Assembly (NCBI RefSeq): GCF_003002815.1
Contig: NZ_PVTF01000001.1
Span: forward strand, 558,001-622,000
Direction: 5' to 3'
DNA: 64,000 nucleotides
DNA from: Umezawaea tangerina
GTDB lineage: Bacteria > Actinomycetota > Actinomycetes > Mycobacteriales > Pseudonocardiaceae
In this document: positions 1-64,000 of the stretch, in pieces
Layout: every line of letters starts with the position of its first letter
Numbering within the stretch: the first letter of the stretch is position 1
Program-made: the position numbers and the translations under genes
Notes under the pieces: generated by a model
Database searches by the model: none
Told to the model about the DNA's origin: nothing
The model's input: only the letters and a program-made list of their open reading frames with translations

Positions 1-2
1 TG

Positions 3-851
3 CTGGACCTGCGACTGCCCCGGTCGCTGACGGCGGTGCTCGTCGGCGCGGCGCTGGCGCTGGCGGGCGCGATCTTCCAGGCCGTGGCGCGCAACCCGCT
101 GGCCAGCCCCGACATCCTCGGGGTCACCTGGGGCGCCAGCGTCGGCGCGGTCTCGGTGATCACGTTCGGCGGGGTGCTGACCGGACCGGTGGCCGAGGTC
201 GGCATCCCGGTCGCGGCGCTGGCCGGAGGGCTGTTCTTCGGGGTGCTCGTCTACGCGCTGGCGTGGCGCAAGGGCATCGAGGGCTTCCGGATGGTCCTGG
301 TCGGGGTGGGGGTCGCGGCGATCGCGGGCAACCTGACCCAGTACCTGCTGACCGCGGGCGACGTGAACGACGCCGCCCGCGCGATGGTGTGGATCACCGG
401 CAGCCTCAACGGCCGCGGGTGGGAGCACGTGGTGCCGGTGGGCGCGGCACTGGTGGTCCTGATGCCGGTCGCGTTCGTCTGCGCCCACGTGCTGGGGGCG
501 CTCCAGTTCGGCGACGACACCGTGCGCGGACTCGGCGTGCGGCTGAACCCGGCGCGGAGCGTGCTGCTGCTGGTCGGGATCGCCCTGGCCTCGGTCGCCA
601 CCGCCGCCGCGGGCCCGATCGCCTTCGTCGCGCTGGCGGCCCCGCAGATCGCCTCGCGGGTGGCGGCCACGGCCACCCCGCCGCTGCTCGGGTCGTCGGT
701 GGTGGGCGGACTGTTGGTGGTGGTGTCGGACCTGGTCGCGCGGACCGCGTTCGGCGGGTTCGAGATGCCGGTCGGCGTCATCACGGCCGTGCTGGGCGCG
801 CCCTACCTCATGTACCTGCTCGTTCGCGGCCGCCGGGAGGCACGGGTATGA
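3..851 (+). CDS. FecCD-family ferric-siderophore ABC transporter permease, 5' end outside the window
   Basis: Integral membrane half of an importer that carries a ferric siderophore (or possibly haem or cobalamin) through the cytoplasmic membrane. The frame is open from the first bases, and the opening residues LDLRLPRSLTAVLVG resemble the conserved LPR segment near the N terminus of FecCD permeases, so the start lies upstream; about 282 residues are visible. Family blocks include GAIFQAVARNPLASPDILG near the start and GPIAFVALAAPQIASR about two thirds along, among many hydrophobic helices. The stop overlaps the ATPase start by four bases (ATGA), showing translational coupling. A downstream FhuF-like protein with an iron box supports iron as the cargo. 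Confidence in the family is high; the exact substrate is inferred. Confidence 0.92.
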   Translation: MDLRLPRSLTAVLVGAALALAGAIFQAVARNPLASPDILGVTWGASVGAVSVITFGGVLTGPVAEVGIPVAALAGGLFFGVLVYALAWRKGIEGFRMVLVGVGVAAIAGNLTQYLLTAGDVNDAARAMVWITGSLNGRGWEHVVPVGAALVVLMPVAFVCAHVLGALQFGDDTVRGLGVRLNPARSVLLLVGIALASVATAAAGPIAFVALAAPQIASRVAATATPPLLGSSVVGGLLVVVSDLVARTAFGGFEMPVGVITAVLGAPYLMYLLVRGRREARV

Positions 852-1642
852 CTGTTCGGCTGCAAGCCGCGGGGCTCACGGTCGGGTACGGCGACCGGAT
901 GGTCGTCGACGGGCTCGACCTGGACATCATCGGCGGCACGGTCACCGCGGTGATCGGCCCCAACGGGTGCGGGAAGTCGACCCTGCTCAGGGCACTGGGC
1001 CGGTTGCTGCCCGCGCGCGGCGGAAGCGTGCTGCTCGACGGGAAGAAGATCGACGGGATCCCGACCCGCGAGGTGGCGAAGGTGCTGGGGATGCTCCCGC
1101 AGACCCCGCAGGCACCCGAAGGGCTGACCGTCGCGGACCTGGTGGCCCGCGGACGACAACCCCACCAGGCCTGGTACCGGCAGTGGTCCTCCGACGACGA
1201 GGCCGCGGTGGCCGAGGCGCTGCGGCTGACGGGGATGGACGAACTGGCCGAGCGGACGGTCGACGAGCTGTCCGGCGGGCAGCGGCAACGGGCCTGGATC
1301 TCGATGGCGCTGGCGCAGGGGACGTCGTTGCTGCTGCTGGACGAGCCGACGACGTACCTGGACCTCGCGCACCAGATCGACGTGCTGGACCTGGTGCAGA
1401 GACTGCACGGGGAGATGGGGCGGACGGTCGTGATGGTCCTGCACGACCTGAACCTGGCGGCGCGGTACGCGGAGCACCTGGTGGCGATGAAAGGTGGGCG
1501 GATCGTGGTGCAGGGGGAGCCGGGGGAGGTGCTGACGGAGGAGATGCTGCTGGAGGTGTTCGGGTTGGAGGCGAGGGTGGTGGCGGATCCGGTGTCGGGG
1601 ACGCCGCTGGTTGTGCCGATCGGGCATCGGCATCGGGTTTGA
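848..1642 (+). CDS. FecE/FepC-type siderophore ABC transporter ATP-binding protein
   Basis: ATPase of the ferric-siderophore importer; it binds the cytoplasmic face of the upstream FecCD permease and powers uptake. It has 264 residues, normal for the family. Walker A GPNGCGKST lies near residues 37-45, the signature LSGGQRQR near 141, Walker B LLLLDEPTTYLDLAHQ near 162, and the switch region VLHDLNLAARY near 198. The ATG overlaps the permease stop by four bases, so no separate ribosome site is needed. It is the last gene of the operon: repeat element copy 1 follows and the next gene is convergent. The binding protein and second permease are presumably upstream, outside the window. Confidence 0.93.
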   Translation: MTVRLQAAGLTVGYGDRMVVDGLDLDIIGGTVTAVIGPNGCGKSTLLRALGRLLPARGGSVLLDGKKIDGIPTREVAKVLGMLPQTPQAPEGLTVADLVARGRQPHQAWYRQWSSDDEAAVAEALRLTGMDELAERTVDELSGGQRQRAWISMALAQGTSLLLLDEPTTYLDLAHQIDVLDLVQRLHGEMGRTVVMVLHDLNLAARYAEHLVAMKGGRIVVQGEPGEVLTEEMLLEVFGLEARVVADPVSGTPLVVPIGHRHRV

Positions 1643-2076
1643 GGGGCTGCCTCCGGTTGCGTTGTTCCCACCCCGTGCGAAGCCCGGCCCCCGGCACTCC
1701 TGCCGTGGTAAGCCTCGTTCCGGCCGTCCCACCCCTGGTGAAGTCCGGCCCCGGTCGTCCCACCCCTGTGCGAAGCCCGGCCCCCGGCGCGCGATTGTCT
1801 CAATGCCCTGCCCCGCTTTGTCAAGACGATAAAGCCATCTTGACAAAGCGGGGCAGGGCAGGAGGGCGCTGTGTATCGGGGGCAGGGGTAGATCTGGCTT
1901 CGCCAGCATCGGGCTCCGCCCGACTCGGGCATCAGGCTTCGCCTGACCAGGCATCCTTGCTTCGCTGCGGACAAGGCCCCAGGCGCTCCGCGCCGGATGC
2001 GCGTTGGCGGGCTGCGCCCAACGGGGTGTTGGCGTGCTCGCCCTACGTCTACGCCCTGCGCCTCGCTGTTGCGGTT
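1643..2076. other. Intergenic gap between convergent genes, filled by dispersed repeat copy 1
   Basis: No gene is supported here. From 1650 to 1795 there are degenerate short repeats of the type 'ttcccaccccgtgcgaagcc', which lead into repeat element copy 1 (about 1770-2032). Short open frames in this gap are Gly/Pro/Arg-rich by-products of the repeat. Confidence 0.75.
1770..2032 (+). repeat. Dispersed hairpin repeat element, copy 1
   Basis: First of three copies of the same element (others at 54150-54425 reversed and 59304-59642). In order: the conserved block 'gcgcgcgattgtctcaa', a perfect 23-bp stem (1804-1826 paired with 1838-1860) around an 11-base loop, the block 'ggagggcgctgtgtatcggg', a small 'ggcttcgccagc' hairpin, two short units of the 'ggcatcc..gcttcgc..ggac' type, and the closing block 'gcgcgttggcgggctgcgcc'. 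It lies between convergent stop codons. It may act as a two-way terminator, but no clear T-run is present. Confidence 0.9.
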
Positions 2077-2880
2077 TCAGTGGCAGATGCGGGGGCAGGT
2101 GTCGCATTCTGTGGCGTTGGGGAGGACGTAGGTGAAGCAGCAGCTTTGGCGGCTGCGGGTCCATTCGCCGTTGGTGAAGCGCATGGTCGAGCCGGAGGTG
2201 AGGGGGGCGATTTTGTCTGGTAGGAGCATGGCGGCGTCGGAGACGCCGGTGGCCTCGTCGCCGCAGGAGCGGCCTGCCAGCCAGGTGCCCTTGTCCAACG
2301 CGTCGGTGGCGGCGGCCCAGAGCATGCGGCGGCCGAGGCGGACCGTGGGGCCGTAGGACTTGACGAACTCGGCGGCGTGGGCGACGTACTTGGCGCGGAG
2401 CAGGGCGGCGAGAGCGGATTCGTCGGCTACGACGGTGGCGGCGGGGTGGTTGCCCGCTGGGTCGTCGGGGAGGCAGGCGAACTCGTCCGACAGCAGCGCG
2501 ATGCCCGCGACCTGGGGGCGGTCGCCCGAGATGCGGAAGGCGAGGTCGGCGGGCTTCAGGGACGGGGCGCGGCGGGCGCTGTGGAAGAGGAGGCCTGCCA
2601 GTTGGGCGGGGACGCTGAGGTACCAGCCCATGACGTAGCCGGCGGTGGCGCGGTCGGAGGACTCGCCGTACTCGACCTCCAGCCAGCTCGCGAGCGCCTT
2701 GCGCCACCTGTCGAAGACCGTCGGGTCGGTGAGGGCGTCGGAGCAGAGGAGCCAGTCGTCGTGCTGTTCCGGGAGGCCGAAGCGGACCTCGACGTCATCA
2801 CCGCGGGAGGCGACCCTGGTGATGGACTCGGCAACGGGCGTGGACGCGTGTCGCGTCCGCACGTCGGCCGGTATCGTCAT
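2077..2880 (-). CDS. FhuF-like (2Fe-2S) siderophore-iron reductase
   Basis: Probable cytoplasmic ferric-siderophore reductase that frees iron after import. The C terminus carries the family's cysteine cluster, CCFTYVLPNATECDTCPRIC, matching the Cys-Cys-x10-Cys-x2-Cys pattern of the FhuF C-terminal 2Fe-2S domain; the remaining roughly 245 residues are weakly conserved in this family. Length is 267 residues. It faces the siderophore importer tail to tail. The ATG at 2880 is preceded by a purine-rich stretch, and an IdeR/DtxR-type iron box lies about 28-46 bases upstream, so repression under iron-replete conditions is likely. Other actinobacterial FhuF-domain proteins of unknown substrate look the same, so the siderophore is not identified. 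Confidence 0.85.
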   Translation of the reverse strand: MTIPADVRTRHASTPVAESITRVASRGDDVEVRFGLPEQHDDWLLCSDALTDPTVFDRWRKALASWLEVEYGESSDRATAGYVMGWYLSVPAQLAGLLFHSARRAPSLKPADLAFRISGDRPQVAGIALLSDEFACLPDDPAGNHPAATVVADESALAALLRAKYVAHAAEFVKSYGPTVRLGRRMLWAAATDALDKGTWLAGRSCGDEATGVSDAAMLLPDKIAPLTSGSTMRFTNGEWTRSRQSCCFTYVLPNATECDTCPRICH

Positions 2881-2907
2881 GGGCAGGGCCTCGCTGGTCC
2901 GGGTGGC

Positions 2908-2926
2908 TGAGGATTGCCTAACCTTA
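2908..2926 (-). promoter_or_regulatory. IdeR/DtxR-type iron box
   Basis: The 19-mer TGAGGATTGCCTAACCTTA agrees with the known DtxR/IdeR consensus TWAGGTTAGSCTAACCTWA at 16 of 19 positions, and the right half is intact. It sits directly upstream of the FhuF-like gene. Iron-dependent repression is inferred from the motif and the gene's role. Confidence 0.7.
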
Positions 2927-2994
2927 CCTAGTTCGCTCCCCGTTGGGCCTTGCGAGTGATGCCGGTCACCGAAGACTCCACCGAACGGGTGGCT

Positions 2995-3008
2995 GTTCGC
3001 GCTCAGCG
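2995..3008 (+). promoter_or_regulatory. ClgR-type operator upstream of clpC
   Basis: GTTCGC-N5-GCG (GTTCGCGCTCAGCG) fits the published actinobacterial ClgR consensus; the wider TGTTCGC..GCGGACA is an imperfect inverted repeat. It is about 200 bases upstream of the clpC start. ClgR is the known activator of clp genes in actinobacteria, so activation of clpC from here is plausible. A possible -35 TTGACG follows at 3050-3055. Confidence 0.55.
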
Positions 3009-3206
3009 GACATGGCCCTCAACGAGGAATCTGCCTGGCACAACGTGCGTTGACGAGGGTGTAAGAGTTCCCCGAGGGCGGCCAGCTGCGCACGGGAACT
3101 GAGAGCGATGGCCCCGCCGACTACAGTGGTCGGCACGGTGCCGCGCTCTCCACGGTCTGCCAGTGGTGAGCCCGAGGACCGCCGGCGCAGCAGTCAGGGA
3201 GTGCGA

Positions 3207-5765
<2,559 letters not shown>

Positions 5766-5786
5766 GGTAGTAGCAGTAGCGCGAAG

Positions 5787-5817
5787 CGCCCCTGGTCTTC
5801 GGACCGGGGGCGTTTTG
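5787..5817 (+). terminator. Rho-independent terminator of clpC
   Basis: An 11-bp stem with one G-T pair (cgcccctggtc / gaccgggggcg) closes on a TTCG tetraloop and is followed by TTTT. It starts 22 bases after the clpC stop. Confidence 0.88.
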
Positions 5818-6416
5818 TGTGTTGTGGCTGGTGGGGGTTGGGGGCGGTTTTTGTCGGTGGTGGTGGGTAGCGTTTTGTGTCGGGGGGTCTTGGTTTTTGG
5901 GGGACCTGGCCGGTGGCGTGGGTTCCGTCTGGTTGGGGCCTGTTTGGTGGTGGGTTGGCCTGGTCGTGGTGGGTGTTGGCCAGGTAGCGGTTGGGTGGGT
6001 CCGCGGTTGAAGGTCCGTGCGTGGTGTGGTCGATTTGACTTGGGGCCCCTCGATCGGCCCTTGCCGGGCCTCAAGGGCAGGGTGGTGATGCAGCCCGACC
6101 GGCAAGTGTAAGGGCCGATCCCCCAAGTCAAATCGACCACGTTGAGTGGTGGTGTCGCGTTCCGGCGGGTTGGGTTGCTTCGGGCTTTCAAAGCGGAACC
6201 TGTGTTCAAGCGGCCTGCGTTGCTGTGGTTCGCAAGGCAGGTCCTGTCTCGCTTCGCCTCGCTCTGCCTAGCCCCGCTCCACCTGCCTCGCCCTGACCTT
6301 GCACCACCCCTGTCCCCACCAACCCCCTGTCCCCGCCACCTCCTGCCTCGCCCTGGCTGACCTGCGCGTCTGTCCAACTCGGCCTTGCCGTGTCCTCCTT
6401 CGGGCAGACTGGCTGG
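5818..6416. other. Gene-free gap after clpC, holding a 115-bp inverted repeat
   Basis: About 600 bases with no supported gene. The first half is a G/T-rich run of 'ggtggtggg'-type sequence. The middle holds the inverted-repeat element at 6026-6140. The last 250 bases are C-rich on the plus strand and lead to the EEP gene. No clear promoter hexamers were recognised. Confidence 0.7.
6026..6140. repeat. 115-bp long inverted-repeat element (MITE-like or large hairpin)
   Basis: The outer arms are a perfect 20-bp inverted pair: GTGGTCGATTTGACTTGGGG (6026-6045) and its complement at 6121-6140. Inside them GATCGGCCCTT (6052-6062) pairs with 6110-6120, and TTGCCGG (6061-6067) with CCGGCAA (6099-6105), so most of the element can fold into one long interrupted stem. 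No target-site duplication is evident. No second copy was seen in the window. Confidence 0.85.
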
Positions 6417-7400
6417 GTGGCCGATACCGAAGTGGTGCGACGGCGGCGGGTGGGTGGGGGGCCGTTGTCGGCTTTCCTGGTTCTGCTCACCGGGGTGTTC
6501 CTGGTCGCGGCGGGTCTTCGGTTGTTGGGGATCGACGGCAATCGGTACATGATCGCGGTGACCGCGTTGACGCCGTACACGGCGGCGGCGGGGGTGTTGT
6601 TGGGGTGTGTCGCGTTGCTGTTGCGCCGCTGGGCCGCCGGGATGGTGGTGTTGCTGGTGGCGGTGGTGCTGGTGGCGGCGGTGGCGCCCAGGGCGTTCCC
6701 GGACTCGAGGCCGAACGGGGTGGGGACCGAGGTCCGGGTGATGTCGGTGAACCTGCTGCTGGGGGAGGCCGACGCGGTGGGGGTCGTGGCGGCGGTGCGG
6801 TCGAACCAGGTGGACGTGCTGGCGTTGCAGGAGCTGACGCAGGAGGCCGTGCTGGCGTTGGACCGGGCCGGGCTCCGGGAGGTGTTGCCGAACCGGTTGT
6901 TCCAGCCCGAGGTCGAGGGGTACGGGTCGGGGATCGCGTCGAGGTACGGGTTGACCGCGAAGACGTTGACGCCGCCGAGCGGGATGAGGCAGGTGGGGGC
7001 GTTGGTGGACCTGCCGGGCTCGCAGGACATCGAGGTGCTGTCGGTGCACTCGACGCCGCCGGTGGTGCCGTCGGGGCCGGAGGCGTGGCAGCGGGAGCTG
7101 GCCGGGCTGCCCAACCGGGACGTGAACGGGCCGCCGAGGGTGTTGGCGGGGGACTTCAACGCGACGCTGGACCACGTGGGGCTGCGCAGGCTGCTGGCCA
7201 ACGGGTACGTGGACGCCGGTGACGAGGTGGGGGCGGGGCTGGAGCCGACGTGGCCGTCGGGGCGGTTCTGGCCGCCGCCGGTGACGCTGGACCACGTGCT
7301 GGTCGACAACCGCTGCCCGGTGGACACCTACGGTGTGATCACCATCGGCGGTACGGACCACCGGGCGGTCGTCACGCAGTTCGTCGTGCCAGCTCGGTGA
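6417..7400 (+). CDS. Membrane-anchored endonuclease/exonuclease/phosphatase (EEP) family protein
   Basis: The metal-dependent phosphohydrolase fold is placed outside the membrane. Three N-terminal hydrophobic segments lie between about residues 15 and 95. The catalytic domain then shows the EEP blocks in order: MSVNLLLGEAD, LALQELT (metal-binding Glu), LSVHSTPP, LAGDFNATLDH (Asp-x-Asn) and a final GTDHRAVV with the catalytic Asp-His pair. The same architecture occurs in actinobacterial proteins of unknown substrate, so nuclease, phospholipase and phosphatase are all possible. GTG 6417 is chosen so that the product begins shortly before the basic run before the first helix; GTG 6390 in the same frame is possible, and neither has a good ribosome site. 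The 3' end overlaps the convergent sirtuin gene by 29 bases. Confidence 0.82.
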   Translation: MADTEVVRRRRVGGGPLSAFLVLLTGVFLVAAGLRLLGIDGNRYMIAVTALTPYTAAAGVLLGCVALLLRRWAAGMVVLLVAVVLVAAVAPRAFPDSRPNGVGTEVRVMSVNLLLGEADAVGVVAAVRSNQVDVLALQELTQEAVLALDRAGLREVLPNRLFQPEVEGYGSGIASRYGLTAKTLTPPSGMRQVGALVDLPGSQDIEVLSVHSTPPVVPSGPEAWQRELAGLPNRDVNGPPRVLAGDFNATLDHVGLRRLLANGYVDAGDEVGAGLEPTWPSGRFWPPPVTLDHVLVDNRCPVDTYGVITIGGTDHRAVVTQFVVPAR

Positions 7401-8172
7401 GGGCCTCCAGAGCCCCCATCGCCAACCCGATCCCGCGCCCGTGCCGGACGTCGGGCTCGCGCGGGTTGATCCGGACCAGCGCGCCGCCGGCCGCGCTCGC
7501 GAGCTCCGCCTGCCGTCGGACGGTGGGGACGGCGTTGCCCGCGCCGATCTCGACGACGACCAGCGAACGGTCGCGCAGCCCGCGCCGCCACGCGGTCAGC
7601 TCGTCCAACGACGCCTGGCTGCGCGTGCCGACCCAGTCGTGGTCCCCGAACATCAGGATGTTCGGCCGCGCCAGCCCGCCGCAGTTGCGGCAGCTCGGCA
7701 ACGGGCCGGTGGCGCGCATCGTCGTGGGGTCGACGGTGACGACGAGGTCGTCGGCGGCCCAGATGTCGTCGGTGCAGGGTTGCACGCACTGGAGGTGGTG
7801 GATCGAGCCGTGCACCTCGGCGACGTGCGGGAACCCGGCCACCTGGAACTGACCATCCACATTGGACGTGAACACCCGCTGTTCGGTGCCCCACGTGCGC
7901 AGCAGCGCGAAACCGGGGTGCGGCACGGTGTCGCGGTAGAGGTGCAGCCGGTGCCCGTAGAACCCCCAGGCGAGCGCGGGGTCGTCGGCGAAGTGCGCCG
8001 GGTCGGCCAGTTCGACGAAGCTGAGGCCGAGCCGTTCGTACGGCGGGTACGCCTGCCAGAACCCGCGGTCACCGCGGAAGTCGGGAAGGCCGGAGTCCAC
8101 GCCCATGCCCGCACCGGCGCAGATCAGGACCGCGTCGGCGCGGGCGAGCAGCTCGGCTGCCCGGTCAAGCAT
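7372..8172 (-). CDS. Sir2-family NAD-dependent protein deacylase
   Basis: Sirtuins remove acyl groups from lysines using NAD+. Visible signatures are GAGMGVDSGLPDFRG near residue 19 (the NAD-binding GAGxS..SGIPDFR block, with Met and Gly replacing usual residues), TSNVDGQF (usual TQNID), the catalytic-His block VHGSIHHLQC, and a zinc module with a first cysteine pair in CVQPC and a second in CRNCGG. Length is 266 residues. The start at 8172 overlaps the mhuD stop by eight bases, so the two are coupled; longer in-frame starts would run inside mhuD. The partly altered NAD block makes the exact acyl specificity uncertain. Confidence 0.85.
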   Translation of the reverse strand: MLDRAAELLARADAVLICAGAGMGVDSGLPDFRGDRGFWQAYPPYERLGLSFVELADPAHFADDPALAWGFYGHRLHLYRDTVPHPGFALLRTWGTEQRVFTSNVDGQFQVAGFPHVAEVHGSIHHLQCVQPCTDDIWAADDLVVTVDPTTMRATGPLPSCRNCGGLARPNILMFGDHDWVGTRSQASLDELTAWRRGLRDRSLVVVEIGAGNAVPTVRRQAELASAAGGALVRINPREPDVRHGRGIGLAMGALEALTELARRTA

Positions 8173-8479
8173 CCTTTTGGGGCGTGGAGCTGAGCACGAC
8201 CTCGAACTCGAGCAGGTCGGCGCCGCTCGCGACCGGCTTCGCGCGCTCACCGGCGTGGGCCTCGCGGGCGCCGCCGTTCTTCCAGTTCTCGAAGTCCTCG
8301 TCGGTCTCCCAGCGGGTGTAGACGAAGTACCGGTCGTCACCCTGCACGGGGCGCAGCAGCTCGAAGCCCAGGAAACCGGGGGAGGAGTCCACCGTCCCCA
8401 GTCGGGCGGCGAACCGCTTCTCCAGCTCGGGGCCCGCGCCCTCGGGGACCTTGATCGCGTTGATCTTCACGACTGCCAT
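8165..8479 (-). CDS. mhuD: Haem-degrading monooxygenase MhuD
   Basis: Antibiotic-biosynthesis-monooxygenase fold enzyme that opens haem without releasing CO and frees iron. The protein has 104 residues, and the residues known to be essential in M. tuberculosis MhuD sit at identical positions: Asn7 (MAVVKINAI), Trp66 (EDFENWKNG) and the haem-ligand His75 (AREAHAG). ATG 8479 is chosen because it restores the conserved N terminus; an upstream in-frame start would add 21 unrelated residues. The position near clpC and mutY matches the mycobacterial neighbourhood. It forms an overlapping pair with the sirtuin gene. With the siderophore genes at the left edge it adds to the iron-acquisition theme. 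Confidence 0.94.
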   Translation of the reverse strand: MAVVKINAIKVPEGAGPELEKRFAARLGTVDSSPGFLGFELLRPVQGDDRYFVYTRWETDEDFENWKNGGAREAHAGERAKPVASGADLLEFEVVLSSTPQKDA

Positions 8480-8489
8480 GGTTCCCAGC

Positions 8490-9974
8490 CTATCGGCGCA
8501 ACGTGCCGGGCAGCAGGTACTCGTCGGAGGGGCGTTGGTCACCCCGGAACCACGCCGCGAAGAACCCCTCCAGGTCCTGCCCGGACACCTTCTCCACGTG
8601 CTGCTCGAACTCCGGCCACGTCCCGTTGCCGCCCTGGTGCGCCGAGGTCCACCCCTTGAGCACCTGGTCGAACGCCTGGTCGCCGACCTGCCTGCGCAGC
8701 GCGTGCAACGCCAGGATGCCCTTGTCGTAGACGCCGCGGAACTCGTTGCCGCGCCCCATGTCGTAGAGCTTGCGCCCCCAGTACTGGGCGCTGTCCTTGC
8801 GCTTCTCGACCTCCGACCGGTAGCGGTCGTCGAGGTTCGCGCCCTCCTTGGCCTCCGCCCACAGCCACTGGGCGTAGCTGGCGAAGCACTCGTTCAGGCA
8901 GATGTCGGCCCAGTCCCGCACGGACACCGAGTCGCCGAACCACTGGTGGGCGTTCTCGTGCACCACGGTCTCCAGGTCGGCCCACTGCGCGTAGATCGGC
9001 CTGGTCTGCGTCTCCAGCGAGAACCCGATGTCGTCGGACAGGTAGATGCCGCCCGCCTCGTCGAACGGGTAGGGGCCGAACTTCTCCGACAGGAACGCCA
9101 GGATCTCCGGCAGCCGCTTCTGCTCGTTCTTCTTGCCTTCGGCGCCGGGCGCGTAGGCGTCCACGACCTTCGTGCCGTCGGGCAGCTGCGACCGCTCGAA
9201 CTTCCACTTGTCGATGGCCACGGTCGCCAGGTACGTCGCCAGCGGGGTGTCCTCGGTCCACTTGAACGTGGTCCACCCGTCCGCGGTCGACGAGCCGTCC
9301 TCACGGCCGTTGGAGATCACCGACCAGCCGTTGGGCACCCGCGCGGCGACCTTGAACTTGGCCTTGTCGCGCGGGGTGTCGTTGGCCGGGAACCACGCCG
9401 TCGCCGAGTGCGGCTCGCCCGCGGCGAACGCCCCGCCGGACGCGGAGATCTGCCAGCCGCTGGTGCCCAGCGCCTTGTCCTCGAACGCCTGCGGCTCGCC
9501 CCCGTAGGTCACCACCACGGTGAACGACCGGTCCTTCGGCAGGGTCGAGGCAGGGGTGATGACCAGCTCGTGGTCACCTTCCTGGGAGAACTTCGCCGTC
9601 TGGTCGCCGACCCGCACCTCGCTCACGGTCAGCTTGTGCAGGTCCAGGTTGAACCGGCTGAGGTCCTCGGTGGCCTTCGCGGTGATCGTGGCCTTGCCGT
9701 CCAGGACCTTCTTCGCCGGGTCGTAGCTGATCGCCACGTCGTACTGGTCGACGTCGTACCCGGTGTTGCCGTCCTGCGGGTAGTAGGCGTCACCGGCCCC
9801 GTCGCCGCCGACACCCGGCACACCGGCCGGGGTGGTCGTGGCGCTCGCCTCCGGGGCCGCCTCCCCGGTGGTCCGGGCCGTTCCGCCTGGCAGCCGGGCC
9901 ACCACCACGCCCGCGATCACGAGCGCGATGACGACGATCAGCAGGTACGGGCGTGCCTTTGGGCTGATTGCCAT
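8490..9974 (-). CDS. M1-family zinc metallopeptidase, membrane-anchored
   Basis: Gluzincin aminopeptidase probably acting outside the cell. An N-terminal anchor (about residues 9-28) is followed by a Gly/Thr/Pro-rich linker to about 65, then the beta-sandwich domain, then the catalytic domain with VVHENAHQWFGDSV (HExxH) and LNECFASY, whose Glu is the third zinc ligand 18 residues beyond the second histidine. The Cys in NEC replaces the usual Gly. The block SLETQTRP is found in actinobacterial secreted M1 proteins. Length is 494 residues, shorter than the roughly 850 of cytosolic PepN, which fits the two-domain type. ATG 9974 is used because it begins just before the anchor. The gene is divergent from the hydrolase with only 17 bases between starts. 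Confidence 0.88.
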   Translation of the reverse strand: MAISPKARPYLLIVVIALVIAGVVVARLPGGTARTTGEAAPEASATTTPAGVPGVGGDGAGDAYYPQDGNTGYDVDQYDVAISYDPAKKVLDGKATITAKATEDLSRFNLDLHKLTVSEVRVGDQTAKFSQEGDHELVITPASTLPKDRSFTVVVTYGGEPQAFEDKALGTSGWQISASGGAFAAGEPHSATAWFPANDTPRDKAKFKVAARVPNGWSVISNGREDGSSTADGWTTFKWTEDTPLATYLATVAIDKWKFERSQLPDGTKVVDAYAPGAEGKKNEQKRLPEILAFLSEKFGPYPFDEAGGIYLSDDIGFSLETQTRPIYAQWADLETVVHENAHQWFGDSVSVRDWADICLNECFASYAQWLWAEAKEGANLDDRYRSEVEKRKDSAQYWGRKLYDMGRGNEFRGVYDKGILALHALRRQVGDQAFDQVLKGWTSAHQGGNGTWPEFEQHVEKVSGQDLEGFFAAWFRGDQRPSDEYLLPGTLRR

Positions 9975-9991
9975 GCCGCAATGATGCACGC

Positions 9992-10735
9992 ATGGGCACC
10001 ATCGAGTTCGGGGGATCCGGTCAGGGCATCCTCCTCATGCACGGGTTGATGAGCCGCGCCACGACGTGGTGGACGGTCGCGCAGTGGCTCACCCGCTACG
10101 GCCGGGTGGTCGCGGTGGACGCCCGCGGCCACGGCCGCGAGGCCCGCGGCGGGCCGTGGCGGACCGAGGACTTCATCGCCGACGCCGCCGAGTCCGTGAC
10201 CGCCCTGGGCCTCGGCCCGGCCGTCCTGGTCGGCCACTCCATGGGCGGCCTGCACGCCATGGGCCTGGCCGCCACCCACCCCGACCTGGTGCGCGCCGTC
10301 GTGGTCGAGGACGTCGTGCCGGACAACACCGGCAAGTCCGTCGACGACTGGAAGTGGTACTTCGACGCCTGGCCCGTGCCGTTCCGCTCGCTCGCCCACG
10401 TCCGGTCGGTGGTCGACGTGCCGCGGGTGGAGGAGCTCTTCGAGGAACGCGCCGACGGCTACCACCTGCTGGCCCGCCTGGAGGACCTCTACGAGATCGC
10501 GGGCGAGTGGGGCGTCCGCGACTACTGGCACCTCGTCGACGCCGTCCGCTGCCCACTGCTGGCCATCGAGGCGGGCCGCGGGGGCATGCGCCCCGGCCAG
10601 ATGGCCGAGCTCGCCCGCCGCACCGGCGGCACCCACCTGCTCGTCCCCGAGTCCGGCCACGTCGTCCACGACGAGGCACCCTGGGTGTTCCGCGGCGCCG
10701 TGGAGGCGTTCCTCTCCGACGTCCTGGCTAGGTGA
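9992..10735 (+). CDS. Alpha/beta hydrolase
   Basis: Serine hydrolase of unknown substrate, equivalent in position to Rv3591c of M. tuberculosis. The 247-residue protein has the oxyanion block LLMHGLMSRATTWW, the nucleophile elbow VGHSMGG (Ser near residue 90), and the catalytic His in PESGHVVHDEAP near the C terminus. No signal peptide is visible, so it is cytoplasmic. ATG 9992 gives the conserved start of the fold; the neighbouring M1 gene begins 17 bases away on the other strand. The 3' end overlaps the convergent 2H phosphoesterase gene by eight bases. Confidence 0.87.
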   Translation: MGTIEFGGSGQGILLMHGLMSRATTWWTVAQWLTRYGRVVAVDARGHGREARGGPWRTEDFIADAAESVTALGLGPAVLVGHSMGGLHAMGLAATHPDLVRAVVVEDVVPDNTGKSVDDWKWYFDAWPVPFRSLAHVRSVVDVPRVEELFEERADGYHLLARLEDLYEIAGEWGVRDYWHLVDAVRCPLLAIEAGRGGMRPGQMAELARRTGGTHLLVPESGHVVHDEAPWVFRGAVEAFLSDVLAR

Positions 10736-11234
10736 GGTCCTCGACCTCACCGGTCAGCGAGTCGACCACGCACACCCGCCCCACCTTCGCGCGGATCGGG
10801 CTCACGGGGTGCAGGGCGGCGAAGCCGGTGACCATCTGCTCGTCGGTCAGCCCGAGGGCGAGCGTGCAGTGGGGGACCCAGTGGCCGGGCAGGAAGTAGG
10901 CGTTGGGGTTCTTCACCTTGCGGGCCAGCACGTCGTGGATGGCGGAGTGCACCGCCAGCAGCTCGCTGTCCACGACGGCGGCCAGCACCAGGGCGTTCTC
11001 GCTCGTGGCGAACGACGACAGGTTCTCCAACGCCATGCCCGGCAACCACAGCTGCCGCAGCTCGTCCCGCAGCGCCGTCCGCGCGCCGCGCGGGATCGAC
11101 CCGGCGGAGGCGTAGGACAGGTGCGGCGGGTACCCGTCCGCGGGTGGCACGCCCGCGTCGCGCAGCCGCGCCCACGACCGGCGCACGGCGGCGTCGGCCT
11201 CGTCGTCGAAGAACACCACCACGGCCTGCGCCAT
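10728..11234 (-). CDS. 2H phosphoesterase / 2'-5' RNA ligase family protein
   Basis: Small (168 residues) member of the 2H superfamily, which acts on cyclic phosphates or 2'-5' linkages. Both catalytic His-x-Ser/Thr motifs are present: PPHLSYA near residue 37 and PHCTLAL near residue 126. The start codon overlaps the mutY stop by one base (TGATG), so it is translated after mutY in the same operon. The physiological substrate in actinobacteria is not established; an RNA end or a nucleotide is likely. Confidence 0.85.
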   Translation of the reverse strand: MAQAVVVFFDDEADAAVRRSWARLRDAGVPPADGYPPHLSYASAGSIPRGARTALRDELRQLWLPGMALENLSSFATSENALVLAAVVDSELLAVHSAIHDVLARKVKNPNAYFLPGHWVPHCTLALGLTDEQMVTGFAALHPVSPIRAKVGRVCVVDSLTGEVEDLT

Positions 11235-12103
11235 CAGTGCTCTCCCGGCAGCGCGAACAGCCCGCTCGCGGTCTGCTCGACCAGCCCGTCCTCCAGCAGC
11301 GAGTGCAGGCAGCGGTCGCGCTGCCCGGCGTCCGACCACACCACGTCGAGCTTCGCCTTCGGCACGGCGTCGCTGGTGCCGCGCAACACGTCCAGCAGCA
11401 GCCCGCGCACCTGCCGGTCCGTGCCCGCGAACTTCTGCGCCACCTTCACCGGCCCCGCGTACTCCGGCCGTCCGGCCAGCTGCCACGCGCACTCGCCGTA
11501 GACCGGGCAGTCCGCGCACCGCGGCGCGCGTGCCGTGCAGACCAGCGCGCCGAGCTCCATCAGCGCCGCGGAGTAGATGGCAGCGTTCTCCTCGGGCAGC
11601 AGCGCCTGGACGTCCGCCATGTCGCGGGTCGTCGACGGCGCCCCGGCGTCGGCGGCACCGTGCACCGCCCGCGCGACCACCCGCCGCACGTTCGTGTCGA
11701 CCACCGGAACCCGTTGCCCGTAGGCGAAAGCCGCCACGGCCCGCGCGGTGTACGCGCCGATCCCCGGCAGACCCAGCAGGGTGTCCACATCGGACGGGAC
11801 GACGTCGTCGTGCTCGGCCGCGATCACGGCGGCGGCCGCGTGCAGCCGCAGCGCCCGCCGCGGGTACCCGAGCTTCCCCCACGCCCGCACGACCTCGCCC
11901 TGCGTGGCGGCGGCCATGTCGGACGGTTTCGGCCACCGGGCCAACCACTCCCGCCAGATCGGCTCCACCCGCGCCACCGGCGTCTGCTGCAGCATGATCT
12001 CGCTGACCAGCACACCCCACGCCGTGCAGTCCGCGTGCCGCCACGGCAGGTCGCGGGCCTTCTCGTCGAACCACTCGAGGACCAGCTCGGTATCAAGGCT
12101 CAT
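11234..12103 (-). CDS. mutY: A/G-specific adenine glycosylase MutY
   Basis: Removes adenine mispaired with 8-oxoguanine. The 289-residue protein has the MutY substrate segment EIMLQQTPVARV, the helix-hairpin-helix LLGLPGIGAYTARAVAAFA ending in the catalytic Asp of VVDTNVRRV, and the 4Fe-4S loop Cys-x6-Cys-x2-Cys-x5-Cys (CTARAPRCADCPVYGEC) around residues 188-205. It is shorter than E. coli MutY and has only a reduced C-terminal region, as is usual in actinobacteria. Start ATG 12103 lies inside the end of the upstream membrane-protein gene (11-base overlap). Downstream it is coupled to the 2H phosphoesterase. Confidence 0.95.
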   Translation of the reverse strand: MSLDTELVLEWFDEKARDLPWRHADCTAWGVLVSEIMLQQTPVARVEPIWREWLARWPKPSDMAAATQGEVVRAWGKLGYPRRALRLHAAAAVIAAEHDDVVPSDVDTLLGLPGIGAYTARAVAAFAYGQRVPVVDTNVRRVVARAVHGAADAGAPSTTRDMADVQALLPEENAAIYSAALMELGALVCTARAPRCADCPVYGECAWQLAGRPEYAGPVKVAQKFAGTDRQVRGLLLDVLRGTSDAVPKAKLDVVWSDAGQRDRCLHSLLEDGLVEQTASGLFALPGEH

Positions 12104-12755
12104 AACGGGTCGGATTCTCCCAGGCGCCCAACCGCTCCACACAACGGCTGCCCTGCCACAGCAGGAGAACCCCGCACACCAGCTCCCACGCGGTGATCGA
12201 GTACACGCTGCCCCGCTCCCACAGCCCGTCCACCACGCCCGCGCCGACCCGCCCGATCAGCAGTGCGCTCACCAGCCCCAGCACCGGCAGCACGACCAGC
12301 CACCTCCGCGTGCTCGCGGTGAGCGCCAGGAGGTTGCCGCCCACGATCGCCAGCACCGCGCCGACCACGTGGTAGGCGCCGGGCGTGGTGCTGTGGAAGA
12401 GGGCCACCAGCACGTTGCCGAGGAAGTGGCAGACCGCGAACACCACGACCAGGTACCGCCGCAGGCCGTGCAGGTGCGCGGCGAGCACCAGCGCCACCAC
12501 CAGCAACCCGATGCCCTGCACCACGAACGCCGTGTTCATCACCGCGGCCAGCGGCGAGTCCAGCACCCGCCCGCCGGAGTCCGACCTCGGTCCGGGCACG
12601 CCGAGGTCGCTGATGTAGTTGAAGACGTAGTCGTAGGGCGGATCCCGCCACGCCGAGGCGGCCACCGCCTCCAGCACGAGGTACTGGACCCCGGTCACCA
12701 CCGCCACGAGCCCAGCCCACCAGAGGTACCCACGACGGGATCCGACGACGTCCAT
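12093..12755 (-). CDS. DUF998-type integral membrane protein
   Basis: A 220-residue protein with about six hydrophobic helices. The pattern PPYDYVFNYISDLGVPG after the first helix (residues 36-52) and SPLAAVMNTAFVVQGIGLL match the DUF998 family, whose function is unknown. ATG 12755 is chosen as the start just before the first helix. The 3' end overlaps the mutY start by 11 bases, which implies shared transcription, but there is no other sign of a role in DNA repair. Confidence 0.8.
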   Translation of the reverse strand: MDVVGSRRGYLWWAGLVAVVTGVQYLVLEAVAASAWRDPPYDYVFNYISDLGVPGPRSDSGGRVLDSPLAAVMNTAFVVQGIGLLVVALVLAAHLHGLRRYLVVVFAVCHFLGNVLVALFHSTTPGAYHVVGAVLAIVGGNLLALTASTRRWLVVLPVLGLVSALLIGRVGAGVVDGLWERGSVYSITAWELVCGVLLLWQGSRCVERLGAWENPTRYEP

Positions 12756-12879
12756 GCCCCCAGGATGGCCCGTCGCCGCCCGTGCCCCGGCCCGCGACGC
12801 GGCAGGACAGGGGTCCCCGATCAGGTCGGAACCCCGGCGACGGCCTCGGCACAACGCCGAGGCCGACACCGGGACACGG

Positions 12880-13371
12880 TCACACGACCTCGGTCAGGAC
12901 CCCCGACCGGACGTCGTAGACGAACCCGCGCACCTGCTCCTTGTACGGCAGGAAAGCGCTGTGCCGCAGCCGGTTCATCGACCCCCGCACGCTGTCCTTC
13001 ACCTCTTTGAACGCCTCCACGGCCCAGGTCGGCCGCATCCCCGACTCCTGCTCAAGCTCGTCCTTGAAGCCGTCCTCGGTCACCAGCTCCAACCCGCAGT
13101 TGGTGTGGTGCACCAGCAGGACCTCCCGCGTCCCCAGCTTCCGCTGCGACAGCGCGAGCGACCTGATCATGTCGTCGGTGACGACACCGCCCGCGTTGCG
13201 CAGCACGTGCGCCTCCCCCTGCTTGAGACCGAAGATCTCGAACACCCGGATGCGCGAGTCCATGCAGGTCAGGATCGCCACGCGCAAGGACGGCTTCGGT
13301 GTGGAGCGGTCACCCGGCACCACGTTGCCGAGCTCGTCGTTGCGGCGCAGCAGCTCGTCGATAGCGGTCAC
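12880..13371 (-). CDS. Beta-class carbonic anhydrase (Rv1284-like subtype)
   Basis: Interconverts CO2 and bicarbonate in the cytoplasm. At 163 residues it belongs to the short beta-CA type. The zinc and active-site residues are visible: Cys36-x-Asp38-x-Arg40 (TCMDSR), then His89 and Cys92 (HHTNCG). The blocks HVLRNAGG and TDDMIRSLALSQ are close to M. tuberculosis Rv1284, not to the larger Rv3588c enzyme that sits near mutY in that species. GTG 13371 has GGAGG seven bases upstream. The gene probably has its own transcript. Confidence 0.92.
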   Translation of the reverse strand: MTAIDELLRRNDELGNVVPGDRSTPKPSLRVAILTCMDSRIRVFEIFGLKQGEAHVLRNAGGVVTDDMIRSLALSQRKLGTREVLLVHHTNCGLELVTEDGFKDELEQESGMRPTWAVEAFKEVKDSVRGSMNRLRHSAFLPYKEQVRGFVYDVRSGVLTEVV

Positions 13372-13519
13372 GGCACACCTCCGGTCCTGGACTGTCCACA
13401 CCCATAACAACCGGTGTCGGCCCAGGTGCCAAGGGGTTTCGGGCGAACGTCACCTTTCACCGCATCGGGTTACTCCAGCGTCCCGTCGATGTGGCGCCCA
13501 CCCGGTTACCGTCGGTGTC

Positions 13520-14182
13520 GTGATCGAGCCCACAGGGCCGCGGCCGGCCTCGGTGTACTGGCGTCGTCGTGCGGTAGCGCTCGGCGTGTCGATCCTCGCC
13601 CTGCTCCTGGCGATCTGGCTGATCGGCAGCCTGATCGGCCGCACGGACCCGCAGCCGCAGCTCCAAGCCGTCACGTCGACCCCGCCGTCGACCCCGCCGA
13701 GCACCGCACCGGCCAGCTCCAGCACCTCGCCGCCGCCACCCCCACCCGCCCCGCCCGCGCCGCCGAGCCCCACGGCCCCGCCCGGCCCGCCCGCGGCGTG
13801 CGAGGACGCCCAGGTCAACGTCGTCGCCGAGGTGCCGAAGCCGAGCTACGAGATCGGCCAGCAGCCCGAGTTCAAGATCCACGTCTCGAACGTCGGCCAG
13901 CTCCCGTGCACCAAGGACATCGGCCGCGCGGTCCGCGAACTGGTCGTGACCAGCGCGGACGGCGCCACCCAGCTGTGGTCGAGCAACCACTGCTTCGCCA
14001 CCGAGGGCACCGAGGTGCGCGTGATGCAGCCGCGCGAGGTCTTCACCTACGGCCTGAGCTGGGCGGGCAGCACCTCCGACGAGGGCTGCCGCACCCACAC
14101 CAGGGTCGGCCCCGGCGACTACCTGCTCATCGCCAAGGTCGCGGGCAAGGCCAGCAACCCCGTCGTCTTCCGGCTCACCTGA
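13520..14182 (+). CDS. Single-pass membrane protein with extracellular beta-rich domain (hypothetical)
   Basis: Function not recognised. The 220-residue product has a short cytoplasmic basic start, one transmembrane helix (about residues 17-40, VALGVSILALLLAIWLIGSL), a Pro/Ser/Thr-rich spacer to about 95, and a C-terminal domain of about 125 residues with four cysteines that looks like an Ig-like fold. Its position and orientation relative to mutY fit the Rv3587c slot of mycobacteria. GTG 13520 is the start that places a few charged residues before the helix. It converges on the LacI gene, with 17 bases between stops. Confidence 0.75.
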   Translation: MIEPTGPRPASVYWRRRAVALGVSILALLLAIWLIGSLIGRTDPQPQLQAVTSTPPSTPPSTAPASSSTSPPPPPPAPPAPPSPTAPPGPPAACEDAQVNVVAEVPKPSYEIGQQPEFKIHVSNVGQLPCTKDIGRAVRELVVTSADGATQLWSSNHCFATEGTEVRVMQPREVFTYGLSWAGSTSDEGCRTHTRVGPGDYLLIAKVAGKASNPVVFRLT

Positions 14183-14199
14183 TCACGGCCGACCCGGCC

Positions 14200-15303
14200 T
14201 CACGGCCCGAACCAGCGCTCCTCGGTGATCGTGCGGGGAGCCGACGCGGTCCGACCGGTGATCAGCTCCGTGCTCAGGTTCACCGACCGCGGCCGGGTCC
14301 GCTCACCGACGTCGAGCAGCAGCTTGCCCGCCGCCCGCCCCTTCTCCAGCACCGGCTGCCGCACCGTGGTGAGACCCGCCCGCTCGGCCTCGTGGATGCC
14401 GTCGAACCCGGTGACCGTCAGGTCCTCCGGGACGCGCAGACCGCGCCGCTTGGCCTCGTTCATCGCGCCGAGGGCCAGTATGTCCGAGGTGCAGATCAGG
14501 GCCGTGATGGTCGGGTCGCGGTCGAGGACCTGCGCCGCCGCGGACTCGCCGGACGCCGTGTTGTGGTCGAACCGCTCGACCACGGGCACCCGCGACCAGT
14601 CCACCCCGGCCTCGCTGAACGCCATCGCCAACCCCGCCAGCCGCGACCGCTGCACGTGGAAGTGCGCGGCGTGCTGCCGGTCGACGGACACGTACCCGTC
14701 GTTGCGGTCGCGTGCCAGGCGCATGCAGACCACGCCGATGCGCCGGTGGCCCATCGCGATCAGGTGCCGGGCCAGCTCGTTCATCGCGGACCGGTCGTCG
14801 ATGCCGACCCGGTCGACGTTGGTGAGGTCCGGCTGGTCGCACACGACCGTCGGCACCGGCCGTTCGAGGACCGCGGCGAGGTGCGGGTCGTCGTCCGGCA
14901 CGGAGTAGACGACGAAGCCGTCGACCCCCGCGCGGTGCACCGCCGCCACGTCCTCGCGCTCCGGGCTCGCCGGGATCAGCATCAGCCCGGTGCCCGCGTC
15001 CTCGCACGCCAGCGCGAGGCCCTCCAGGAACCCGAGCGCCGCCGGGTCGCGGAACGCGTACGAGAGGTTCTCGGTCAGCAGCAGCCCGACCGCGCCCGCT
15101 TTGCGGGTCCGCAGTGACCGGGCCACCGGGTCCGGGCCCGGATAACCGAGCCGCCTTGCCGTCTCCAACACCCGTCGACGCAGCTCTGGCGAGAGCTGGT
15201 CGGGCCGGTTGTACGCGTTGGACACCGTTGTCCGGGAAACGCCCAGCTCAGCGGCCAAGGAGGCCAGCGTCGCAGGACGTCGCACATGCATAGACCGCGC
15301 CAT
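14200..15303 (-). CDS. LacI-family transcriptional regulator, first copy
   Basis: Sugar-responsive DNA-binding protein of 367 residues. N-terminal LacI HTH TLASLAAELGVSRTTVSNAY with hinge helix and PVARSLRTRK, followed by the periplasmic-binding-like effector domain (VGLLL...TALICTSDILALGAMNEAK...VTGFDG). ATG 15303 is used; a second Met four codons on is possible. A palindrome resembling DasR dre sites lies 104 bases upstream. It is in tandem with the second LacI gene, but a roughly 118-base gap and this palindrome suggest separate control. Its target could be the sugar genes here or elsewhere. Confidence 0.88.
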   Translation of the reverse strand: MARSMHVRRPATLASLAAELGVSRTTVSNAYNRPDQLSPELRRRVLETARRLGYPGPDPVARSLRTRKAGAVGLLLTENLSYAFRDPAALGFLEGLALACEDAGTGLMLIPASPEREDVAAVHRAGVDGFVVYSVPDDDPHLAAVLERPVPTVVCDQPDLTNVDRVGIDDRSAMNELARHLIAMGHRRIGVVCMRLARDRNDGYVSVDRQHAAHFHVQRSRLAGLAMAFSEAGVDWSRVPVVERFDHNTASGESAAAQVLDRDPTITALICTSDILALGAMNEAKRRGLRVPEDLTVTGFDGIHEAERAGLTTVRQPVLEKGRAAGKLLLDVGERTRPRSVNLSTELITGRTASAPRTITEERWFGP

Positions 15304-15406
15304 GGAGTGACCGTAACGGTTCAGAACCAATTACAGAAGCAAGTCGGGACGCGCGTCACCAGGTTGCTGTGTTTGCGCAGGTAGTACCGTCTTGCATGAC
15401 GAGAAT

Positions 15407-15420
15407 TTGGTCCAGACCAA
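15407..15420 (-). promoter_or_regulatory. DasR-like (dre) palindrome upstream of the first lacI gene
   Basis: Read on the minus strand the 14-mer is TTGGTCTGGACCAA, one base from the dre core TGGTCTAGACCA bound by the GntR regulator DasR in streptomycetes. It starts just after the second lacI stop and lies upstream of the first lacI gene. An identical 14-mer occurs at 33402. Binding is inferred from the motif only. Confidence 0.5.
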
Positions 15421-15421
15421 T

Positions 15422-16471
15422 CTAGGGACGTCGAGGGGGCGCCGTGGACTCGCGAACCACCAGTCTCGGCCGGAACACCCTGGTGTAGTTGCCCGATCCA
15501 CGCCTTTTCCTGTCCGGATCGAGTCTGTTCACGAGCTCGTCGACCGCCGCGGCCGCCATCTCCTCGATCGGCTGCGCCAACGTCGTCAACGCGGGCGAGC
15601 AGAACGACGCCAACGGGATGTCGTCGAACCCGACGATCGACAGGTCCTCCGGCACCGAAAGCCCACGCAGACGGGCCTCCCGCAACACCCCGAACGCCAT
15701 GTGGTCCGACGAGCAGATCACCGCCGTCGGCCGCACGGAGTCCAGCAGCACCCCCGCCGCGGCCGCCCCGCCCTGCGGCCCGAACGGGCCGTGCGCCACG
15801 AACTCCGACTCCGCGGGCAACGACGCCTCCTCCAACGCGGCCGCCCACCCGGCCCGCTTCAACCGCGACGGCAACGACCGCGACGGCCCCGACACGAACC
15901 CCACCCGCCGATGCCCCAGCTCGACCAGGTGCCTGGTCGCGGTGTACCCGGCCAACTGCTCGTCCACGGTCACGTCCGGCACGTCCAACGCGGGCGTCGC
16001 ACCGTTGAGGAACACCATGTGCACACCATCGGCGAGCAGCTTCGCGTAGTAGCTCGGCCGCGGCGCCTGCCCCAACGGCACCTCCACGTTGGTGATCTCC
16101 GGCGACACGAACACCATGCCCTCGACACCCCTGGCGAGCAGCATCCGCACGTACTCCTCCTCACCCATCGCCGCCGTGCCGATCGCACGGGTGTTGCACA
16201 GCAACGACGAGTACCCGAGCCGCGCCGCCCGCGTCTCCAACGCCTCGGCGAACGCCGGGAACACCGGGTTCGACAACTCCGGCACGAGCAGACCGATCAC
16301 ACCGGTCCGTTGCAGCGCACCGAGCCCGCGCGGGGTGTAGGGCATCTCGGTGAGCACCGCCAGCACGCGCTGCCGGGTCTCCTCGTTGACGCCCGCCCGG
16401 CGGTTCAGCACCCTGCTGACCGTCGAGATGCTCACCCCCGCCGCCCTGGCGATCTCGGACAGACCTGACAA
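15422..16471 (-). CDS. LacI-family transcriptional regulator, divergent from the sugar ABC operon
   Basis: Likely local repressor of the adjacent importer; 349 residues. HTH LSEIARAAGVSISTVSRVLN at the extreme N terminus, then the effector domain with TGVIGLLVPELSNPVF, TAVICSSDHMAFGVLREARL and SIVGFDDIPLA. The start is TTG 16471 because AGGAGGAG lies 5-6 bases before it and because LacI proteins begin within a few residues of this helix; upstream ATG candidates would add an unrelated Cys/Arg-rich tail. Two TGCAA-type operators lie in the 250-base divergent promoter region. Confidence 0.9.
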   Translation of the reverse strand: MSGLSEIARAAGVSISTVSRVLNRRAGVNEETRQRVLAVLTEMPYTPRGLGALQRTGVIGLLVPELSNPVFPAFAEALETRAARLGYSSLLCNTRAIGTAAMGEEEYVRMLLARGVEGMVFVSPEITNVEVPLGQAPRPSYYAKLLADGVHMVFLNGATPALDVPDVTVDEQLAGYTATRHLVELGHRRVGFVSGPSRSLPSRLKRAGWAAALEEASLPAESEFVAHGPFGPQGGAAAAGVLLDSVRPTAVICSSDHMAFGVLREARLRGLSVPEDLSIVGFDDIPLASFCSPALTTLAQPIEEMAAAAVDELVNRLDPDRKRRGSGNYTRVFRPRLVVRESTAPPRRP

Positions 16472-16521
16472 CGTTCTCCTCCTCGCACCGGCGCCGCGCC
16501 CCCGAAGCGTGCGCTTCGTCG

Positions 16522-16535
16522 GCAAGTTTTTGCAA
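16522..16535. promoter_or_regulatory. LacI-type operator, regulator-proximal
   Basis: GCAAGTTTTTGCAA, an inverted repeat of GCAA/TTGC around a 4-5 base T-rich centre. The same GCAAGTTTTTGCA core occurs, reversed, at 16652. Position 51-64 bases upstream of the lacI TTG start suggests autoregulation. Confidence 0.6.
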
Positions 16536-16606
16536 CGGCAACACCCCATCGAGCCGGGCTTAACACTCATGGCGGCGTCCGTTAAGGCGTGACTACGGGA
16601 TAAGTC

Positions 16607-16634
16607 TTGACCTCCCCCCGTTCACGGGTATGAA
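16607..16634 (+). promoter_or_regulatory. Sigma-70-type promoter of the sugar-binding protein operon
   Basis: TTGACC (16607-16612), a 16-base spacer and TATGAA (16629-16634). It lies 87 bases before the binding-protein start, and the second operator falls about 10 bases after the predicted transcription start, so bound repressor would block elongation. Confidence 0.55.
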
Positions 16635-16651
16635 ATCCGCGTCAACCTTGA

Positions 16652-16665
16652 TGCAAAAACTTGCA
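16652..16665. promoter_or_regulatory. LacI-type operator, importer-proximal
   Basis: TGCAAAAACTTGCA, arms TGCAA and TTGCA, the reverse complement of the core found at 16522. The TGCAA arm type is known from maltose/MalR-like regulation in actinobacteria; assignment to the neighbouring LacI protein is inference. Confidence 0.6.
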
Positions 16666-16720
16666 ACAACCTCCGCCGGAACACGTCGGCCGAGGCAAGC
16701 AGGAGGGAACGACAGCAACG

Positions 16721-17983
16721 ATGCGACGTACAACCCTCGTGACCGCCACGGCGGCCTGTCTATCCGGCGCGCTGGTGCTCACCGCGTGCGGCGGAGGCGG
16801 CTCGACCGGTGCGGCCTCGGACTCCGGAGAGGTCACCTTCTGGGACACCAGCGGCCCCAACGAGAGCCCGGTGTTCACCAAGATCGCCCAGGACTGCGCC
16901 ACCAAGGGCGGCTACAAGGTCAAGACCGAGACGGTCGCCTTCGACGCCGCCCTCAACAACTACAAGACCGCCGCCCAAGGCGGACAGGGCCCGGACGTGT
17001 TCCGCGCCGAAGTCGCCTGGGTCCCCCAGCTCGCCAAGAACGGCCTGGTCGTCGACATCAGCGACACCGACCTCGCCAAGGACACCGGCGACTTCCTGGA
17101 CACCCCGCTCGGCTCCACCAAGTTCGAGGGCAAGTCCTACGGCGTCCCCCAGGTCACCGACTCCCTCGCCCTGTTCTACAACAAGAAGCTGCTCGCCGAC
17201 GCGGGCGTGCAACCCCCGAAGACCTGGGCCGAGCTCAAGGACGCCGCCGCCAAGCTCGGCGGCGAGAAGTCGTTCTTCCTCAACAACGACGCCTACTACG
17301 CCCTCCCGTTCATCTACGGCGCGGGCGGCGACCTGGTCGACGCCGACGCCAAGAAGATCGTGGTCAACTCCGCCGCCAACGTGAAGGCGCTGGAAACCGC
17401 GAAGGGCCTGCTGGACGCGAAGACGGCGTCGACCGCGCTCGACCCGACCAACTCCTACAGCAACATGCAGGCCGCCTTCTCCTCCGGCGAGGTCGCCATG
17501 GTCGTCAACGGACCCTGGTCCGTCGCCGACTACCTCAAGGGCGCCGCCTTCACCGACAAGGCCAACCTCGGCATCGCCCCCGTCCCCGGCGACACCGCGG
17601 GCAAGGGCAGCGCACCGGTCGGCGGCCACGACTACACGATCCGCCAGGGCACCAAGGCCAAGGCGTCGGCCATCAAGTTCATCCAGTGCATGAGCGGCAC
17701 CGACGCCCAGGTCCAGGTCGCCAAGGAACTCGGCCTCCTGCCCACCCGCAAGTCCGCCTACGACAACGCCGACGTGAAGGCCCAACCCGTCGTCGCCGCC
17801 TTCGAACCCGTCGCGAAAGCCGCCCACGCCCGCCCGTGGATCCCCGAAGGCGGCCAGCTCTTCGACCCCCTGAAGATCGCCTACGCGGACTTCCTCGCGG
17901 GCAAGAAGGACGCCAAGACCGCGCTCGACGAGGTCGCCAAGGCCTACAAGGACCAGGTCGTCACCGAGTACTCGATCGGCTGA
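16721..17983 (+). CDS. Sugar ABC transporter substrate-binding lipoprotein (MalE-type)
   Basis: Extracellular binding protein of 420 residues for an oligosaccharide. Lipoprotein signal at residues 1-25 with lipobox LTAC before a Gly-rich linker. Group-1 binding-protein features are the VTFWDTSGPNE start, GQGPDVFRAEVAWVPQLAK, YGVPQVTDSLALFYNKKLL and GEVAMVVNGPWSVADYLKG. ATG 16721 gives the exact signal-peptide start. First gene of a three-gene operon with two permeases; no ATPase is in the operon, which fits use of the shared MsiK-type ATPase at 21 kb. The TGCAA operator type suggests malto-oligosaccharides as one candidate cargo, not proven. Confidence 0.92.
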   Translation: MRRTTLVTATAACLSGALVLTACGGGGSTGAASDSGEVTFWDTSGPNESPVFTKIAQDCATKGGYKVKTETVAFDAALNNYKTAAQGGQGPDVFRAEVAWVPQLAKNGLVVDISDTDLAKDTGDFLDTPLGSTKFEGKSYGVPQVTDSLALFYNKKLLADAGVQPPKTWAELKDAAAKLGGEKSFFLNNDAYYALPFIYGAGGDLVDADAKKIVVNSAANVKALETAKGLLDAKTASTALDPTNSYSNMQAAFSSGEVAMVVNGPWSVADYLKGAAFTDKANLGIAPVPGDTAGKGSAPVGGHDYTIRQGTKAKASAIKFIQCMSGTDAQVQVAKELGLLPTRKSAYDNADVKAQPVVAAFEPVAKAAHARPWIPEGGQLFDPLKIAYADFLAGKKDAKTALDEVAKAYKDQVVTEYSIG

Positions 17984-18039
17984 CGGGACGGCCGCGGGCG
18001 ACCACGCCCGCGGCCCTCCCTCGCAGGAAGGGGTTTTCG

Positions 18040-18960
18040 GTGCGCAAGTTCCTCGACCGCCACTGGTACGCCTACGCGATGGTGCTGCCGGTCGTCGTGG
18101 TCATCGCCGTGCTGGTGCTCTACCCGTTGGCACAAGGCGTCTTCTTCACCTTCACCGACATCAACGAGGCCAACATCGCCAACCCGGTCCTCGACCGGGC
18201 GGCCACCTACGTCGGCGTCGGCCTCCGCAACTACCTCAACGTGCTCTCCGGCGACAGCAGCTACGGCTCGTTCTGGTCCACGCTCGTCCGCACCCTCATC
18301 TGGACGTTCTCCTGCGTGTTCTTCCACTACACGATCGGCCTCGGCCTGGCGCTGCTGCTCAACCGCGAGGTCCGCGGCCGCGCCGTCTACCGCGTGCTGC
18401 TGATCCTCCCGTGGGCGGTGCCCGCGTTCATCAGCGCGTTCACCTGGAAGTACATGTTCAACGCCCAGTACGGGATCATCAACCAGGGCCTGCGCGCCAT
18501 CGGCTTCGACGACCCGCCGGTCTGGCTCGGCCAGAACGACTGGGCCCTCGTCGCCGTCATCGTCGTCAACGTCTGGCTCGGCGTCCCGTTCATGATGGTC
18601 GCCCTCCTCGGCGGCCTCCAAGCCATCCCCGCCGACCTCTACGAAGCCGCCGAGGTCGACGGCGCGACCCCGTGGCAGCGCTTCCGCCACATCACGCTCC
18701 CCGGCCTCCAGTCGGTGTCGAGCACGGTGGTGCTGCTCGGCATCATCTGGACGTTCAACATGTTCGCGATCATCTACCTGATCACCGGACCCAACCCCAA
18801 CACCAGGATCCTGGTGACCTACGCGTTCGAGCGCTTCTTCTCCGGCGCCTCCCGCGACTACGCCATCGCGTCCACCTACGGCGTCCTGATCCTCTCGGTG
18901 CTGCTGGTCTTCGCGGGCGTCTACCGGCGCGCACTGCGCAAGCAAGGCGAGGTGTGGTGA
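18040..18960 (+). CDS. Sugar ABC transporter permease (MalF-type)
   Basis: Inner-membrane permease of the sugar importer, 306 residues with six predicted helices. The EAA loop that contacts the ATPase is visible as YEAAEVDGATPWQRFRHITL near residues 204-223. GTG 18040 has AGGAAGGGG nine to ten bases upstream. The stop overlaps the next permease start (TGATG). The roughly 40 residues between the first two helices include a conserved-looking DINEANIANP segment. It pairs with the following permease. Confidence 0.93.
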   Translation: MRKFLDRHWYAYAMVLPVVVVIAVLVLYPLAQGVFFTFTDINEANIANPVLDRAATYVGVGLRNYLNVLSGDSSYGSFWSTLVRTLIWTFSCVFFHYTIGLGLALLLNREVRGRAVYRVLLILPWAVPAFISAFTWKYMFNAQYGIINQGLRAIGFDDPPVWLGQNDWALVAVIVVNVWLGVPFMMVALLGGLQAIPADLYEAAEVDGATPWQRFRHITLPGLQSVSSTVVLLGIIWTFNMFAIIYLITGPNPNTRILVTYAFERFFSGASRDYAIASTYGVLILSVLLVFAGVYRRALRKQGEVW

Positions 18961-19856
18961 TGACGCTCGACGCCAGCTCACTCCAGGTCGTCCAACCCGA
19001 CCGCAAACCCCAACGCCGCAAGTCCCGCTCGCTCGGCGCCAGCATCGGCCTGCACGGCGCACTGGCGATCGCCTCCCTGATCGCCGTCTTCCCGGTGTTC
19101 TGGGTCCTCGTCACGTCCTTCAAACCGGACGCCCGCGCCGTCGAGACGACACCGAAGCTGTTCAACGAGTCCTCTGTGGACAACTACGTCGACGTGCTCT
19201 CCGGCGACAAGGGCAGCTTCCTGTCGTGGTTCGGCAACTCGGTGCTGATCGCCCTGATGACCACGGTCATCGCGGTGTTCCTCTCCGCCACGACCGGCTA
19301 CGCCGCGAGCCGCTTCCGCTTCCCCGGCAAACGCCCGCTCCTGCTGTCGTTCCTCGTCGTGCAGATGTTCCCGTTCGCGGTCCTCATCGTCCCCCTCTAC
19401 AACATCCTGCTGACCCTGGGTCTGCAAGGCCAGCAGTTCGGCCTGGTGCTCGTCTACTGCACCACCGCCGTCCCCTTCTGCACCTACATGCTCAAGGGCT
19501 ACTTCGACACCATCCCCAACGACATCGACGAAGCAGGCCGAGTCGACGGCCTCTCCCCGTTCGGCGTCTTCTGGCGCCTGGTTCTCCCCCTGGCCCGCCC
19601 CGGCCTGGCCGTCACCGCCTTCTACGCCTTCCTGACCGCCTGGGGCGAAGTCGCCTTCGCCTCCGCCTTCCTCTCCGCCGCCGACGAATCCAAAACCCTC
19701 GCCGTCGGCCTGCAGGTGTTCGTGCAGCAGAACCGCACCGAATGGGGCCACCTCGCCGCCGCCTCCATCCTCGTCGCAATCCCCGCCATCGCCGTCTTCT
19801 ACCTCGTCCAACGCTTCCTCGTCACCGGCCTGGCCTCCGGCGCCGTGAAGGGCTGA
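18960..19856 (+). CDS. Sugar ABC transporter permease (MalG-type)
   Basis: Second permease subunit, 298 residues, six helices after a basic N-terminal tail of about 25 residues. The EAA loop is DEAGRVDGLSPFGVFWRLVL near residues 188-207. The ATG shares one base with the preceding stop, so translation is coupled. A perfect 11-bp terminator hairpin follows seven bases after the stop and ends the operon. Confidence 0.93.
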   Translation: MTLDASSLQVVQPDRKPQRRKSRSLGASIGLHGALAIASLIAVFPVFWVLVTSFKPDARAVETTPKLFNESSVDNYVDVLSGDKGSFLSWFGNSVLIALMTTVIAVFLSATTGYAASRFRFPGKRPLLLSFLVVQMFPFAVLIVPLYNILLTLGLQGQQFGLVLVYCTTAVPFCTYMLKGYFDTIPNDIDEAGRVDGLSPFGVFWRLVLPLARPGLAVTAFYAFLTAWGEVAFASAFLSAADESKTLAVGLQVFVQQNRTEWGHLAAASILVAIPAIAVFYLVQRFLVTGLASGAVKG

Positions 19857-19862
19857 CACCTC

Positions 19863-19888
19863 GTGGGGGACGCTCCGGCGTCCCCCAC
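19863..19888 (+). terminator. Terminator hairpin of the sugar importer operon
   Basis: Perfect 11-bp stem GTGGGGGACGC/GCGTCCCCCAC with a TCCG loop, starting seven bases after the permease stop. It lacks a T-run, which is common in high-GC actinobacteria. Confidence 0.75.
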
Positions 19889-20750
19889 GGGTTGCTCCTG
19901 TCCCCCGCGGGTTTTGCTCCCGTCCCCGCAGGTTGCCCCCCGTCCCCATGGGGCGCCCCGGTCCCCACGGATCGCCCCCGTCCCTACGGGGTCGCGTGTC
20001 CTCCGCGGGGTGGCCAGTCCTCTGCGGGGCGGCCGTCGCCGTGGGGTGCCCGTCGCCATGGGCTGGTTGTCCACGGGCCGTCTGCTGCCCACGGGGTGCC
20101 CGATCTCCGTGTGTCGCCCGTTCCCCACGGGCCCGTCCCCCACGGCGCCGGTCCTCCCACGAGTGGCGGTTGCTCACGGGGCGCTCGATTCCTGCGGCCC
20201 ATCCGATTCGCGGGACTACCCGATCCCGCGGGCTGCCTGATCCCCGCGGGCTGCCCGATCTCGCCGCTCGCTACGGGCCACCCGCCGCCGAGCATCGAGC
20301 AGGCTGGCCCGCCGAACCGCACTGGCCCCGCCCGCTCACCCGCCGAACAGCACTGGCCCCAGCTGCTCGCCCTCCGCACCGCGTCGGACCAGGTCGGCTG
20401 CTCGCCGGACCGCGTCGCGCCCCAGCCGCCGACCCGCCGGACCGCCGCCACTGAGCCCACGACGCCATCGCTGATCACCGATGCGACTGCCGCTCCAGTG
20501 TCGCCACCGCGACCGCCACCGCCACCGCGACTGCCGCGCCAGTGTCGCGACCGCCGCCGCCGCCGTCACCGCCGCCGCCGCCGATGGCGACTGCCGCCCC
20601 AGTGTCGCCACCGCGACCGATGGCGACCGCCAGAGCCGACCGTCGGAGCCGATGGCGACCGTCTCTTAGGCCCCGACCGCCGCCACCGACGGCGACCCCC
20701 ACCCCCGGTGTCGACTGTCGGTGGTGGGTGGGGACCGATCTATTTCCCAC
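19889..20750. repeat. Gene-free degenerate minisatellite region
   Basis: About 860 bases without a supported gene. From 19889 to about 20290 there are degenerate units of roughly 25-30 bases built on 'cccgtcccc..ggggt', similar to the adjoining terminator arm. From about 20480 to 20680 a second family repeats 'gcgactgccgcNccagtgtcgc' and 'gccgccgccgcc'. Frames through it encode low-complexity Pro/Arg/Gly strings on both strands and change frame freely, so they are not genes. Confidence 0.7.
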
Positions 20751-20755
20751 AACGC

Positions 20756-20769
20756 TGAGAGCGCTTCCA
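20756..20769. promoter_or_regulatory. LacI/CebR-like operator
   Basis: TGAGAGCGCTTCCA matches 12 of 14 positions of the known CebR-type operator TGGGAGCGCTCCCA and has the AGCGCT centre typical of LacI-family sites. It lies about 220 bases upstream of the MsiK-type gene. Confidence 0.45.
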
Positions 20770-20928
20770 CGCCCCTACTCCCACCACCCACCCCAACGCC
20801 CAACTCCAAGCCGAACCCAGTATCCACCCTCCCCCGACCAGCCCAAATACCTCACCATTCACCCAATAGGCGGAACCTCTCACACCACCGCAGAACCCGC
20901 CGAAAACTAGACCAATCCCCCTGTTCCC

Positions 20929-20960
20929 GTAAGCGCTTGCAATCAATACCTTGGCGCCAA
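20929..20960. promoter_or_regulatory. Paired palindromes upstream of the MsiK-type gene
   Basis: GTAAGCGCTTGCAA (20929-20942) is a near-palindrome of the LacI-family CpG-centred type, and the perfect palindrome TTGGCGCCAA follows at 20951-20960. Both are within 60 bases of the start codon and could be operators; the binding proteins are not identified. Confidence 0.5.
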
Positions 20961-20985
20961 CGCTTGGATTGGAAAGGTGCGTCAC

Positions 20986-22092
20986 ATGGCTGAGGTCGCC
21001 TACGTCAAGGCTTCGCGGATCTTCACCGGCAACCCGCCGGTCCGTGCGGTGGACGAGTTGTCGTTGGACGTCGCGGACGGCGAGTTCCTGGTGCTGGTCG
21101 GGCCGTCGGGGTCGGGGAAGTCGACTGCTCTGCGGATGCTGGCGGGGTTGGAGGACATCGACGAGGGGGCCATCGAGATCGGTGGGAAGGACGTCACGAA
21201 CGTTCCGCCGAAGGGCCGTGACATCGCGATGGTGTTCCAGTCCTACGCGCTCTACCCGCACATGACGGTGGCCGAGAACATGGGGTTCGCCCTCAAGCTG
21301 CGCGGCGTGAACAAGGCCGAGATCAAGGAGAAGGTGGGGGAGGCGGCGAAGCTGCTTGACCTCACCAAGTACCTGGACCGCAAGCCGAAGGCGCTGTCCG
21401 GTGGTCAGCGCCAGCGCGTCGCGATGGGGCGCGCGATCGTGCGCGAGCCCGCCGTGTTCCTCATGGACGAGCCGCTGTCCAACCTGGACGCGAAGCTGCG
21501 CGTGGAGACCCGTGCGAACATCGCGGCGCTGCAGCAGCGCCTCGGCACGACGACGATCTACGTGACGCACGACCAGGTCGAGGCCATGACGATGGGGCAC
21601 CGGGTGGCGGTCCTCAAGGACGGCCTGCTGCAGCAGTGCGACACCCCGCGCGCGCTGTACGACAAGCCCGCCAACGCGTTCGTGGCCGGGTTCATCGGTT
21701 CGCCCGCGATGAACCTCAAGACCGTCCCGCTGACGTCCGAGGGCGCGAAGCTCGACGGCATCGTGGTGCCGCTGCCGCGCGCCGCCCTGGACGCGGCGTC
21801 CGGGTCGAGCCTGTCGGAGATCACGTTCGGCATCCGCCCGGAGGCGCTGGGCATCATCCCGTCCACGTCCACCGAGGACGGTCTGGACATGACGGTGGAG
21901 CTGGTCGAGGAGCTCGGCGCCGACGCGCTCGTGCACGGCGCGGTCCGCATCGGCGACTCGTCCGAGCGCTTCGTGGTCCGCGTCGACGGCCGCACGCCGC
22001 CCACGCTGGGCCAGCAGGTCAAGGTCGCTGTGCGTGACGCCAGCGAGATCCACCTGTTCCACCCGGAGAGCGGCGACCGCCTCACCGACTGA
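20986..22092 (+). CDS. msiK: MsiK-type multiple-sugar ABC transporter ATPase
   Basis: Energises one or several carbohydrate ABC importers that lack their own ATPase, as MsiK does in streptomycetes. 368 residues: Walker A GPSGSGKST near 39-47, Q-loop MVFQSYALYPHMTV, signature ALSGGQRQRVAMGRA near 135, Walker B VFLMDEPLSNLDAKL, H-loop VTHDQ, then the OB-like regulatory C-terminal domain (about 240-368) with FIGSPAMNLKTV and FGIRPEALGI. ATG 20986 has GGAAAGG upstream. It stands alone 1.1 kb after the sugar permeases, behind LacI-type sites, and both importers in the window (18 kb and 64 kb) are candidate partners. Confidence 0.9.
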   Translation: MAEVAYVKASRIFTGNPPVRAVDELSLDVADGEFLVLVGPSGSGKSTALRMLAGLEDIDEGAIEIGGKDVTNVPPKGRDIAMVFQSYALYPHMTVAENMGFALKLRGVNKAEIKEKVGEAAKLLDLTKYLDRKPKALSGGQRQRVAMGRAIVREPAVFLMDEPLSNLDAKLRVETRANIAALQQRLGTTTIYVTHDQVEAMTMGHRVAVLKDGLLQQCDTPRALYDKPANAFVAGFIGSPAMNLKTVPLTSEGAKLDGIVVPLPRAALDAASGSSLSEITFGIRPEALGIIPSTSTEDGLDMTVELVEELGADALVHGAVRIGDSSERFVVRVDGRTPPTLGQQVKVAVRDASEIHLFHPESGDRLTD

Positions 22093-22106
22093 CCCACCCG
22101 CACCAC

Positions 22107-22146
22107 CGACGAGGGCCACCCGTTCGAGGACGGGTGGCCCTCGTCG
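22107..22146 (+). terminator. Terminator hairpin after msiK
   Basis: A 17-bp perfect stem (CGACGAGGGCCACCCGT and its complement) with a 6-base TCGAGG loop, starting 14 bases after the stop. No T-run. Confidence 0.82.
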
Positions 22147-22193
22147 CATGTGGGCCGCTGGACAGAACGGTGGCGGTGCGTTCTAAGATGAAC

Positions 22194-22212
22194 TCGACAA
22201 CGGTTTCCATCA
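22194..22212 (-). promoter_or_regulatory. Possible Zur box before the metal importer
   Basis: On the minus strand TGATGGAAACCGTTGTCGA resembles the actinobacterial Zur operator (TGAAAATcATTTTCA core), with about five mismatches and the expected spacing. It is 32 bases upstream of the binding-protein start. Weak match; offered because the operon is of the zinc type. Confidence 0.35.
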
Positions 22213-22243
22213 CCAAAGTTTCACCCTGTCGAGGAGTGCACTG

Positions 22244-23149
22244 ATGACGCTGCGTCACCTCCGAGCGGGCGCGGCCGTCGCCGCCGCGCTGCTGGCCCTG
22301 ACCGCCTGCGGTGGCGGCGGCGCGGAGACGGCCTCCGCCGACGGCAAGGTCGCCGTCGTCGCCTCCACGAACGTCTGGGGCAGCGTCGTCGAGGCCGTCG
22401 GCGGCGACGCGGTGACCGTCCACTCGATCATCGACGACCCGTCGGCCGACCCGCACTCCTACGAGAGCAAGCCCGCCGACGTGGCCGCGCTGGGCAAGGC
22501 GAAGGTGGTCGTCTTCAACGGCGGCGGCTACGACGACTTCTTCACCAAGCTCATCGGCGACTCCGGCGCCGGCGGCGCGAAGCAGGTCGACGCGTTCGCG
22601 CTGTCCGGCAAGCCGGAGGGCACCAACGAGCACGTCTGGTACGACCTGCCGACGGTGCGCGGGGTCGCGGGCAAGGTCGCCGAGGAGCTGTCGGCCGCCG
22701 CGCCCGACAAGAAGGACGCCTTCACCGCCAACGTCGACGCGTTCAACGCGAAGCTCGACGGGCTGTCCGCCGCCATCGCGAAGATCGGCACCGACCACCC
22801 CGGCAGCAAGGTCGTCGTCACCGAGCCGGTGCCGCACTACCTGCTGGAGGCCGCCGGTGTCGCCGACGCCACCCCGGCGGAGTTCACCGAGGCCATCGAG
22901 AACGAGACCGACGTGCCCGTGGCCGCGCTGGCCGCCACGAACGACCTGATCACCGGCAAGCAGGTCACCGCGCTGGTGAACAACACCCAGACCGAGAACA
23001 GCGTCACCCAGCAGCTCGTCGCGAAGGCGGGGACGGCGGGCGTGCCCGTCGTCGGGGTGACCGAGACGCTGCCCGAGGGCGTCGCCGGATACCTTGACTG
23101 GATGACGAAGCAGGTGGACGCGCTGTCCGGCGCGCTCGGCAAGAAGTGA
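22244..23149 (+). CDS. Zinc/manganese ABC transporter substrate-binding lipoprotein (ZnuA-like)
   Basis: Captures a divalent metal outside the membrane. The 301-residue precursor has a lipoprotein signal ending in LTAC, then the cluster A-I two-lobe fold linked by a long helix. Likely metal ligands are the histidines in DPHSYE (near 65), EHVWYD (near 128) and PHYLLEAAG (near 197). The His-rich loop of ZnuA is absent. First of three genes (binding protein, ATPase, permease). Zinc is favoured by the possible Zur site, but manganese cannot be excluded. Confidence 0.88.
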   Translation: MTLRHLRAGAAVAAALLALTACGGGGAETASADGKVAVVASTNVWGSVVEAVGGDAVTVHSIIDDPSADPHSYESKPADVAALGKAKVVVFNGGGYDDFFTKLIGDSGAGGAKQVDAFALSGKPEGTNEHVWYDLPTVRGVAGKVAEELSAAAPDKKDAFTANVDAFNAKLDGLSAAIAKIGTDHPGSKVVVTEPVPHYLLEAAGVADATPAEFTEAIENETDVPVAALAATNDLITGKQVTALVNNTQTENSVTQQLVAKAGTAGVPVVGVTETLPEGVAGYLDWMTKQVDALSGALGKK

Positions 23150-23162
23150 CGACGCTGAAGAC

Positions 23163-24029
23163 ATGACGACCGCACCGTCGACCACCACCGACATGAACCC
23201 GGCGGACCACCCCGCGCAGCCGCGCGGGGCGGTCTCGCTGCGTGGTGCCGCCCTCGCCTACGGCAGGCGCGTCCTCTGGGACGGGCTCGACCTCGAGGTC
23301 CAGCCCGGCGAGTTCCTCGCCGTCCTCGGCCCGAACGGCTCCGGCAAGACCAGCCTGATGCGCGTGCTGCTCGGCCTGCAGCCGCTGTCGGCGGGCGTCG
23401 TGGAGGTCGCGGGCAGCCCACCGGGCCGCGGCAACCGCCGCATCGGCTACATCCCGCAGCAGCGCTCGCTCGACCCGACGCTGACCCTGCGCGGCCGCGA
23501 CCTCGTCGGCCTCGGCCTCGACGGGCACGGCTGGGGCCTGGGCCTGCGCGGCCGCAAGGAGCGCAGGGCCCGCGTGGACGAGGTCCTCGCCGCGGTCGGC
23601 GCGACGGACTACGCGGACGCCCCCATCGGCCTGCTCTCCGGCGGCGAGCAGCAACGCCTCCGCGTCGCCCAGGCGCTGGTCGGCGACCCGCGCGTGCTGC
23701 TGTGCGACGAGCCGCTGCTGTCGCTGGACCTCGCGCACCAGCGCGTGGTGAGCGACCTGATCGACACCCGCCGCAAGGCCGCCGACACCGCGGTCCTCTT
23801 CGTCACCCACGAGATCAACCCGGTGCTGCCCCTGGTGGACCGGGTCCTGTACCTCGTGGACGGTCGCTTCCGGATCGGTCCGCCCGCCGAGGTCATGACC
23901 TCGGAGACGCTGTCGGAGCTGTACGGCACCACGGTCGACGTCGTGCGGGTGCGCGACCAGATCCTGGTCGTCGGCGCCACCGGCAAGCTCTGCGAGGACC
24001 AGCCGCACCACGTCGTGGATGAGAGCTGA
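23163..24029 (+). CDS. Metal ABC transporter ATP-binding protein (ZnuC-like)
   Basis: ATPase of the zinc/manganese importer, 288 residues. Walker A GPNGSGKTS near residue 57, IPQQRSLDPTLTLRGRDLV, signature LLSGGEQQRLRVAQAL, Walker B VLLCDEPLLSLDLAH and H-loop VTHEINPV. A 25-residue unconserved N-terminal tail precedes the domain, and a start closer to it is possible. It follows the binding protein by 13 bases and overlaps the permease start by one base. Confidence 0.92.
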   Translation: MTTAPSTTTDMNPADHPAQPRGAVSLRGAALAYGRRVLWDGLDLEVQPGEFLAVLGPNGSGKTSLMRVLLGLQPLSAGVVEVAGSPPGRGNRRIGYIPQQRSLDPTLTLRGRDLVGLGLDGHGWGLGLRGRKERRARVDEVLAAVGATDYADAPIGLLSGGEQQRLRVAQALVGDPRVLLCDEPLLSLDLAHQRVVSDLIDTRRKAADTAVLFVTHEINPVLPLVDRVLYLVDGRFRIGPPAEVMTSETLSELYGTTVDVVRVRDQILVVGATGKLCEDQPHHVVDES

Positions 24030-24892
24030 TGGACAACTTCTTCGACCTCGGCCAGACGTTCGAGCTGCTGTCGCTCGACATCGTCCACCGCGCACTGGTC
24101 GCCGGTGCCGTGCTCGGCCTGCTCGCGGGCGTGCTCGGCCCCCTCGTCGTGACGCGCAAGATGTCCTTCGCCGTCCACGGCACGAGCGAGCTGGCGTTCA
24201 CCGGCGGCGCCGCGGCGCTGCTGCTCGGCGTCAGCGTCGGCTACGGCGCCGTCGGCGGTGCCGTGCTGGCCGCGCTGCTGCTGGGCCTGCTGAGCCAACG
24301 GGACTCCGAACGGGACTCGGTGATCGGCGCCGTGCTCGCGTTCGGACTCGGCCTCGGCGTGCTGTTCCTCGCCCTCTACGACGGCCGCGCCACGACCAAG
24401 TTCGGCCTCCTGGTCGGCCAGCCGTTCGGCGTGGCGGCGGACAACGTGTGGCAGCTCGTCGGCACGGCGGCCGTGGTCCTGGTCGTGCTCGCGTTCCTCT
24501 ACCGGCCGCTGCTGTTCGCCAGCGTCGACCCCGACGTGGCCGCCGCCCGCGGCGTGCCGGTGCGCGTGCTGACGCCGGTGTTCGCGGTGCTCGTCGGCAT
24601 CGCCACGGCGCTGAGCGTCCAGATCGTCGGCGCGCTGCTGGTGCTGGCCCTGATGATCACGCCCGCCGCGGCCGCGTGCCGCGTCACGTCCAGCCCCGGC
24701 CGGGCCACGCTGCTGTCGATCCTGTTCGCGGAGGTGGCCGTCCTGGGCGGGATCGTCCTGTCCCTGGCACCCGGCCTGCCGGTCAGCGCGTTCGTCACCG
24801 CGATCTCGTTCGCGATCTACGTCGGCTGCCGCGTCGTCGGCCGCGTCCGCGTCCGCCGCATCGGGAACCGCAGGGTCGCCGCGCAGGTGTGA
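24029..24892 (+). CDS. Metal ABC transporter permease (ZnuB-like, ABC-3 family)
   Basis: Permease of the zinc/manganese importer, 287 residues with eight or nine helices. Typical ABC-3 blocks are HRALVAGAVLGLLAGVLGPL near the N terminus and TALSVQIVGALLVLALMITP around residues 190-210, which is the signature region for metal permeases. The ATG shares a base with the preceding stop. Convergent with the diguanylate cyclase gene, 12 bases away. Confidence 0.92.
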   Translation: MDNFFDLGQTFELLSLDIVHRALVAGAVLGLLAGVLGPLVVTRKMSFAVHGTSELAFTGGAAALLLGVSVGYGAVGGAVLAALLLGLLSQRDSERDSVIGAVLAFGLGLGVLFLALYDGRATTKFGLLVGQPFGVAADNVWQLVGTAAVVLVVLAFLYRPLLFASVDPDVAAARGVPVRVLTPVFAVLVGIATALSVQIVGALLVLALMITPAAAACRVTSSPGRATLLSILFAEVAVLGGIVLSLAPGLPVSAFVTAISFAIYVGCRVVGRVRVRRIGNRRVAAQV

Positions 24893-24904
24893 CCCGGCCG
24901 GGAC

Positions 24905-26407
24905 TCAGGCGGAGCGGCTGACCTCGGCCCCGTTGTTCGACGGCAGGTGGTCCACCCGTGGACTGGGCAGCGGCAGCGCCGTCGCCGCCGGGAGGCGGGT
25001 CGCGCCGATGTCCACACCGGCCACCTGCACCTGGTTGCGGCCGTTCTCCTTGGCCACGTACAGCGCCGCGTCCGCGCTGTGCTGGGCGAGAGCGAGGCTG
25101 TCGCCGTCCTCGGCCATGACCGCGACCCCGATCGACGCCGAGATCGCCCGCACGTCCGGACCGTCCTCGTCGCCCGGTGGCAGGGCGCGACCGCGCAACG
25201 TCACCGTGTTGCGGTGCTTGTCCGTCGTGGACACCGTCACCTCGGCGATGGCCTCGCGGATGCGCTCCGCGATGGTGACCCCCTGCGCGAGCCCCGTGTC
25301 GGCCAGCACGACGAGGAACTCCTCCCCGCCATCCCGTCCGGCCACATCGCCCGGTCGGAGCTTCTCGCGCAGGATGCGGCCCACTTCCGCGAGCACGGCG
25401 TTGCCCGCCGGGTGCCCCCACGTGTCGTTGATCCGCTTGAAGAAGTCGAGGTCGATCGCCAGCACCGTCACCGGCTCGCCGTCGTGCCGCGACCGCTCGG
25501 CCAGCCGACCGGCGTACTCGGCCAGCCCGTTGGTGTTGAGCAGGCCCGTCCGGTAGTCGGTGTGCGCGTCCTCGGCGAGCTGCTGGTGCAGCTGCTCCTG
25601 CTCGCTGAGCAGCCGTTCGAGGTGCGCCCGCCGTTCGGCGGCGTTGTTCAGCAGTGCGTTGACCAGGATGACCGGCGCGACGAGCAACAGAGGACCGACC
25701 CAGTGCGATGTGATCAGCATGCCGAGCATCGCGCCAGCGCCCAGCGTGGTCACCTCGAGCATGTTGTCGACCTTGGAGCCGAGGAACTCGACGAGGCGGG
25801 TGTGCGGCGTGACGATCTTCAGCGCCACGGCGATCGTGGCCACCTGGGCGAACCAGTTGAGCGCCGCGGCGACGGCGAGAACCAGGACGAGACCGAGGTC
25901 GGTGACGATGACGCCCGTGGCGGCGAGCGAGAAGCCGGACAGGTGCACCACGGCCCACGCGAGCATCGTGCTGCCCAGGATGCTGGAGGAGCTGAACACG
26001 AACCGGTACGGCTGGCGGCGGGCGATGGGTTGGATGAGAATTCTCATCCAGAGGGTGACGATGACGGCCAGTCCGCCCGGCAGCGCGATGGCCGCGGCGA
26101 ACGTCCACACCGACGTGAGGTCGATGTGCGGACCGGACGACTCGTTGCGGCGCGATTCCTCGGCGCGACGGACCATCGTCAGGTGAATCGTGATCGCCAC
26201 GGTGATCGCGCCGAACCGCAGCCAATCAGTAGCCGACACGGAACCGAGGGTGGTGAGCAGCCAGATGGCGGCTCCCGCTACCGCCGATTCGACCAGGATA
26301 AAGAACGCCAGTGCCGCCGGACGCAGGTTCCAGAGGTCCCAGTTCCGGATCGGAACCCAACGGGTTGCCCTGGAGGGCTGGTCGTCAGTCAAACTGTTTG
26401 TCACCAC
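24905..26407 (-). CDS. Membrane-bound GGDEF diguanylate cyclase
   Basis: Makes the second messenger c-di-GMP. The N-terminal half (about residues 30-265) has eight or so hydrophobic helices that resemble a MASE-like sensor, then a short coiled coil (RRAHLERLLSEQEQLHQQL) and the GGDEF domain at about 290-445. The active site reads GRDGGEEF, and the inhibitory RxxD site (RPGD) is five residues before it, so the enzyme is predicted to be active and product-inhibited. Between the active site and SIGVAVMAEDGDSL there is a roughly 40-residue stretch including a polar insert. Start GTG 26407 follows a G-rich ribosome site. No EAL domain is present. Confidence 0.9.
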   Translation of the reverse strand: MVTNSLTDDQPSRATRWVPIRNWDLWNLRPAALAFFILVESAVAGAAIWLLTTLGSVSATDWLRFGAITVAITIHLTMVRRAEESRRNESSGPHIDLTSVWTFAAAIALPGGLAVIVTLWMRILIQPIARRQPYRFVFSSSSILGSTMLAWAVVHLSGFSLAATGVIVTDLGLVLVLAVAAALNWFAQVATIAVALKIVTPHTRLVEFLGSKVDNMLEVTTLGAGAMLGMLITSHWVGPLLLVAPVILVNALLNNAAERRAHLERLLSEQEQLHQQLAEDAHTDYRTGLLNTNGLAEYAGRLAERSRHDGEPVTVLAIDLDFFKRINDTWGHPAGNAVLAEVGRILREKLRPGDVAGRDGGEEFLVVLADTGLAQGVTIAERIREAIAEVTVSTTDKHRNTVTLRGRALPPGDEDGPDVRAISASIGVAVMAEDGDSLALAQHSADAALYVAKENGRNQVQVAGVDIGATRLPAATALPLPSPRVDHLPSNNGAEVSRSA

Positions 26408-26512
26408 GTCCCCCCAACCTTACGACGGTCGCCGCGCGCGGTAGCGCTGCTGCTGCGGTGCCCGCCGCCCGCGTCAGCCGCTGCCCGAGAACTCCGCGAA
26501 GGAGGGTTTGCC

Positions 26513-26533
26513 ATGCGCAACCGCGACATGTGA
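26513..26533 (+). CDS. Micro-ORF MRNRDM (six codons)
   Basis: ATG with a strong ribosome site (GAAGGAGGG, six bases upstream) opens a six-codon frame, MRNRDM, then TGA. A second copy with the same ending lies at 26614. Function unknown; it could be a leader peptide, a signalling peptide, or an accidental frame over a repeated operator. No plus-strand gene follows before the convergent MFS gene, which argues against ordinary attenuation. Confidence 0.35.
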   Translation: MRNRDM

Positions 26534-26613
26534 GACCGCCCTCCCTTCAGTTTGGGGCCGAATTCTCACCGTACGTATCCGAATCCTCGCTGGAAGCGCA
26601 CGAAGGGGCTGTC

Positions 26614-26637
26614 ATGATTGACAATCGCGATATGTGA
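26614..26637 (+). CDS. Micro-ORF MIDNRDM (seven codons)
   Basis: ATG preceded by GAAGGGG opens MIDNRDM and TGA. The last four codons give the same residues (NRDM) as the first micro-ORF although three of them differ at the third base (aat/aac, gat/gac), which is what peptide-level conservation would look like. The sample is only two copies. Confidence 0.35.
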   Translation: MIDNRDM

Positions 26638-26647
26638 TGAGTCCGTT

Positions 26648-27883
26648 TCAGCTGACCACCACCTTCTGGTCGCCGCGCGCCCTCGCCCGGTGCCAGGAAA
26701 CCGTGGCCTGTGCTGCCAGGAGCAGACCGATGCCCCCCGCACCGGCGATGGTCGCCGTGATGGAGCCCACAGCGTGGGCGACCACTCCGGCCAGCGCCAT
26801 GCCACCTCCCTGGCTCGACCGCAGGGCGGCCCGGCCGATCCCGTACGCCCGGCCGCGGTACGCGTCGGGCAGCATCCGCATCCAGGCCGACCGCGCGGGC
26901 GTGTGGTACGCGCCCGCCATGCCCGCGATGACCAGCAGGACGATGGTCCAGGTGAGGTTCGGGTCCAGCGCGAACAGCACCAGCGGTGCCAACGACAGGA
27001 TAGCCAGCGGACCTACGAGGCGCTCGCGTTTGGCGGGTTCCCGAACCCAGCGGAACAGCACCGCGACGCCCAGGACGTTCGCCGCGGGCTCGATGGCGAG
27101 GATGAGACCGACGGCCCACACCGCGTCGAGGCTGGCGGCCAGCGGCACGGCCAGCCCCTCCGGCACCATCGCGAGCCCGGCGAGCAGGCGCATGCCCATC
27201 AGGCTGCGCAGCCGCGGCTCCGTGACGAGCAGCGCGAACACGCCCTGCCGGGGCGGCTCGTCCGACGTGTCGACCCTGCGGTGCCTGCGCGGGTCGGCGG
27301 CGGGCCGGAACTCCACCGACGTGTGGACCAGGATCGCGACGAGGACGAACGTGACGGCGTCGATCGCGAGCGCGGCGCTGGGGCTGGCGGCGGTGACGAT
27401 GAAGCCCGCGGCGGCCAGCCCGGCCATCTGCGCCACGTCCACCGAGGTGCCGAACAGCGCGACCCCGTCGTCGTAGCGCTTGTCGGGCAGCACCGACGGC
27501 AGGCTGGCCTCCTGGGCCGCCAGGAACGGCGACGCCGCGAACTGCACGGCCACCAGCAGCCCGATCATCAGCCACAACGGCATCGAGGGCAGCGCCATCA
27601 GCCCGACGATCCCGGCCTGCAACCAGGCGCAGATGATCATCACGGTGCGGCGCGGGTACCGGTCGGCGAGCCAGCCGAGCAGCGGTCCGGCGACCAGCGG
27701 CGGGAAGAGCGTCAGCGACCACGTGAGGGCGGTCCAGAGCGGGGAGCCCGTGCGTTCGAACACCAGGAGTGACAGGGCGACGGCCGCGAGCTGGTCGCCC
27801 GCCGTGGACACCGTCGAGCCGATCCACAGCCCGCGGAACTCGCGGTCGCCTACGAGCGCGCGCAACGTCCCCTTGGAGGTCAC
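26648..27883 (-). CDS. MFS transporter (drug-efflux type)
   Basis: Major-facilitator exporter, 411 residues with twelve predicted helices. The N-terminal REFRGLWIGSTVSTAGDQL and the loop between helices 2 and 3 (LGWLADRYPRRTVMI) are typical of the MFS_3/enterobactin-exporter-like class. A cytoplasmic loop near residues 195-215 is Arg/His-rich. Substrate unknown. The upstream region (27884-28220) is unusually AT-rich for this chromosome. Alone in its transcription unit. Confidence 0.88.
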   Translation of the reverse strand: MTSKGTLRALVGDREFRGLWIGSTVSTAGDQLAAVALSLLVFERTGSPLWTALTWSLTLFPPLVAGPLLGWLADRYPRRTVMIICAWLQAGIVGLMALPSMPLWLMIGLLVAVQFAASPFLAAQEASLPSVLPDKRYDDGVALFGTSVDVAQMAGLAAAGFIVTAASPSAALAIDAVTFVLVAILVHTSVEFRPAADPRRHRRVDTSDEPPRQGVFALLVTEPRLRSLMGMRLLAGLAMVPEGLAVPLAASLDAVWAVGLILAIEPAANVLGVAVLFRWVREPAKRERLVGPLAILSLAPLVLFALDPNLTWTIVLLVIAGMAGAYHTPARSAWMRMLPDAYRGRAYGIGRAALRSSQGGGMALAGVVAHAVGSITATIAGAGGIGLLLAAQATVSWHRARARGDQKVVVS

Positions 27884-28220
27884 AACCCCTCCAGGTCGTT
27901 CGGCCCCGAAGAGCGAGTCACGTTACCCCCACCCGAAGTAACCTATTTCTCCGTTAGCACGGTAGAAGCTGTCGGTTGTACAAACTCTGTCCTACCACAG
28001 TGTGTACCTGAACGGAGTAGGTCGGTTACATAAGGTAGTTATGATTCAAAATCGGCCCCGGTTAATATTGACAGTTGACGTTGTCTACCCGTGAGTAGGC
28101 CGTCTGTGCTCACACTGCGTGAAAGTTTGCGCGGCGCGCGCCCAACGGGTTGCGCCGAGTGGGTCAGCCCGCTTCGTGCTTATCGCCCAATGTACTGCGG
28201 TGCGTCGTTATCCGCTCAGG
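27884..28220. other. AT-rich gene-free stretch between MFS and MBOAT genes
   Basis: 337 bases with no supported gene. The part from about 27940 to 28090 is markedly richer in A and T than its surroundings ('ggttaatattgacagttgac', 'acataaggtagttatgattc'). It must hold the MFS promoter; TTGACA at 28070 on the plus strand has no convincing -10 partner. Confidence 0.65.
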
Positions 28221-29654
28221 TCAGAACTGGTAGTAGAGGAACGGGCTGAACGTCCCCCCGGCGACCAGGATTGCCGCGTACGCCAGGCCAACGGTCATCA
28301 GGGAGATCCTGGCCACGTTCGCGATCTTGTCCCTCGAGGACTCCAGATACGGGCCGCTCACGGGGGATGTGGGCAATACGACAATGACCAGGGCGACGAC
28401 CAGGATGGCGAAACGCTGATTCGTTGTGGCGGCGCTCACAGCATCGGATACGCCGGAGAAATCCGGCAGCAGCAGATGCCCGAGCATCACCAACGCCTTG
28501 CCCAGGTCGGCCGAGCGGAAGAACACCCAGCCGACCACCACGAGCAACATCGTCAATGCCCGCCGGGCGAGCCGCGCGTTTTTCCGCTCAGGCGCGGAAT
28601 CCCATCCGAAACCGCGTTCCATAACCAGCAGCGCCCCGTGGAACAAACCCCACACGAGGAACGTCCAGTTGGCCCCGTGCCAGAAACCGGTGAGCACGAA
28701 CACGATCCCGAGGTTCCGGTACGTCTTGCCCACGCCGTGCCGATTGCCGCCCAGCGGGATGTACACGTAGTCGCGGAACCAGCGCGACAACGACATGTGC
28801 CAGCGCCGCCAGAACTCCGTGATGGTCACCGACGAGTACGGGCGCGCGAAGTTCTCCGGCAGCCGGAACCCCAGCATCCGGCCCAGCCCGATGGCCATGT
28901 CGGAGTAGCCGGAGAAGTCGAAGTACAGCTGGAGCGTGTAGCCGACCGCCCCGAGCCAGGCGATGCCGAACGTCATCTCGTGCGACGGGGTGGCGAAGCA
29001 CGCGTCGACCAACGGCGCCAACGAGTCGGCGATGATCACCTTCTTGCACAGCCCCAGCGCGAACCGCGGGAAACCCGCCGCGATGTCGTCCAGGCGGTGC
29101 GTGCGCTGCTGCGGGAGCTGGTCGGAGATCTCCCGGTACCGCACGATCGGGCCCGCGACCAGCTGCGGGAACATCGCGATGTAGGTGATGAACGAGACCG
29201 GGTCGCGCAACGCGGTGCGCTCGCCCCGGTAGATGTCCACCACGTAGGAGATGTGGTGGAACGTGTAGAACGAGATGCCGATCGGCAGCGCCAGGTGCAC
29301 CACCGGCAGGTCTGCGCCGACCACGCCCGCGATGGCCGCCAGCTGCTCCGTGGCGAAGCCCAGGTACTTCCAGACGACCAGCACGGCCAGGTCGAACCCG
29401 ATCACGCCGAGCAGGATCTTCTTGCGCAGCGCGGGATCCACGTCCTCCCGCCCCGCCTCCAACCGCGGCCCCGCGAGGTAGTTCACCACCATGCAGGCCA
29501 GCAGCAGCACCGTCGTGCCGCCCGCTCCGCTGGCGTAGAAGACCAGGCTGGCGACCGCCACCACACCGTTGCGCCAAGTCCTGGGCGTGGCCAGCAGTGC
29601 CGCTAGGAGGAGCGGCATGAAGAACCACAGGAAGAGGGGGCTGGCGAATGACAT
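28221..29654 (-). CDS. MBOAT-family O-acyltransferase (AlgI/DltB-like)
   Basis: Polytopic membrane enzyme that passes acyl groups across the membrane to a polysaccharide or other secreted acceptor. 477 residues with ten or more helices. Family marks are LPIGISFYTFHHISYVVD, QLVAGPIVRY, the conserved EFWRRWHMSLSRWFRDYVYI and the active-site His in LTGFWHGANWTF near residue 325. An SGNH-type partner protein usually sits beside such genes, but none is adjacent here; the SGNH hydrolase at 59.7 kb lacks a signal peptide and is not an obvious partner. Acceptor unknown. Confidence 0.92.
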   Translation of the reverse strand: MSFASPLFLWFFMPLLLAALLATPRTWRNGVVAVASLVFYASGAGGTTVLLLACMVVNYLAGPRLEAGREDVDPALRKKILLGVIGFDLAVLVVWKYLGFATEQLAAIAGVVGADLPVVHLALPIGISFYTFHHISYVVDIYRGERTALRDPVSFITYIAMFPQLVAGPIVRYREISDQLPQQRTHRLDDIAAGFPRFALGLCKKVIIADSLAPLVDACFATPSHEMTFGIAWLGAVGYTLQLYFDFSGYSDMAIGLGRMLGFRLPENFARPYSSVTITEFWRRWHMSLSRWFRDYVYIPLGGNRHGVGKTYRNLGIVFVLTGFWHGANWTFLVWGLFHGALLVMERGFGWDSAPERKNARLARRALTMLLVVVGWVFFRSADLGKALVMLGHLLLPDFSGVSDAVSAATTNQRFAILVVALVIVVLPTSPVSGPYLESSRDKIANVARISLMTVGLAYAAILVAGGTFSPFLYYQF

Positions 29655-29699
29655 CGCCGGGAACGATAGCGGGCGGTGTCGGGCGTTCGCTCGCGGTCC

Positions 29700-30230
29700 T
29701 GGGGTTTCAGGGGTACCGCTCCGGGCGGGGTGCGGGCGGGCACGGGGCGGCCGACGCCAAGCAGGGGTACCCCGGTCGTGCAGCCCCCCCGAAGACCCAG
29801 GGTACGAAGGGGGTCCGACAGTTTCCGCGGACCGGGCTCAGGGGCGGCCGGAGAGCGGAGGTGGCGTTGAGCGGTTCCGGCAGGCGCTTGCCGGGCGGTC
29901 TCGGCGCGATGGTGGTTGTCCGGCCGTGTTCGACACCGCGGGCGGTCGACGACGACCAGGGGTACTCCCGTCGTGAGGGTCCCCCGAAGACCCAGGGTAC
30001 GAAGGGGGTACGACAGTTTCCGCGAGTCGAGGCCGGTCGTGCTCGGGAAGGCCGGTGAGCCGCAGTGGTGTCGGGTCTCGGTAGGCGCTTACCGGGTGGC
30101 TCGGTGTGACGGCGGTTGTCCGGCGATGCTCGACACCGCGGCTTGTCCGCGCCGACCAGAGGTCCCCCCGTCGTGAAGGCCCCCCGAAGACCCAGGGTAC
30201 GAGCGGGGTACGACAGTTTCGGGGTTCGGG
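29700..30230. repeat. Tandem repeat, about 195-200 bp unit, nearly three copies
   Basis: The core 'gaagacccagggtacga' recurs at 29791, 29986 and 30186 (periods 195 and 200). Each core is preceded by a variable 'ccggtcgt/cccgtcgtg' block and followed by 'gggg.ccgacagtttc'. Between cores, 'aggcgcttNccgggNgg', 'ggNggttgtccggc' and 'tcgacaccgcg' also repeat. Divergence between copies is moderate and includes small indels. Confidence 0.88.
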
Positions 30231-30277
30231 CAGGTTGGTGGGGGCGGGGTGCGGGCGGGACGGTGCCCGGACATGCC

Positions 30278-30312
30278 GACGGCCGGTCCGCGCGGGTGCG
30301 GGACCGGCCGTC
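30278..30312 (-). terminator. Hairpin after rlmB
   Basis: A perfect 12-bp stem (GACGGCCGGTCC and its complement) with an 11-base loop, ending 11 bases before the rlmB stop codon on the minus strand. It fits a GC-rich terminator without T-run. Confidence 0.7.
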
Positions 30313-30322
30313 GGGAGGTGGG

Positions 30323-31294
30323 TCAGGCCTTGGCGGCGACGCGGCGGCGGCGGGCGACCTCGGCGAGCACGACGCCGGCGGCGACGGAGGCGTTGAGGGA
30401 CTCGACGCCGGCGGCCATCGGGATGGAGACGGTCTGGTCGCAGGTCTCGCGCACGAGGCGGGAGAGGCCGCGGCCCTCGGAGCCGACGACGACCACGAGC
30501 GGGCCGGTGGCGAGCTCGAGGCCGTCCACGTCGACGTCGCCGTCCGCGTCGAGGCCGACGACCATGAGGCCTTCGTCGGCCCAGTCGCGGAGGGTGCGGG
30601 TCAGGTTCGTCGCCATGGCGATCGGCACCTTCGCCGCCGTGCCCGCGCTGGAGCGCCAGGCGACCGCGGTGATGCTGGCCGAGCGGCGCTGCGGCAGCAG
30701 CACGCCCTGAGCGCCGAACGCGGCCGCGGAGCGCACCACGGCGCCGAGGTTGCGGGGGTCGGTGACGCCGTCGAGCGCGACCAGCAGCGGCTGGTGGCGG
30801 GTCTGGCGGGTCATCTCCAGCAGCTCGTCCGGGTGCGCGTAGTTGAACGGCGGCACCTGCAGGCCGAGGCCCTGGTGCAGCGCGCCACCGGTGATCCGGT
30901 CCAGCTCGCCGCGGGTCACCTCGAGCACGGTGATGCCGCGGTCGGCCGCCAGCCGCACCGACTCGGCCACGCGGTCGTCCGCGTCGATGCCGAGCGCCAC
31001 GTACAGCGCCGTCGCGGGGATGCCCGCGCGCAGGCACTCGACGACCGGGTTGCGGCCCGCGACCGTCTCGGCCTGGCCCTCGTTCTTGCGGCGCGCGCGG
31101 GCCTTCTCGCTGTTGGCCGTCTTGGCCGCGTTCGTCGCCCGGCGGTAGGCCGGGTGGTTGGGGCGCTCTACCGCCTTCGGGGTCGGGCCACGACCTTGCA
31201 GGCCCTTGGACTTCTGCCCGCCGGAACCGACGACCGCACCCTTCTTCGTACCGGGGTTGCGCATCGCGCCCTTGCGCTTGGAGTTACCAGCCAC
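30323..31294 (-). CDS. rlmB: 23S rRNA (guanosine-2'-O-)-methyltransferase RlmB (TrmH/SpoU family)
   Basis: SPOUT-fold methyltransferase that modifies 23S rRNA. 323 residues: a basic, Lys/Arg-rich N-terminal extension of about 75 residues, the substrate-binding domain ([16 protein letters not shown]), then the knot motifs [31 protein letters not shown] and [18 protein letters not shown]. The basic extension is typical of actinobacterial members. It starts four bases after the cysS stop and is co-transcribed with it, as in mycobacteria (cysS-Rv3579c). Confidence 0.93.
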
Positions 31295-31298
31295 GAGC

Positions 31299-32693
31299 TC
31301 AGTCGTCCCTCAATGTCCACTGCGAACCGTCGGGGTTGTCCTCGACGGCGATGCCTGCGGCCTTCAGGCGGTCGCGCAACGCGTCCGCCTTGGCGAAGTC
31401 CCGGTCCTTGCGGGCCCGCAGGCGTTCTTCCAAGACGTGCTCCACCAGCGCGACGAGCGCCTGGCGGGCACCGGTGTCCGTGCTCGTGGACTCGTTCCAC
31501 TTCGGCGACAACGGGTCGAGGCCGAGCAGGTCGGCCATCCCGCGCACGCAGGCCGCGGCCTCGCGCGCGGCGATGTCGTCGCCCGCGTCGAGCGCGGTGT
31601 TGCCCTCGCGGACCTTGTTGTGCAGCGCGCCCGTCGCCTGCGGGGTGCTCAGGTCGTCGTCCATGGCGGTGACGAACTCGGGGCACAGGTCGGTGCCCAG
31701 CGGCACGACACCCGTCCGCTGCACCACGCGGCGCAGGAACGACTCGACGCGGCGGTACGCCGACACCGACTCCTCCAGCGCGCCCTCGGAGTACTCGATG
31801 GTCGACCGGTAGTGCGGCGTCACGAGGTAGTAGCGCAGCTCGGGCGCGCGCACCCGGTTCAGCATCTCCGGGATCGACACCACGTTGCCGAGCGACTTCG
31901 ACATCTTCTCGCCGCTCATGGTGACCCAGGCGTTGTGCATCCAGTACCGCGAGAAACCGTCGCCCGCCGCCCGCGACTGCGCCTGCTCGTTCTCGTGGTG
32001 CGGGAAGATCAGGTCGATGCCGCCGCCGTGGATGTCGAACTCGCGCCCGAGGTACTCCGTCGCCATCGCCGAGCACTCCAGGTGCCAGCCGGGACGGCCC
32101 GCGCCCCACGGCGTCGGCCACGACGGCTCACCGGGCTTCGCGCCCTTCCACAGCGTGAAGTCGCGCGCGTCCCGCTTGCCCGTCGCCGCCGACTCGCCCT
32201 GGAACACCTCGTCCAGCTTCTGGCCCGACAGCGCCCCGTACTCGTCGAAGGACCGCACCGCGAAGTAGACGTCGCCGTCCGCCGCGTACGCGTGCCCCTT
32301 GTCGATGAGCCGGTGCATCAGCTCGACCATCTGCGTCACGTGGCCGGTCGCCCTCGGCGCGTACGACGCGGGCAGGCAGCCCAGCGAGTCGTACGCGTCC
32401 TCGAACGCCCTCTCGTGCGTGTACGCCCACTCCCACCACGGCCTGCCGTGCTCGGCGGCCTTGGTGAGGATCTTGTCGTCGATGTCCGTGACGTTGCGCA
32501 CCAACCGCACGTCAGCGCCGTCGCGCGCCAGCCAGCGCCGCAGCACGTCGAAGTTGAGGCCGCTCCGGACGTGGCCGATGTGGGGCACGCCCTGCACGGT
32601 CGCCCCACACACGTAGATCGACGCCGTACCGTTGACCAGCGGGTGGAACTCCCGCATGCTCCGGGTCGCGGTGTCGTACAGGTGAAGGCTCAC
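31299..32693 (-). CDS. cysS: Cysteinyl-tRNA synthetase
   Basis: Charges tRNA-Cys. 464 residues, normal length. The class-I HIGH motif is PHIGH at 37-41, the KMSKS motif EKMSKSLGN near 265, and the zinc site includes Cys29 (YVCGATVQG), [10 protein letters not shown] and FPHHENE. GTG 32693 gives the conserved start [16 protein letters not shown]; the purines GAGG overlap the start region, and no longer start is supported. It heads the cysS-rlmB pair. Confidence 0.97.
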
Positions 32694-32739
32694 CTCACTA
32701 ATGGTACGGCCGCGGGCCCTGGCGGGGTGAATCGACCGC

Positions 32740-33387
32740 TCAAACGGGGATGATCCCGTGCTTCTGGAGCACCGCCAACAGCGCACCCGGCCGAGCCGCC
32801 GTCTCCAACGGCTCGACGATCGCCACCTTGCTCCCGACCGCCTCCGCGCCGCCGTCGGCCTCCTCGCTGTCCCCGACCATCAGCACCTCGGCCGGGTCCA
32901 CCCTGAGCCGCTCGCAGGCCAGCAGGAAGATCTTCGGATCGGGCTTGATCATCCCCACCTCGAAGGACAGCACGACCTCGTCCACCAGGTGGTCGACCCC
33001 GTACCGCCGCAGCACCGCCCGGATGTCCCAGCCCGTGTTGCTCAGCACCGCCACCCGCAGACCCGCCTCGGACACCTTCCGCAACGCCTGGAACGTGTCC
33101 GGGTACGCCCGCCAGTACGCCGCGCTCACCAGGCGTTCGTAGAACGCCAACGCCGCACCCGGCTCGGTCAGCCCCGCCGCTTCCAACGCGACCACGTGCA
33201 CGTCCCGGTGCAGCTCCGGGTCCAGGTCCCGGCGCAGCCAGGCGTCCTCCATCTCCGGCGACAGCCCCTCGTGCACCCCGACCGGCGCGGTCAACGCGCG
33301 CATGAGGTCCCCGTGCGCGTCCAACGCCTCGTGCTCGAGGCGGAAGAGGGTCCCGGAGAAGTCGAAGAGCACCGCGCGGATGGCCAT
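32740..33387 (-). CDS. HAD-family hydrolase with altered first motif
   Basis: Haloacid-dehalogenase-like phosphatase, 215 residues. Motif I reads FDFSGTLF, so the usual second aspartate (general acid/base) is Ser; motif II is VLSNTGWD, motif III the Lys in MIKPDPKIF, and motif [13 protein letters not shown]. The cap domain is helical (residues 15-85). Loss of the acid/base Asp is seen in some HAD proteins with slow phosphatase or other activities, so the reaction is uncertain. A DasR-like palindrome lies 15 bases upstream of the ATG. Confidence 0.82.
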
Positions 33388-33401
33388 GGGGTCAACCTAT
33401 G

Positions 33402-33415
33402 TTGGTCTGGACCAA
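33402..33415 (+). promoter_or_regulatory. DasR-like (dre) palindrome upstream of the HAD gene
   Basis: TTGGTCTGGACCAA, identical to the minus-strand sequence at 15407-15420 and one base from the dre core TGGTCTAGACCA. It is 15 bases before the HAD start codon, a position suited to repression. Confidence 0.5.
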
Positions 33416-33508
33416 CGTGGGGAGCGTTTGTGACCGCTTCGGCATCCGGGTGGGGTCACCCTCCCGTGCCCGCCCGTGCTGCCACGGGCGGCGCGCGGTG
33501 GTGGAGGG

Positions 33509-33904
33509 CTACGAGGCGTAGCCGGTGACCTTCTCGGGGGTCAGGCGGATGACGACGCGGACGGCGTCGGGGCCGTCGGCGGTGTAGTCCTCGCCGCGGT
33601 ACTTGCGGGAGAGCTCGTCGATGAGCTCGCGGCCGCCCTCGGTGGTGAGGGTGGCGGTGCCGCGGACCTCGATGTAGCTGTAGGGCTGCTGGAGGTCGAA
33701 GACGCTGACGCTGACGCGGGGGTCGCGGCGCAGGTTCTTGTCCTTCTTGCGGCCCTCGACGGTGGACATGAGGAGGTCGTCGCCGTCGCGCTTGACCCAC
33801 ACGACGGAGGTCTGGGGGCTGCCGTCGGGGTTGATGGTGGCGATGGTGGCGAAGTTCTTGTCGTCGAGCAGTGCCCGGCCGGTGTCGCTGAGTGGGGTAG
33901 CCAT
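33509..33904 (-). CDS. PPOX-class flavin/F420-dependent oxidoreductase, copy 1
   Basis: Small split-barrel protein (131 residues) of the pyridoxamine-5'-phosphate-oxidase-like fold; actinobacterial members often bind F420. Marks are NFATIATINPDGSPQTSVVWV at the start, the basic cofactor-binding strand EGRKKDKNLRRDPRVSVSV, YSYIEVRGTATL and a C-terminal VVIRLTPEKVTGYAS. It is a paralogue of the next gene (about half of the positions alike). Substrate unknown. Confidence 0.86.
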   Translation of the reverse strand: MATPLSDTGRALLDDKNFATIATINPDGSPQTSVVWVKRDGDDLLMSTVEGRKKDKNLRRDPRVSVSVFDLQQPYSYIEVRGTATLTTEGGRELIDELSRKYRGEDYTADGPDAVRVVIRLTPEKVTGYAS

Positions 33905-33946
33905 CCGTCCAGGCTAGGCAAGATCGGCGCGGTGCACCGGTCGAGC

Positions 33947-34336
33947 TCAGGCGACGTGGCCGGTGACCTTCGTCGGCGTGACGCGCAGCACGACCCGCAC
34001 CTGGCCCTCGGCGGGCAGCGCGTGGTCCTGGCCGGTGTACTTCCGGGAGAGCCGGTGGCCGACGACGAGCCCGACGTCCTCGGTGATGGTGGTGGTGCCG
34101 CGGATCTCGGCGTAGGACTCGGGGTCGGCCAGGTCGAACACGGTGACGCTGGCGCGCGGGTCGCGGCGGAGGTTGAGCTCCTTGCGGCGGTCGCGCAGCG
34201 TGGAGAACAGCAGGTCGTCACCGTCGCGGGCCACCCAGAGCACCGACGACTGGGGGCTGCCGTCCGGGTTCGTGGTGCACAGGACGGCGTAGTTGCGGGC
34301 GTCCAGCAGGGCGCGGACGGCGTCGTTGAGGATCAC
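33947..34336 (-). CDS. PPOX-class flavin/F420-dependent oxidoreductase, copy 2
   Basis: 129-residue paralogue of the adjacent gene, with [41 protein letters not shown] and [14 protein letters not shown]. The GTG start at 34336 overlaps the ispF stop by four bases (GTGA), so it is the third cistron of ispD-ispF. The tandem arrangement points to a duplication; cofactor (F420 or FMN) and substrate are not known. Confidence 0.86.
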
Positions 34337-34797
34337 GCGACGACGAGCAGGGCGGTGGCCATGGCGGCGATGCCCTCGCCGCGCCCGGTGAGACCGAGGC
34401 CGTCCGTGGTGGTGCCGGACACCGACACCGGGCCGCCCACGGCCTCGGACAGGGCCAGCTCGGCCTCGGCGCGGCGCTTGCCGATCTTCGGGGCGTTGCC
34501 GATGACCTGCACGGCGGCGTTGCCGACCTGGTAGCCGGCCTCCTCGATCAACCGGCGGACCTCCTTGAGCAGCACGACGCCGCGCGCGCCGGACCAGCGC
34601 GGGTCGCCGGTGCCGAACACCGCGCCCAGGTCGCCGAGGCCCGCGGCGGACAGCAGCGCGTCGCACAGGGCGTGCGCGGCCACGTCGCCGTCGGAGTGGC
34701 CGTCGCAGCCGTCGACGCCCTCCCACAGCAGGCCCGCCACCCAGCAGTCGCGGCCCGCCGCGATCGGGTGGACGTCCGTGCCGATGCCGACCCTCAA
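34333..34797 (-). CDS. ispF: 2-C-methyl-D-erythritol 2,4-cyclodiphosphate synthase
   Basis: Fifth step of the MEP isoprenoid pathway. 154 residues. Metal ligands Asp8 and His10 (GTDVHPI), conserved [17 protein letters not shown], and the C-terminal [17 protein letters not shown] block. TTG 34797 is the start because AGGAGG lies seven bases upstream and it overlaps the ispD stop (TTGA). Operon: ispD, ispF, PPOX copy 2. Confidence 0.97.
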
Positions 34798-35486
34798 GCT
34801 GATCCTCCTGCGAGCAGTGCCTCGGCTACCGCGAGGTCGAACGGAGTCGTGATCTTCATCGCGTTGGCGTGGCCTGCGACAGTCGTCACAGGGAGGCCGA
34901 GCAGTTCCACGAGGCCCGCGTCGTCGGTCGCCTGCACGCCGGACGCGTGCGCCCGGAGCAGGACGTCCGCGGCGAAGCCCTGCGGGGTCTGCACCACCCG
35001 CAGCGCGGCTCGGTCGGGGGTCGCGACGACGCGCCCGTCGGCGTCGACCTGCTTCACGGTGTCCGCCATCGGCAGCACCGGGATGACGGCGGGCTCACCC
35101 GACTCGACGGCCTCGACCACGCGGCGGATGACCTCGGCCGGGGTGAAGGCGCGCGCGGCGTCGTGCACGAGCACGATCCGGGTGTCGGGGATCTCGCGGA
35201 GGGCGTACTCCAACGCGAGGCGAACGGAGTCGGTGCGCTCGGCACCGCCCGCAAGCACGTGCACCGCCCCGCCGGCCGAAGCCAGCGAGGCGGTCACGGT
35301 GCACATTGTGTCCACATCGGACGGTGGGGCAGCGACTACGACGTGTTGCACGCATCCCGCGTCGAGCAGGCCGCGCACGGCACGAACCAGAAGCGGAACC
35401 CCGTTGACCGGTACGAGCGCCTTGGCCATGCCGTAGCCGAGACGCTCACCCCGACCCGCCGCGGGCACCAGCGCGACAACGCTCAT
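34794..35486 (-). CDS. ispD: 2-C-methyl-D-erythritol 4-phosphate cytidylyltransferase
   Basis: Third step of the MEP pathway: CTP plus MEP to CDP-ME. 230 residues. The nucleotide-binding start [32 protein letters not shown] (metal Asp), and RVVQTPQGF are all present. It follows carD by 28 bases and overlaps ispF by four; this carD-ispD-ispF order is conserved in actinobacteria. Confidence 0.97.
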
Positions 35487-35514
35487 GTCCGTGGTCCGAG
35501 TGGAGGTCGTGCGG

Positions 35515-36003
35515 TCAGGACGCGGTAGCGAGGACCTCGTCGAGGAGCACTTCTGCCTTGTCCTCGTCGGTGCCCTCGGCCAGCGCCAGTTCGCTAACCA
35601 GTATCTGCCGAGCCTTCGCCAGCATCCGCTTCTCGCCCGCGGACAACCCGCGATCCTTCTCGCGCCGCCAGAGATCGCGCACCACTTCGGCTACCTTGTT
35701 CACGTCGCCAGACGCGAGCTTCTCAAGATTGGCCTTGTACCGCCGCGACCAGTTGGTCGGCTCCTCGGTGTGGGGAGCACGCAAGACCTCGAAGACTTTG
35801 TCGAGACCCTCTTGGCCGACAACGTCGCGCACGCCCACGATCTCGGCGTTGTCAGCGGGCACGCGGACCGTAAGATCGCCTTGTGCGACCTTCAGGACGA
35901 GGTACTTCTTCTCCTCGCCCTTGATCAGCCGGGTCTCGATTGCTTCGATGAGAGCGGCACCGTGGTGCGGGTAGACGACGGTCTCTCCGACCTTGAAAAC
36001 CAT
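35515..36003 (-). CDS. carD: CarD-family RNA polymerase-binding transcription factor
   Basis: Stabilises the open complex at many promoters, including rRNA promoters; essential in mycobacteria. 162 residues. N-terminal Tudor-like polymerase-binding domain [20 protein letters not shown], then the helical DNA-binding domain with the conserved Trp of [18 protein letters not shown], which wedges into the promoter. It faces the lpqE-like lipoprotein gene across a 294-base divergent region, and probably leads the ispD-ispF transcript. Confidence 0.97.
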
Positions 36004-36297
36004 GTGTCCTCTGCCCCTTTCGCTACCCCCATCCTAACACGTCGAGCAATCCCCTCACCGGTCTCCGGAGTTGGGTAATGGCTGGTCAGGGCCATGCGGG
36101 GGGTTGACAAACCATGTGTCCACGTGCAACACCTATGGTCGGACGCGCTCCGTGCGCATGGCAGATGAGGCCGAACGCGCCCTCCGGGGCACCACGTGCC
36201 GCCCCCCGACGGCGTGCCGGTTAGGCTCCTGCACTGGTGGTCGGCCCTGTTCCTGGGCGGGCCCTATCGCCGGTACACCAGGAAGGATCCTGCAACC

Positions 36298-37068
36298 GTG
36301 GGTCGCGCAGAGCAGAAGTCCCGCCTCGCCGTCGTGGTCGCGCTCGCTACGGGCCTCGGGCTCGCCGCGGCCGGGTGCAGCGCCGGGCAGATCACGCAGA
36401 CCGACACCCAGGTCGCCGCGGTCAACGGCTCCTCGGGCCAGGTCGGCTCCATCGCGGTGCGCGACGCGCAGTTCGCCTTCCCGACCTCCGGCAAGTGGTA
36501 CGAGTCGGGCGACGACGCCGGGATCGTGGTGGTGGTCGTGAACAACGGCACCACCGCCGACAAGCTCCTCTCGGTCACCAGCGAGATCGCCTCCGCGCCC
36601 GCAGAGGTGACCGGCGACGTGGACCTGGAGCCGCAGACGTCGATCGCCTCGCTGTTCGCCGACCTCGACCGGTCGAGCACGCGCGCCAACCCGTCGGTCA
36701 CGACGACCTCGACGCCGTCCGGCTCCTCGTCGTCGTCGCCGACCGGCTCCTCGTCGGCCTCGTCCTCGTCGTCGGCCGCCTCGTCGTCCACGGCGGAGTC
36801 GTCGTCGAGCAGCACCTCGGTCACCGGCACCAGCACGCCGGGCGCGTCCTCGTCGGCCGCCAGCGCGTCGTCTGCGGCCCCGTCGTCCTCGAAGGCGCCC
36901 TCCGAGCCCGGCAAGGTGACGATCACCCTGAAGAAGCTCTCCAAGGAGCTCCGCCCCGGCCACACCACCAAGGTGACCTTCCTCTTCGAGAAGGCGGGCC
37001 CGCTCACGTTGGAGCTGCCCATCGGCGCCGACCCCGAGCCGCGCGCCGAAGGCAAGTCCGAGCACTGA
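36298..37068 (+). CDS. LpqE-like lipoprotein with Ser-rich insert
   Basis: Exported lipoprotein of 256 residues in the position of M. tuberculosis lpqE (between carD and radA). Signal peptide 1-27 ends in the lipobox AAAGCSAG. The folded part is split: an Ig-like stretch (about 28-125, with SIAVRDAQFAFP and KLLSVTSEIASAP) and a C-terminal KVTITLKKLSKELRPGHTTK segment, separated by about 75 residues almost entirely Ser/Thr/Ala/Pro, which is unusual for the family. GTG 36298 has AGGAAGG upstream. Role unknown. Confidence 0.8.
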   Translation: MGRAEQKSRLAVVVALATGLGLAAAGCSAGQITQTDTQVAAVNGSSGQVGSIAVRDAQFAFPTSGKWYESGDDAGIVVVVVNNGTTADKLLSVTSEIASAPAEVTGDVDLEPQTSIASLFADLDRSSTRANPSVTTTSTPSGSSSSSPTGSSSASSSSSAASSSTAESSSSSTSVTGTSTPGASSSAASASSAAPSSSKAPSEPGKVTITLKKLSKELRPGHTTKVTFLFEKAGPLTLELPIGADPEPRAEGKSEH

Positions 37069-37155
37069 CAAGTTCTCCAGGAGGGGCCTCGCCGACCACC
37101 GGCGGGGCCCCTTCTGCTTTCCGGACTGTCGGTGGGGTCCTCTACGGTCTGCGGC

Positions 37156-38529
37156 GTGCCAAACAAGGTTCGTGCGCCGCGTCCCCAGTACCGCTGCGCG
37201 GAGTGCGGGTTCGAGTTCGCGAAGTGGGTCGGCCGGTGCTCGGAGTGCCAGGCCTGGGGCAGCGTGGAGGAGCGCGGCGCGTCGACCCCGCTGGCCCGGA
37301 TCGTGGCGGGTGCGCCGACGTCGCGGGCGCGGCCGATCGGCGAGGTCGACATCGAGTCGGCGCGGGCGACGAAGACCGGTGTGGACGAGCTGGACCGGGT
37401 GCTCGGCGGTGGGCTGGTGCCGGGCGCGGTGGTGCTGATGGCGGGCGAGCCGGGTGTCGGCAAGTCGACGCTGCTGCTGGAGGTGGCCTACCAGTGGTCG
37501 TCGAAGGTGGGCCGCAGCCTCTACCTGACCGGTGAGGAGTCGGCGGGCCAGGTGCGGCTGCGGGCCGAGCGCACGGGCAACCTGCACGGCGAGATGTACC
37601 TGGCGGCCGAGAGCGACCTGTCGGCCGTGCTCGGGCAGGTCGACGAGGTCAAGCCCAGCCTGCTGATCATCGACTCGGTGCAGACCATGTCGTCGATGAA
37701 CGTCGACGGCGTCTCCGGCGGCGTGAGCCAGGTGCGCGCGGTCGCGGCGGGCCTGATCGCGCTGGCCAAGGAGCGCAACCTGCCGGTCGTGCTGGTCGGC
37801 CACGTGACCAAGGACGGCTCCGTGGCCGGTCCGCGGGTGCTGGAGCACCTGGTGGACGTGGTGCTGCAGTTCGAGGGCGACCGGCACTCCACGCTGCGGC
37901 TGCTGCGCGGCATCAAGAACCGCTACGGCGCCGCGGACGAGGTGGGCTGCTTCGAGCTGCGCGACGACGGCATCGTCGGCGTCCCCGACCCGTCGGGCCT
38001 GTTCCTGAGCAGGCGCGACCAGGCCGTCGAGGGCACGGCCGTCACGGTCATCGTCGAGGGCAAGCGCCCCATGCTCGGCGAGGTCCAGGCGCTCGTCACC
38101 AAGACCAACCTGCCCGCGCCGCGCCGTGCGGTGAGCGGCCTGGACTCCGCGCGGATCGCCATGGCGCTGGCCGTGCTGGAGAAGCGCGGCAAGGTCAACC
38201 TGTTCCAGAAGGACGTGTTCACCGCCACCGTCGGCGGCATGAAGCTCACCGAGCCCGCCGCCGACCTCGCCGTCGTCCTCGCCGTGGCCTCCGCCGAACG
38301 CGAGATCGCCCTGCCCGCCGACCTGGTCGTGCTCGGCGAGGTCGGTCTGGCGGGTGAGATCCGCCGCGTCAACGGCGTCGGCAAACGCCTCGCCGAAGCC
38401 CTCCGCCTCGGCTTCACCAAGGCACTCGTGCCCCCGGACGCGGGCCCGCTGCCCGACGGCGTGCGGGCTCTCGTGGCACCGGACCTGTTCACGGCGCTGG
38501 ACGTGCTGGGGCTCAACAAGGGCAGGTGA
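37156..38529 (+). CDS. radA: DNA repair protein RadA
   Basis: Recombination helicase that extends strand exchange (branch migration). 457 residues: C4 zinc finger Cys14, Cys17, Cys28, Cys31 (YRCAECGFEFAKWVGRCSEC), Walker A GEPGVGKST near 97, KNRYG motif near 254 (usual KNRFG), and a Lon-like C-terminal domain with EVGLAGEIRRVNGVGKRL. GTG 37156 restores the conserved start. In most actinobacteria disA follows radA; here a small basic frame and then the OtsB-GH15 gene on the other strand follow instead. Confidence 0.97.
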   Translation: MPNKVRAPRPQYRCAECGFEFAKWVGRCSECQAWGSVEERGASTPLARIVAGAPTSRARPIGEVDIESARATKTGVDELDRVLGGGLVPGAVVLMAGEPGVGKSTLLLEVAYQWSSKVGRSLYLTGEESAGQVRLRAERTGNLHGEMYLAAESDLSAVLGQVDEVKPSLLIIDSVQTMSSMNVDGVSGGVSQVRAVAAGLIALAKERNLPVVLVGHVTKDGSVAGPRVLEHLVDVVLQFEGDRHSTLRLLRGIKNRYGAADEVGCFELRDDGIVGVPDPSGLFLSRRDQAVEGTAVTVIVEGKRPMLGEVQALVTKTNLPAPRRAVSGLDSARIAMALAVLEKRGKVNLFQKDVFTATVGGMKLTEPAADLAVVLAVASAEREIALPADLVVLGEVGLAGEIRRVNGVGKRLAEALRLGFTKALVPPDAGPLPDGVRALVAPDLFTALDVLGLNKGR

Positions 38530-38533
38530 CCGT

Positions 38534-38662
38534 TCAGCGGCTCCGCGTGGCGTCCGCCCGTCCCTTGGGCGAGGTCCCCCGACCCGTCGACCGGCCGGTG
38601 GCCGACCGCGACGCCCGTGCGACCCGGAGCACGCGGACCTGGTGGCGGTTGTCGTCGTTCAT
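38534..38662 (-). CDS. Small basic 42-residue protein (hypothetical)
   Basis: Possible small gene between radA and the OtsB-GH15 gene. ATG 38662 has a good ribosome site (GGAGG, seven bases upstream). The product begins MNDDNRHQVRVLRVARASRS and contains 13 Arg among 42 residues, with no Cys. No family recognised. Its stop is five bases beyond the radA stop on the other strand. The strong ribosome site is the only support; Arg-rich frames arise by chance in GC-rich DNA. Confidence 0.35.
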   Translation of the reverse strand: MNDDNRHQVRVLRVARASRSATGRSTGRGTSPKGRADATRSR

Positions 38663-38755
38663 GGCGTGTCCTCCGCTGGCGTCCGGCACGGCTGGGCACC
38701 CCCAACACGGCGCTGGGCGCGGAACGGTTCACCGGAGGTGCCCGGACATGCCCAA

Positions 38756-38782
38756 GGCCCCCTCAGCGGCGCTGAGAGGGCC
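38756..38782 (-). terminator. Hairpin after the OtsB-GH15 gene
   Basis: A 12-bp stem with one mismatch (GGCCCCCTCAGC / GCTGAGAGGGCC) and a 3-base loop, 28 bases past the stop on the minus strand. Could work for both strands. Confidence 0.65.
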
Positions 38783-38809
38783 TCAGGTGCAAGCGTTTGC
38801 CGTTCGGGA

Positions 38810-41344
38810 CTACTCGGCCGCGGACAGCAGCTGGGCGCAGCGGATCAGGCCCAGGTGGCTGTAGGCCTGCGGGTGGTTGCCCAGCGAGCGCTCCGCGATC
38901 GGGTCGTACTCCTCGGGCAGCAGGCCGGTGGGGCCCGCCGCGTCGACCATCTGCGCGAACAGCTCCTCGGCCTCGGTGCGCCTGCCGGTGAGCAGGTAGG
39001 ACTCGATCATCCACGCCGCGCACAGGTGGAAGCCGCCCTCGTCGCCGGGCAGGCCGTCGTCGCGGCGGTAGCGGTACACGGTCGAGCCGCTGCGCAGCTC
39101 GGCCTCGATCGCCGTCACCGTGGACTGGAACCGCTCGTCGGCCGGGTCGATCAGCCCGGACAGGCCCACGTGCAGCGAGGCCGCGTCGAGGTCGTAGTCG
39201 TCGTAGGCGGTGGTGAAGGACTGGGCCTCGTCCTTCCACCCGTTCTTCAGCACGTCGGTGGAGATCGTGTCGCGCAGCACCGGCCACGACGGGTCGACGG
39301 GGCGGCCGTACATCTCGCCCAGCCGGACCGCGCGGTCGATGGTGACCCAGCACATGACCTTCGAGTACACGTGGTGGCGCGGCGCGTGCCGCTCCTCCCA
39401 GATGCCGTGGTCGGGCTCGTGCCAGCGGCGGGCGACGGCCTCGGCCATGGCCTGCACCATCAGCCAGTCCTGGTCGGTCACCTCGCCGCGGGCCTCGGCC
39501 AGCTTCACGACGAGGTCGACCACGGGGCCGAAGACGTCGAGCTGGACCTGCTGGTTCGCGAGGTTGCCCACGCGGACCGGGCGGGAACCGGCGTAGCCGG
39601 GCAGCGTGTCGATCACGGCTTCCGCGCCGAGCATGGTGCCCTGCAACGTGTACAGCGGGTGCAGCCGCTCCGGGCCGGGCAGCGTGGCCAGGACGCCGTG
39701 CACCCAGCCCAGGAACGCCTCGGCCTCGGTGGTCGAGCCCACCGACACCAGCGCCTGCGCGGTCAGCGCCGCGTCGCGCAGCCAGCAGTAGCGGTAGTCC
39801 CAGTTGCGGATGCCGCCGAGCTCCTCGGGCAGCGACGTGGTCGCCGCGGCCATGATCGCGCCGGAGTCGGCGTGCACCAGGCCCTTGAGCGTCAACGCCG
39901 ACCGCATGACCAGGTCGGTCTCCAGCGGCGGCAGCTTCAGCGTCTTGGCCCAGTCCGACCAGTACGCGCCCGCCCGCTCACGGCGGTCGGACTCGCTGAT
40001 CGTGGCGTCCGACAGGTCGTCGGTGCCGCAGCGCAGCTCAAGCAGGATCGGGGCGCCCTCGCGCGGCCGGACGACCGCGCGCGCGGTCTCCTGGAGGCCG
40101 TCGGAGGTGATCTCCCAGTCCACGCCGGGGGAGCGCAGCACCATCGGGTCGGACGTGCCGACCACGCGCAGGCCCTCGCGCTCGCGCAGCAGCCGCACGG
40201 GCACCTGGCCGAACTCCGGCCGCGGCGCGAACGTGATCACGGCGTTGGTGGAGCCGCTGATCCGCCGGATCACGTCGGTGCGGTGCGAGGCGCTGAAGTG
40301 GTCCAGGTAGTCCGACACGAGCAGTCGGGACCACCGGGTCTCCACGATCATGGTGCCGGGCACGTAGCGCTGGCCCAGCGGCAGCGAGCCGTGCTCGGGC
40401 TTGATCGAGAAGTGGCCCGCCTCCGGGCCGCCGAGCAGGTCCGCGAACACCGCGGCCGAGTCGGGCTCCGGGTGGCACAGCCAGTTGATCCTGGCGTCCG
40501 GGGTGACCAGCGCGACGGACCGCTCGTTGGCGAGCATGGTCAGCCGCTCGATCGGCACCGCCTGGTCGCCGTGCAGCCAGTTGCGGCGCTCCTCCAGGAG
40601 GAACGCGAGCACCGTCGCGACGTCGGTGGTGTCCTGGATCGTGTACTCGGCCAGGGACTCGCCCTCGCCGACCTTGATGCCGACGTCCGGCCCGGACAGC
40701 CGGGCGAACGCCTTCTCGTCGGTCACGTCGTCGCCGACGAACACCGCGGCGGTCGCGCTGACCCGGTGCCGCAGCACGTCGAGCGCGTGGCCCTTGTCGG
40801 TCTGCACGACGGCGAGCTCGACGACGGCCTTGCCCTCGGTGACGTGGACGCCGTCCCAGGTGCACGGGCCGGAGCGGACCGCTTCGAGCACGGCCTCCCC
40901 GACCGCGGCGTCGGCGCGGCGGACGTGCACCGCGATGCTGGCGGGCTTCACCTCGAGCCCGACGCCCTCGTTGCCGTCGACCAGCTGCTCCAGCTCGGCC
41001 TCGAGCCTGCGGTGCAGGGCCTTGGCGTCGGCGTCGAGCGCGTGCACGAAGCCGACGTCGAACTCGGAGCCGTGGGATCCGACCAGGTGCACCTCGGACG
41101 GGAGTCGCGAGAGCGTCGCGAGGTCCCGCAGGGCGCGGCCGGAGATGACGGTTGTGGTGGTCTCGTGGAGTCCGGCCAGCGAGCGCAGCGCGCCCACCGA
41201 CTCGGTCAGCGGGCGGGCCTGTTCGGGGTCGGCGACGATCGGTGCAAGTGTCCCGTCGTAGTCGCACGCCACCAGCAGTCGTGGGGTGCGAGCCAGCTGC
41301 ACGATCGCTCGGCGCAGGTCCGCGGGGAGGGCCTCGGCGGTCAA
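38810..41344 (-). CDS. Fusion of trehalose-6-phosphate phosphatase (OtsB) and GH15 trehalase-like hydrolase
   Basis: 844 residues, two enzymes in one chain. Residues 1-255 are an OtsB-type HAD phosphatase: CDYDGTLAPI (nucleophile Asp28, Asp30), SGR, and GDDVTDEKAF near 203. Residues about 265-840 are glycoside hydrolase family 15: RINWLCHPEPDS, GGIRNWDYRYCWLRDA near 509, and GGFHLCAAWMIESY near the C terminus, close to mycobacterial GH15 trehalase. One product could therefore both complete trehalose synthesis and hydrolyse it. TTG 41344 has GAGGAGGGG upstream. Downstream of otsA by 48 bases, same strand. Confidence 0.93.
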   Translation of the reverse strand: MTAEALPADLRRAIVQLARTPRLLVACDYDGTLAPIVADPEQARPLTESVGALRSLAGLHETTTTVISGRALRDLATLSRLPSEVHLVGSHGSEFDVGFVHALDADAKALHRRLEAELEQLVDGNEGVGLEVKPASIAVHVRRADAAVGEAVLEAVRSGPCTWDGVHVTEGKAVVELAVVQTDKGHALDVLRHRVSATAAVFVGDDVTDEKAFARLSGPDVGIKVGEGESLAEYTIQDTTDVATVLAFLLEERRNWLHGDQAVPIERLTMLANERSVALVTPDARINWLCHPEPDSAAVFADLLGGPEAGHFSIKPEHGSLPLGQRYVPGTMIVETRWSRLLVSDYLDHFSASHRTDVIRRISGSTNAVITFAPRPEFGQVPVRLLREREGLRVVGTSDPMVLRSPGVDWEITSDGLQETARAVVRPREGAPILLELRCGTDDLSDATISESDRRERAGAYWSDWAKTLKLPPLETDLVMRSALTLKGLVHADSGAIMAAATTSLPEELGGIRNWDYRYCWLRDAALTAQALVSVGSTTEAEAFLGWVHGVLATLPGPERLHPLYTLQGTMLGAEAVIDTLPGYAGSRPVRVGNLANQQVQLDVFGPVVDLVVKLAEARGEVTDQDWLMVQAMAEAVARRWHEPDHGIWEERHAPRHHVYSKVMCWVTIDRAVRLGEMYGRPVDPSWPVLRDTISTDVLKNGWKDEAQSFTTAYDDYDLDAASLHVGLSGLIDPADERFQSTVTAIEAELRSGSTVYRYRRDDGLPGDEGGFHLCAAWMIESYLLTGRRTEAEELFAQMVDAAGPTGLLPEEYDPIAERSLGNHPQAYSHLGLIRCAQLLSAAE

Positions 41345-41392
41345 CGCCCCTCCTCTTTTTTAGATGGGACAGGTCAGGGGGTCTGAAATGAT

Positions 41393-42829
<1,437 letters not shown>

Positions 42830-42912
42830 CGGAAAAGCGCCTCCTGTATTCGGTTCGCCCAGCTTGAGGGTAGAGGGCTGGTACCTCGGGGAATGCCCCC
42901 GCGTAGCACCTG

Positions 42913-44316
42913 TCACACCGAGTTCACCCGAGTCGACGAAGTGCGGGTCGTCACGAACCGGCGTTCGAGGCGGCTCAGCCCGCTGCGGACCGGACGGGCG
43001 AGGTGCTCGCCGAGGACCACGCCGCCCGCCAGCGCGAGCGCGATGCCGGTCGCCAGCACGAGCGTGGACAGACCGGCGGAGTCGCCGTCGGCGGTGAGCT
43101 GGTAGAGGCCGCGGTAGATCGTCCAGCCGGGCAGCAGCGGCCCTATCCCCGCGACGGACACGACCAGCGTCGGGATCCGCAGCCGCCGGGACAGGACCGC
43201 GCCGCCGAAGCCGACCAGCGCGGCCGCGACCGCGGAGCTGGTGATCGCGTTCGTCCCGGTGACCGCCAGCAGCCCGTACGACGTCGTGCCGACCGCGCCC
43301 GCGACGGCCGCGACCAGCAGCGCCCTGGGCTGCGCGTAGCTCGCCATCGCGAAGCAGAACGAGGTCGCGGCGCCCGCGGCGAACTGCACCGGCACGTCGG
43401 TGATCAGCGCGGGCAGCGGCTCCGCGATCGACGTCTGGATCCCGAACTGCACACCGGCCCGCAGCGCCAGCGCGATGCCGGAGATCAGGCCCGCCGTGAG
43501 CAGCCCGATCTCCACCGTCCGGCCCGCCGCGGTCACGTTGTAGCCGCTGATCGCGTCCTGCACCGTGCTCACCAGCGACAGCCCGGACAGCAGCACCACG
43601 ATCCCGACCGCGACCAGCATCGACGGCCGCACGCTCGGCAGCAGGTCCGTGGCGTACATGACCAGCGCGGCACCGGTGGCCAGCCCGCCGCCGACCACCT
43701 GCTGGAAGAAGAACGGCAGGTTCCGCCGGTTCAGCACCCGGCCGACCCGGTCCAGCACGGCCGTCACGAACGCCGCCGTCAACGCCAGCAGCAGCCCGCC
43801 GCCGACCAGCACAGCGACCCCCGCCGCCATCCCCGCCCACGCCGCCGTGGCGACCCAGCGCGGGTACGGGTGCGGCGCTGTGGTGATCCGGTCCAGCTCC
43901 CCGTAGGCGTCGCGCGGCGTGATCGTGCCGCCCTTCATCCGGCCGATCAGCAGCTCCAGCTCGGCCAGTCGCGTGAAGTCCAGGCTGCGCGACCGCACCA
44001 CCCGCAACGTGGTGATCGGCGCCGCCTCGGTACCCCGGTGGCAGCAGACCGTGATCGCGGTGAACGTCACGTCCACCTCGGTGTGGGGAAGGCCATACGC
44101 GGCCGTCACGTCGATGATCGTGGCCGTCACGTCGGCCGCCCCCACCCCGCTCGCCAGCTGCGCCTCGCCCACCCGCAGCGCCAGGTCGAGCACCAGGTGC
44201 ACGGTCGGCTCGTCCAACGGCGCGGGACCGAACACCGCCGCCGGTGGTTTCCGCTGGTCGATGCCGGTCTTCGGACTGCGGCGCAGCCAAGACGGCCGTG
44301 CGCGACCCAGGCTCAC
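42913..44316 (-). CDS. Threonine/serine exporter family protein (ThrE-type)
   Basis: Integral membrane exporter of 467 residues that fuses the two ThrE halves: an N-terminal soluble segment to about 130 ([20 protein letters not shown], a DUF1212 block), then about ten helices with [20 protein letters not shown] and [17 protein letters not shown] in the C-terminal DUF3815-type part. GTG 44316 has GAGGAGG upstream at a longer spacing of about 10. Family known from Corynebacterium ThrE; substrate here inferred. Upstream of otsA on the same strand, 83 bases apart. Confidence 0.9.
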
Positions 44317-44620
44317 CCGGAGCCACCTCCTCTGGTTGTCATCCCGACCCAACAGGCCGCCACGCCGACCGGCGCACACTTCCGCTTGTGTTGTCCGCCA
44401 CCCCTGAACGGGTTACCCAGGCAGGGGGAACCGGTCACGCAGAGTTGATCATGTAGTGGTCTTGGTCAGGTGCTCTGTGCAGCGGTTTCACGTTTGCCGC
44501 CCACTGCTCCGGACGGGACGAAGGCTCCATTCGGACCAGTCGACACGCACTTGGACCACACCGTTCGCCGCAGGTGGCACCCACTGCGGGCGCTTAGGAT
44601 GTCCCAGGTCTCCAGGCCAA
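44317..44620. other. Gap between exporter gene and tRNA-Thr
   Basis: 304 bases without a supported gene. TAGGAT at 44595-44600 is a fair -10 hexamer placed correctly for transcription of the tRNA; a matching -35 is not convincing. Nothing else recognised. Confidence 0.55.
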
Positions 44621-44696
44621 GCCGGTGTAGCTCAATTGGCAGAGCACTCGCCTTGTAAGCGAAAGGTTAGGGGTTCAAGTCCCCTCACCGGCTCCA
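44621..44696 (+). tRNA. tRNA-Thr (anticodon TGT)
   Basis: The cloverleaf closes: acceptor GCCGGTG/CACCGGC, D arm GCTC/GAGC, anticodon loop CTTGTAA with TGT at positions 34-36 (reads ACA), T arm AGGGG/CCCCT around TTCAAGT, and CCA encoded. The outermost anticodon-stem pair is a C-A mismatch; the other four pairs are normal. Confidence 0.96.
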
Positions 44697-44697
44697 C

Positions 44698-44725
44698 CCC
44701 TGACCAGCGGGTTCGCTGGCCAGGG
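44698..44725 (+). terminator. Hairpin terminator after tRNA-Thr
   Basis: An 11-bp stem with one mismatch (CCCTGACCAGC / GCTGGCCAGGG) and a 6-base loop, starting two bases after the tRNA. Confidence 0.7.
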
Positions 44726-44805
44726 ACGGATCGGTGATCCGGACGGGTCTCAGTCCGGGTCTCATGCGTCCTGGTGGCACCGCGTGCGGGCCACCGCGGA
44801 CCTCG

Positions 44806-45603
44806 TCACCACTTGTCGGAAGTGACGATCGCCTTCAGCTGGTCGAGGGTCAGCGGCGGCCGCGGCGCGTAGACCTCACCGCCCGGCGAGTTGATCTCAG
44901 CACCCGAGGGGTCCCCCTGGTTGCTGATCTGGATGACGACCACCGTCCCGTCGGTCCGCTGGAGGGACGCCAGGTACGACGCCGCGCCGGGAGCCCGCTG
45001 CGCGGTCCCGGTCGCCAGCCGGGAGCCGTCGGGCAGCGTGCTGACGTCGCAGTCGATGCGGGGAAAGCCGCACCACATGCCGGACGCGGAATCGCCGGGG
45101 CGGATCATCAGGACGAAGCTCCCGGTGACGCCCGCGGAGGTCAGGGTCCCGCTGACCGCCGCGTGGGTGGTGTCGTCCGCGACCTCCGGCGACAGCGGCG
45201 AGAGCGACACGACCGATCCTGGCTCCGGCGGCGGTTCCGGGCGGTTGTCCGAGGGCGCGGGAGTGTTCGCCAAGATGTCCTTCCGGGTCACCTCGAACGT
45301 CGCGGTGTCGCCGAGCACCACCCTGAACCGGGCGATCAGGTCATCCGGCGAGTGGGGGACCGGACTGCGCGTCGTGGTCGTCGACGAGGCGCTCGGCGGG
45401 CCGGCGACGTGCGTGCCGGAGTCGCCCGGCGCCAGCCACACCGCACCCGCGACCAGGCCCGCCACCGCGACGACGGAGGCCGCGACGGGGACCAGCCGCA
45501 TGGCCCGCCACGGCCGCACGACCGGAGCCGTGCCCCTGGCCGCGGCGTCGGCGCGCCGCTCCAGCTCGGCGAAGGCGTCGTGGAGGGTGCGCAGGTCGTT
45601 CAT
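44806..45603 (-). CDS. Membrane-anchored partner of the SigE-family sigma factor (hypothetical)
   Basis: 265 residues; not assigned to a named family. A cytoplasmic N-terminal segment of about 38 residues (LHDAFAELERRADAAARG) precedes one transmembrane helix (about 39-58), a Ser/Thr-rich spacer, and an extracellular domain with a cysteine pair (MWCGFPRIDCDV). The ATG overlaps the sigma-factor stop by four bases (ATGA). The layout is that of an anti-sigma or regulatory partner, but no zinc-binding anti-sigma motif is seen. Confidence 0.75.
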   Translation of the reverse strand: MNDLRTLHDAFAELERRADAAARGTAPVVRPWRAMRLVPVAASVVAVAGLVAGAVWLAPGDSGTHVAGPPSASSTTTTRSPVPHSPDDLIARFRVVLGDTATFEVTRKDILANTPAPSDNRPEPPPEPGSVVSLSPLSPEVADDTTHAAVSGTLTSAGVTGSFVLMIRPGDSASGMWCGFPRIDCDVSTLPDGSRLATGTAQRAPGAASYLASLQRTDGTVVVIQISNQGDPSGAEINSPGGEVYAPRPPLTLDQLKAIVTSDKW

Positions 45604-46091
45604 GAGGTCTCCTGGAAGTCGGGGGCGCTGGCGGTGAGGTCGACGCGCAGAACTTTGAGCGCGCGGTGGATCTGGCTGCGCACCGTCGGTTCCCGGCAGC
45701 CCAGCTGTGCGGCGATCTCCCTGTCGGACAGGCCCGCGTAGTAGCGCAGGACCACGGCCGCGCGCTGCTTCCTGGGCAGGCCTGCCAGGCGGCGGACCAT
45801 CGCGTCCCGCTCGGCCCGCTCGTCCGCGCCGTCGGAGACGACCACCGGCTCGATCGCGGCGCGCAGGGACGTGCGGCTCAGCCTTCTGCGCCACGACAGG
45901 TACTCGTTGACGACCATCCGCCGCACGTAGGCGTTCGGCTCGGCCATCCCCGAGATCCGTTCCCAGCGCTCGAACGCCCGGCCCAGCACGTCGCTCACCA
46001 GGTCCTCGGCCAGCCATGTCCGGCAGGTCAGGACCGTGGCGAACCGCATCAGCGCGGGACGCTGCCTTGCCACGTATTCAGCGAACTCCAT
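45600..46091 (-). CDS. SigE-family ECF RNA polymerase sigma factor
   Basis: Directs polymerase to alternative promoters; 163 residues, usual for the actinobacterial SigE subfamily. Region 2: FAEYVARQRPALMRFATVLT and AEDLVSDVLGRAFERWERI; region 4: LPRKQRAAVVLRYYAGLSDR followed by EIAAQLGCREPTVRSQIHRAL. ATG 46091 has GGAG eight bases upstream; a start 13 codons earlier is possible. Coupled to the following membrane protein. A possible ECF promoter lies at 46434 in the divergent region. Confidence 0.92.
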   Translation of the reverse strand: MEFAEYVARQRPALMRFATVLTCRTWLAEDLVSDVLGRAFERWERISGMAEPNAYVRRMVVNEYLSWRRRLSRTSLRAAIEPVVVSDGADERAERDAMVRRLAGLPRKQRAAVVLRYYAGLSDREIAAQLGCREPTVRSQIHRALKVLRVDLTASAPDFQETS

Positions 46092-46608
46092 CGGCCACTC
46101 CCGATCGTCGACCCGACCTCGATTGCGCACCCCTAATGCGGAAGTGACCCCGTTCGTTGCATCCAGCCTCCCAACGGCTGGGGACGGGGTTCGCGGAAGT
46201 CGGTCGCCCCGTGCCCCGCACTAGTGCCTCGGCGGTGCCGCGACAACCCGTTGGACGCCGTGGGATCGGCTCCGAGCTGGGAAGACGTTCCCTGTCCTGC
46301 TGTCCGAGGCGCCGGAGCGCCCGCCGCGGTCTTCGCGTGCGCGAGTGCACTGGGACGGTGTGGGACGGGGCCGTTGGACGGCCGTCCGAGCCGTGGGACG
46401 CCGCTCCGACCAGCGACGATCGCCGATCACCGTGGAACAGGTGGGAGAACGGTGGTATGGATGAGTCCCGCGTGAGCAGGGCCGACTGCGAGCGCACAGG
46501 CGCCGCTGGTCGGTGACTGGAACGCGGTGGCGCCCCCACCGGAGAGGTGCCGACGGGGGCTCGCCGCACGGGGGGTCCGACCCGAGCATTCAGGGGGGTG
46601 TGACGGCC
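46092..46608. other. Divergent promoter region between sigma factor and double-HTH gene
   Basis: 517 bases. It contains GC-rich degenerate repeats such as 'cgtgggacg' and 'ccgttgga'. GGAAC (46434-46438) followed after 16 bases by GTAT is an ECF-like promoter facing the double-HTH gene; a 19-codon frame at 46457 follows it but has no independent support. Confidence 0.55.
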
Positions 46609-47658
46609 ATGACGTCACCGCGTCCGGTCGACGGCGAGCGGCGGTTACCCGCCGAGGTCTTCCTCGGGGCCGTGCGCTCCCGGATCAGGCGGTCCGGCCT
46701 CGCCGTCACGGAGGTCGCGAGGGACTGCGGGCAGCCCGCGCACGTGGTGCGCGACGCGGTGCAGGGGCGGGTGGGCGAGTGGGCGCTCTACCGGCGGATC
46801 CTCGAGGTGTGCGGCGCGGACAAGGCGGCGGTCGCCCAGCTGCACGGCGAGTGGCGGCGCGCGAGGTCCGGGACACCGGCGTCGAACGTCGTGCCGATCT
46901 CGTCCAGGACCCACGAGCAGGCGGACGGGGAACCGCCCGCGATGCCGGTGGAGGACCGCGAACTGCGCGCCACCACACCGCGGGAATTCATCTCCGTGCT
47001 CCGGCTCGTCCAACTCCGGTCGGGTTTCTCGCCCGCGCAGATAGCCATCCGGTCGAACATCCCGCGCAGCACCGCCTACCGGTTCGTCGACAACAAGAAG
47101 AACACCGCCCTGCCGACGAAGGTCGAACAGGTGAAAGCGTTCCTCGTCGGTTGTCGGCTACCCGAGAACCAGGTGCGGAAGGTCGTTCTGCTGTGGACGG
47201 ACCTGCGCGAGGTCGAATCGGAGAACCGGTCGTCGGCCGATACCGGGGTTGACCACCCGACCGTCCTGGAAAGCGCGGACGGAAAAGCCGACCGGCCCGA
47301 GACCGCGGATTCGCTGCGGTGGCTGGCCGACGAGATCGTCGAGAGGTCGGGCGGTCCGGCGGGCTCGCCCGCCGAGCTCCTGCGGTGGGTACTGGCCGTG
47401 GTCTACGTCCTGGTGACCACCGCCCTGGCCGCCGTGCTGGTGATCGCCACGAGCGGGTGGGCGGCCGGGACGCAGGTGCTGGCGATCATGCTCGTCTGCG
47501 CGTTGTCGGCCGGGCTCGCCGCGTCTTGGTGCACGAACGTCGGTCGCTGGACCGCGAGGGCGCCCCGCACCGGGCGGCCGCCGTCGGACGGCGGGCTGGT
47601 CGTCGAGAGCCAGGGGGCCGCGCCCGCCGTGATCGGCCTGGAGAAGTGGTCGGAGTGA
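46609..47658 (+). CDS. Membrane-anchored protein with two N-terminal helix-turn-helix domains
   Basis: 349 residues, family not recognised beyond its parts. Residues about 16-70 form one HTH-like domain (LAVTEVARDCGQPAHVVRDA) and about 125-205 a second, XRE-like one (FSPAQIAIRSNIPRSTAYRF, then a DNKKNTALPT loop). A charged linker leads to two C-terminal helices (about 262-285 and 292-312) and a cytoplasmic or external tail. ATG 46609 follows a G-rich run. A DNA-binding protein tethered to the membrane would resemble ToxR/CadC-like one-component regulators but with the membrane part at the other end. Confidence 0.72.
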   Translation: MTSPRPVDGERRLPAEVFLGAVRSRIRRSGLAVTEVARDCGQPAHVVRDAVQGRVGEWALYRRILEVCGADKAAVAQLHGEWRRARSGTPASNVVPISSRTHEQADGEPPAMPVEDRELRATTPREFISVLRLVQLRSGFSPAQIAIRSNIPRSTAYRFVDNKKNTALPTKVEQVKAFLVGCRLPENQVRKVVLLWTDLREVESENRSSADTGVDHPTVLESADGKADRPETADSLRWLADEIVERSGGPAGSPAELLRWVLAVVYVLVTTALAAVLVIATSGWAAGTQVLAIMLVCALSAGLAASWCTNVGRWTARAPRTGRPPSDGGLVVESQGAAPAVIGLEKWSE

Positions 47659-47702
47659 CCCGACCCGCGTCTTGGGTCCGCGGCAACGGCCTGTGAGGGG
47701 GA

Positions 47703-47945
47703 GTGGTGCACATCTTCGAGTCGCTCAGCAAACGCGAACACGAAGTGCTCGCGGTTGTCGCCAAGGACAAGACCGACCGCGAGATAGCCAATGAGCTAGG
47801 AATACGCGAGCGCACCGTCCGGGCCCACGTGAGCCGGATAATCCTGAAACTCGGCGTCGCTTCCAGAGTGGGTGCCGCGGTGGCGCACGTGGAGTGGAAA
47901 ATGCGCTCTGAGTTCGACACGCGGACGGGCGGGTCGGCCGGTTAG
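47703..47945 (+). CDS. Stand-alone LuxR-type HTH protein
   Basis: 80 residues that are almost only a GerE/LuxR DNA-binding domain: LSKREHEVLAVVAKDKTDRE then IANELGIRERTVRAHVSRI. No receiver or ligand-binding domain is present, as in GerE-like small regulators. GTG 47703 after GGGGGAG. It follows the double-HTH gene by 44 bases on the same strand and may act with it. Target unknown. Confidence 0.82.
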   Translation: MVHIFESLSKREHEVLAVVAKDKTDREIANELGIRERTVRAHVSRIILKLGVASRVGAAVAHVEWKMRSEFDTRTGGSAG

Positions 47946-48100
47946 TCGACAATCGCCGATCCGCCAGTGGCGATAACGCCAATGGAAGTGGTCCAGTGGA
48001 GGTGCCACGATGGTGCGGGGGGACGGACGGGCCGGTTCCGGTGGCGGGAAAGATGGGGGAATTCCGCACACCGGCCTGGCAGGTCCGGAATGGGGGGATG

Positions 48101-48134
48101 GCGGGGCCCGGACGCGATCGCGTCCGGGCCCCGC
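48101..48134. repeat. Perfect 34-bp palindrome
   Basis: Each half is GCGGGGCCCGGACGCGA and its exact complement, centred on CGATCG with no loop bases. It lies 156 bases after the LuxR-HTH stop and 58 bases before the aldo/keto reductase. It could be a terminator or a protein-binding site. Confidence 0.85.
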
Positions 48135-48191
48135 CGCCGTCGCACCCCCCGCCGGACTGCCCTGGTCGGGTGGACGTGACATCGTGGGGGC

Positions 48192-49217
48192 ATGGCTTAC
48201 CTGGCGGAAGAGTCGCGTTACGAGCGGATGAGCTACCGCAGGTCCGGGCGCAGCGGGTTGAAGCTGCCCGCGATCTCCTTGGGTCTGTGGCACAACTTCG
48301 GGGACGACCGGCCCTACGAGCTCGGGCGGGCGATCGTGCGGCGGGCGTTCGACCTGGGCATCACGCACTTCGACCTGGCGAACAACTACGGGCCGCCCTA
48401 CGGCTCGGCGGAGACGAACTTCGGGCGGCTGGTGGTCGACGACCTGAAGCCGTACCGGGACGAGCTGGTGATCTCGACGAAGGCGGGCTACGACATGTGG
48501 CCCGGCCCGTACGGGGACCACGGGTCGCGCAAGTACCTGCTGGCGTCGTTGGACCAGTCGCTCGGGCGGATGGGGCTCGACTACGTCGACATCTTCTACT
48601 CGCACCGGTTCGACCCGGAGACGCCGCTGGAGGAGACCGTCGGCGCTCTGGTGAGCGCGGTGCAGCAGGGCAAGGCGCTCTACGTCGGGATCTCGTCGTA
48701 CTCGGCGACCAAGACCCGCGAGGCGGCCGAGCTGCTGCGCCAGGCGGGTGTGCCGCTGCTGATCCACCAGCCGTCGTACTCGATGCTGAACCGCTGGATC
48801 GAGCCGGACCTGCTGGACGCGCTGGAGGAGGTCGGCGCGGGCTGCATCGCGTTCTCGCCGCTGGGCCAGGGCATGCTGACGGACAAGTACCTCGACGGCG
48901 TGCCGGAGGGCTCGCGGGCGACGCAGGGCAAGTCGCTGTCGACGGACCTGCTGTCCGACGAGAACCTGGCCCGCGTGCGCGCGCTCAACGGGATCGCGTC
49001 CTCACGGGGCCAGTCGCTCGCCCAGCTCGCGCTCACGTGGGCGCTGCGCGACCCGCGGGTCACGTCGGCGCTGATCGGGGCCAGCTCGGTGAAGCAGCTG
49101 GAGGACAACGTGGCCGCGCTGGACGCGCCGCCGCTGACCGAGGACGAGGTCGCCGAGATCGACAAGCACGCCGTCGAGTCCGGCATCGACCTCTGGGCGC
49201 CCTCGCACGCGGTCTAG
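48192..49217 (+). CDS. Aldo/keto reductase (YghZ/L-glyceraldehyde-3-phosphate reductase type)
   Basis: NADPH-dependent carbonyl reductase, 341 residues. Catalytic Asp and Tyr are in THFDLANNYGPPYGSAE, the Lys in STKAGYDMW and the His in FYSHRFDPETPLEE; the C-terminal ALIGASSVKQLEDNVAALD binds the cofactor. It matches the YghZ/MgrA group, which detoxifies methylglyoxal or reduces L-glyceraldehyde-3-phosphate. ATG 48192 after a GGGGG run. Single gene, convergent with the histidine-kinase operon. Confidence 0.92.
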   Translation: MAYLAEESRYERMSYRRSGRSGLKLPAISLGLWHNFGDDRPYELGRAIVRRAFDLGITHFDLANNYGPPYGSAETNFGRLVVDDLKPYRDELVISTKAGYDMWPGPYGDHGSRKYLLASLDQSLGRMGLDYVDIFYSHRFDPETPLEETVGALVSAVQQGKALYVGISSYSATKTREAAELLRQAGVPLLIHQPSYSMLNRWIEPDLLDALEEVGAGCIAFSPLGQGMLTDKYLDGVPEGSRATQGKSLSTDLLSDENLARVRALNGIASSRGQSLAQLALTWALRDPRVTSALIGASSVKQLEDNVAALDAPPLTEDEVAEIDKHAVESGIDLWAPSHAV

Positions 49218-49236
49218 CGACGCCCAGTCCGCCGGT

Positions 49237-50628
49237 CTACGCCGGCAGCCGGATCGTGAACGCGGTGCGGCCGGGCTCGCTGTCGACCTCGACGGTCCCG
49301 CCGTGGGCGGTGACCAGGGACTGCACGACGGCGAGCCCGAGCCCGCTGCCGCCCCGGTTGCGGGCGCGGGAGTTGTCCACCCGGTAGAACCGGTCGAAGA
49401 TCCGCCCCCGGTCGCCTTCGGGGATGCCCGGCCCGGAGTCGGTCACCGCCACACCGGTGGGGAACACGCGCAGCCCCACCTCCGTCCCCGCGGGGGTGTG
49501 CACGGCGGCGTTGGTGAGCAGGTTGTCGATCACCTGCCGCAGCCGCATCGGGTCCGCCCGCAGCCGCACCGGCCCCGCGCCGAGGTCCTTCGTCAGCGGG
49601 TGGTCCGGGTAGGCGGCGGCGAACGCGCTGGCGGCGTCCTCGGCCAGCTCGACGAGGTCGACCTCGCGCACCCGCAGCGGTGCCTCCACCTCGGCGGAGT
49701 CCAGCCGGGCGAGCAGCAGCAGGTCGTCGAGCAGCACGCTCATCCTGGCCGCCTCGTCGCGCATCCGCTCCAGGTGCGCCTCCCGTTCGGCGGGCTCGTT
49801 CGCGGCCGCGTAGCGGAACAGGTCGGCGTACCCGCGCAGCGACGTGAGCGGGGTGCGCAGCTCGTGCGAGGCGTCCGCGACGAACCGGCGCAGCCGCTGC
49901 TCGGCGGCGGTGCGAGCGGCCAGCGACGAGTCGATGTGGTCCAGCATCGTGTTGAACGCCGTCCGCAGCTCCTCGACCTCCACGCCGCCGCCCTCGCCGG
50001 ACGCGCGCACGGGCAGCCGCCCGGTGTCGGTCAGGTCGCGGGTGGAGATGGTGTGCGCGGTGTCGGCCATGTCGCTCAACGGCCGCAGCCCGCGCCGCAG
50101 CACACCCCGTCCGATCAGCACGAACGCCACCAGCGCAGCCAGGAAGACCACGACCTCCAGGCTGATCAGCTGGCGCAGGATGCTGTCGCGGTCACCGGTG
50201 GGGGCGGCGCTGACCAGCACGAGGTCGTCGACGACGGCGCAGGCGCGGACCCGGTAGGTGCCCTCGCCGTCGAGGTGCACGGTCCGGTAGAGCTCGCCGC
50301 CGTTGACGTCCCGCGCGACCTCGCTCACGTCCTCCAGGTCCTTGGGCTGGTCGCCGTTCTTCACGTCGACGGCCTCGCCGTGCACCGTGAAGACCATCGA
50401 GTACCAGCCCTGCGGCACCTTCTTCACGTTGCCGTAGGCCTTGACCGTCTCGGTCTCGGCGAGCTGGGTGGCCCGCATCTGCTCGTCGAGCTTGCCGTCC
50501 AGGTAGCTCCGCATGCTGGTGGCCATGACCGTGCCCACGGCGGCGAACACGACCAGCGCCAGCGCGCCGAGGCCGAGCACCAGCCGGGTGCCGAGGCGGA
50601 GCCTGCCGAGGCGGAACCGGTCTCTCAC
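49237..50628 (-). CDS. Two-component sensor histidine kinase
   Basis: 463 residues. Transmembrane helices at about 14-36 and 152-175 frame an extracellular sensor domain, then HAMP, the phospho-acceptor block DASHELRTPLTSLRGYADL (His near 255), and the ATPase domain with N box DNLLTNAAVHTP, G1 DSGPGIPEGD, F box and G2 GGSGLGLAVV. GTG 50628 overlaps the regulator stop by four bases (GTGA). Likely senses an envelope or redox signal; the adjoining reductase genes are candidate targets. Confidence 0.93.
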   Translation of the reverse strand: MRDRFRLGRLRLGTRLVLGLGALALVVFAAVGTVMATSMRSYLDGKLDEQMRATQLAETETVKAYGNVKKVPQGWYSMVFTVHGEAVDVKNGDQPKDLEDVSEVARDVNGGELYRTVHLDGEGTYRVRACAVVDDLVLVSAAPTGDRDSILRQLISLEVVVFLAALVAFVLIGRGVLRRGLRPLSDMADTAHTISTRDLTDTGRLPVRASGEGGGVEVEELRTAFNTMLDHIDSSLAARTAAEQRLRRFVADASHELRTPLTSLRGYADLFRYAAANEPAEREAHLERMRDEAARMSVLLDDLLLLARLDSAEVEAPLRVREVDLVELAEDAASAFAAAYPDHPLTKDLGAGPVRLRADPMRLRQVIDNLLTNAAVHTPAGTEVGLRVFPTGVAVTDSGPGIPEGDRGRIFDRFYRVDNSRARNRGGSGLGLAVVQSLVTAHGGTVEVDSEPGRTAFTIRLPA

Positions 50629-51332
50629 GAAGAGGCCTGCCGGAGCACGTAGCCGACGCCGCGGATGGTGTGGATCAACGGCTCCTCGCCGTCGTCGAGC
50701 TTGCGCCGCAGGTGCGACACGACCAGCTCCACCACGTTGGAGCGGCCGCCGAAGTCGTACTCCCACACGTGGTCGAGGATCTGCGCCTTGGTCAGCACCG
50801 CGGGGGAGCGGCGCATCAGGTAGCGCAGCAGCTCGTACTCGGTGGGCGTGAGCGTGATCAGCCTGGTGCCGCGGCGCACCTCGCGGGTGTCCTCGTCCAG
50901 CGCCAGGTCCGCGACCTTCAGCACCGACCGCTGCCACGCGGGACCGGTGCTGCGGCGCAGGACGGCGCGCAGCCTGGCCATCAGCTCCTCGACCGAGAAC
51001 GGTTTCACCAGGTAGTCGTCGCCGCCCCTGGTGAGGCCCGCGACCCGGTCGGCGGTGCCGTCGCGCGCGGTGAGGAAGACCACGGGGACCATCGTGCCGG
51101 CCTCCCGGAGCCGGTCGAGGACGGAGAACCCGTCGAGGTCCGGGAGCATCAGGTCGAGCACCACGATGTCGGGGTGGAAGTCGGCCGCTTCCTTGAGCGC
51201 GGCCTCGCCGCTGCCCGCGGTAACGGCGTTCCACCCCTCGTAGCGGGCGACCGTCGCGACCAGGTCTGCGATGTGCGGCTCGTCGTCGACGACGAGCAAT
51301 CGAACCGAATCGGCCTTGTCCACGTGCACATG
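50625..51332 (-). CDS. OmpR-family response regulator
   Basis: Partner of the following kinase, 235 residues from GTG 51332 (upstream GTG or TTG starts would add up to 18 residues). Receiver domain with acidic pair VVDDEP, phospho-Asp near 59 (VVLDLMLPD), Thr in LTARD and Lys in VKPFS, then the winged-helix domain with LTPTEYELLRYLMRRSPAVL and GRSNVVELVVSHLRRKL. Divergent from the flavocytochrome reductase gene, 141 bases apart, so it may control both directions. Confidence 0.92.
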   Translation of the reverse strand, partial: HVHVDKADSVRLLVVDDEPHIADLVATVARYEGWNAVTAGSGEAALKEAADFHPDIVVLDLMLPDLDGFSVLDRLREAGTMVPVVFLTARDGTADRVAGLTRGGDDYLVKPFSVEELMARLRAVLRRSTGPAWQRSVLKVADLALDEDTREVRRGTRLITLTPTEYELLRYLMRRSPAVLTKAQILDHVWEYDFGGRSNVVELVVSHLRRKLDDGEEPLIHTIRGVGYVLRQASS

Positions 51333-51473
51333 GTGAGGCACCGCTCCACCGGGAGCGAGGCGATCGGACACCTCCACGCCGATCAACAGCTAGTCGACAG
51401 CGTTCGCTCAGTCGGCGCTCAGCTGGGCCACGGAAGCTACGGACCAGACGAACGGCCAAGAGGAGACCGCCCC

Positions 51474-52838
51474 GTGACCACCGTCCAGATCCCCGTCGAC
51501 CGGGCGCCCGCCCAAGCGGGCGGTGCGAGTCCGAAGGTCGTCGCCCGCACCGGCCTGTACGCGCTGATGGCCGCGAACGTCGCCGTGGTCACCTACTTCT
51601 TCGGCCAGAGCGGCTTCGGCACCAACGCGCTGATCCTCATGGGCCGGGTCACCGGCCTGTACGGCACGCTGGTGATGGCGTTCCAGTTCATCCTGGTCGC
51701 CCGGCTGCCCTGGTTCGACCGGCGGCTCGGCATGGACCGGCTGACCACCTGGCACCGCTGGACCGGGTTCACCCTGCTCTGGCTGCTGCTCTCGCACGCG
51801 GTGTTCATCACGCTGGGCCACGCGCAGCTCGCCGACCTGCCCCCGGTGACCGAGCTCGTGGACCTGGCCACCACCGTCGAGGGCGTGCTGCGGGCGGTCG
51901 TGGCGCTGTTCCTGATCATCGTGATCGGCGGCGTGTCCGCCCGGTACGCGCGGCGCCGGATGGCCTACGAGACCTGGCACTTCATCCACTTCTACGCCTA
52001 CGTCGCGGTGGTGCTGGCGTTCACCCACCAGATCGCCGCGGGCTCGACGTTCAACACCTCCGAGCCCGCCACGGCGTACTGGTGGGGCCTGTGGACGTTC
52101 GCGCTCGGCTCCGTCGTGGTCGGCCGGTTCGGGCTGCCGCTCTACCGCAACCTGCGCCACCAGCTGCGGGTCGCCGCCGTCGTGCCGGAGGCGGACAACG
52201 TGGTGTCGATCTACATCACCGGCCGCGACCTGCACCGGATGCCCGCACGGGCGGGCCAGTTCTTCCTGTGGCGCTTCCTGACCCGCGACCGCTGGTACAA
52301 GGCCAACCCGTTCTCGCTGTCCGCCGCCCCGGACGGGCGTTCGCTGCGGTTGACCGCGAAGGCCGCCGGTGAGGGCAGCGCGAGCCTGCGGTACCTCAAG
52401 GTCGGCACCCGCGTGTTCGCCGAAGGTCCCTACGGCGCGTTCACCGCGATGCACCGCACCAAGCCCAACGCGGTGCTGGTCGCGGGTGGTGTCGGCGTCA
52501 CGCCGATCCGGGCGCTGCTGGAGGAGCTGCACGGCCACGCGGTCGTGCTCTACCGGGTCCGCGACCCGCGCGACGCCGTGCTCCTGAACGAGCTGCGGCA
52601 CCTCGCGCTCGTCCGCGGCGCGGTCCTGCACCTGCTCACCGGCCCGTCCGCCGCCCCCACGCCCCGCGGGCCCCTGCTCGCCCCGCACAGCCTCGCCGCG
52701 ATGGTGCCCGACATCCGCGACCGCGACGTGTTCGTCTGCGGCCCGCCCGCCATGACCGACGCGGTGATGACCAGCCTCCGCGAGTTGAAGGTCCCCAAGC
52801 AGCAGGTGCACGCCGAACGCTTCAGCATGGCCGGTTGA
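51474..52838 (+). CDS. Ferric-reductase-like transmembrane flavocytochrome (haem b + FAD/NAD domain)
   Basis: 454 residues. Residues about 25-210 have six helices with paired haem-ligand histidines: WHRWTGFTLLWLLLSHAVF and WHFIHFYAYVAVVLAFTHQ. The C-terminal half (about 225-454) is a ferredoxin-NADP-reductase module: FAD site NPFSLSAAP, NAD site AGGVGVTPIRALLEEL and terminal VCGPPAMTDAV. It should move electrons from cytoplasmic NAD(P)H outward. GTG 51474 with AGGAG upstream. First of three genes; the FMN-binding protein and ApbE follow, which suggests the electrons pass to a covalently bound FMN outside. Confidence 0.92.
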   Translation: MTTVQIPVDRAPAQAGGASPKVVARTGLYALMAANVAVVTYFFGQSGFGTNALILMGRVTGLYGTLVMAFQFILVARLPWFDRRLGMDRLTTWHRWTGFTLLWLLLSHAVFITLGHAQLADLPPVTELVDLATTVEGVLRAVVALFLIIVIGGVSARYARRRMAYETWHFIHFYAYVAVVLAFTHQIAAGSTFNTSEPATAYWWGLWTFALGSVVVGRFGLPLYRNLRHQLRVAAVVPEADNVVSIYITGRDLHRMPARAGQFFLWRFLTRDRWYKANPFSLSAAPDGRSLRLTAKAAGEGSASLRYLKVGTRVFAEGPYGAFTAMHRTKPNAVLVAGGVGVTPIRALLEELHGHAVVLYRVRDPRDAVLLNELRHLALVRGAVLHLLTGPSAAPTPRGPLLAPHSLAAMVPDIRDRDVFVCGPPAMTDAVMTSLRELKVPKQQVHAERFSMAG

Positions 52839-52849
52839 GGAAGGACGAC

Positions 52850-53356
52850 ATGAGGATCCACAGGGCCATCCCGCTCGTCGTGCTGTCGATCGCCGGGCTC
52901 GTCCCGCTCTGGCTGTACGACCCGACGGCGACGGAGACCACCGAGGTCGCCGCCGACGTCGGCATCGTGCCGGAGGCGCAGACGCAGACCAGTACCGAAC
53001 CGCCCACGACCACCACGTCCAAGCCCGCCGACTCCGGTTACGGCACCACGGCTCCGCCCACCACGACGACCAGGAAGCCGACCACGAGCGCCGCCGTGAA
53101 GACGGTCAACGGTCCGGTGGTCAAGACCGTCCACGGCGACGTCCAGGTGCAGGTCACCTTCACCGGCGACAAGATCACCGCCGTCAAGTTCCTGAAGCAG
53201 CCCAACACCGGCCCCACCAAGATGGCCGCCCCGCTGCTGATCCAGGAGACCCTCAAGGCGGGCAGCGCCGACATCGACAGCGTGTCCGGCGCGACCCAGA
53301 CCAGCGAGGGCTACGTGAAGTCGCTCCAGGCCGCCATCGACGCCAAGGGGAACTAG
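52850..53356 (+). CDS. Exported FMN-binding-domain protein with flavinylation motif
   Basis: 168 residues. An N-terminal anchor (6-23), then a Thr/Pro-rich spacer (about 35-80), then one FMN-binding domain (85-168). The motif DSVSGATQTS holds the Ser-Gly-Ala-Thr acceptor, with Thr149 as the predicted covalent FMN site, matching targets of ApbE flavin transferases. It begins 12 bases after the reductase with a GGAAGG ribosome site and ends three bases before apbE, so all three are one operon. It is probably an electron carrier at the outer face; the terminal acceptor is not shown. Confidence 0.92.
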   Translation: MRIHRAIPLVVLSIAGLVPLWLYDPTATETTEVAADVGIVPEAQTQTSTEPPTTTTSKPADSGYGTTAPPTTTTRKPTTSAAVKTVNGPVVKTVHGDVQVQVTFTGDKITAVKFLKQPNTGPTKMAAPLLIQETLKAGSADIDSVSGATQTSEGYVKSLQAAIDAKGN

Positions 53357-53358
53357 CC

Positions 53359-54111
53359 GTGCTCACCGGTCTGCGCAGGGTCGAACAGGTCATGGGGCTG
53401 CCCGTCTCGGTGGACCTGCGCGACGGCGACGAGCGGACCCGCCACGCGGTCGACCGCGCGTTCGCCTGGCTCCAGGAGGTCGACCTCCGCTTCAGCCCGT
53501 TCCGCTTCGACAGCGAGGTCTCCCGCCACGGCCGCGCGGAACTGGCGCCCGAGGAGTTGAGCGACGAGCTCGCCCACGTCATCGACCTCTGCGACCACTA
53601 CGAGCGCAGCACCGGCGGCGCCTTCACCACCCGCCTACCCGACCACGCCTTCGACCCCTGCGCCATCGTCAAGGGCTGGGCCGTCCAAGGCGCCGCCACC
53701 ATCCTCCAGGACGCGGGCGCCCGCCGCTTCTGCGTCAACGCCGGCGGCGACGTCGTCACCTCAGGCGAACCCGAACCCGGCCTCCCCTGGCGGGTCGGCG
53801 TCCGCCACCCCGACCACGCCGACCAGCTCTGCGCGGTACTGGCCCTCCGCAACGGCGCCGTGGCCACCACGGCGAACTACGAACGAGGCAACCACATCAT
53901 CGACGGCCGCACCGGCCAACCAGCCCGCGACCTCCTCAGCATCACCATCACCGCCAACGACCTCATCACCGCCGACGCCGTCGCCACCGCCGCCTTCGCC
54001 ATGGGCACCGAAGGCATCACCTGGGCCGCCACCCAACCGAACTGCGAAGTCTTCGCCATCAACTCATCCCGCCACGTCTTCCGCACCCCAGGCCTACCCA
54101 TCGCCACCTAA
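53359..54111 (+). CDS. apbE: FAD:protein FMN transferase (ApbE family)
   Basis: Attaches FMN from FAD to a Thr/Ser in the D(x)SGA(S/T) motif of target proteins. 250 residues, shorter than the roughly 300-350 of most ApbE proteins. Visible blocks are FSPFRFDSEVSR, DPCAIVKGWAVQGA, FCVNAGGDVVTSG, HIIDGRTGQPA and the metal-binding ITADAVATAAFAMG. No signal peptide or lipobox is evident, so it may work in the cytoplasm before export or be released otherwise. The likely substrate is the preceding FMN-binding protein. Repeat element copy 2 starts right after the stop. Confidence 0.93.
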   Translation: MLTGLRRVEQVMGLPVSVDLRDGDERTRHAVDRAFAWLQEVDLRFSPFRFDSEVSRHGRAELAPEELSDELAHVIDLCDHYERSTGGAFTTRLPDHAFDPCAIVKGWAVQGAATILQDAGARRFCVNAGGDVVTSGEPEPGLPWRVGVRHPDHADQLCAVLALRNGAVATTANYERGNHIIDGRTGQPARDLLSITITANDLITADAVATAAFAMGTEGITWAATQPNCEVFAINSSRHVFRTPGLPIAT

Positions 54112-54149
54112 TCCCCCCGATGCGAAGCGAGCAGCCACCCCACCCCCGT

Positions 54150-54425
54150 TGGGCGCAGCCCGCCAGCGCGCATCCGGCGCGGAGCGCCTGGGGCCTCGTC
54201 GGCGCCAGCCGATGCCTTGTCCGCCGCGAAGCGCGGATGCCTTGTCCGACGGCGAAGCCGAGGATGCAGTGTCGAGCGCAGCTCGATGCTGGCGAAGCCA
54301 GACTCCCCCTCTGCCCCCGATCCACAGCGCCCTCCTGCCCGACCTTCGTTGTCAAGACAGCTTTATCGTCTTGACAACGAAGGTCGGGCATTGAGACAAT
54401 CGCGCGCCGGGGGCCGGGCTTCGCG
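54150..54425 (-). repeat. Dispersed hairpin repeat element, copy 2 (reverse orientation)
   Basis: Same blocks as copy 1 in reverse complement. The stem is a perfect 23 bp (54336-54358 with 54368-54390) around a 9-base loop; its outer half differs completely in sequence from copies 1 and 3 yet stays fully paired. Three 'gccttgtccg..gcgaagc' units lie at 54200-54290. It again sits between convergent genes. Confidence 0.9.
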
Positions 54426-54659
54426 CGGTTGCCCACAACCCACCGGCTTCCCTCTTCCCCTTGCCCCCCACCACTCCCAAGCCTCCAAACCGGACACCCC
54501 TCACATCGGAGCGTCGACCGGGGGTGACGGTACGCACATGCCTCTGCTATCTTGCTGTGCAAGGGAGTTCTGCTCCCCTCCACGGATGTTGATCAAGAGC
54601 AAGTCGGGTTTCGCGCTCGGGGTGAGACCCGAACTGCTGTGGACCAACCCGTGGAAGGC

Positions 54660-54701
54660 CGGCCCCGCGCACTCGTATTCGGGAACTTGTGCGCGGGGCC
54701 G
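54660..54701 (-). terminator. Hairpin terminator after the ADP-ribosylglycohydrolase gene
   Basis: A perfect 13-bp stem (CGGCCCCGCGCAC and its complement) with a 16-base loop, about 90 bases past the stop on the minus strand. Confidence 0.65.
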
Positions 54702-54789
54702 TCCTCCTATCCGGACGCCTTTCCAGACCTCCGAACCGGACACCGAACCGGACACGGAACCAGTCACCGGACCAGACGCCCGGACCCCC

Positions 54790-55830
54790 TCACAAGTACC
54801 GCGACTCGTCGAACTCCTCCCCCGACGCCGACCTCCCCAGGTCCCGCCCCAGCTCCGTCAACTCATCCACCAGCTCCAGCCCGACGAGCCAATCCCTTGG
54901 CAGCACAGCGGTTCCGTGCAGAGCTCCCAGGATGTTCCCGGTCAACGCCGCCGTCGCGTCACTGCCGCCGGAGTGGTTCGCCGCGGCTCGCAGCGCGTCC
55001 ACGAACTCGGACTTGCGCGGGTAGACCAGGACTGTGTGGACGGCTATCGCCAGCGCCTCGGGCCCGGTCCACCCGCTGCCGAGCCGGTCGACCCGCACCG
55101 AGTCCAGGCCCAGTTCGCGGTGTTCCTCGGCGAACACGACGGCCCGGTTCAGCGCGTTCGCGGTGTACGGGTCGTCGCGCAGCACCCGGCCGATCACCTG
55201 GTCCACCGCTTCGCGCACCGGGCGGCCGCGCACCGCGAGCAGGTGGATCAGCAGCGCCATAGCGCCGCCGGACACCCACCCGCCGGTGCCGCCGTGGGTC
55301 AGCGCGGCGAACCGGCAGCCCAGGTCGTAGGCGATGGCCGCGCTCGGCGCGAACCCGGCGGGCGCGGTGCGGGTGACCCCGTTGCAGCCCGACGACTCGT
55401 TGTGCGGTGCCTCAGGTGTCGGCGGCACGTCCGCGGCCAGCGCCCGCAGGCACGTCAGGCCGGGGGAGCGGCTGGAGTACAGCCGCTCGTTGGCCAGCAG
55501 CCCGACCGCTCCGGGTTCGGGCGCGGCGATCTGCTGGGTGACCAGCCACCGCCGGTAGCTGTGCCAGACGGTCTCGATGGGCTCCCAGGCGCCGGTCTTG
55601 CGACCGTGCACGTACGCCCGCAGGTACCCGTCCGCGGTGAACAGGGTGAGCTGCGTGTCGTCGGTGACCAGGGCGGGCCGGGGTGGCGCGATCACGCCCT
55701 CCGGGCCGTGGTCGCGCTGGATGTCGGCCCAGCCCAGGTACTGCACCGGTGCGCCCAACGCGTCGCCGAGCGCACCTCCGAGCAGGCACGCGGCTCCACG
55801 GTCGACCACCGCCAAAGGGTCGCGCGGCAC
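54790..55830 (-). CDS. ADP-ribosylglycohydrolase family protein
   Basis: Removes ADP-ribose from proteins or small molecules; 346 residues. DraG-type metal sites are visible: LGGALGDALGAPVQ at the start, VTDDTQLTLFTADGYL near 57, GGWVSGGAMALLIHLLAV and the C-terminal NHSGGSDATAALTGNILGALHG. No ADP-ribosyltransferase (DraT or toxin) is adjacent. ATG 55830 is about 160 bases from the divergent regulator gene. Substrate unknown. Confidence 0.9.
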   Translation of the reverse strand: MPRDPLAVVDRGAACLLGGALGDALGAPVQYLGWADIQRDHGPEGVIAPPRPALVTDDTQLTLFTADGYLRAYVHGRKTGAWEPIETVWHSYRRWLVTQQIAAPEPGAVGLLANERLYSSRSPGLTCLRALAADVPPTPEAPHNESSGCNGVTRTAPAGFAPSAAIAYDLGCRFAALTHGGTGGWVSGGAMALLIHLLAVRGRPVREAVDQVIGRVLRDDPYTANALNRAVVFAEEHRELGLDSVRVDRLGSGWTGPEALAIAVHTVLVYPRKSEFVDALRAAANHSGGSDATAALTGNILGALHGTAVLPRDWLVGLELVDELTELGRDLGRSASGEEFDESRYL

Positions 55831-55996
55831 ATGCCCTCCTGCTTTGCCGGTCGTGAGTCCAGAACCCTAGTCGTCCCGGCGCCGATCGTTGATCGCGACG
55901 GGCGTTCCCGAACCAAGTTCGTCCGGCAGGTATCTGACGCAGGCGTGGCGACACCTGACCCAGTGACCGGTCGAACACGGAACGCGGGAGGTGGGC

Positions 55997-58816
55997 ATGG
56001 CTGAGGGCGACCACGGCGCACCCGGCGCCCGCGGCCGGACCGGTCTGGAGTTCGGCGTGCTCGGCCCGCTGCAGGTGCTCGCCGACGGTCGTCCCGTGGT
56101 CCTCGGGCGCAAGGGGATGCGCGGGCTGCTCGCCATGCTCGTGCTGGACGCGAACCGGGTCGTGCCCATCGACGAGATCGTCGACCGGATCTGGGCCGAG
56201 GACCCGCCCGCGACCGCCCGCACGATCGTGCACGGGTACGTGTCGAAGCTCCGCAAGCTGCTGGAGGAGGCCGACCCGACCGGGTCCGCCTCGATCCTGA
56301 CCAGCCCGCCCGGCTACCAGCTGGAGATCGACCCGTGGCGCCTGGACCTGCACCGGGCCCGTCAGCTGATCTCCTCGGCGCGGGGCAAGCCCGCCGCGAT
56401 GCGGGCCGGTCTGCTGCGCGAGGCCCTGGGCCTGTGGCGCGGCCAGGTGCTCGCCGACGTGCCCGGCAACCCGATCACCACCGACCTCGACGAGCTGCGC
56501 ATGTCGGCGTTGGAGGAGCGCATCGAGGCCGAGCTGGAGCTCGGCCGCCACCTGGAGCTGGTCGGCGAGCTGCGCCAGCTGGTCACCGAGTACCCGTTCC
56601 GCGAACGGCTCGTCGCCCACTCCATGCGCGCCCTCTACCGGTCCGGCCAGCGCGCCGACGCCCTGGAGGCCTACCAGCGGTTCCACCGGCGGGCCGTCGA
56701 GGAGCTCGGCATCGACCCCGGCCCCGACCTGCGGCTGCTGCACGAACGGGTGCTGCGCGACGACCCGGTGCTCAGCGACCCCGGCGCCGCCGACCGCCGC
56801 TCCCAGGAGCCGCGCCCCGGCGTGGTCGTCCCGCAGCAGCTGCCCGCCGCGGCCAGCGGGTTCATCGGTCGCGGCGCCGAGCTGGCCTGGCTGGACCGGC
56901 TGTGCGAGCAGCGCGACCTCATGGCGACCACCATCGCGCTGATCGACGGCGCGCCCGGCATCGGCAAGACCGAGCTGGCCGTCACCTGGGGGCACCGGCG
57001 CGCCGAGCTGTTCCCCGGCGGTCTGCTGTTCGCCCCGCTGCACGGCTTCGAGGGCGACCGCAGGCCCGTCGAGCCCACCGAGGTGCTGGCCAGGTTCCTG
57101 CACGCCCTCGGCGTGCCCTCCGACGCCGTGCCCGACGACCTGCCCGACCGGGTCGGCCTCTACCGCTCGCTGCTGGCCCGCCGCCGGGTGCTGGTCGTGC
57201 TCGACGACGCGTGGGACCCCGACCACGTCCGGCTGCTGCTGCCGCCCGGCGCCGGGTCGGTGGTGCTGATCACCAGCAGGCGCAAGCTCGAGGGCCTGGT
57301 CGTGAGCAACAGCGCCCGGCTGCTCACCCTGGGCAGGCTCAGCGAGGCCGAGTCGATCGACCTGGTCGACGAGGTCGTCGGCGAACCGATCTCGAAGTAC
57401 GACCCGGTGTCCGCCGGGATGCTCGTCGAGCTGTGCGGGTACCTGCCGCTGGCGCTGCGCATCGCCGCGGCCCGGCTCGCGATGAGTCCGGAGTGGACGA
57501 TCGACGAGCTGGTAGCCGAGCTGTCCGACGACAGCAACCGGCTCCGGACGCTGGAGCTGCCCGAGATCGGCGTCCGCCGGGCGCTGGAGGTCTCCTACCG
57601 GTCGCTGGCGCCGGAGCTGGCGGGCGCGCTGCGCGCCGCGGGACTCGTGCCGGGGCGCTGGGTCAGCCCGCACGCCGTGGCCGCGATCTGCGACACCGAC
57701 GTGCCCACCGCGGGCTCCCGGCTGTCCGACCTGGCCGACGCGCACCTGCTGGAACAGCCGTGGTCGGGCGGGTTCGTGCTGCACGACCTCGTCCGGCTGT
57801 TCGTGCGCGAGGTGACCGGAGACCCGGCCGCGCGCACGGCGGCGCTCCAGGCGTTGATGGAGCACTACCTGGCCGCGTGCGACCACGCCCGGAGGTTGAT
57901 CAGACCGAGCAAGGACGGCCTGTCCTTCCCGGCGCCGTACTCCTACGACCGGCCCGCCACGTCCGCGGAAGCGCTTTCCTGGTTCGACCGGGAGTGGCCG
58001 AACATAGTGGCCCTGGTGCACGCGGGAGCGGAAACGGGGCTGCACAAGCAAGTCTGGCAGCTGGTGCGGCTGGTCCACACCTACTGCCTGGCCAGGACGG
58101 TCGTGCGCGAATGGGTCGCGCTCGCCGGGTTCGGGCTGGCGTCCGCGCGGGTGAGCGGCGACGAGCTGGGCGAGCTGTTGCTGCTGCACGCGGTGAACGC
58201 GACCAGCGTCCGGTTCGGCATGCTGGCCTCGTCGCTGGCGGACGCGCGCCGAGCGCACCGGATCGCGGTGGGCCTCGGGGACCCGCGGTACCAGGTGCTG
58301 ACGCTGGGACAGCTGGCGAACGCACTGGCGGCGGTGGGCGACCACGAGGAAGCGCTGCTGCGGCACTGGGCGTCGATCGACCTGGCCAAACGCGAAGGGG
58401 ACGTCCTGGGGCAGGCGACCGGGCTGAACAACATCGCCCAGGTCGAACAAGCGCTGGGACGACGGGAAATCGCCGCGGCACACCAGTTCCAGGCGATGGA
58501 GATCTACCACCGCAGCGGGGACGAACGGGCCTACGTGCTCGCGGTGAACAACCTCGCGGAGCTGTACGTGGAACTCGGGCGCCTCGGCGAAGCCGAGGAC
58601 TACGCCCGCCAAGGCGTCGACCTGGCCCACGCGGGGGCGATGCCGTTCGAAGAGGCGTTCGGGCGGCAGGTACTCGGTTCGGTGCTGGCGCGGAGAGCGG
58701 AAATGGTAGCCGCGCAAGCGGAACTCACCGAATCGCTGAGGCTGTTCGAACAGGTGGGATCACCTCGGGCGGTGCTGGTGAGAACGGCCCTGGAGGTCTT
58801 GACCTCCGAGGTTTAG
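55997..58816 (+). CDS. AfsR/SARP-family transcriptional regulator with NB-ARC and TPR domains
   Basis: Large STAND-type regulator, 939 residues. OmpR-like winged helix at about 18-100 (FGVLGPLQVLADGRPVVLG), bacterial transcriptional activation domain to about 255 (PFRERLVAHSMRALYRSGQR), NB-ARC ATPase with Walker A DGAPGIGKTELAV near 318 and Walker B VLVVLDDAWD, then TPR repeats from about 690 to the end (ALLRHWASIDLAKREGDVLG). ATG 55997 has GGGAGG six bases upstream. SARP proteins switch on antibiotic clusters, but no biosynthetic cluster is visible in the window, so its target is elsewhere or of another type. Confidence 0.93.
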   Translation: MAEGDHGAPGARGRTGLEFGVLGPLQVLADGRPVVLGRKGMRGLLAMLVLDANRVVPIDEIVDRIWAEDPPATARTIVHGYVSKLRKLLEEADPTGSASILTSPPGYQLEIDPWRLDLHRARQLISSARGKPAAMRAGLLREALGLWRGQVLADVPGNPITTDLDELRMSALEERIEAELELGRHLELVGELRQLVTEYPFRERLVAHSMRALYRSGQRADALEAYQRFHRRAVEELGIDPGPDLRLLHERVLRDDPVLSDPGAADRRSQEPRPGVVVPQQLPAAASGFIGRGAELAWLDRLCEQRDLMATTIALIDGAPGIGKTELAVTWGHRRAELFPGGLLFAPLHGFEGDRRPVEPTEVLARFLHALGVPSDAVPDDLPDRVGLYRSLLARRRVLVVLDDAWDPDHVRLLLPPGAGSVVLITSRRKLEGLVVSNSARLLTLGRLSEAESIDLVDEVVGEPISKYDPVSAGMLVELCGYLPLALRIAAARLAMSPEWTIDELVAELSDDSNRLRTLELPEIGVRRALEVSYRSLAPELAGALRAAGLVPGRWVSPHAVAAICDTDVPTAGSRLSDLADAHLLEQPWSGGFVLHDLVRLFVREVTGDPAARTAALQALMEHYLAACDHARRLIRPSKDGLSFPAPYSYDRPATSAEALSWFDREWPNIVALVHAGAETGLHKQVWQLVRLVHTYCLARTVVREWVALAGFGLASARVSGDELGELLLLHAVNATSVRFGMLASSLADARRAHRIAVGLGDPRYQVLTLGQLANALAAVGDHEEALLRHWASIDLAKREGDVLGQATGLNNIAQVEQALGRREIAAAHQFQAMEIYHRSGDERAYVLAVNNLAELYVELGRLGEAEDYARQGVDLAHAGAMPFEEAFGRQVLGSVLARRAEMVAAQAELTESLRLFEQVGSPRAVLVRTALEVLTSEV

Positions 58817-58939
58817 CGGGTGTTTAGCGCGACGGGGGCCGGGTCTGGCAACTTGGAGTCGGGCGCTGATCACCTGAGCTGATCAGGGTCCGGGGTGGCA
58901 CTTGAGGGGGGAACTCAAGGGGGGAGCCACCCGCGGTGG

Positions 58940-58983
58940 CCGGCCGGCATTCGGGGGAGAGTGCCGGCCGGTCATCTTTTTTG
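58940..58983 (+). terminator. Rho-independent terminator of the SARP gene
   Basis: A perfect 10-bp stem (CCGGCCGGCA/TGCCGGCCGG) with a 12-base loop followed by 'tcatctttttt'. One of the few hairpins here with a real T-run. Confidence 0.88.
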
Positions 58984-59020
58984 TGGTTCGGGTCTTGGTG
59001 GGGTTCGGTTCCGGCTTGGC

Positions 59021-59321
59021 TCGGCCTTCGGTGAGGCTGGTTCCCGGTGGGCCTTGGGTCCGGTGGAGTCTGGCTCCTGGTTGCGTGGTTCCCGCCTCCG
59101 CGAAGCTCGGCTCTGGCTTAGGTCGGCCTTCGGTGAAGGTTGCTCCCGGTGGGCCTTGGGTCCGGTGGAGTCTGGCTCCCGGTTGAGTCGTTCTCACCCC
59201 CGCGAAGACCGGTCCTCTTAGTCCGGCCTTCGGTGAAGCTTGCTCCTGGTGGGTCCTGGGCCCGGTGGAGTCTGGCTCCCGGTCCCGTTGTTCCCGCCCC
59301 TGGTGAAGCCCGGCCCCCGGC
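59021..59321. repeat. Tandem repeat, about 100-bp unit, three copies
   Basis: 'cggccttcggtga' starts copies at 59021, 59123 and 59222, and 'ccggtggagtctggctcc' recurs in each. The last copy runs into the conserved start of repeat element copy 3 through 'ggtgaagcccggcccccgg'. Similar but shorter 'cgaagcccggcccc' repeats precede element copy 1. Confidence 0.88.
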
Positions 59322-59642
59322 GCGCGATTGTCTCAATGCTCCACCCTGCTTTGTCAAGACGGTGAAGCTGTCTTGACAAAGCAGGGTGGAGCAGGAGGGC
59401 GCTGTGTATCGGGGGCAGGGGTAGGTCTGGCTTCGCCAGCATCGAGCTGCGCTCGACAAGGCATCCTCGGCTTCGCCGTCGGACAGGGCATCCTCGGCTC
59501 CGCCGTCGGACAAGGCATCCTTGGCTTCGCCGTCGGACGGGGCATCCGCGCTTCGCGGCGGACAGGGCATCGGCTGGCGCCGACGAGGCCCCAGGCGCTT
59601 CGCGCCGGATGCGCGTTGGCGGGCTGCGCCCGTCGGGGGTGT
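59304..59642 (+). repeat. Dispersed hairpin repeat element, copy 3
   Basis: Longest copy, same strand as copy 1. The stem is a perfect 24 bp (59337-59360 with 59370-59393) around the 9-base loop GGTGAAGCT. The inner half CTTTGTCAAGA is shared with copy 1; the outer half differs from copy 1 at several positions on both arms. About five 'ggcatcctcggcttcgccgtcggac' type units follow (59459-59587), and the closing 'gcgcgttggcgggctgcgcc' block is intact. Confidence 0.92.
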
Positions 59643-59717
59643 TGTGCTTGCTTTGTGTGGTGTGTTGGTAAAAGGATCTTGTTGCTGCTGTTGGTGTTGC
59701 CGTTGGTGTTGCTTGTA

Positions 59718-60485
59718 TTAGTCGCGGCTGATGGGTAGCAATTCCGGGCGCTTGGGGGCTAGGCCGTCGCCGGTGGATTCGCCGCGTACCAGGCGGCCGA
59801 CCCAGGGCATGACGTGTTCGCGGGCCCATTTGAGGTCGCGGCGGCGTTGGGTCATCCAGTCGGATTCCTGGGCGGGGGGCCAGGGGGTGTTCCAGGGTTC
59901 CGGTGTTGGGAAGCCGAGGACTTCGGCTGCCCGTAGGGCTACGCGGTGGTGGCCTTCGGGGGAGAGGTGGAGTCTGTCCTCGCTCCAGGCTCGCTTGTCC
60001 TGGAGGATCGACATGGCCCAGAGGTCGATCATGTGGCAGTGGTAGCGGTCGGCGACTGACCACAGGTGGGTGTTGTAGATGGCGATCTTGCCGCGCAGCG
60101 AGCGCAGGAGCGGGGTGCTCTTGGTGTCGAAGCCGGTGAAGACGATGACCTCGCTGCCCGCGGCGCGGAGGTCGGCGACGCCGATCTCGTAGACCTCGGC
60201 GAGCGCGTCGGGGTCGGTGCCGGGGGTGAGGATGTCGTTGCCGCCGCCGCAGAAGGCGACGAGCTGGGGTTTCAGGGCGACCGCCAGTGGAAGCTGCTCT
60301 TCGACGATCTCGTGGAGGGTCTTGCCGCGGATCGCGAGGTTGGCGTAGCGGAAACCGTCGCGCTGGGTGGAGATCATCGCGGCCAGGCGGTCGGCCCAGC
60401 CCATGAAGTTGCCGTCCGGACCGGGGTCGTCCATGCCCTCGGTGAAGCTGTCCCCGATCGCCACGAAGCTGTCCAAGTCCTGCAC
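59718..60485 (-). CDS. SGNH/GDSL-family esterase or lipase
   Basis: Hydrolase of 255 residues. Block I is FVAIGDSFTEGMDDP (catalytic Ser), block II has Gly in NLAIRGKT, block III is FCGGGNDIL (Asn), and block V DRLHLSPEGHHRVA has the Asp and His. No signal peptide, so intracellular. ATG 60485 is the only sensible start. A C-terminal extension after residue 205 is Trp/Arg-rich. Substrate unknown. Convergent with the SARP gene. Confidence 0.9.
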   Translation of the reverse strand: MQDLDSFVAIGDSFTEGMDDPGPDGNFMGWADRLAAMISTQRDGFRYANLAIRGKTLHEIVEEQLPLAVALKPQLVAFCGGGNDILTPGTDPDALAEVYEIGVADLRAAGSEVIVFTGFDTKSTPLLRSLRGKIAIYNTHLWSVADRYHCHMIDLWAMSILQDKRAWSEDRLHLSPEGHHRVALRAAEVLGFPTPEPWNTPWPPAQESDWMTQRRRDLKWAREHVMPWVGRLVRGESTGDGLAPKRPELLPISRD

Positions 60486-60779
60486 CTGCGATCCCCTCCC
60501 TCTGCGCGGCCCGTGCCCATCCCCTCAGGGGCCGCGCGAACAGCATGCCTCCAGGTCGTTCGCCGTCGCCACCGAAGGTGATGGAACCGTAGACGCGGGA
60601 CGACGTCGAGGTAAACCGAATTGGCGACGAATGGATTCCCGAACCCCTAGAACTCGTTATCCGCCCGTGTCTTTCCATCACTCTTTCGAGGGACGAGATG
60701 TGTGCATTGGGCGGTTTATCGCAATTCGGCCCCTACCCTTTGCGGTTTCGCAGACCAGTCGATCGCGCCTGGAGAGGCC
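60486..60779. other. Divergent gap between SGNH and small anchored-protein genes
   Basis: 294 bases. The centre (60600-60740) is relatively AT-rich and probably carries both promoters; no clear hexamers or operators were recognised. Confidence 0.5.
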
Positions 60780-61214
60780 GTGCACTTTCGTACACCCCTG
60801 CCCGTCATCTCCGTCGGGGCCGTCGCCGTGATCATGGGCCTCGCGCTCGGGATCGGGTTGGGCGGTTCGGCGGAGCAGCCGCAAGGCGGGAGCGGGAACG
60901 CCGACCCGCGCGGCAGCAACGACCCGGAACGCGGGCAGAGCGGCGGTGACCTGCCGCCGATGGACTTCGAGGGCAGGGTGAGCGGGTCGGCTTCGGCCTC
61001 GGCGCGGGTGTCGAGGACGTCCACGACCACGGGGTCCGCGTCGGCGGGGGCCAAGGAGTCGTCGGTGGCGTCCGAGCCGCGGCGCACCGAGGAGACGACC
61101 AGCGCGGTGGGGCTCACGTCGACGCCGGAGCTGCCCGCGCTGCCGTCGGTGCCGTCGGTCGCGGCGAGCTCGATCGTCGAGACGCCGTCGTCGGCCGCGC
61201 CCAGCAGCTCCTGA
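60780..61214 (+). CDS. Small single-pass Ser/Thr-rich membrane protein (hypothetical)
   Basis: 144 residues from GTG 60780, chosen for its GGAGAGG ribosome site; an ATG at 60702 would add 26 residues. One helix (about 9-28, ISVGAVAVIMGLALGIGLGG) is followed by an extracellular tail of more than 110 residues dominated by Ser, Thr, Gly, Ala and Pro with no recognisable fold. No family recognised. The codon pattern fits a real gene, but low complexity limits confidence. Confidence 0.6.
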   Translation: MHFRTPLPVISVGAVAVIMGLALGIGLGGSAEQPQGGSGNADPRGSNDPERGQSGGDLPPMDFEGRVSGSASASARVSRTSTTTGSASAGAKESSVASEPRRTEETTSAVGLTSTPELPALPSVPSVAASSIVETPSSAAPSSS

Positions 61215-61288
61215 GCACCGGCACGGGGAAGCCCCCGCGGCCCGTCCCAAGTCGGGGGCGAGGGCGAGCCGCGAGGGCTGGTCGGGCC

Positions 61289-61330
61289 CGGTGCGGAGGA
61301 GCGCCGCCGCCGATCGACTCCTCCGCACCG
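61289..61330. repeat. Hairpin 1 of the three-hairpin cassette
   Basis: A perfect 13-bp stem CGGTGCGGAGGAG/CTCCTCCGCACCG with the 16-base loop CGCCGCCGCCGATCGA. Followed by 'gggtctt'. Confidence 0.9.
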
Positions 61331-61469
61331 GGGTCTTCCACCGGTACCCGGTGACCGGTAGCCCTAACCCGCGTCACCACCGCACCGGGAGCTTTGCCTG
61401 CGGTATTCCCGGAAACCCGAAGCGGCGGAGAACCGGTCGACCCGGCGGTGCGCGCACCGGGACCGGGCC

Positions 61470-61511
61470 CGGTGCGGGGTGGCGCCGCCGCCGATCGACC
61501 ACCCCGCACCG
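61470..61511. repeat. Hairpin 2 of the three-hairpin cassette
   Basis: A perfect 13-bp stem CGGTGCGGGGTGG/CCACCCCGCACCG and the same 16-base loop as hairpin 1. Three stem positions differ from hairpin 1 and all are compensated on the other arm. Also followed by 'gggtctt'. Confidence 0.9.
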
Positions 61512-61526
61512 GGGTCTTGGACCGGC

Positions 61527-61559
61527 GCGGGGGAGCGCCGCCGCCGATGACTCCCCCGC
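61527..61559. repeat. Hairpin 3 of the three-hairpin cassette
   Basis: A 9-bp perfect stem GCGGGGGAG/CTCCCCCGC with a 15-base loop CGCCGCCGCCGATGA, one base shorter than the loops of hairpins 1 and 2. It lies 20 bases beyond the stop of the GlcNAc-kinase-like gene (minus strand). Confidence 0.88.
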
Positions 61560-61579
61560 ACCGGTGTCCGTGGGGCCGG

Positions 61580-62593
61580 TCAGCCGCCCGACGCGAGGTC
61601 GAGTGCCTGCTCGGCGGGCTGTTCGGCGTAGGCGGAGCGCAGCCGCAGCTCGGCACCGGGACCGCCGCCGATGGCGTCCAGGCCCAGCAGGGCCGCGCCG
61701 ACCACCGGGGGCAGGTCGACGACGCGGATCCGCGCCATCGGAGCCGTGGCGGACAGGCGGTCGCGCACGGCGCCGACGACGATGTCGCCGGTGCCGGTCA
61801 GCACCCCGCCGCCCAGCACCACGTCCACCGGCTCCTCCAGCAGGTCCAGCCGCCCGAGCGACACCTCGGCCAGCACGATGACCTCCTCGACCAGCCGGTC
61901 CACGACGTCGAGCGCGACCCGGTCACCGGTCGCCGCCACCTCGAACAGCACCCGGCACAGCTCGTGCTCGTCCGCCTCGGCCTCGCCGAAGTGGATCCGC
62001 TCCACGGCGTCCGCCGCGGTCGCGGTGCCGAAGTGCGCGATGACGGCGGGCAGCAGGGCGGTGGGCGTGCCGCGGCCGTCCTCGGCGCGCACGGCCAGCC
62101 ACAGCGCCTCGCTGCCGATGTGCCCGCCGCCGCCCCAGTCGCCGGAGATCCGGCCCAGCGCGGGGAAGCGGTGGGTGCGGCCGTCCGCGGCGACGGCGAC
62201 GCAGTTGATGCCCGCGCCGCACACCACCGCGACCCCGATGCCGTCCGTCGTGCCCGCGCGGAGCAGCGCGAACGTGTCGTTGCCGACGACCGAGGTCCCC
62301 GACCAGCCGTGCCGCTCGATCTCCGCCTGGAGCTCCAGCTCCTCGCGGGGCAGGTCGGCGCCCGCGAGGTAGGCGGCCGTGTGCCTCGCTATCGGCTCGT
62401 CCGGGGACAGCCCAGCCTGCCGGGCCGCCTCGCGGACGAGCCCGTCGAACACCTCCAGGCTGCGCGCCAGGCCGACGTTCTGCGGTGACGCGCCGGGCCC
62501 GCGCACCTGCGCGAGCACCTGCCCGTCCGCGTCGACCAGCAACACGGCTGTCTTGCTGTTCCCGCCGTCGATGGCGAGCACCCGGTCGGTCAT
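61580..62593 (-). CDS. BadF/BadG/BcrA/BcrD ATPase-type N-acetylglucosamine kinase-like protein
   Basis: ASKHA-fold sugar kinase of 337 residues. Phosphate-1 motif LAIDGGNSKTAVLLVD at the N terminus, central VVGNDTFALLRAG, then VVCGAGINCVAV and the adenosine-site DVVLGGGVLTG near 255. Bacterial homologues phosphorylate GlcNAc, glucosamine or related sugars. It is the last gene of an operon with a GH4 glycosidase and an ABC sugar permease, so the sugar released by GH4 or imported by the transporter is the likely substrate. Confidence 0.87.
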   Translation of the reverse strand: MTDRVLAIDGGNSKTAVLLVDADGQVLAQVRGPGASPQNVGLARSLEVFDGLVREAARQAGLSPDEPIARHTAAYLAGADLPREELELQAEIERHGWSGTSVVGNDTFALLRAGTTDGIGVAVVCGAGINCVAVAADGRTHRFPALGRISGDWGGGGHIGSEALWLAVRAEDGRGTPTALLPAVIAHFGTATAADAVERIHFGEAEADEHELCRVLFEVAATGDRVALDVVDRLVEEVIVLAEVSLGRLDLLEEPVDVVLGGGVLTGTGDIVVGAVRDRLSATAPMARIRVVDLPPVVGAALLGLDAIGGGPGAELRLRSAYAEQPAEQALDLASGG

Positions 62594-62645
62594 GCTTGCG
62601 AGCTCCTCGTGGGCCGGTGGCTGATCAAGGACGAGCGGACCCCGG

Positions 62646-63914
62646 TCAGGAGTCCTTCGCCCACGGCAGGAAATCCTCGTTCCGCGCGACGAGCTCGTCG
62701 GCGAGCCGCTCCGCGGTGGCGTACTGCCCGATCAGCGGGTGGGCGAGCAGCGCGGTCGCCACCCGGTCCCGACCGCCGTGCACGGCGGCCTCCAGCGCGA
62801 GGTCCTCGTACCCCGTCACGTTCGCGATCAGCCCGGAGAACAACGGCTCCACCGGTTCCACCGGCAACGGGACCGCGCCCTCGGAGGTGACCGCGGCGGG
62901 CACCTCGACCACGGCGTCGTCCGGCAGGAACGGCAGCGTGCCGTCGTTGCGCACGTTCACGACGTGCCGCTCGGCACCCGTGCCGCCGGTCAGCGAGTGC
63001 ACCAGCTGCACCGCCGCCTCCGAGTAGAAGGCGCCGCCGCGCTGGGCGAGCTGCTCGGGCTTGGTCACCACGGCGGGGTCCGCGTAGATGGCCATCAGCT
63101 CCTCCTCGACCGCCGCGACGGTCTCCGCGCGCGGCGCCTCGACCTTCTGCTTCGCCACGACCTCGTCGTGGTTGTAGAAGTAGTTGAGGTAGTAGGAGGG
63201 CACCGCGCCGATCCGCCGCATCAGGGGCAGCGGCAGCCGCATGTGCTCGGCCAGCGCGTCCCCGTGCTCGCCGAGCAGCTCGGGCAGCCGGTCGACGCCG
63301 TCGACGACCACCCCGCGCTCCCACGTGAGGTGGTTGAGCCCCACGTGGTCGAGCCGGACGTCGTCCGCCCCGACCCCGAGCTGGGCCGCGGCCCAGCGCT
63401 GGAAGCCGATCGCCACGTTGCACAGCCCCACCGCGCGGTGCCCGGCCTGCAGCAGCGCGCGGGTCACGATGCCGACGGGGTTGGTGAAGTTCACGATCCA
63501 CGTGTCCGGCCCGGCGACCGACCGCACCCGGTCGGCGATGTCCAGCACCACCGGCACCGTCCGCAACGCCTTCGCCAGCCCGCCCGCGCCGGTCGTCTCC
63601 TGACCGACGCACCCGCAGTCCAGCGGGAACGTCTCGTCCGTCCGCCGCGCCGCCTGGCCGCCGACGCGCAGCTGCAGCAGCACCGCCGACGCCCCCTCGA
63701 CACCCTCCTCCAGGCTCGCGGTGGTCGTGATCCTGGCCGGGTGGTCCGCGTGCGCCAGCAGCCGCCGGGAGAACGGCCCGATGACCGACAGCCGGTGCGC
63801 GTCCGGGTCCACCAGCACGATCTCGTCCACGTCGAGACTGGTCCGGCGGCCCGCGATGCCGTCGATCAGCTCCGGCGTGTAGGTCGACCCGCCTCCGACA
63901 ACGGTGAGCTTCAT
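62646..63914 (-). CDS. Glycoside hydrolase family 4 (6-phospho-beta-glucosidase type)
   Basis: NAD- and metal-dependent glycosidase that cleaves by oxidation and elimination. 422 residues. NAD site LTVVGGGSTYTPELIDG, metal ligands Cys in GLCNVAIGFQ (near 170) and His in VGLNHLTWERG (near 200), plus NFTNPVGIVTRA. The ATG overlaps the permease stop by four bases. GH4 enzymes of this class usually act on 6-phosphorylated disaccharides made by PTS uptake, whereas here the neighbour is an ABC importer, so the substrate may be unphosphorylated or phosphorylated after entry by the adjacent kinase. Confidence 0.92.
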   Translation of the reverse strand: MKLTVVGGGSTYTPELIDGIAGRRTSLDVDEIVLVDPDAHRLSVIGPFSRRLLAHADHPARITTTASLEEGVEGASAVLLQLRVGGQAARRTDETFPLDCGCVGQETTGAGGLAKALRTVPVVLDIADRVRSVAGPDTWIVNFTNPVGIVTRALLQAGHRAVGLCNVAIGFQRWAAAQLGVGADDVRLDHVGLNHLTWERGVVVDGVDRLPELLGEHGDALAEHMRLPLPLMRRIGAVPSYYLNYFYNHDEVVAKQKVEAPRAETVAAVEEELMAIYADPAVVTKPEQLAQRGGAFYSEAAVQLVHSLTGGTGAERHVVNVRNDGTLPFLPDDAVVEVPAAVTSEGAVPLPVEPVEPLFSGLIANVTGYEDLALEAAVHGGRDRVATALLAHPLIGQYATAERLADELVARNEDFLPWAKDS

Positions 63915-64000
63915 CCCTTGACTCCTGTGAACGTGATTCCCCGGACGAAGGACTTCTGCGCGAACAGGAACAGGACCAGGACCGGGATCAGGACCAGGGT
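63911..64000 (-). CDS. Carbohydrate ABC transporter permease, C-terminal end only
   Basis: The last 29 residues of a permease continue out of the window: a hydrophobic helix (LVLIPVLVLFLFAQKSFVRG) followed by the ending ITFTGVKG, typical of MalG-type sugar permeases of the DasC/NgcG kind. The stop overlaps the GH4 start by four bases. The rest of the importer is upstream (beyond 64000) and, if it lacks an ATPase, could use the MsiK-type protein at 21 kb. Confidence 0.85.
   Translation of the reverse strand, partial: TLVLIPVLVLFLFAQKSFVRGITFTGVKG

Follow-up and report, generated by a model that had tools for sequence, protein, structure and literature searches.

A dispersed hairpin element at gene 3' ends in Pseudonocardiaceae and the local strand asymmetry that follows its orientation

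Introduction

What is a folded, repeated stretch of DNA doing in the gaps in which two genes meet tail to tail? The question is raised by a 64,000-nucleotide stretch of the Umezawaea tangerina chromosome (here the window; positions 558001–622000 of contig C1 in the 10.68-Mb source genome, G000). A sequence-only reading of the window had reported three copies of a hairpin element with shared blocks at 1770–2032, 54150–54425 (reversed) and 59304–59642, each between convergent genes, and had suggested either a function at transcript ends, such as two-way termination, or an element that is tolerated only there. Strand asymmetry in bacteria is usually put down to replication or to gene transcription. 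The element described here, short and noncoding, appears to set strand asymmetry locally, in either orientation, at more than 100 sites per genome.

Results

All three copies lie where they had been reported. A 20-base 5' box was found exactly at 1787–1806 (+), 54388–54407 (−) and 59320–59339 (+) and had no match in shuffled windows. Independent gene calls, made with a custom codon-statistics caller trained on the same DNA, placed each copy in a convergent gap, namely between genes 848–1642 (+) and 2077–2880 (−) for copy 1, 53359–54111 (+) and 54790–55830 (−) for copy 2, and 55997–58816 (+) and 59718–60485 (−) for copy 3. The shared blocks proved to be parts of a larger element composed of a 5' box, a long hairpin, a 3' box, an array of small hairpins and a 3' block. 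In copy 3 (59313–59635, +), the 5' arm of an outer helix (GCCCCCG, 59313–59319, with its partner CGGGGGC at 59410–59416) precedes the 5' box (59320–59339), whose ATTGTC reads as the −10-like hexamer GACAAT on the other strand. There follow a long perfect hairpin made of variable arm, cap and variable arm (59337–59393), the 3' box, which ends in the 3' arm of the outer helix (59394–59416), and the small-hairpin array with the 3' block (59426–59635; loops TNC on the + strand and GNA on the − strand). Copy 1 (1780–2019, +) likewise comprises an outer helix, a long hairpin (1804–1860; variable arms and the cap TTGTCAAGAC...CTTGACAA, with one C·A mismatch next to the loop) and an array of small C(TNC)G hairpins with the 3' block (1893–2019); the outer ends of copies 1 and 3 are not sharply defined. 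Copy 2 occupies 54155–54420 on the − strand, and its long hairpin (54336–54390) consists of 13-bp variable arms and the cap. Degenerate direct units of about 35–40 bp (..GAAGCCCGGCCCCCGG..TCCCACCC..) precede the elements at window positions 59100–59310 and 1660–1780; just one such unit is present in several aligned orthologues from a relative with a complete 11.8-Mb genome (G002).

The core of the element (112 aligned positions, 24 paired columns) folds into two parts, an outer helix and a hairpin of 24 bp; the hairpin's cap hardly varies between copies, whereas its arms are complementary to each other but hypervariable. On the top strand, the order is outer helix, 5' box GATTGT(C/G), long hairpin, 3' box ending ATCGGGG and a G-rich tail. 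The outer helix reads GCACCCCGA/TCGGGGTGC or GCCCCCG/CGGGGGC, and its best version has at least 5 pairs in 147 of 168 elements from the window, G002, U. endophytica and other genera, in a search that favours finding one. In G000 elements the G-rich tail is followed by the small-hairpin array and the 3' block. The C(TNC)G loop is found in 416 of 487 array triloop stems, whereas the background counts are 5 of 230 (intergenic DNA elsewhere) and 48 of 2219 (coding DNA). Read from the opposite strand, the loop is C(GNA)G, a type that is unusually stable in DNA. The array is absent from the copies examined in the congener U. endophytica DSM 103496 (genome G001, Pseudonocardiaceae), and the cap there is exact over 29 bases in 73 of the 80 listed caps (control, 0). 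The core alignment (A2) showed no conserved GTAG or CGTC tag, but where the element ends on the outside is not sharply defined.

The arms vary together. In an alignment (A3) of 34 chosen rows, 98.8% of cells pair, with 154 changed on both sides, 2 on one side and 10 unpaired; slid controls gave 35–46%. Watson–Crick, G·T and other pairs number 1607/8/7 in 125 G000 hairpins, 687/3/2 in 52 G002 hairpins and 364/15/10 in 27 U. endophytica hairpins (among these are 7, 3 and 6 matches, respectively, for which no 5' box was recognised and part of which were read on the wrong strand). For 66 hairpins, among them one chimera, from a set of named loci (at least 80 among the matches listed: 65 from Amycolatopsis, 12 from U. 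endophytica and 3 from Actinokineospora), the counts over the inner 12 pairs are 771/5/16. Since G·T is not favoured over other mismatches overall (31 vs 35), pairing seems to be maintained either in the DNA itself or simultaneously for both strands. Chimeras with unmatched arms account for 2 of the 92 listed G000 copies and for one in the named loci. In these hairpins (G000:C4:281965–282045, G000:C14:158982–159063 and L312) the two arms belong to different arm types, and they look as if copies had recombined inside the cap.

The family extends far beyond the window. In G000, 132 box matches with up to 3 mismatches were obtained (1 in the control), as were 92 exact two-box matches (0 in the control). 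The genome-wide covariance-model search that had been proposed for the element returned at least 150 matches in G000 and at least 150 in the complete G002 genome; counts in 12 chosen genomes were at least 150, 117, at least 150, 52, 90, 58, 79, 88, 27, 23, 65 and 1. Model R1 at E ≤ 0.001 matched 51 of 297 sampled Pseudonocardiaceae genomes, representing 12 of 46 genera. An order-wide sample gave matches in 21 of 397 genomes, 20 of them within Pseudonocardiaceae and one, weak (E 8e-6), in another family of the order (G478:C1:2307660–2307767). The copies studied are mostly those from exact-box searches, so that diverged members are under-sampled. Diverged sister elements, with the same cap and other boxes, were seen at L103:1590–1702 (−) and L101 (about 2668), with local skew down to −0.37 and about −0.2, respectively. 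The earlier impression that the element belongs to no named family holds for Rfam 15: at gathering score tRNA alone matched in the window, and at a relaxed threshold all matches to copy 3 were far below cut-off, mostly microRNA hairpins. A literature search by titles and abstract openings, with most subscription journals outside its coverage, found no account of the element. A phage or plasmid home is unlikely, as plasmid records searched with two family members and phage records searched with one gave no match; the copies sit on large contigs.

Convergent placement, first seen in the window, is borne out genome-wide. Of 118 copies in the examined G000 DNA, 117 have a gene on each side, and their gaps are convergent in 81 cases, tandem in 34 and divergent in 2, compared with 182 convergent gaps among 961 in the same DNA (enrichment p 3e-32). 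Predicted genes contain none of the 118 copies, although one copy extends 45 bp into the end of a gene. The bias recurs in G002 (convergent/tandem/divergent 24/14/1, n = 39), U. endophytica (17/11/0, n = 28, 2 contig-edge copies dropped) and other genera (13/9/2, n = 24, 2 edge copies dropped). The named loci, most of them from Amycolatopsis, show it less strongly (16/21/5, n = 42, 24 edge copies dropped), with other gaps convergent in 53 of 378 cases. Context counts for G002, U. endophytica and the other genera cover the copies that the hairpin pattern caught, with duplicates removed. The 3'-end bias is thus genuine, though weaker in Amycolatopsis. Three loci (L213, L232 and L250) have two elements 150–300 bp apart within a single convergent gap; the two are oppositely oriented in L213 and L232.

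Such a location is what a two-way terminator or 3'-end RNA element would show, its hairpin folding in the transcripts of both neighbours and ending or protecting them. Tandem copies in G000 are indeed closer to the upstream gene's stop in 25 of 34 cases, and the rarity of G·T pairs, no commoner than other mismatches in G000, is expected if the RNAs of both strands fold. However, the three window gaps contain no terminator-like site (hairpin plus T-run), orientation in the tandem gaps is not fixed (14 same, 20 opposite), and termination neither predicts nor explains an element-oriented mutation footprint that reaches up to about 1 kb into the neighbouring genes (see below). Judged by its sequence, an element without a T-run is not a classical intrinsic terminator. 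We consider this explanation distinctly unlikely, with termination as a possible extra role. Of what the sequence-only reading had offered, the 3'-end bias therefore stands and an element tolerated only there fits best, but two-way termination is unsupported.

Around the copies, local strand asymmetry is set by the orientation of the element itself. Near the element, C on the top strand is replaced by T or G, synonymous sites included. A plain profile of the window is negative near the reverse copy (54.3 kb) and positive near 59.4 kb and 1.8 kb. The zone of copy 1 (1–3000, +) has a GC skew of +0.06 to +0.24 in 6 of 6 500-bp bins, which drops to about 0 at 3 to 5.5 kb, and that of copy 3 (58000–60500, +) ranges from +0.08 to +0.21. 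In the zone of copy 2 (53000–55000, −), the + strand skew is −0.12 to −0.25, meaning that here, too, the top strand of the element is G-rich. When the 118 G000 copies were oriented by element, the mean GC skew peaked at about +0.28 on each side and fell below 0.06 at a distance of about 1 kb (upstream) or 1.5 kb (downstream); T was likewise in excess over A. Third codon positions shift alike in genes of either strand; for instance, in opposite-coded genes 0–500 bp downstream, top-strand C at third positions goes from 0.44 to 0.13, G from 0.51 to 0.71 and T from 0.02 to 0.16. Control convergent gaps more than 3 kb away (n = 38) had skews of −0.007 and +0.008, compared with +0.183 and +0.193 in host convergent gaps (n = 81). 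A skew over |0.15| was reached in 95 of 117 element-centred 1.5-kb windows vs 49 of 1506 others, part of these 49 lying at sister elements. Both flanks were positive for 110 of 116 copies in G000, 45 of 46 in G002, 31 of 38 in the named loci, 18 of 27 in U. endophytica (both negative in 4 of 27) and 5 of 7 in other genera, where the footprint is weak and slightly negative more than 500 bp downstream.

The two sides of the footprint differ in extent. The fitted decay lengths of C depletion are 935 bp (3' side) and 296 bp (5' side) for G000, and 1000 bp and 457 bp for G002. This longer 3' side is confined to these two genomes; the named loci (mean skew 0.211 at the 5' and 0.096 at the 3' side) and U. 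endophytica (0.189 and 0.058) show the opposite, a greater skew at the 5' side. Other strongly skewed stretches, without a recognised element, were also noticed, namely window 18500–20900, a region with a 1.1-kb gap and a hairpin at 19862, window 5700–7200, L113 (about 300–2000), which has a large inverted repeat near 830–960, and L115 (about 300–1500).

The direction of the neighbouring genes alters the footprint little. Tandem copies of either orientation show C depletion, which indicates that neighbour transcription is not the sole driver, and read-through from neighbouring genes was rejected as the only cause. Transcription may nonetheless contribute, as the 5'-side skew is weaker in tandem-opposite than in tandem-same copies (0.061 vs 0.125). 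These data bear on an R-loop model, in which RNA made from the element in the top direction would stay paired to the bottom strand, stabilised by its G-rich sequence, and the displaced top strand would deaminate. A top strand rich in G and T, a stronger downstream footprint in G000 and a stronger 5'-side effect next to 5' genes transcribed in the top-strand direction all agree with it. The model is nevertheless unlikely in our estimation: neighbour read-through alone does not suffice, given that the 20 tandem-opposite copies have a similar 3'-side footprint; the sole promoter-like site found reads the other way; and any start within the element would have the upstream half of the footprint behind it.

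Three further candidates were rejected or became unlikely. Replication-fork direction had no detectable effect (skew 0.191 vs 0.173, p 0.30); the top strand is the lagging template in 36 of 56 copies (Fisher p 0.058; G002 dnaA at 5.50 Mb). A dose effect of the small-hairpin array was not apparent (rho 0.06), and U. endophytica, whose examined copies have no array, shows the footprint too. Nor does any perfect hairpin do the same: 37 others far from elements had a mean |skew| of 0.051 vs 0.188 in the 81 convergent and 0.141 in the 34 tandem host gaps, and one of the top two among these 37 is a sister element.

Many copies are shared between genomes. Both flanks of 33 distinct G000 copies were found in a region around a G002 copy, and the G002 hairpin was present in the same gap for 30 of 32 copies examined (absent for L112:4999 and L078:15149), a degree of sharing that is overstated because the regions were chosen around G002 copies. 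Conversely, 47 G002 elements were tested, of which two had an empty G000 site and the rest were shared or lay beyond the G000 DNA examined. Three loci are common to G000 and U. endophytica by their flanks, and both flanks of L071 recur in a locus of another genus (L254) that also has the hairpin. As cap and arms are species-typical, the copies seem to evolve in concert. In some orthologous gaps the element is oppositely oriented in two species (L086:4999 and L189; L135/L210; L110/L067), representing inversion or independent insertion.

These comparisons also concern the possibility that the element is a selfish single-strand transposon or a nickase target. Its bottom strand would then be nicked at the hairpin and trimmed, the footprint would be a by-product, and copies elsewhere would be purged. 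High copy number, empty sites and patchy spread suit such an origin, and a footprint on one strand at both sides of the element fits a one-strand gap. We nevertheless rate it as rather unlikely in view of the sharing of most mapped copies and of three negative results. The Y1 (REP-type) transposase PF01797 was found in 0 of 14 element-rich genomes (and in 2 of 14 genomes without an R1 match), which makes mobilisation by a RAYT unlikely; flanking protein families, compared without annotation, occur at most 8 times each in G000; and no target duplication was evident in eight alignments, which were poor at the two empty sites. Of the terminal inverted repeats and target-site duplication that define a MITE, the outer helix could represent the former, yet the alignments at the empty sites revealed neither a clean boundary nor a duplication.

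The effect can be measured directly by comparing orthologous sites that have the element with ones that lack it. At the four such sites available (two G000-only, two G002-only), the shift occurs only in the genome with the element. Changes were pooled over these four sites within 1.3 kb, with the empty state taken as ancestral. At third positions, C>T amounted to 119/1313 vs 17/1293 for G>A, and C>G to 299/1313 vs 81/1293 for G>C. The corresponding values at 2.2–6 kb, a class that overlaps the zones of other elements in some loci and is therefore not a clean baseline, were 31/1778 vs 44/1296 and 165/1778 vs 138/1296. First and second positions near the element agreed (C>T 89/1630 vs G>A 17/1688), with A>G similar near and far (0.043 and 0.039). 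Between −300 and 0, T or G had replaced 37.9% of top-strand C, whereas A or C had replaced 1.8% of G. G>T at third positions was raised near the element as well (28/1293 vs 2/1296 far). The pooled spectrum had no APOBEC-like TpC context. Overall, it is C-centred and strand-specific, much as in deamination of single-stranded DNA. The association alone would be compatible with an asymmetry older than the element, which would merely insert into G/T-rich strands. This is very improbable, because skew is lower at orthologous sites that lack the element, whichever genome is the one without it, and because divergence at third positions, about 0.13 otherwise, reaches about 0.22 near shared copies.

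Discussion

We prefer to read the element as a putative folded single-strand-DNA promoter or priming site that would work like a plasmid single-strand origin (sso), without claiming that it belongs to the sso. The strand opposite the top strand carries, in most hairpins, TTGACA, 18–19 nt and a NANANT-type hexamer (GACAAT, CACAAT, GATAAT, AATAAT). This hexamer is found in 192 of 197 hairpins and a spacing of 18 or 19 in 186 of 197; as the pattern fixes three of six letters and the copies are homologous, with those of U. endophytica possibly falling in two groups, the promoter-like spacing is suggestive only. The site opposite the top strand of copy 2 (TTGACA-18-GACAAT, 54371–54400, +) was accepted by a standard promoter scan, those of copies 1 and 3, where the spacing reads 19, were not. 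In predicted DNA folds of both strands of copy 3, ACAAT is unpaired, and the arrangement of a single-strand-DNA promoter, with −35 and spacer in the stem and −10 unpaired, can be recognised from sequence alone.

The data establish the footprint, and its mechanism is inferred. In the proposed mechanism, the top strand near the element would recurrently be single-stranded. Its exposed cytosines would deaminate, yielding C>T directly and C>G via uracil removal and error-prone bypass. The exposed strand would fold so that the hairpin provides a double-stranded −35 (TTGACA) and spacer, the latter formed by the arms, next to an unpaired −10 (ACAAT). Host RNA polymerase would start at the folded element and prime copying of the top strand toward the 5' side, as at a plasmid single-strand origin, which would leave a shorter exposed zone on that side in G000 and G002. 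The folded-promoter model would also explain why the arms are free in sequence, nearly fixed in length and paired without G·T preference. Fold-back copying of one arm from the other may keep the arms matched, and copies would be retained at 3' ends because the mutation load can be tolerated in these places. Several observations speak against individual steps. In the named loci and in U. endophytica it is the 5' side that is stronger, and the longer 3' side, not being general, lowers the odds for priming. C deamination does not predict the rise of G>T, the match to a −10 hexamer is incomplete, the spacer exceeds the customary 17 nt, and there are chimeric copies with unmatched arms. We therefore put forward only tentatively that a folded DNA element acts on one strand, with a single-stranded top strand and priming. 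Somewhat more doubtful is the broader proposal of a chromosomal family of folded single-strand-DNA promoters or priming sites, distributed across a bacterial family, that would repeatedly expose one strand over about 1 kb, each copy being a built-in, strand-specific source of C hypermutation for the 3' ends of adjoining genes.

The elements offer natural replicates for locating single-stranded DNA in bacterial chromosomes, and the C-terminal parts of many genes in element-bearing actinobacteria may evolve under a strand-specific mutation source.

Among known phenomena, kataegis-like clustered C mutation in single-stranded DNA is C-centred and strand-coordinated, with C>T and C>G. Changes near the element share these features, but they are tied to a fixed element, affect the same strand on both sides, have built up over evolutionary time and lack a TpC preference. 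Plasmid single-strand origins and single-strand-DNA promoters (sso, Frpo of F, sti of pIJ101) are orientation-dependent folded DNA acting on one strand, with −35 and spacer in a stem and −10 in an unpaired part. With its predicted fold and proposed action on one strand, the element resembles them in these points. In contrast to them, it is chromosomal, with 23 to at least 150 copies in 11 of 12 genomes counted, and in the plasmid and phage records tested no rolling-circle or conjugative replicon was found to carry it. REP repeats (GTAG and CGTC families) are palindromes of 20–40 bp with a stem of 5–13 bp that occur mainly between unidirectional and convergent ORFs (PMC3733652). The element is similar to REP/BIME in being dispersed, intergenic, palindromic and located at gene 3' ends, but its core exceeds 110 bp with a 24-bp stem, the element-rich genomes searched have no Y1 transposase, and it has an oriented mutation footprint. 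The asymmetry associated with mitochondrial control regions is likewise tied to the orientation of a noncoding control element and read at degenerate sites (PMC4182315). Unlike the mitochondrial case, the asymmetry around the element fades within about 1–2 kb, is repeated at more than 100 sites and involves C>G as well as C>T.
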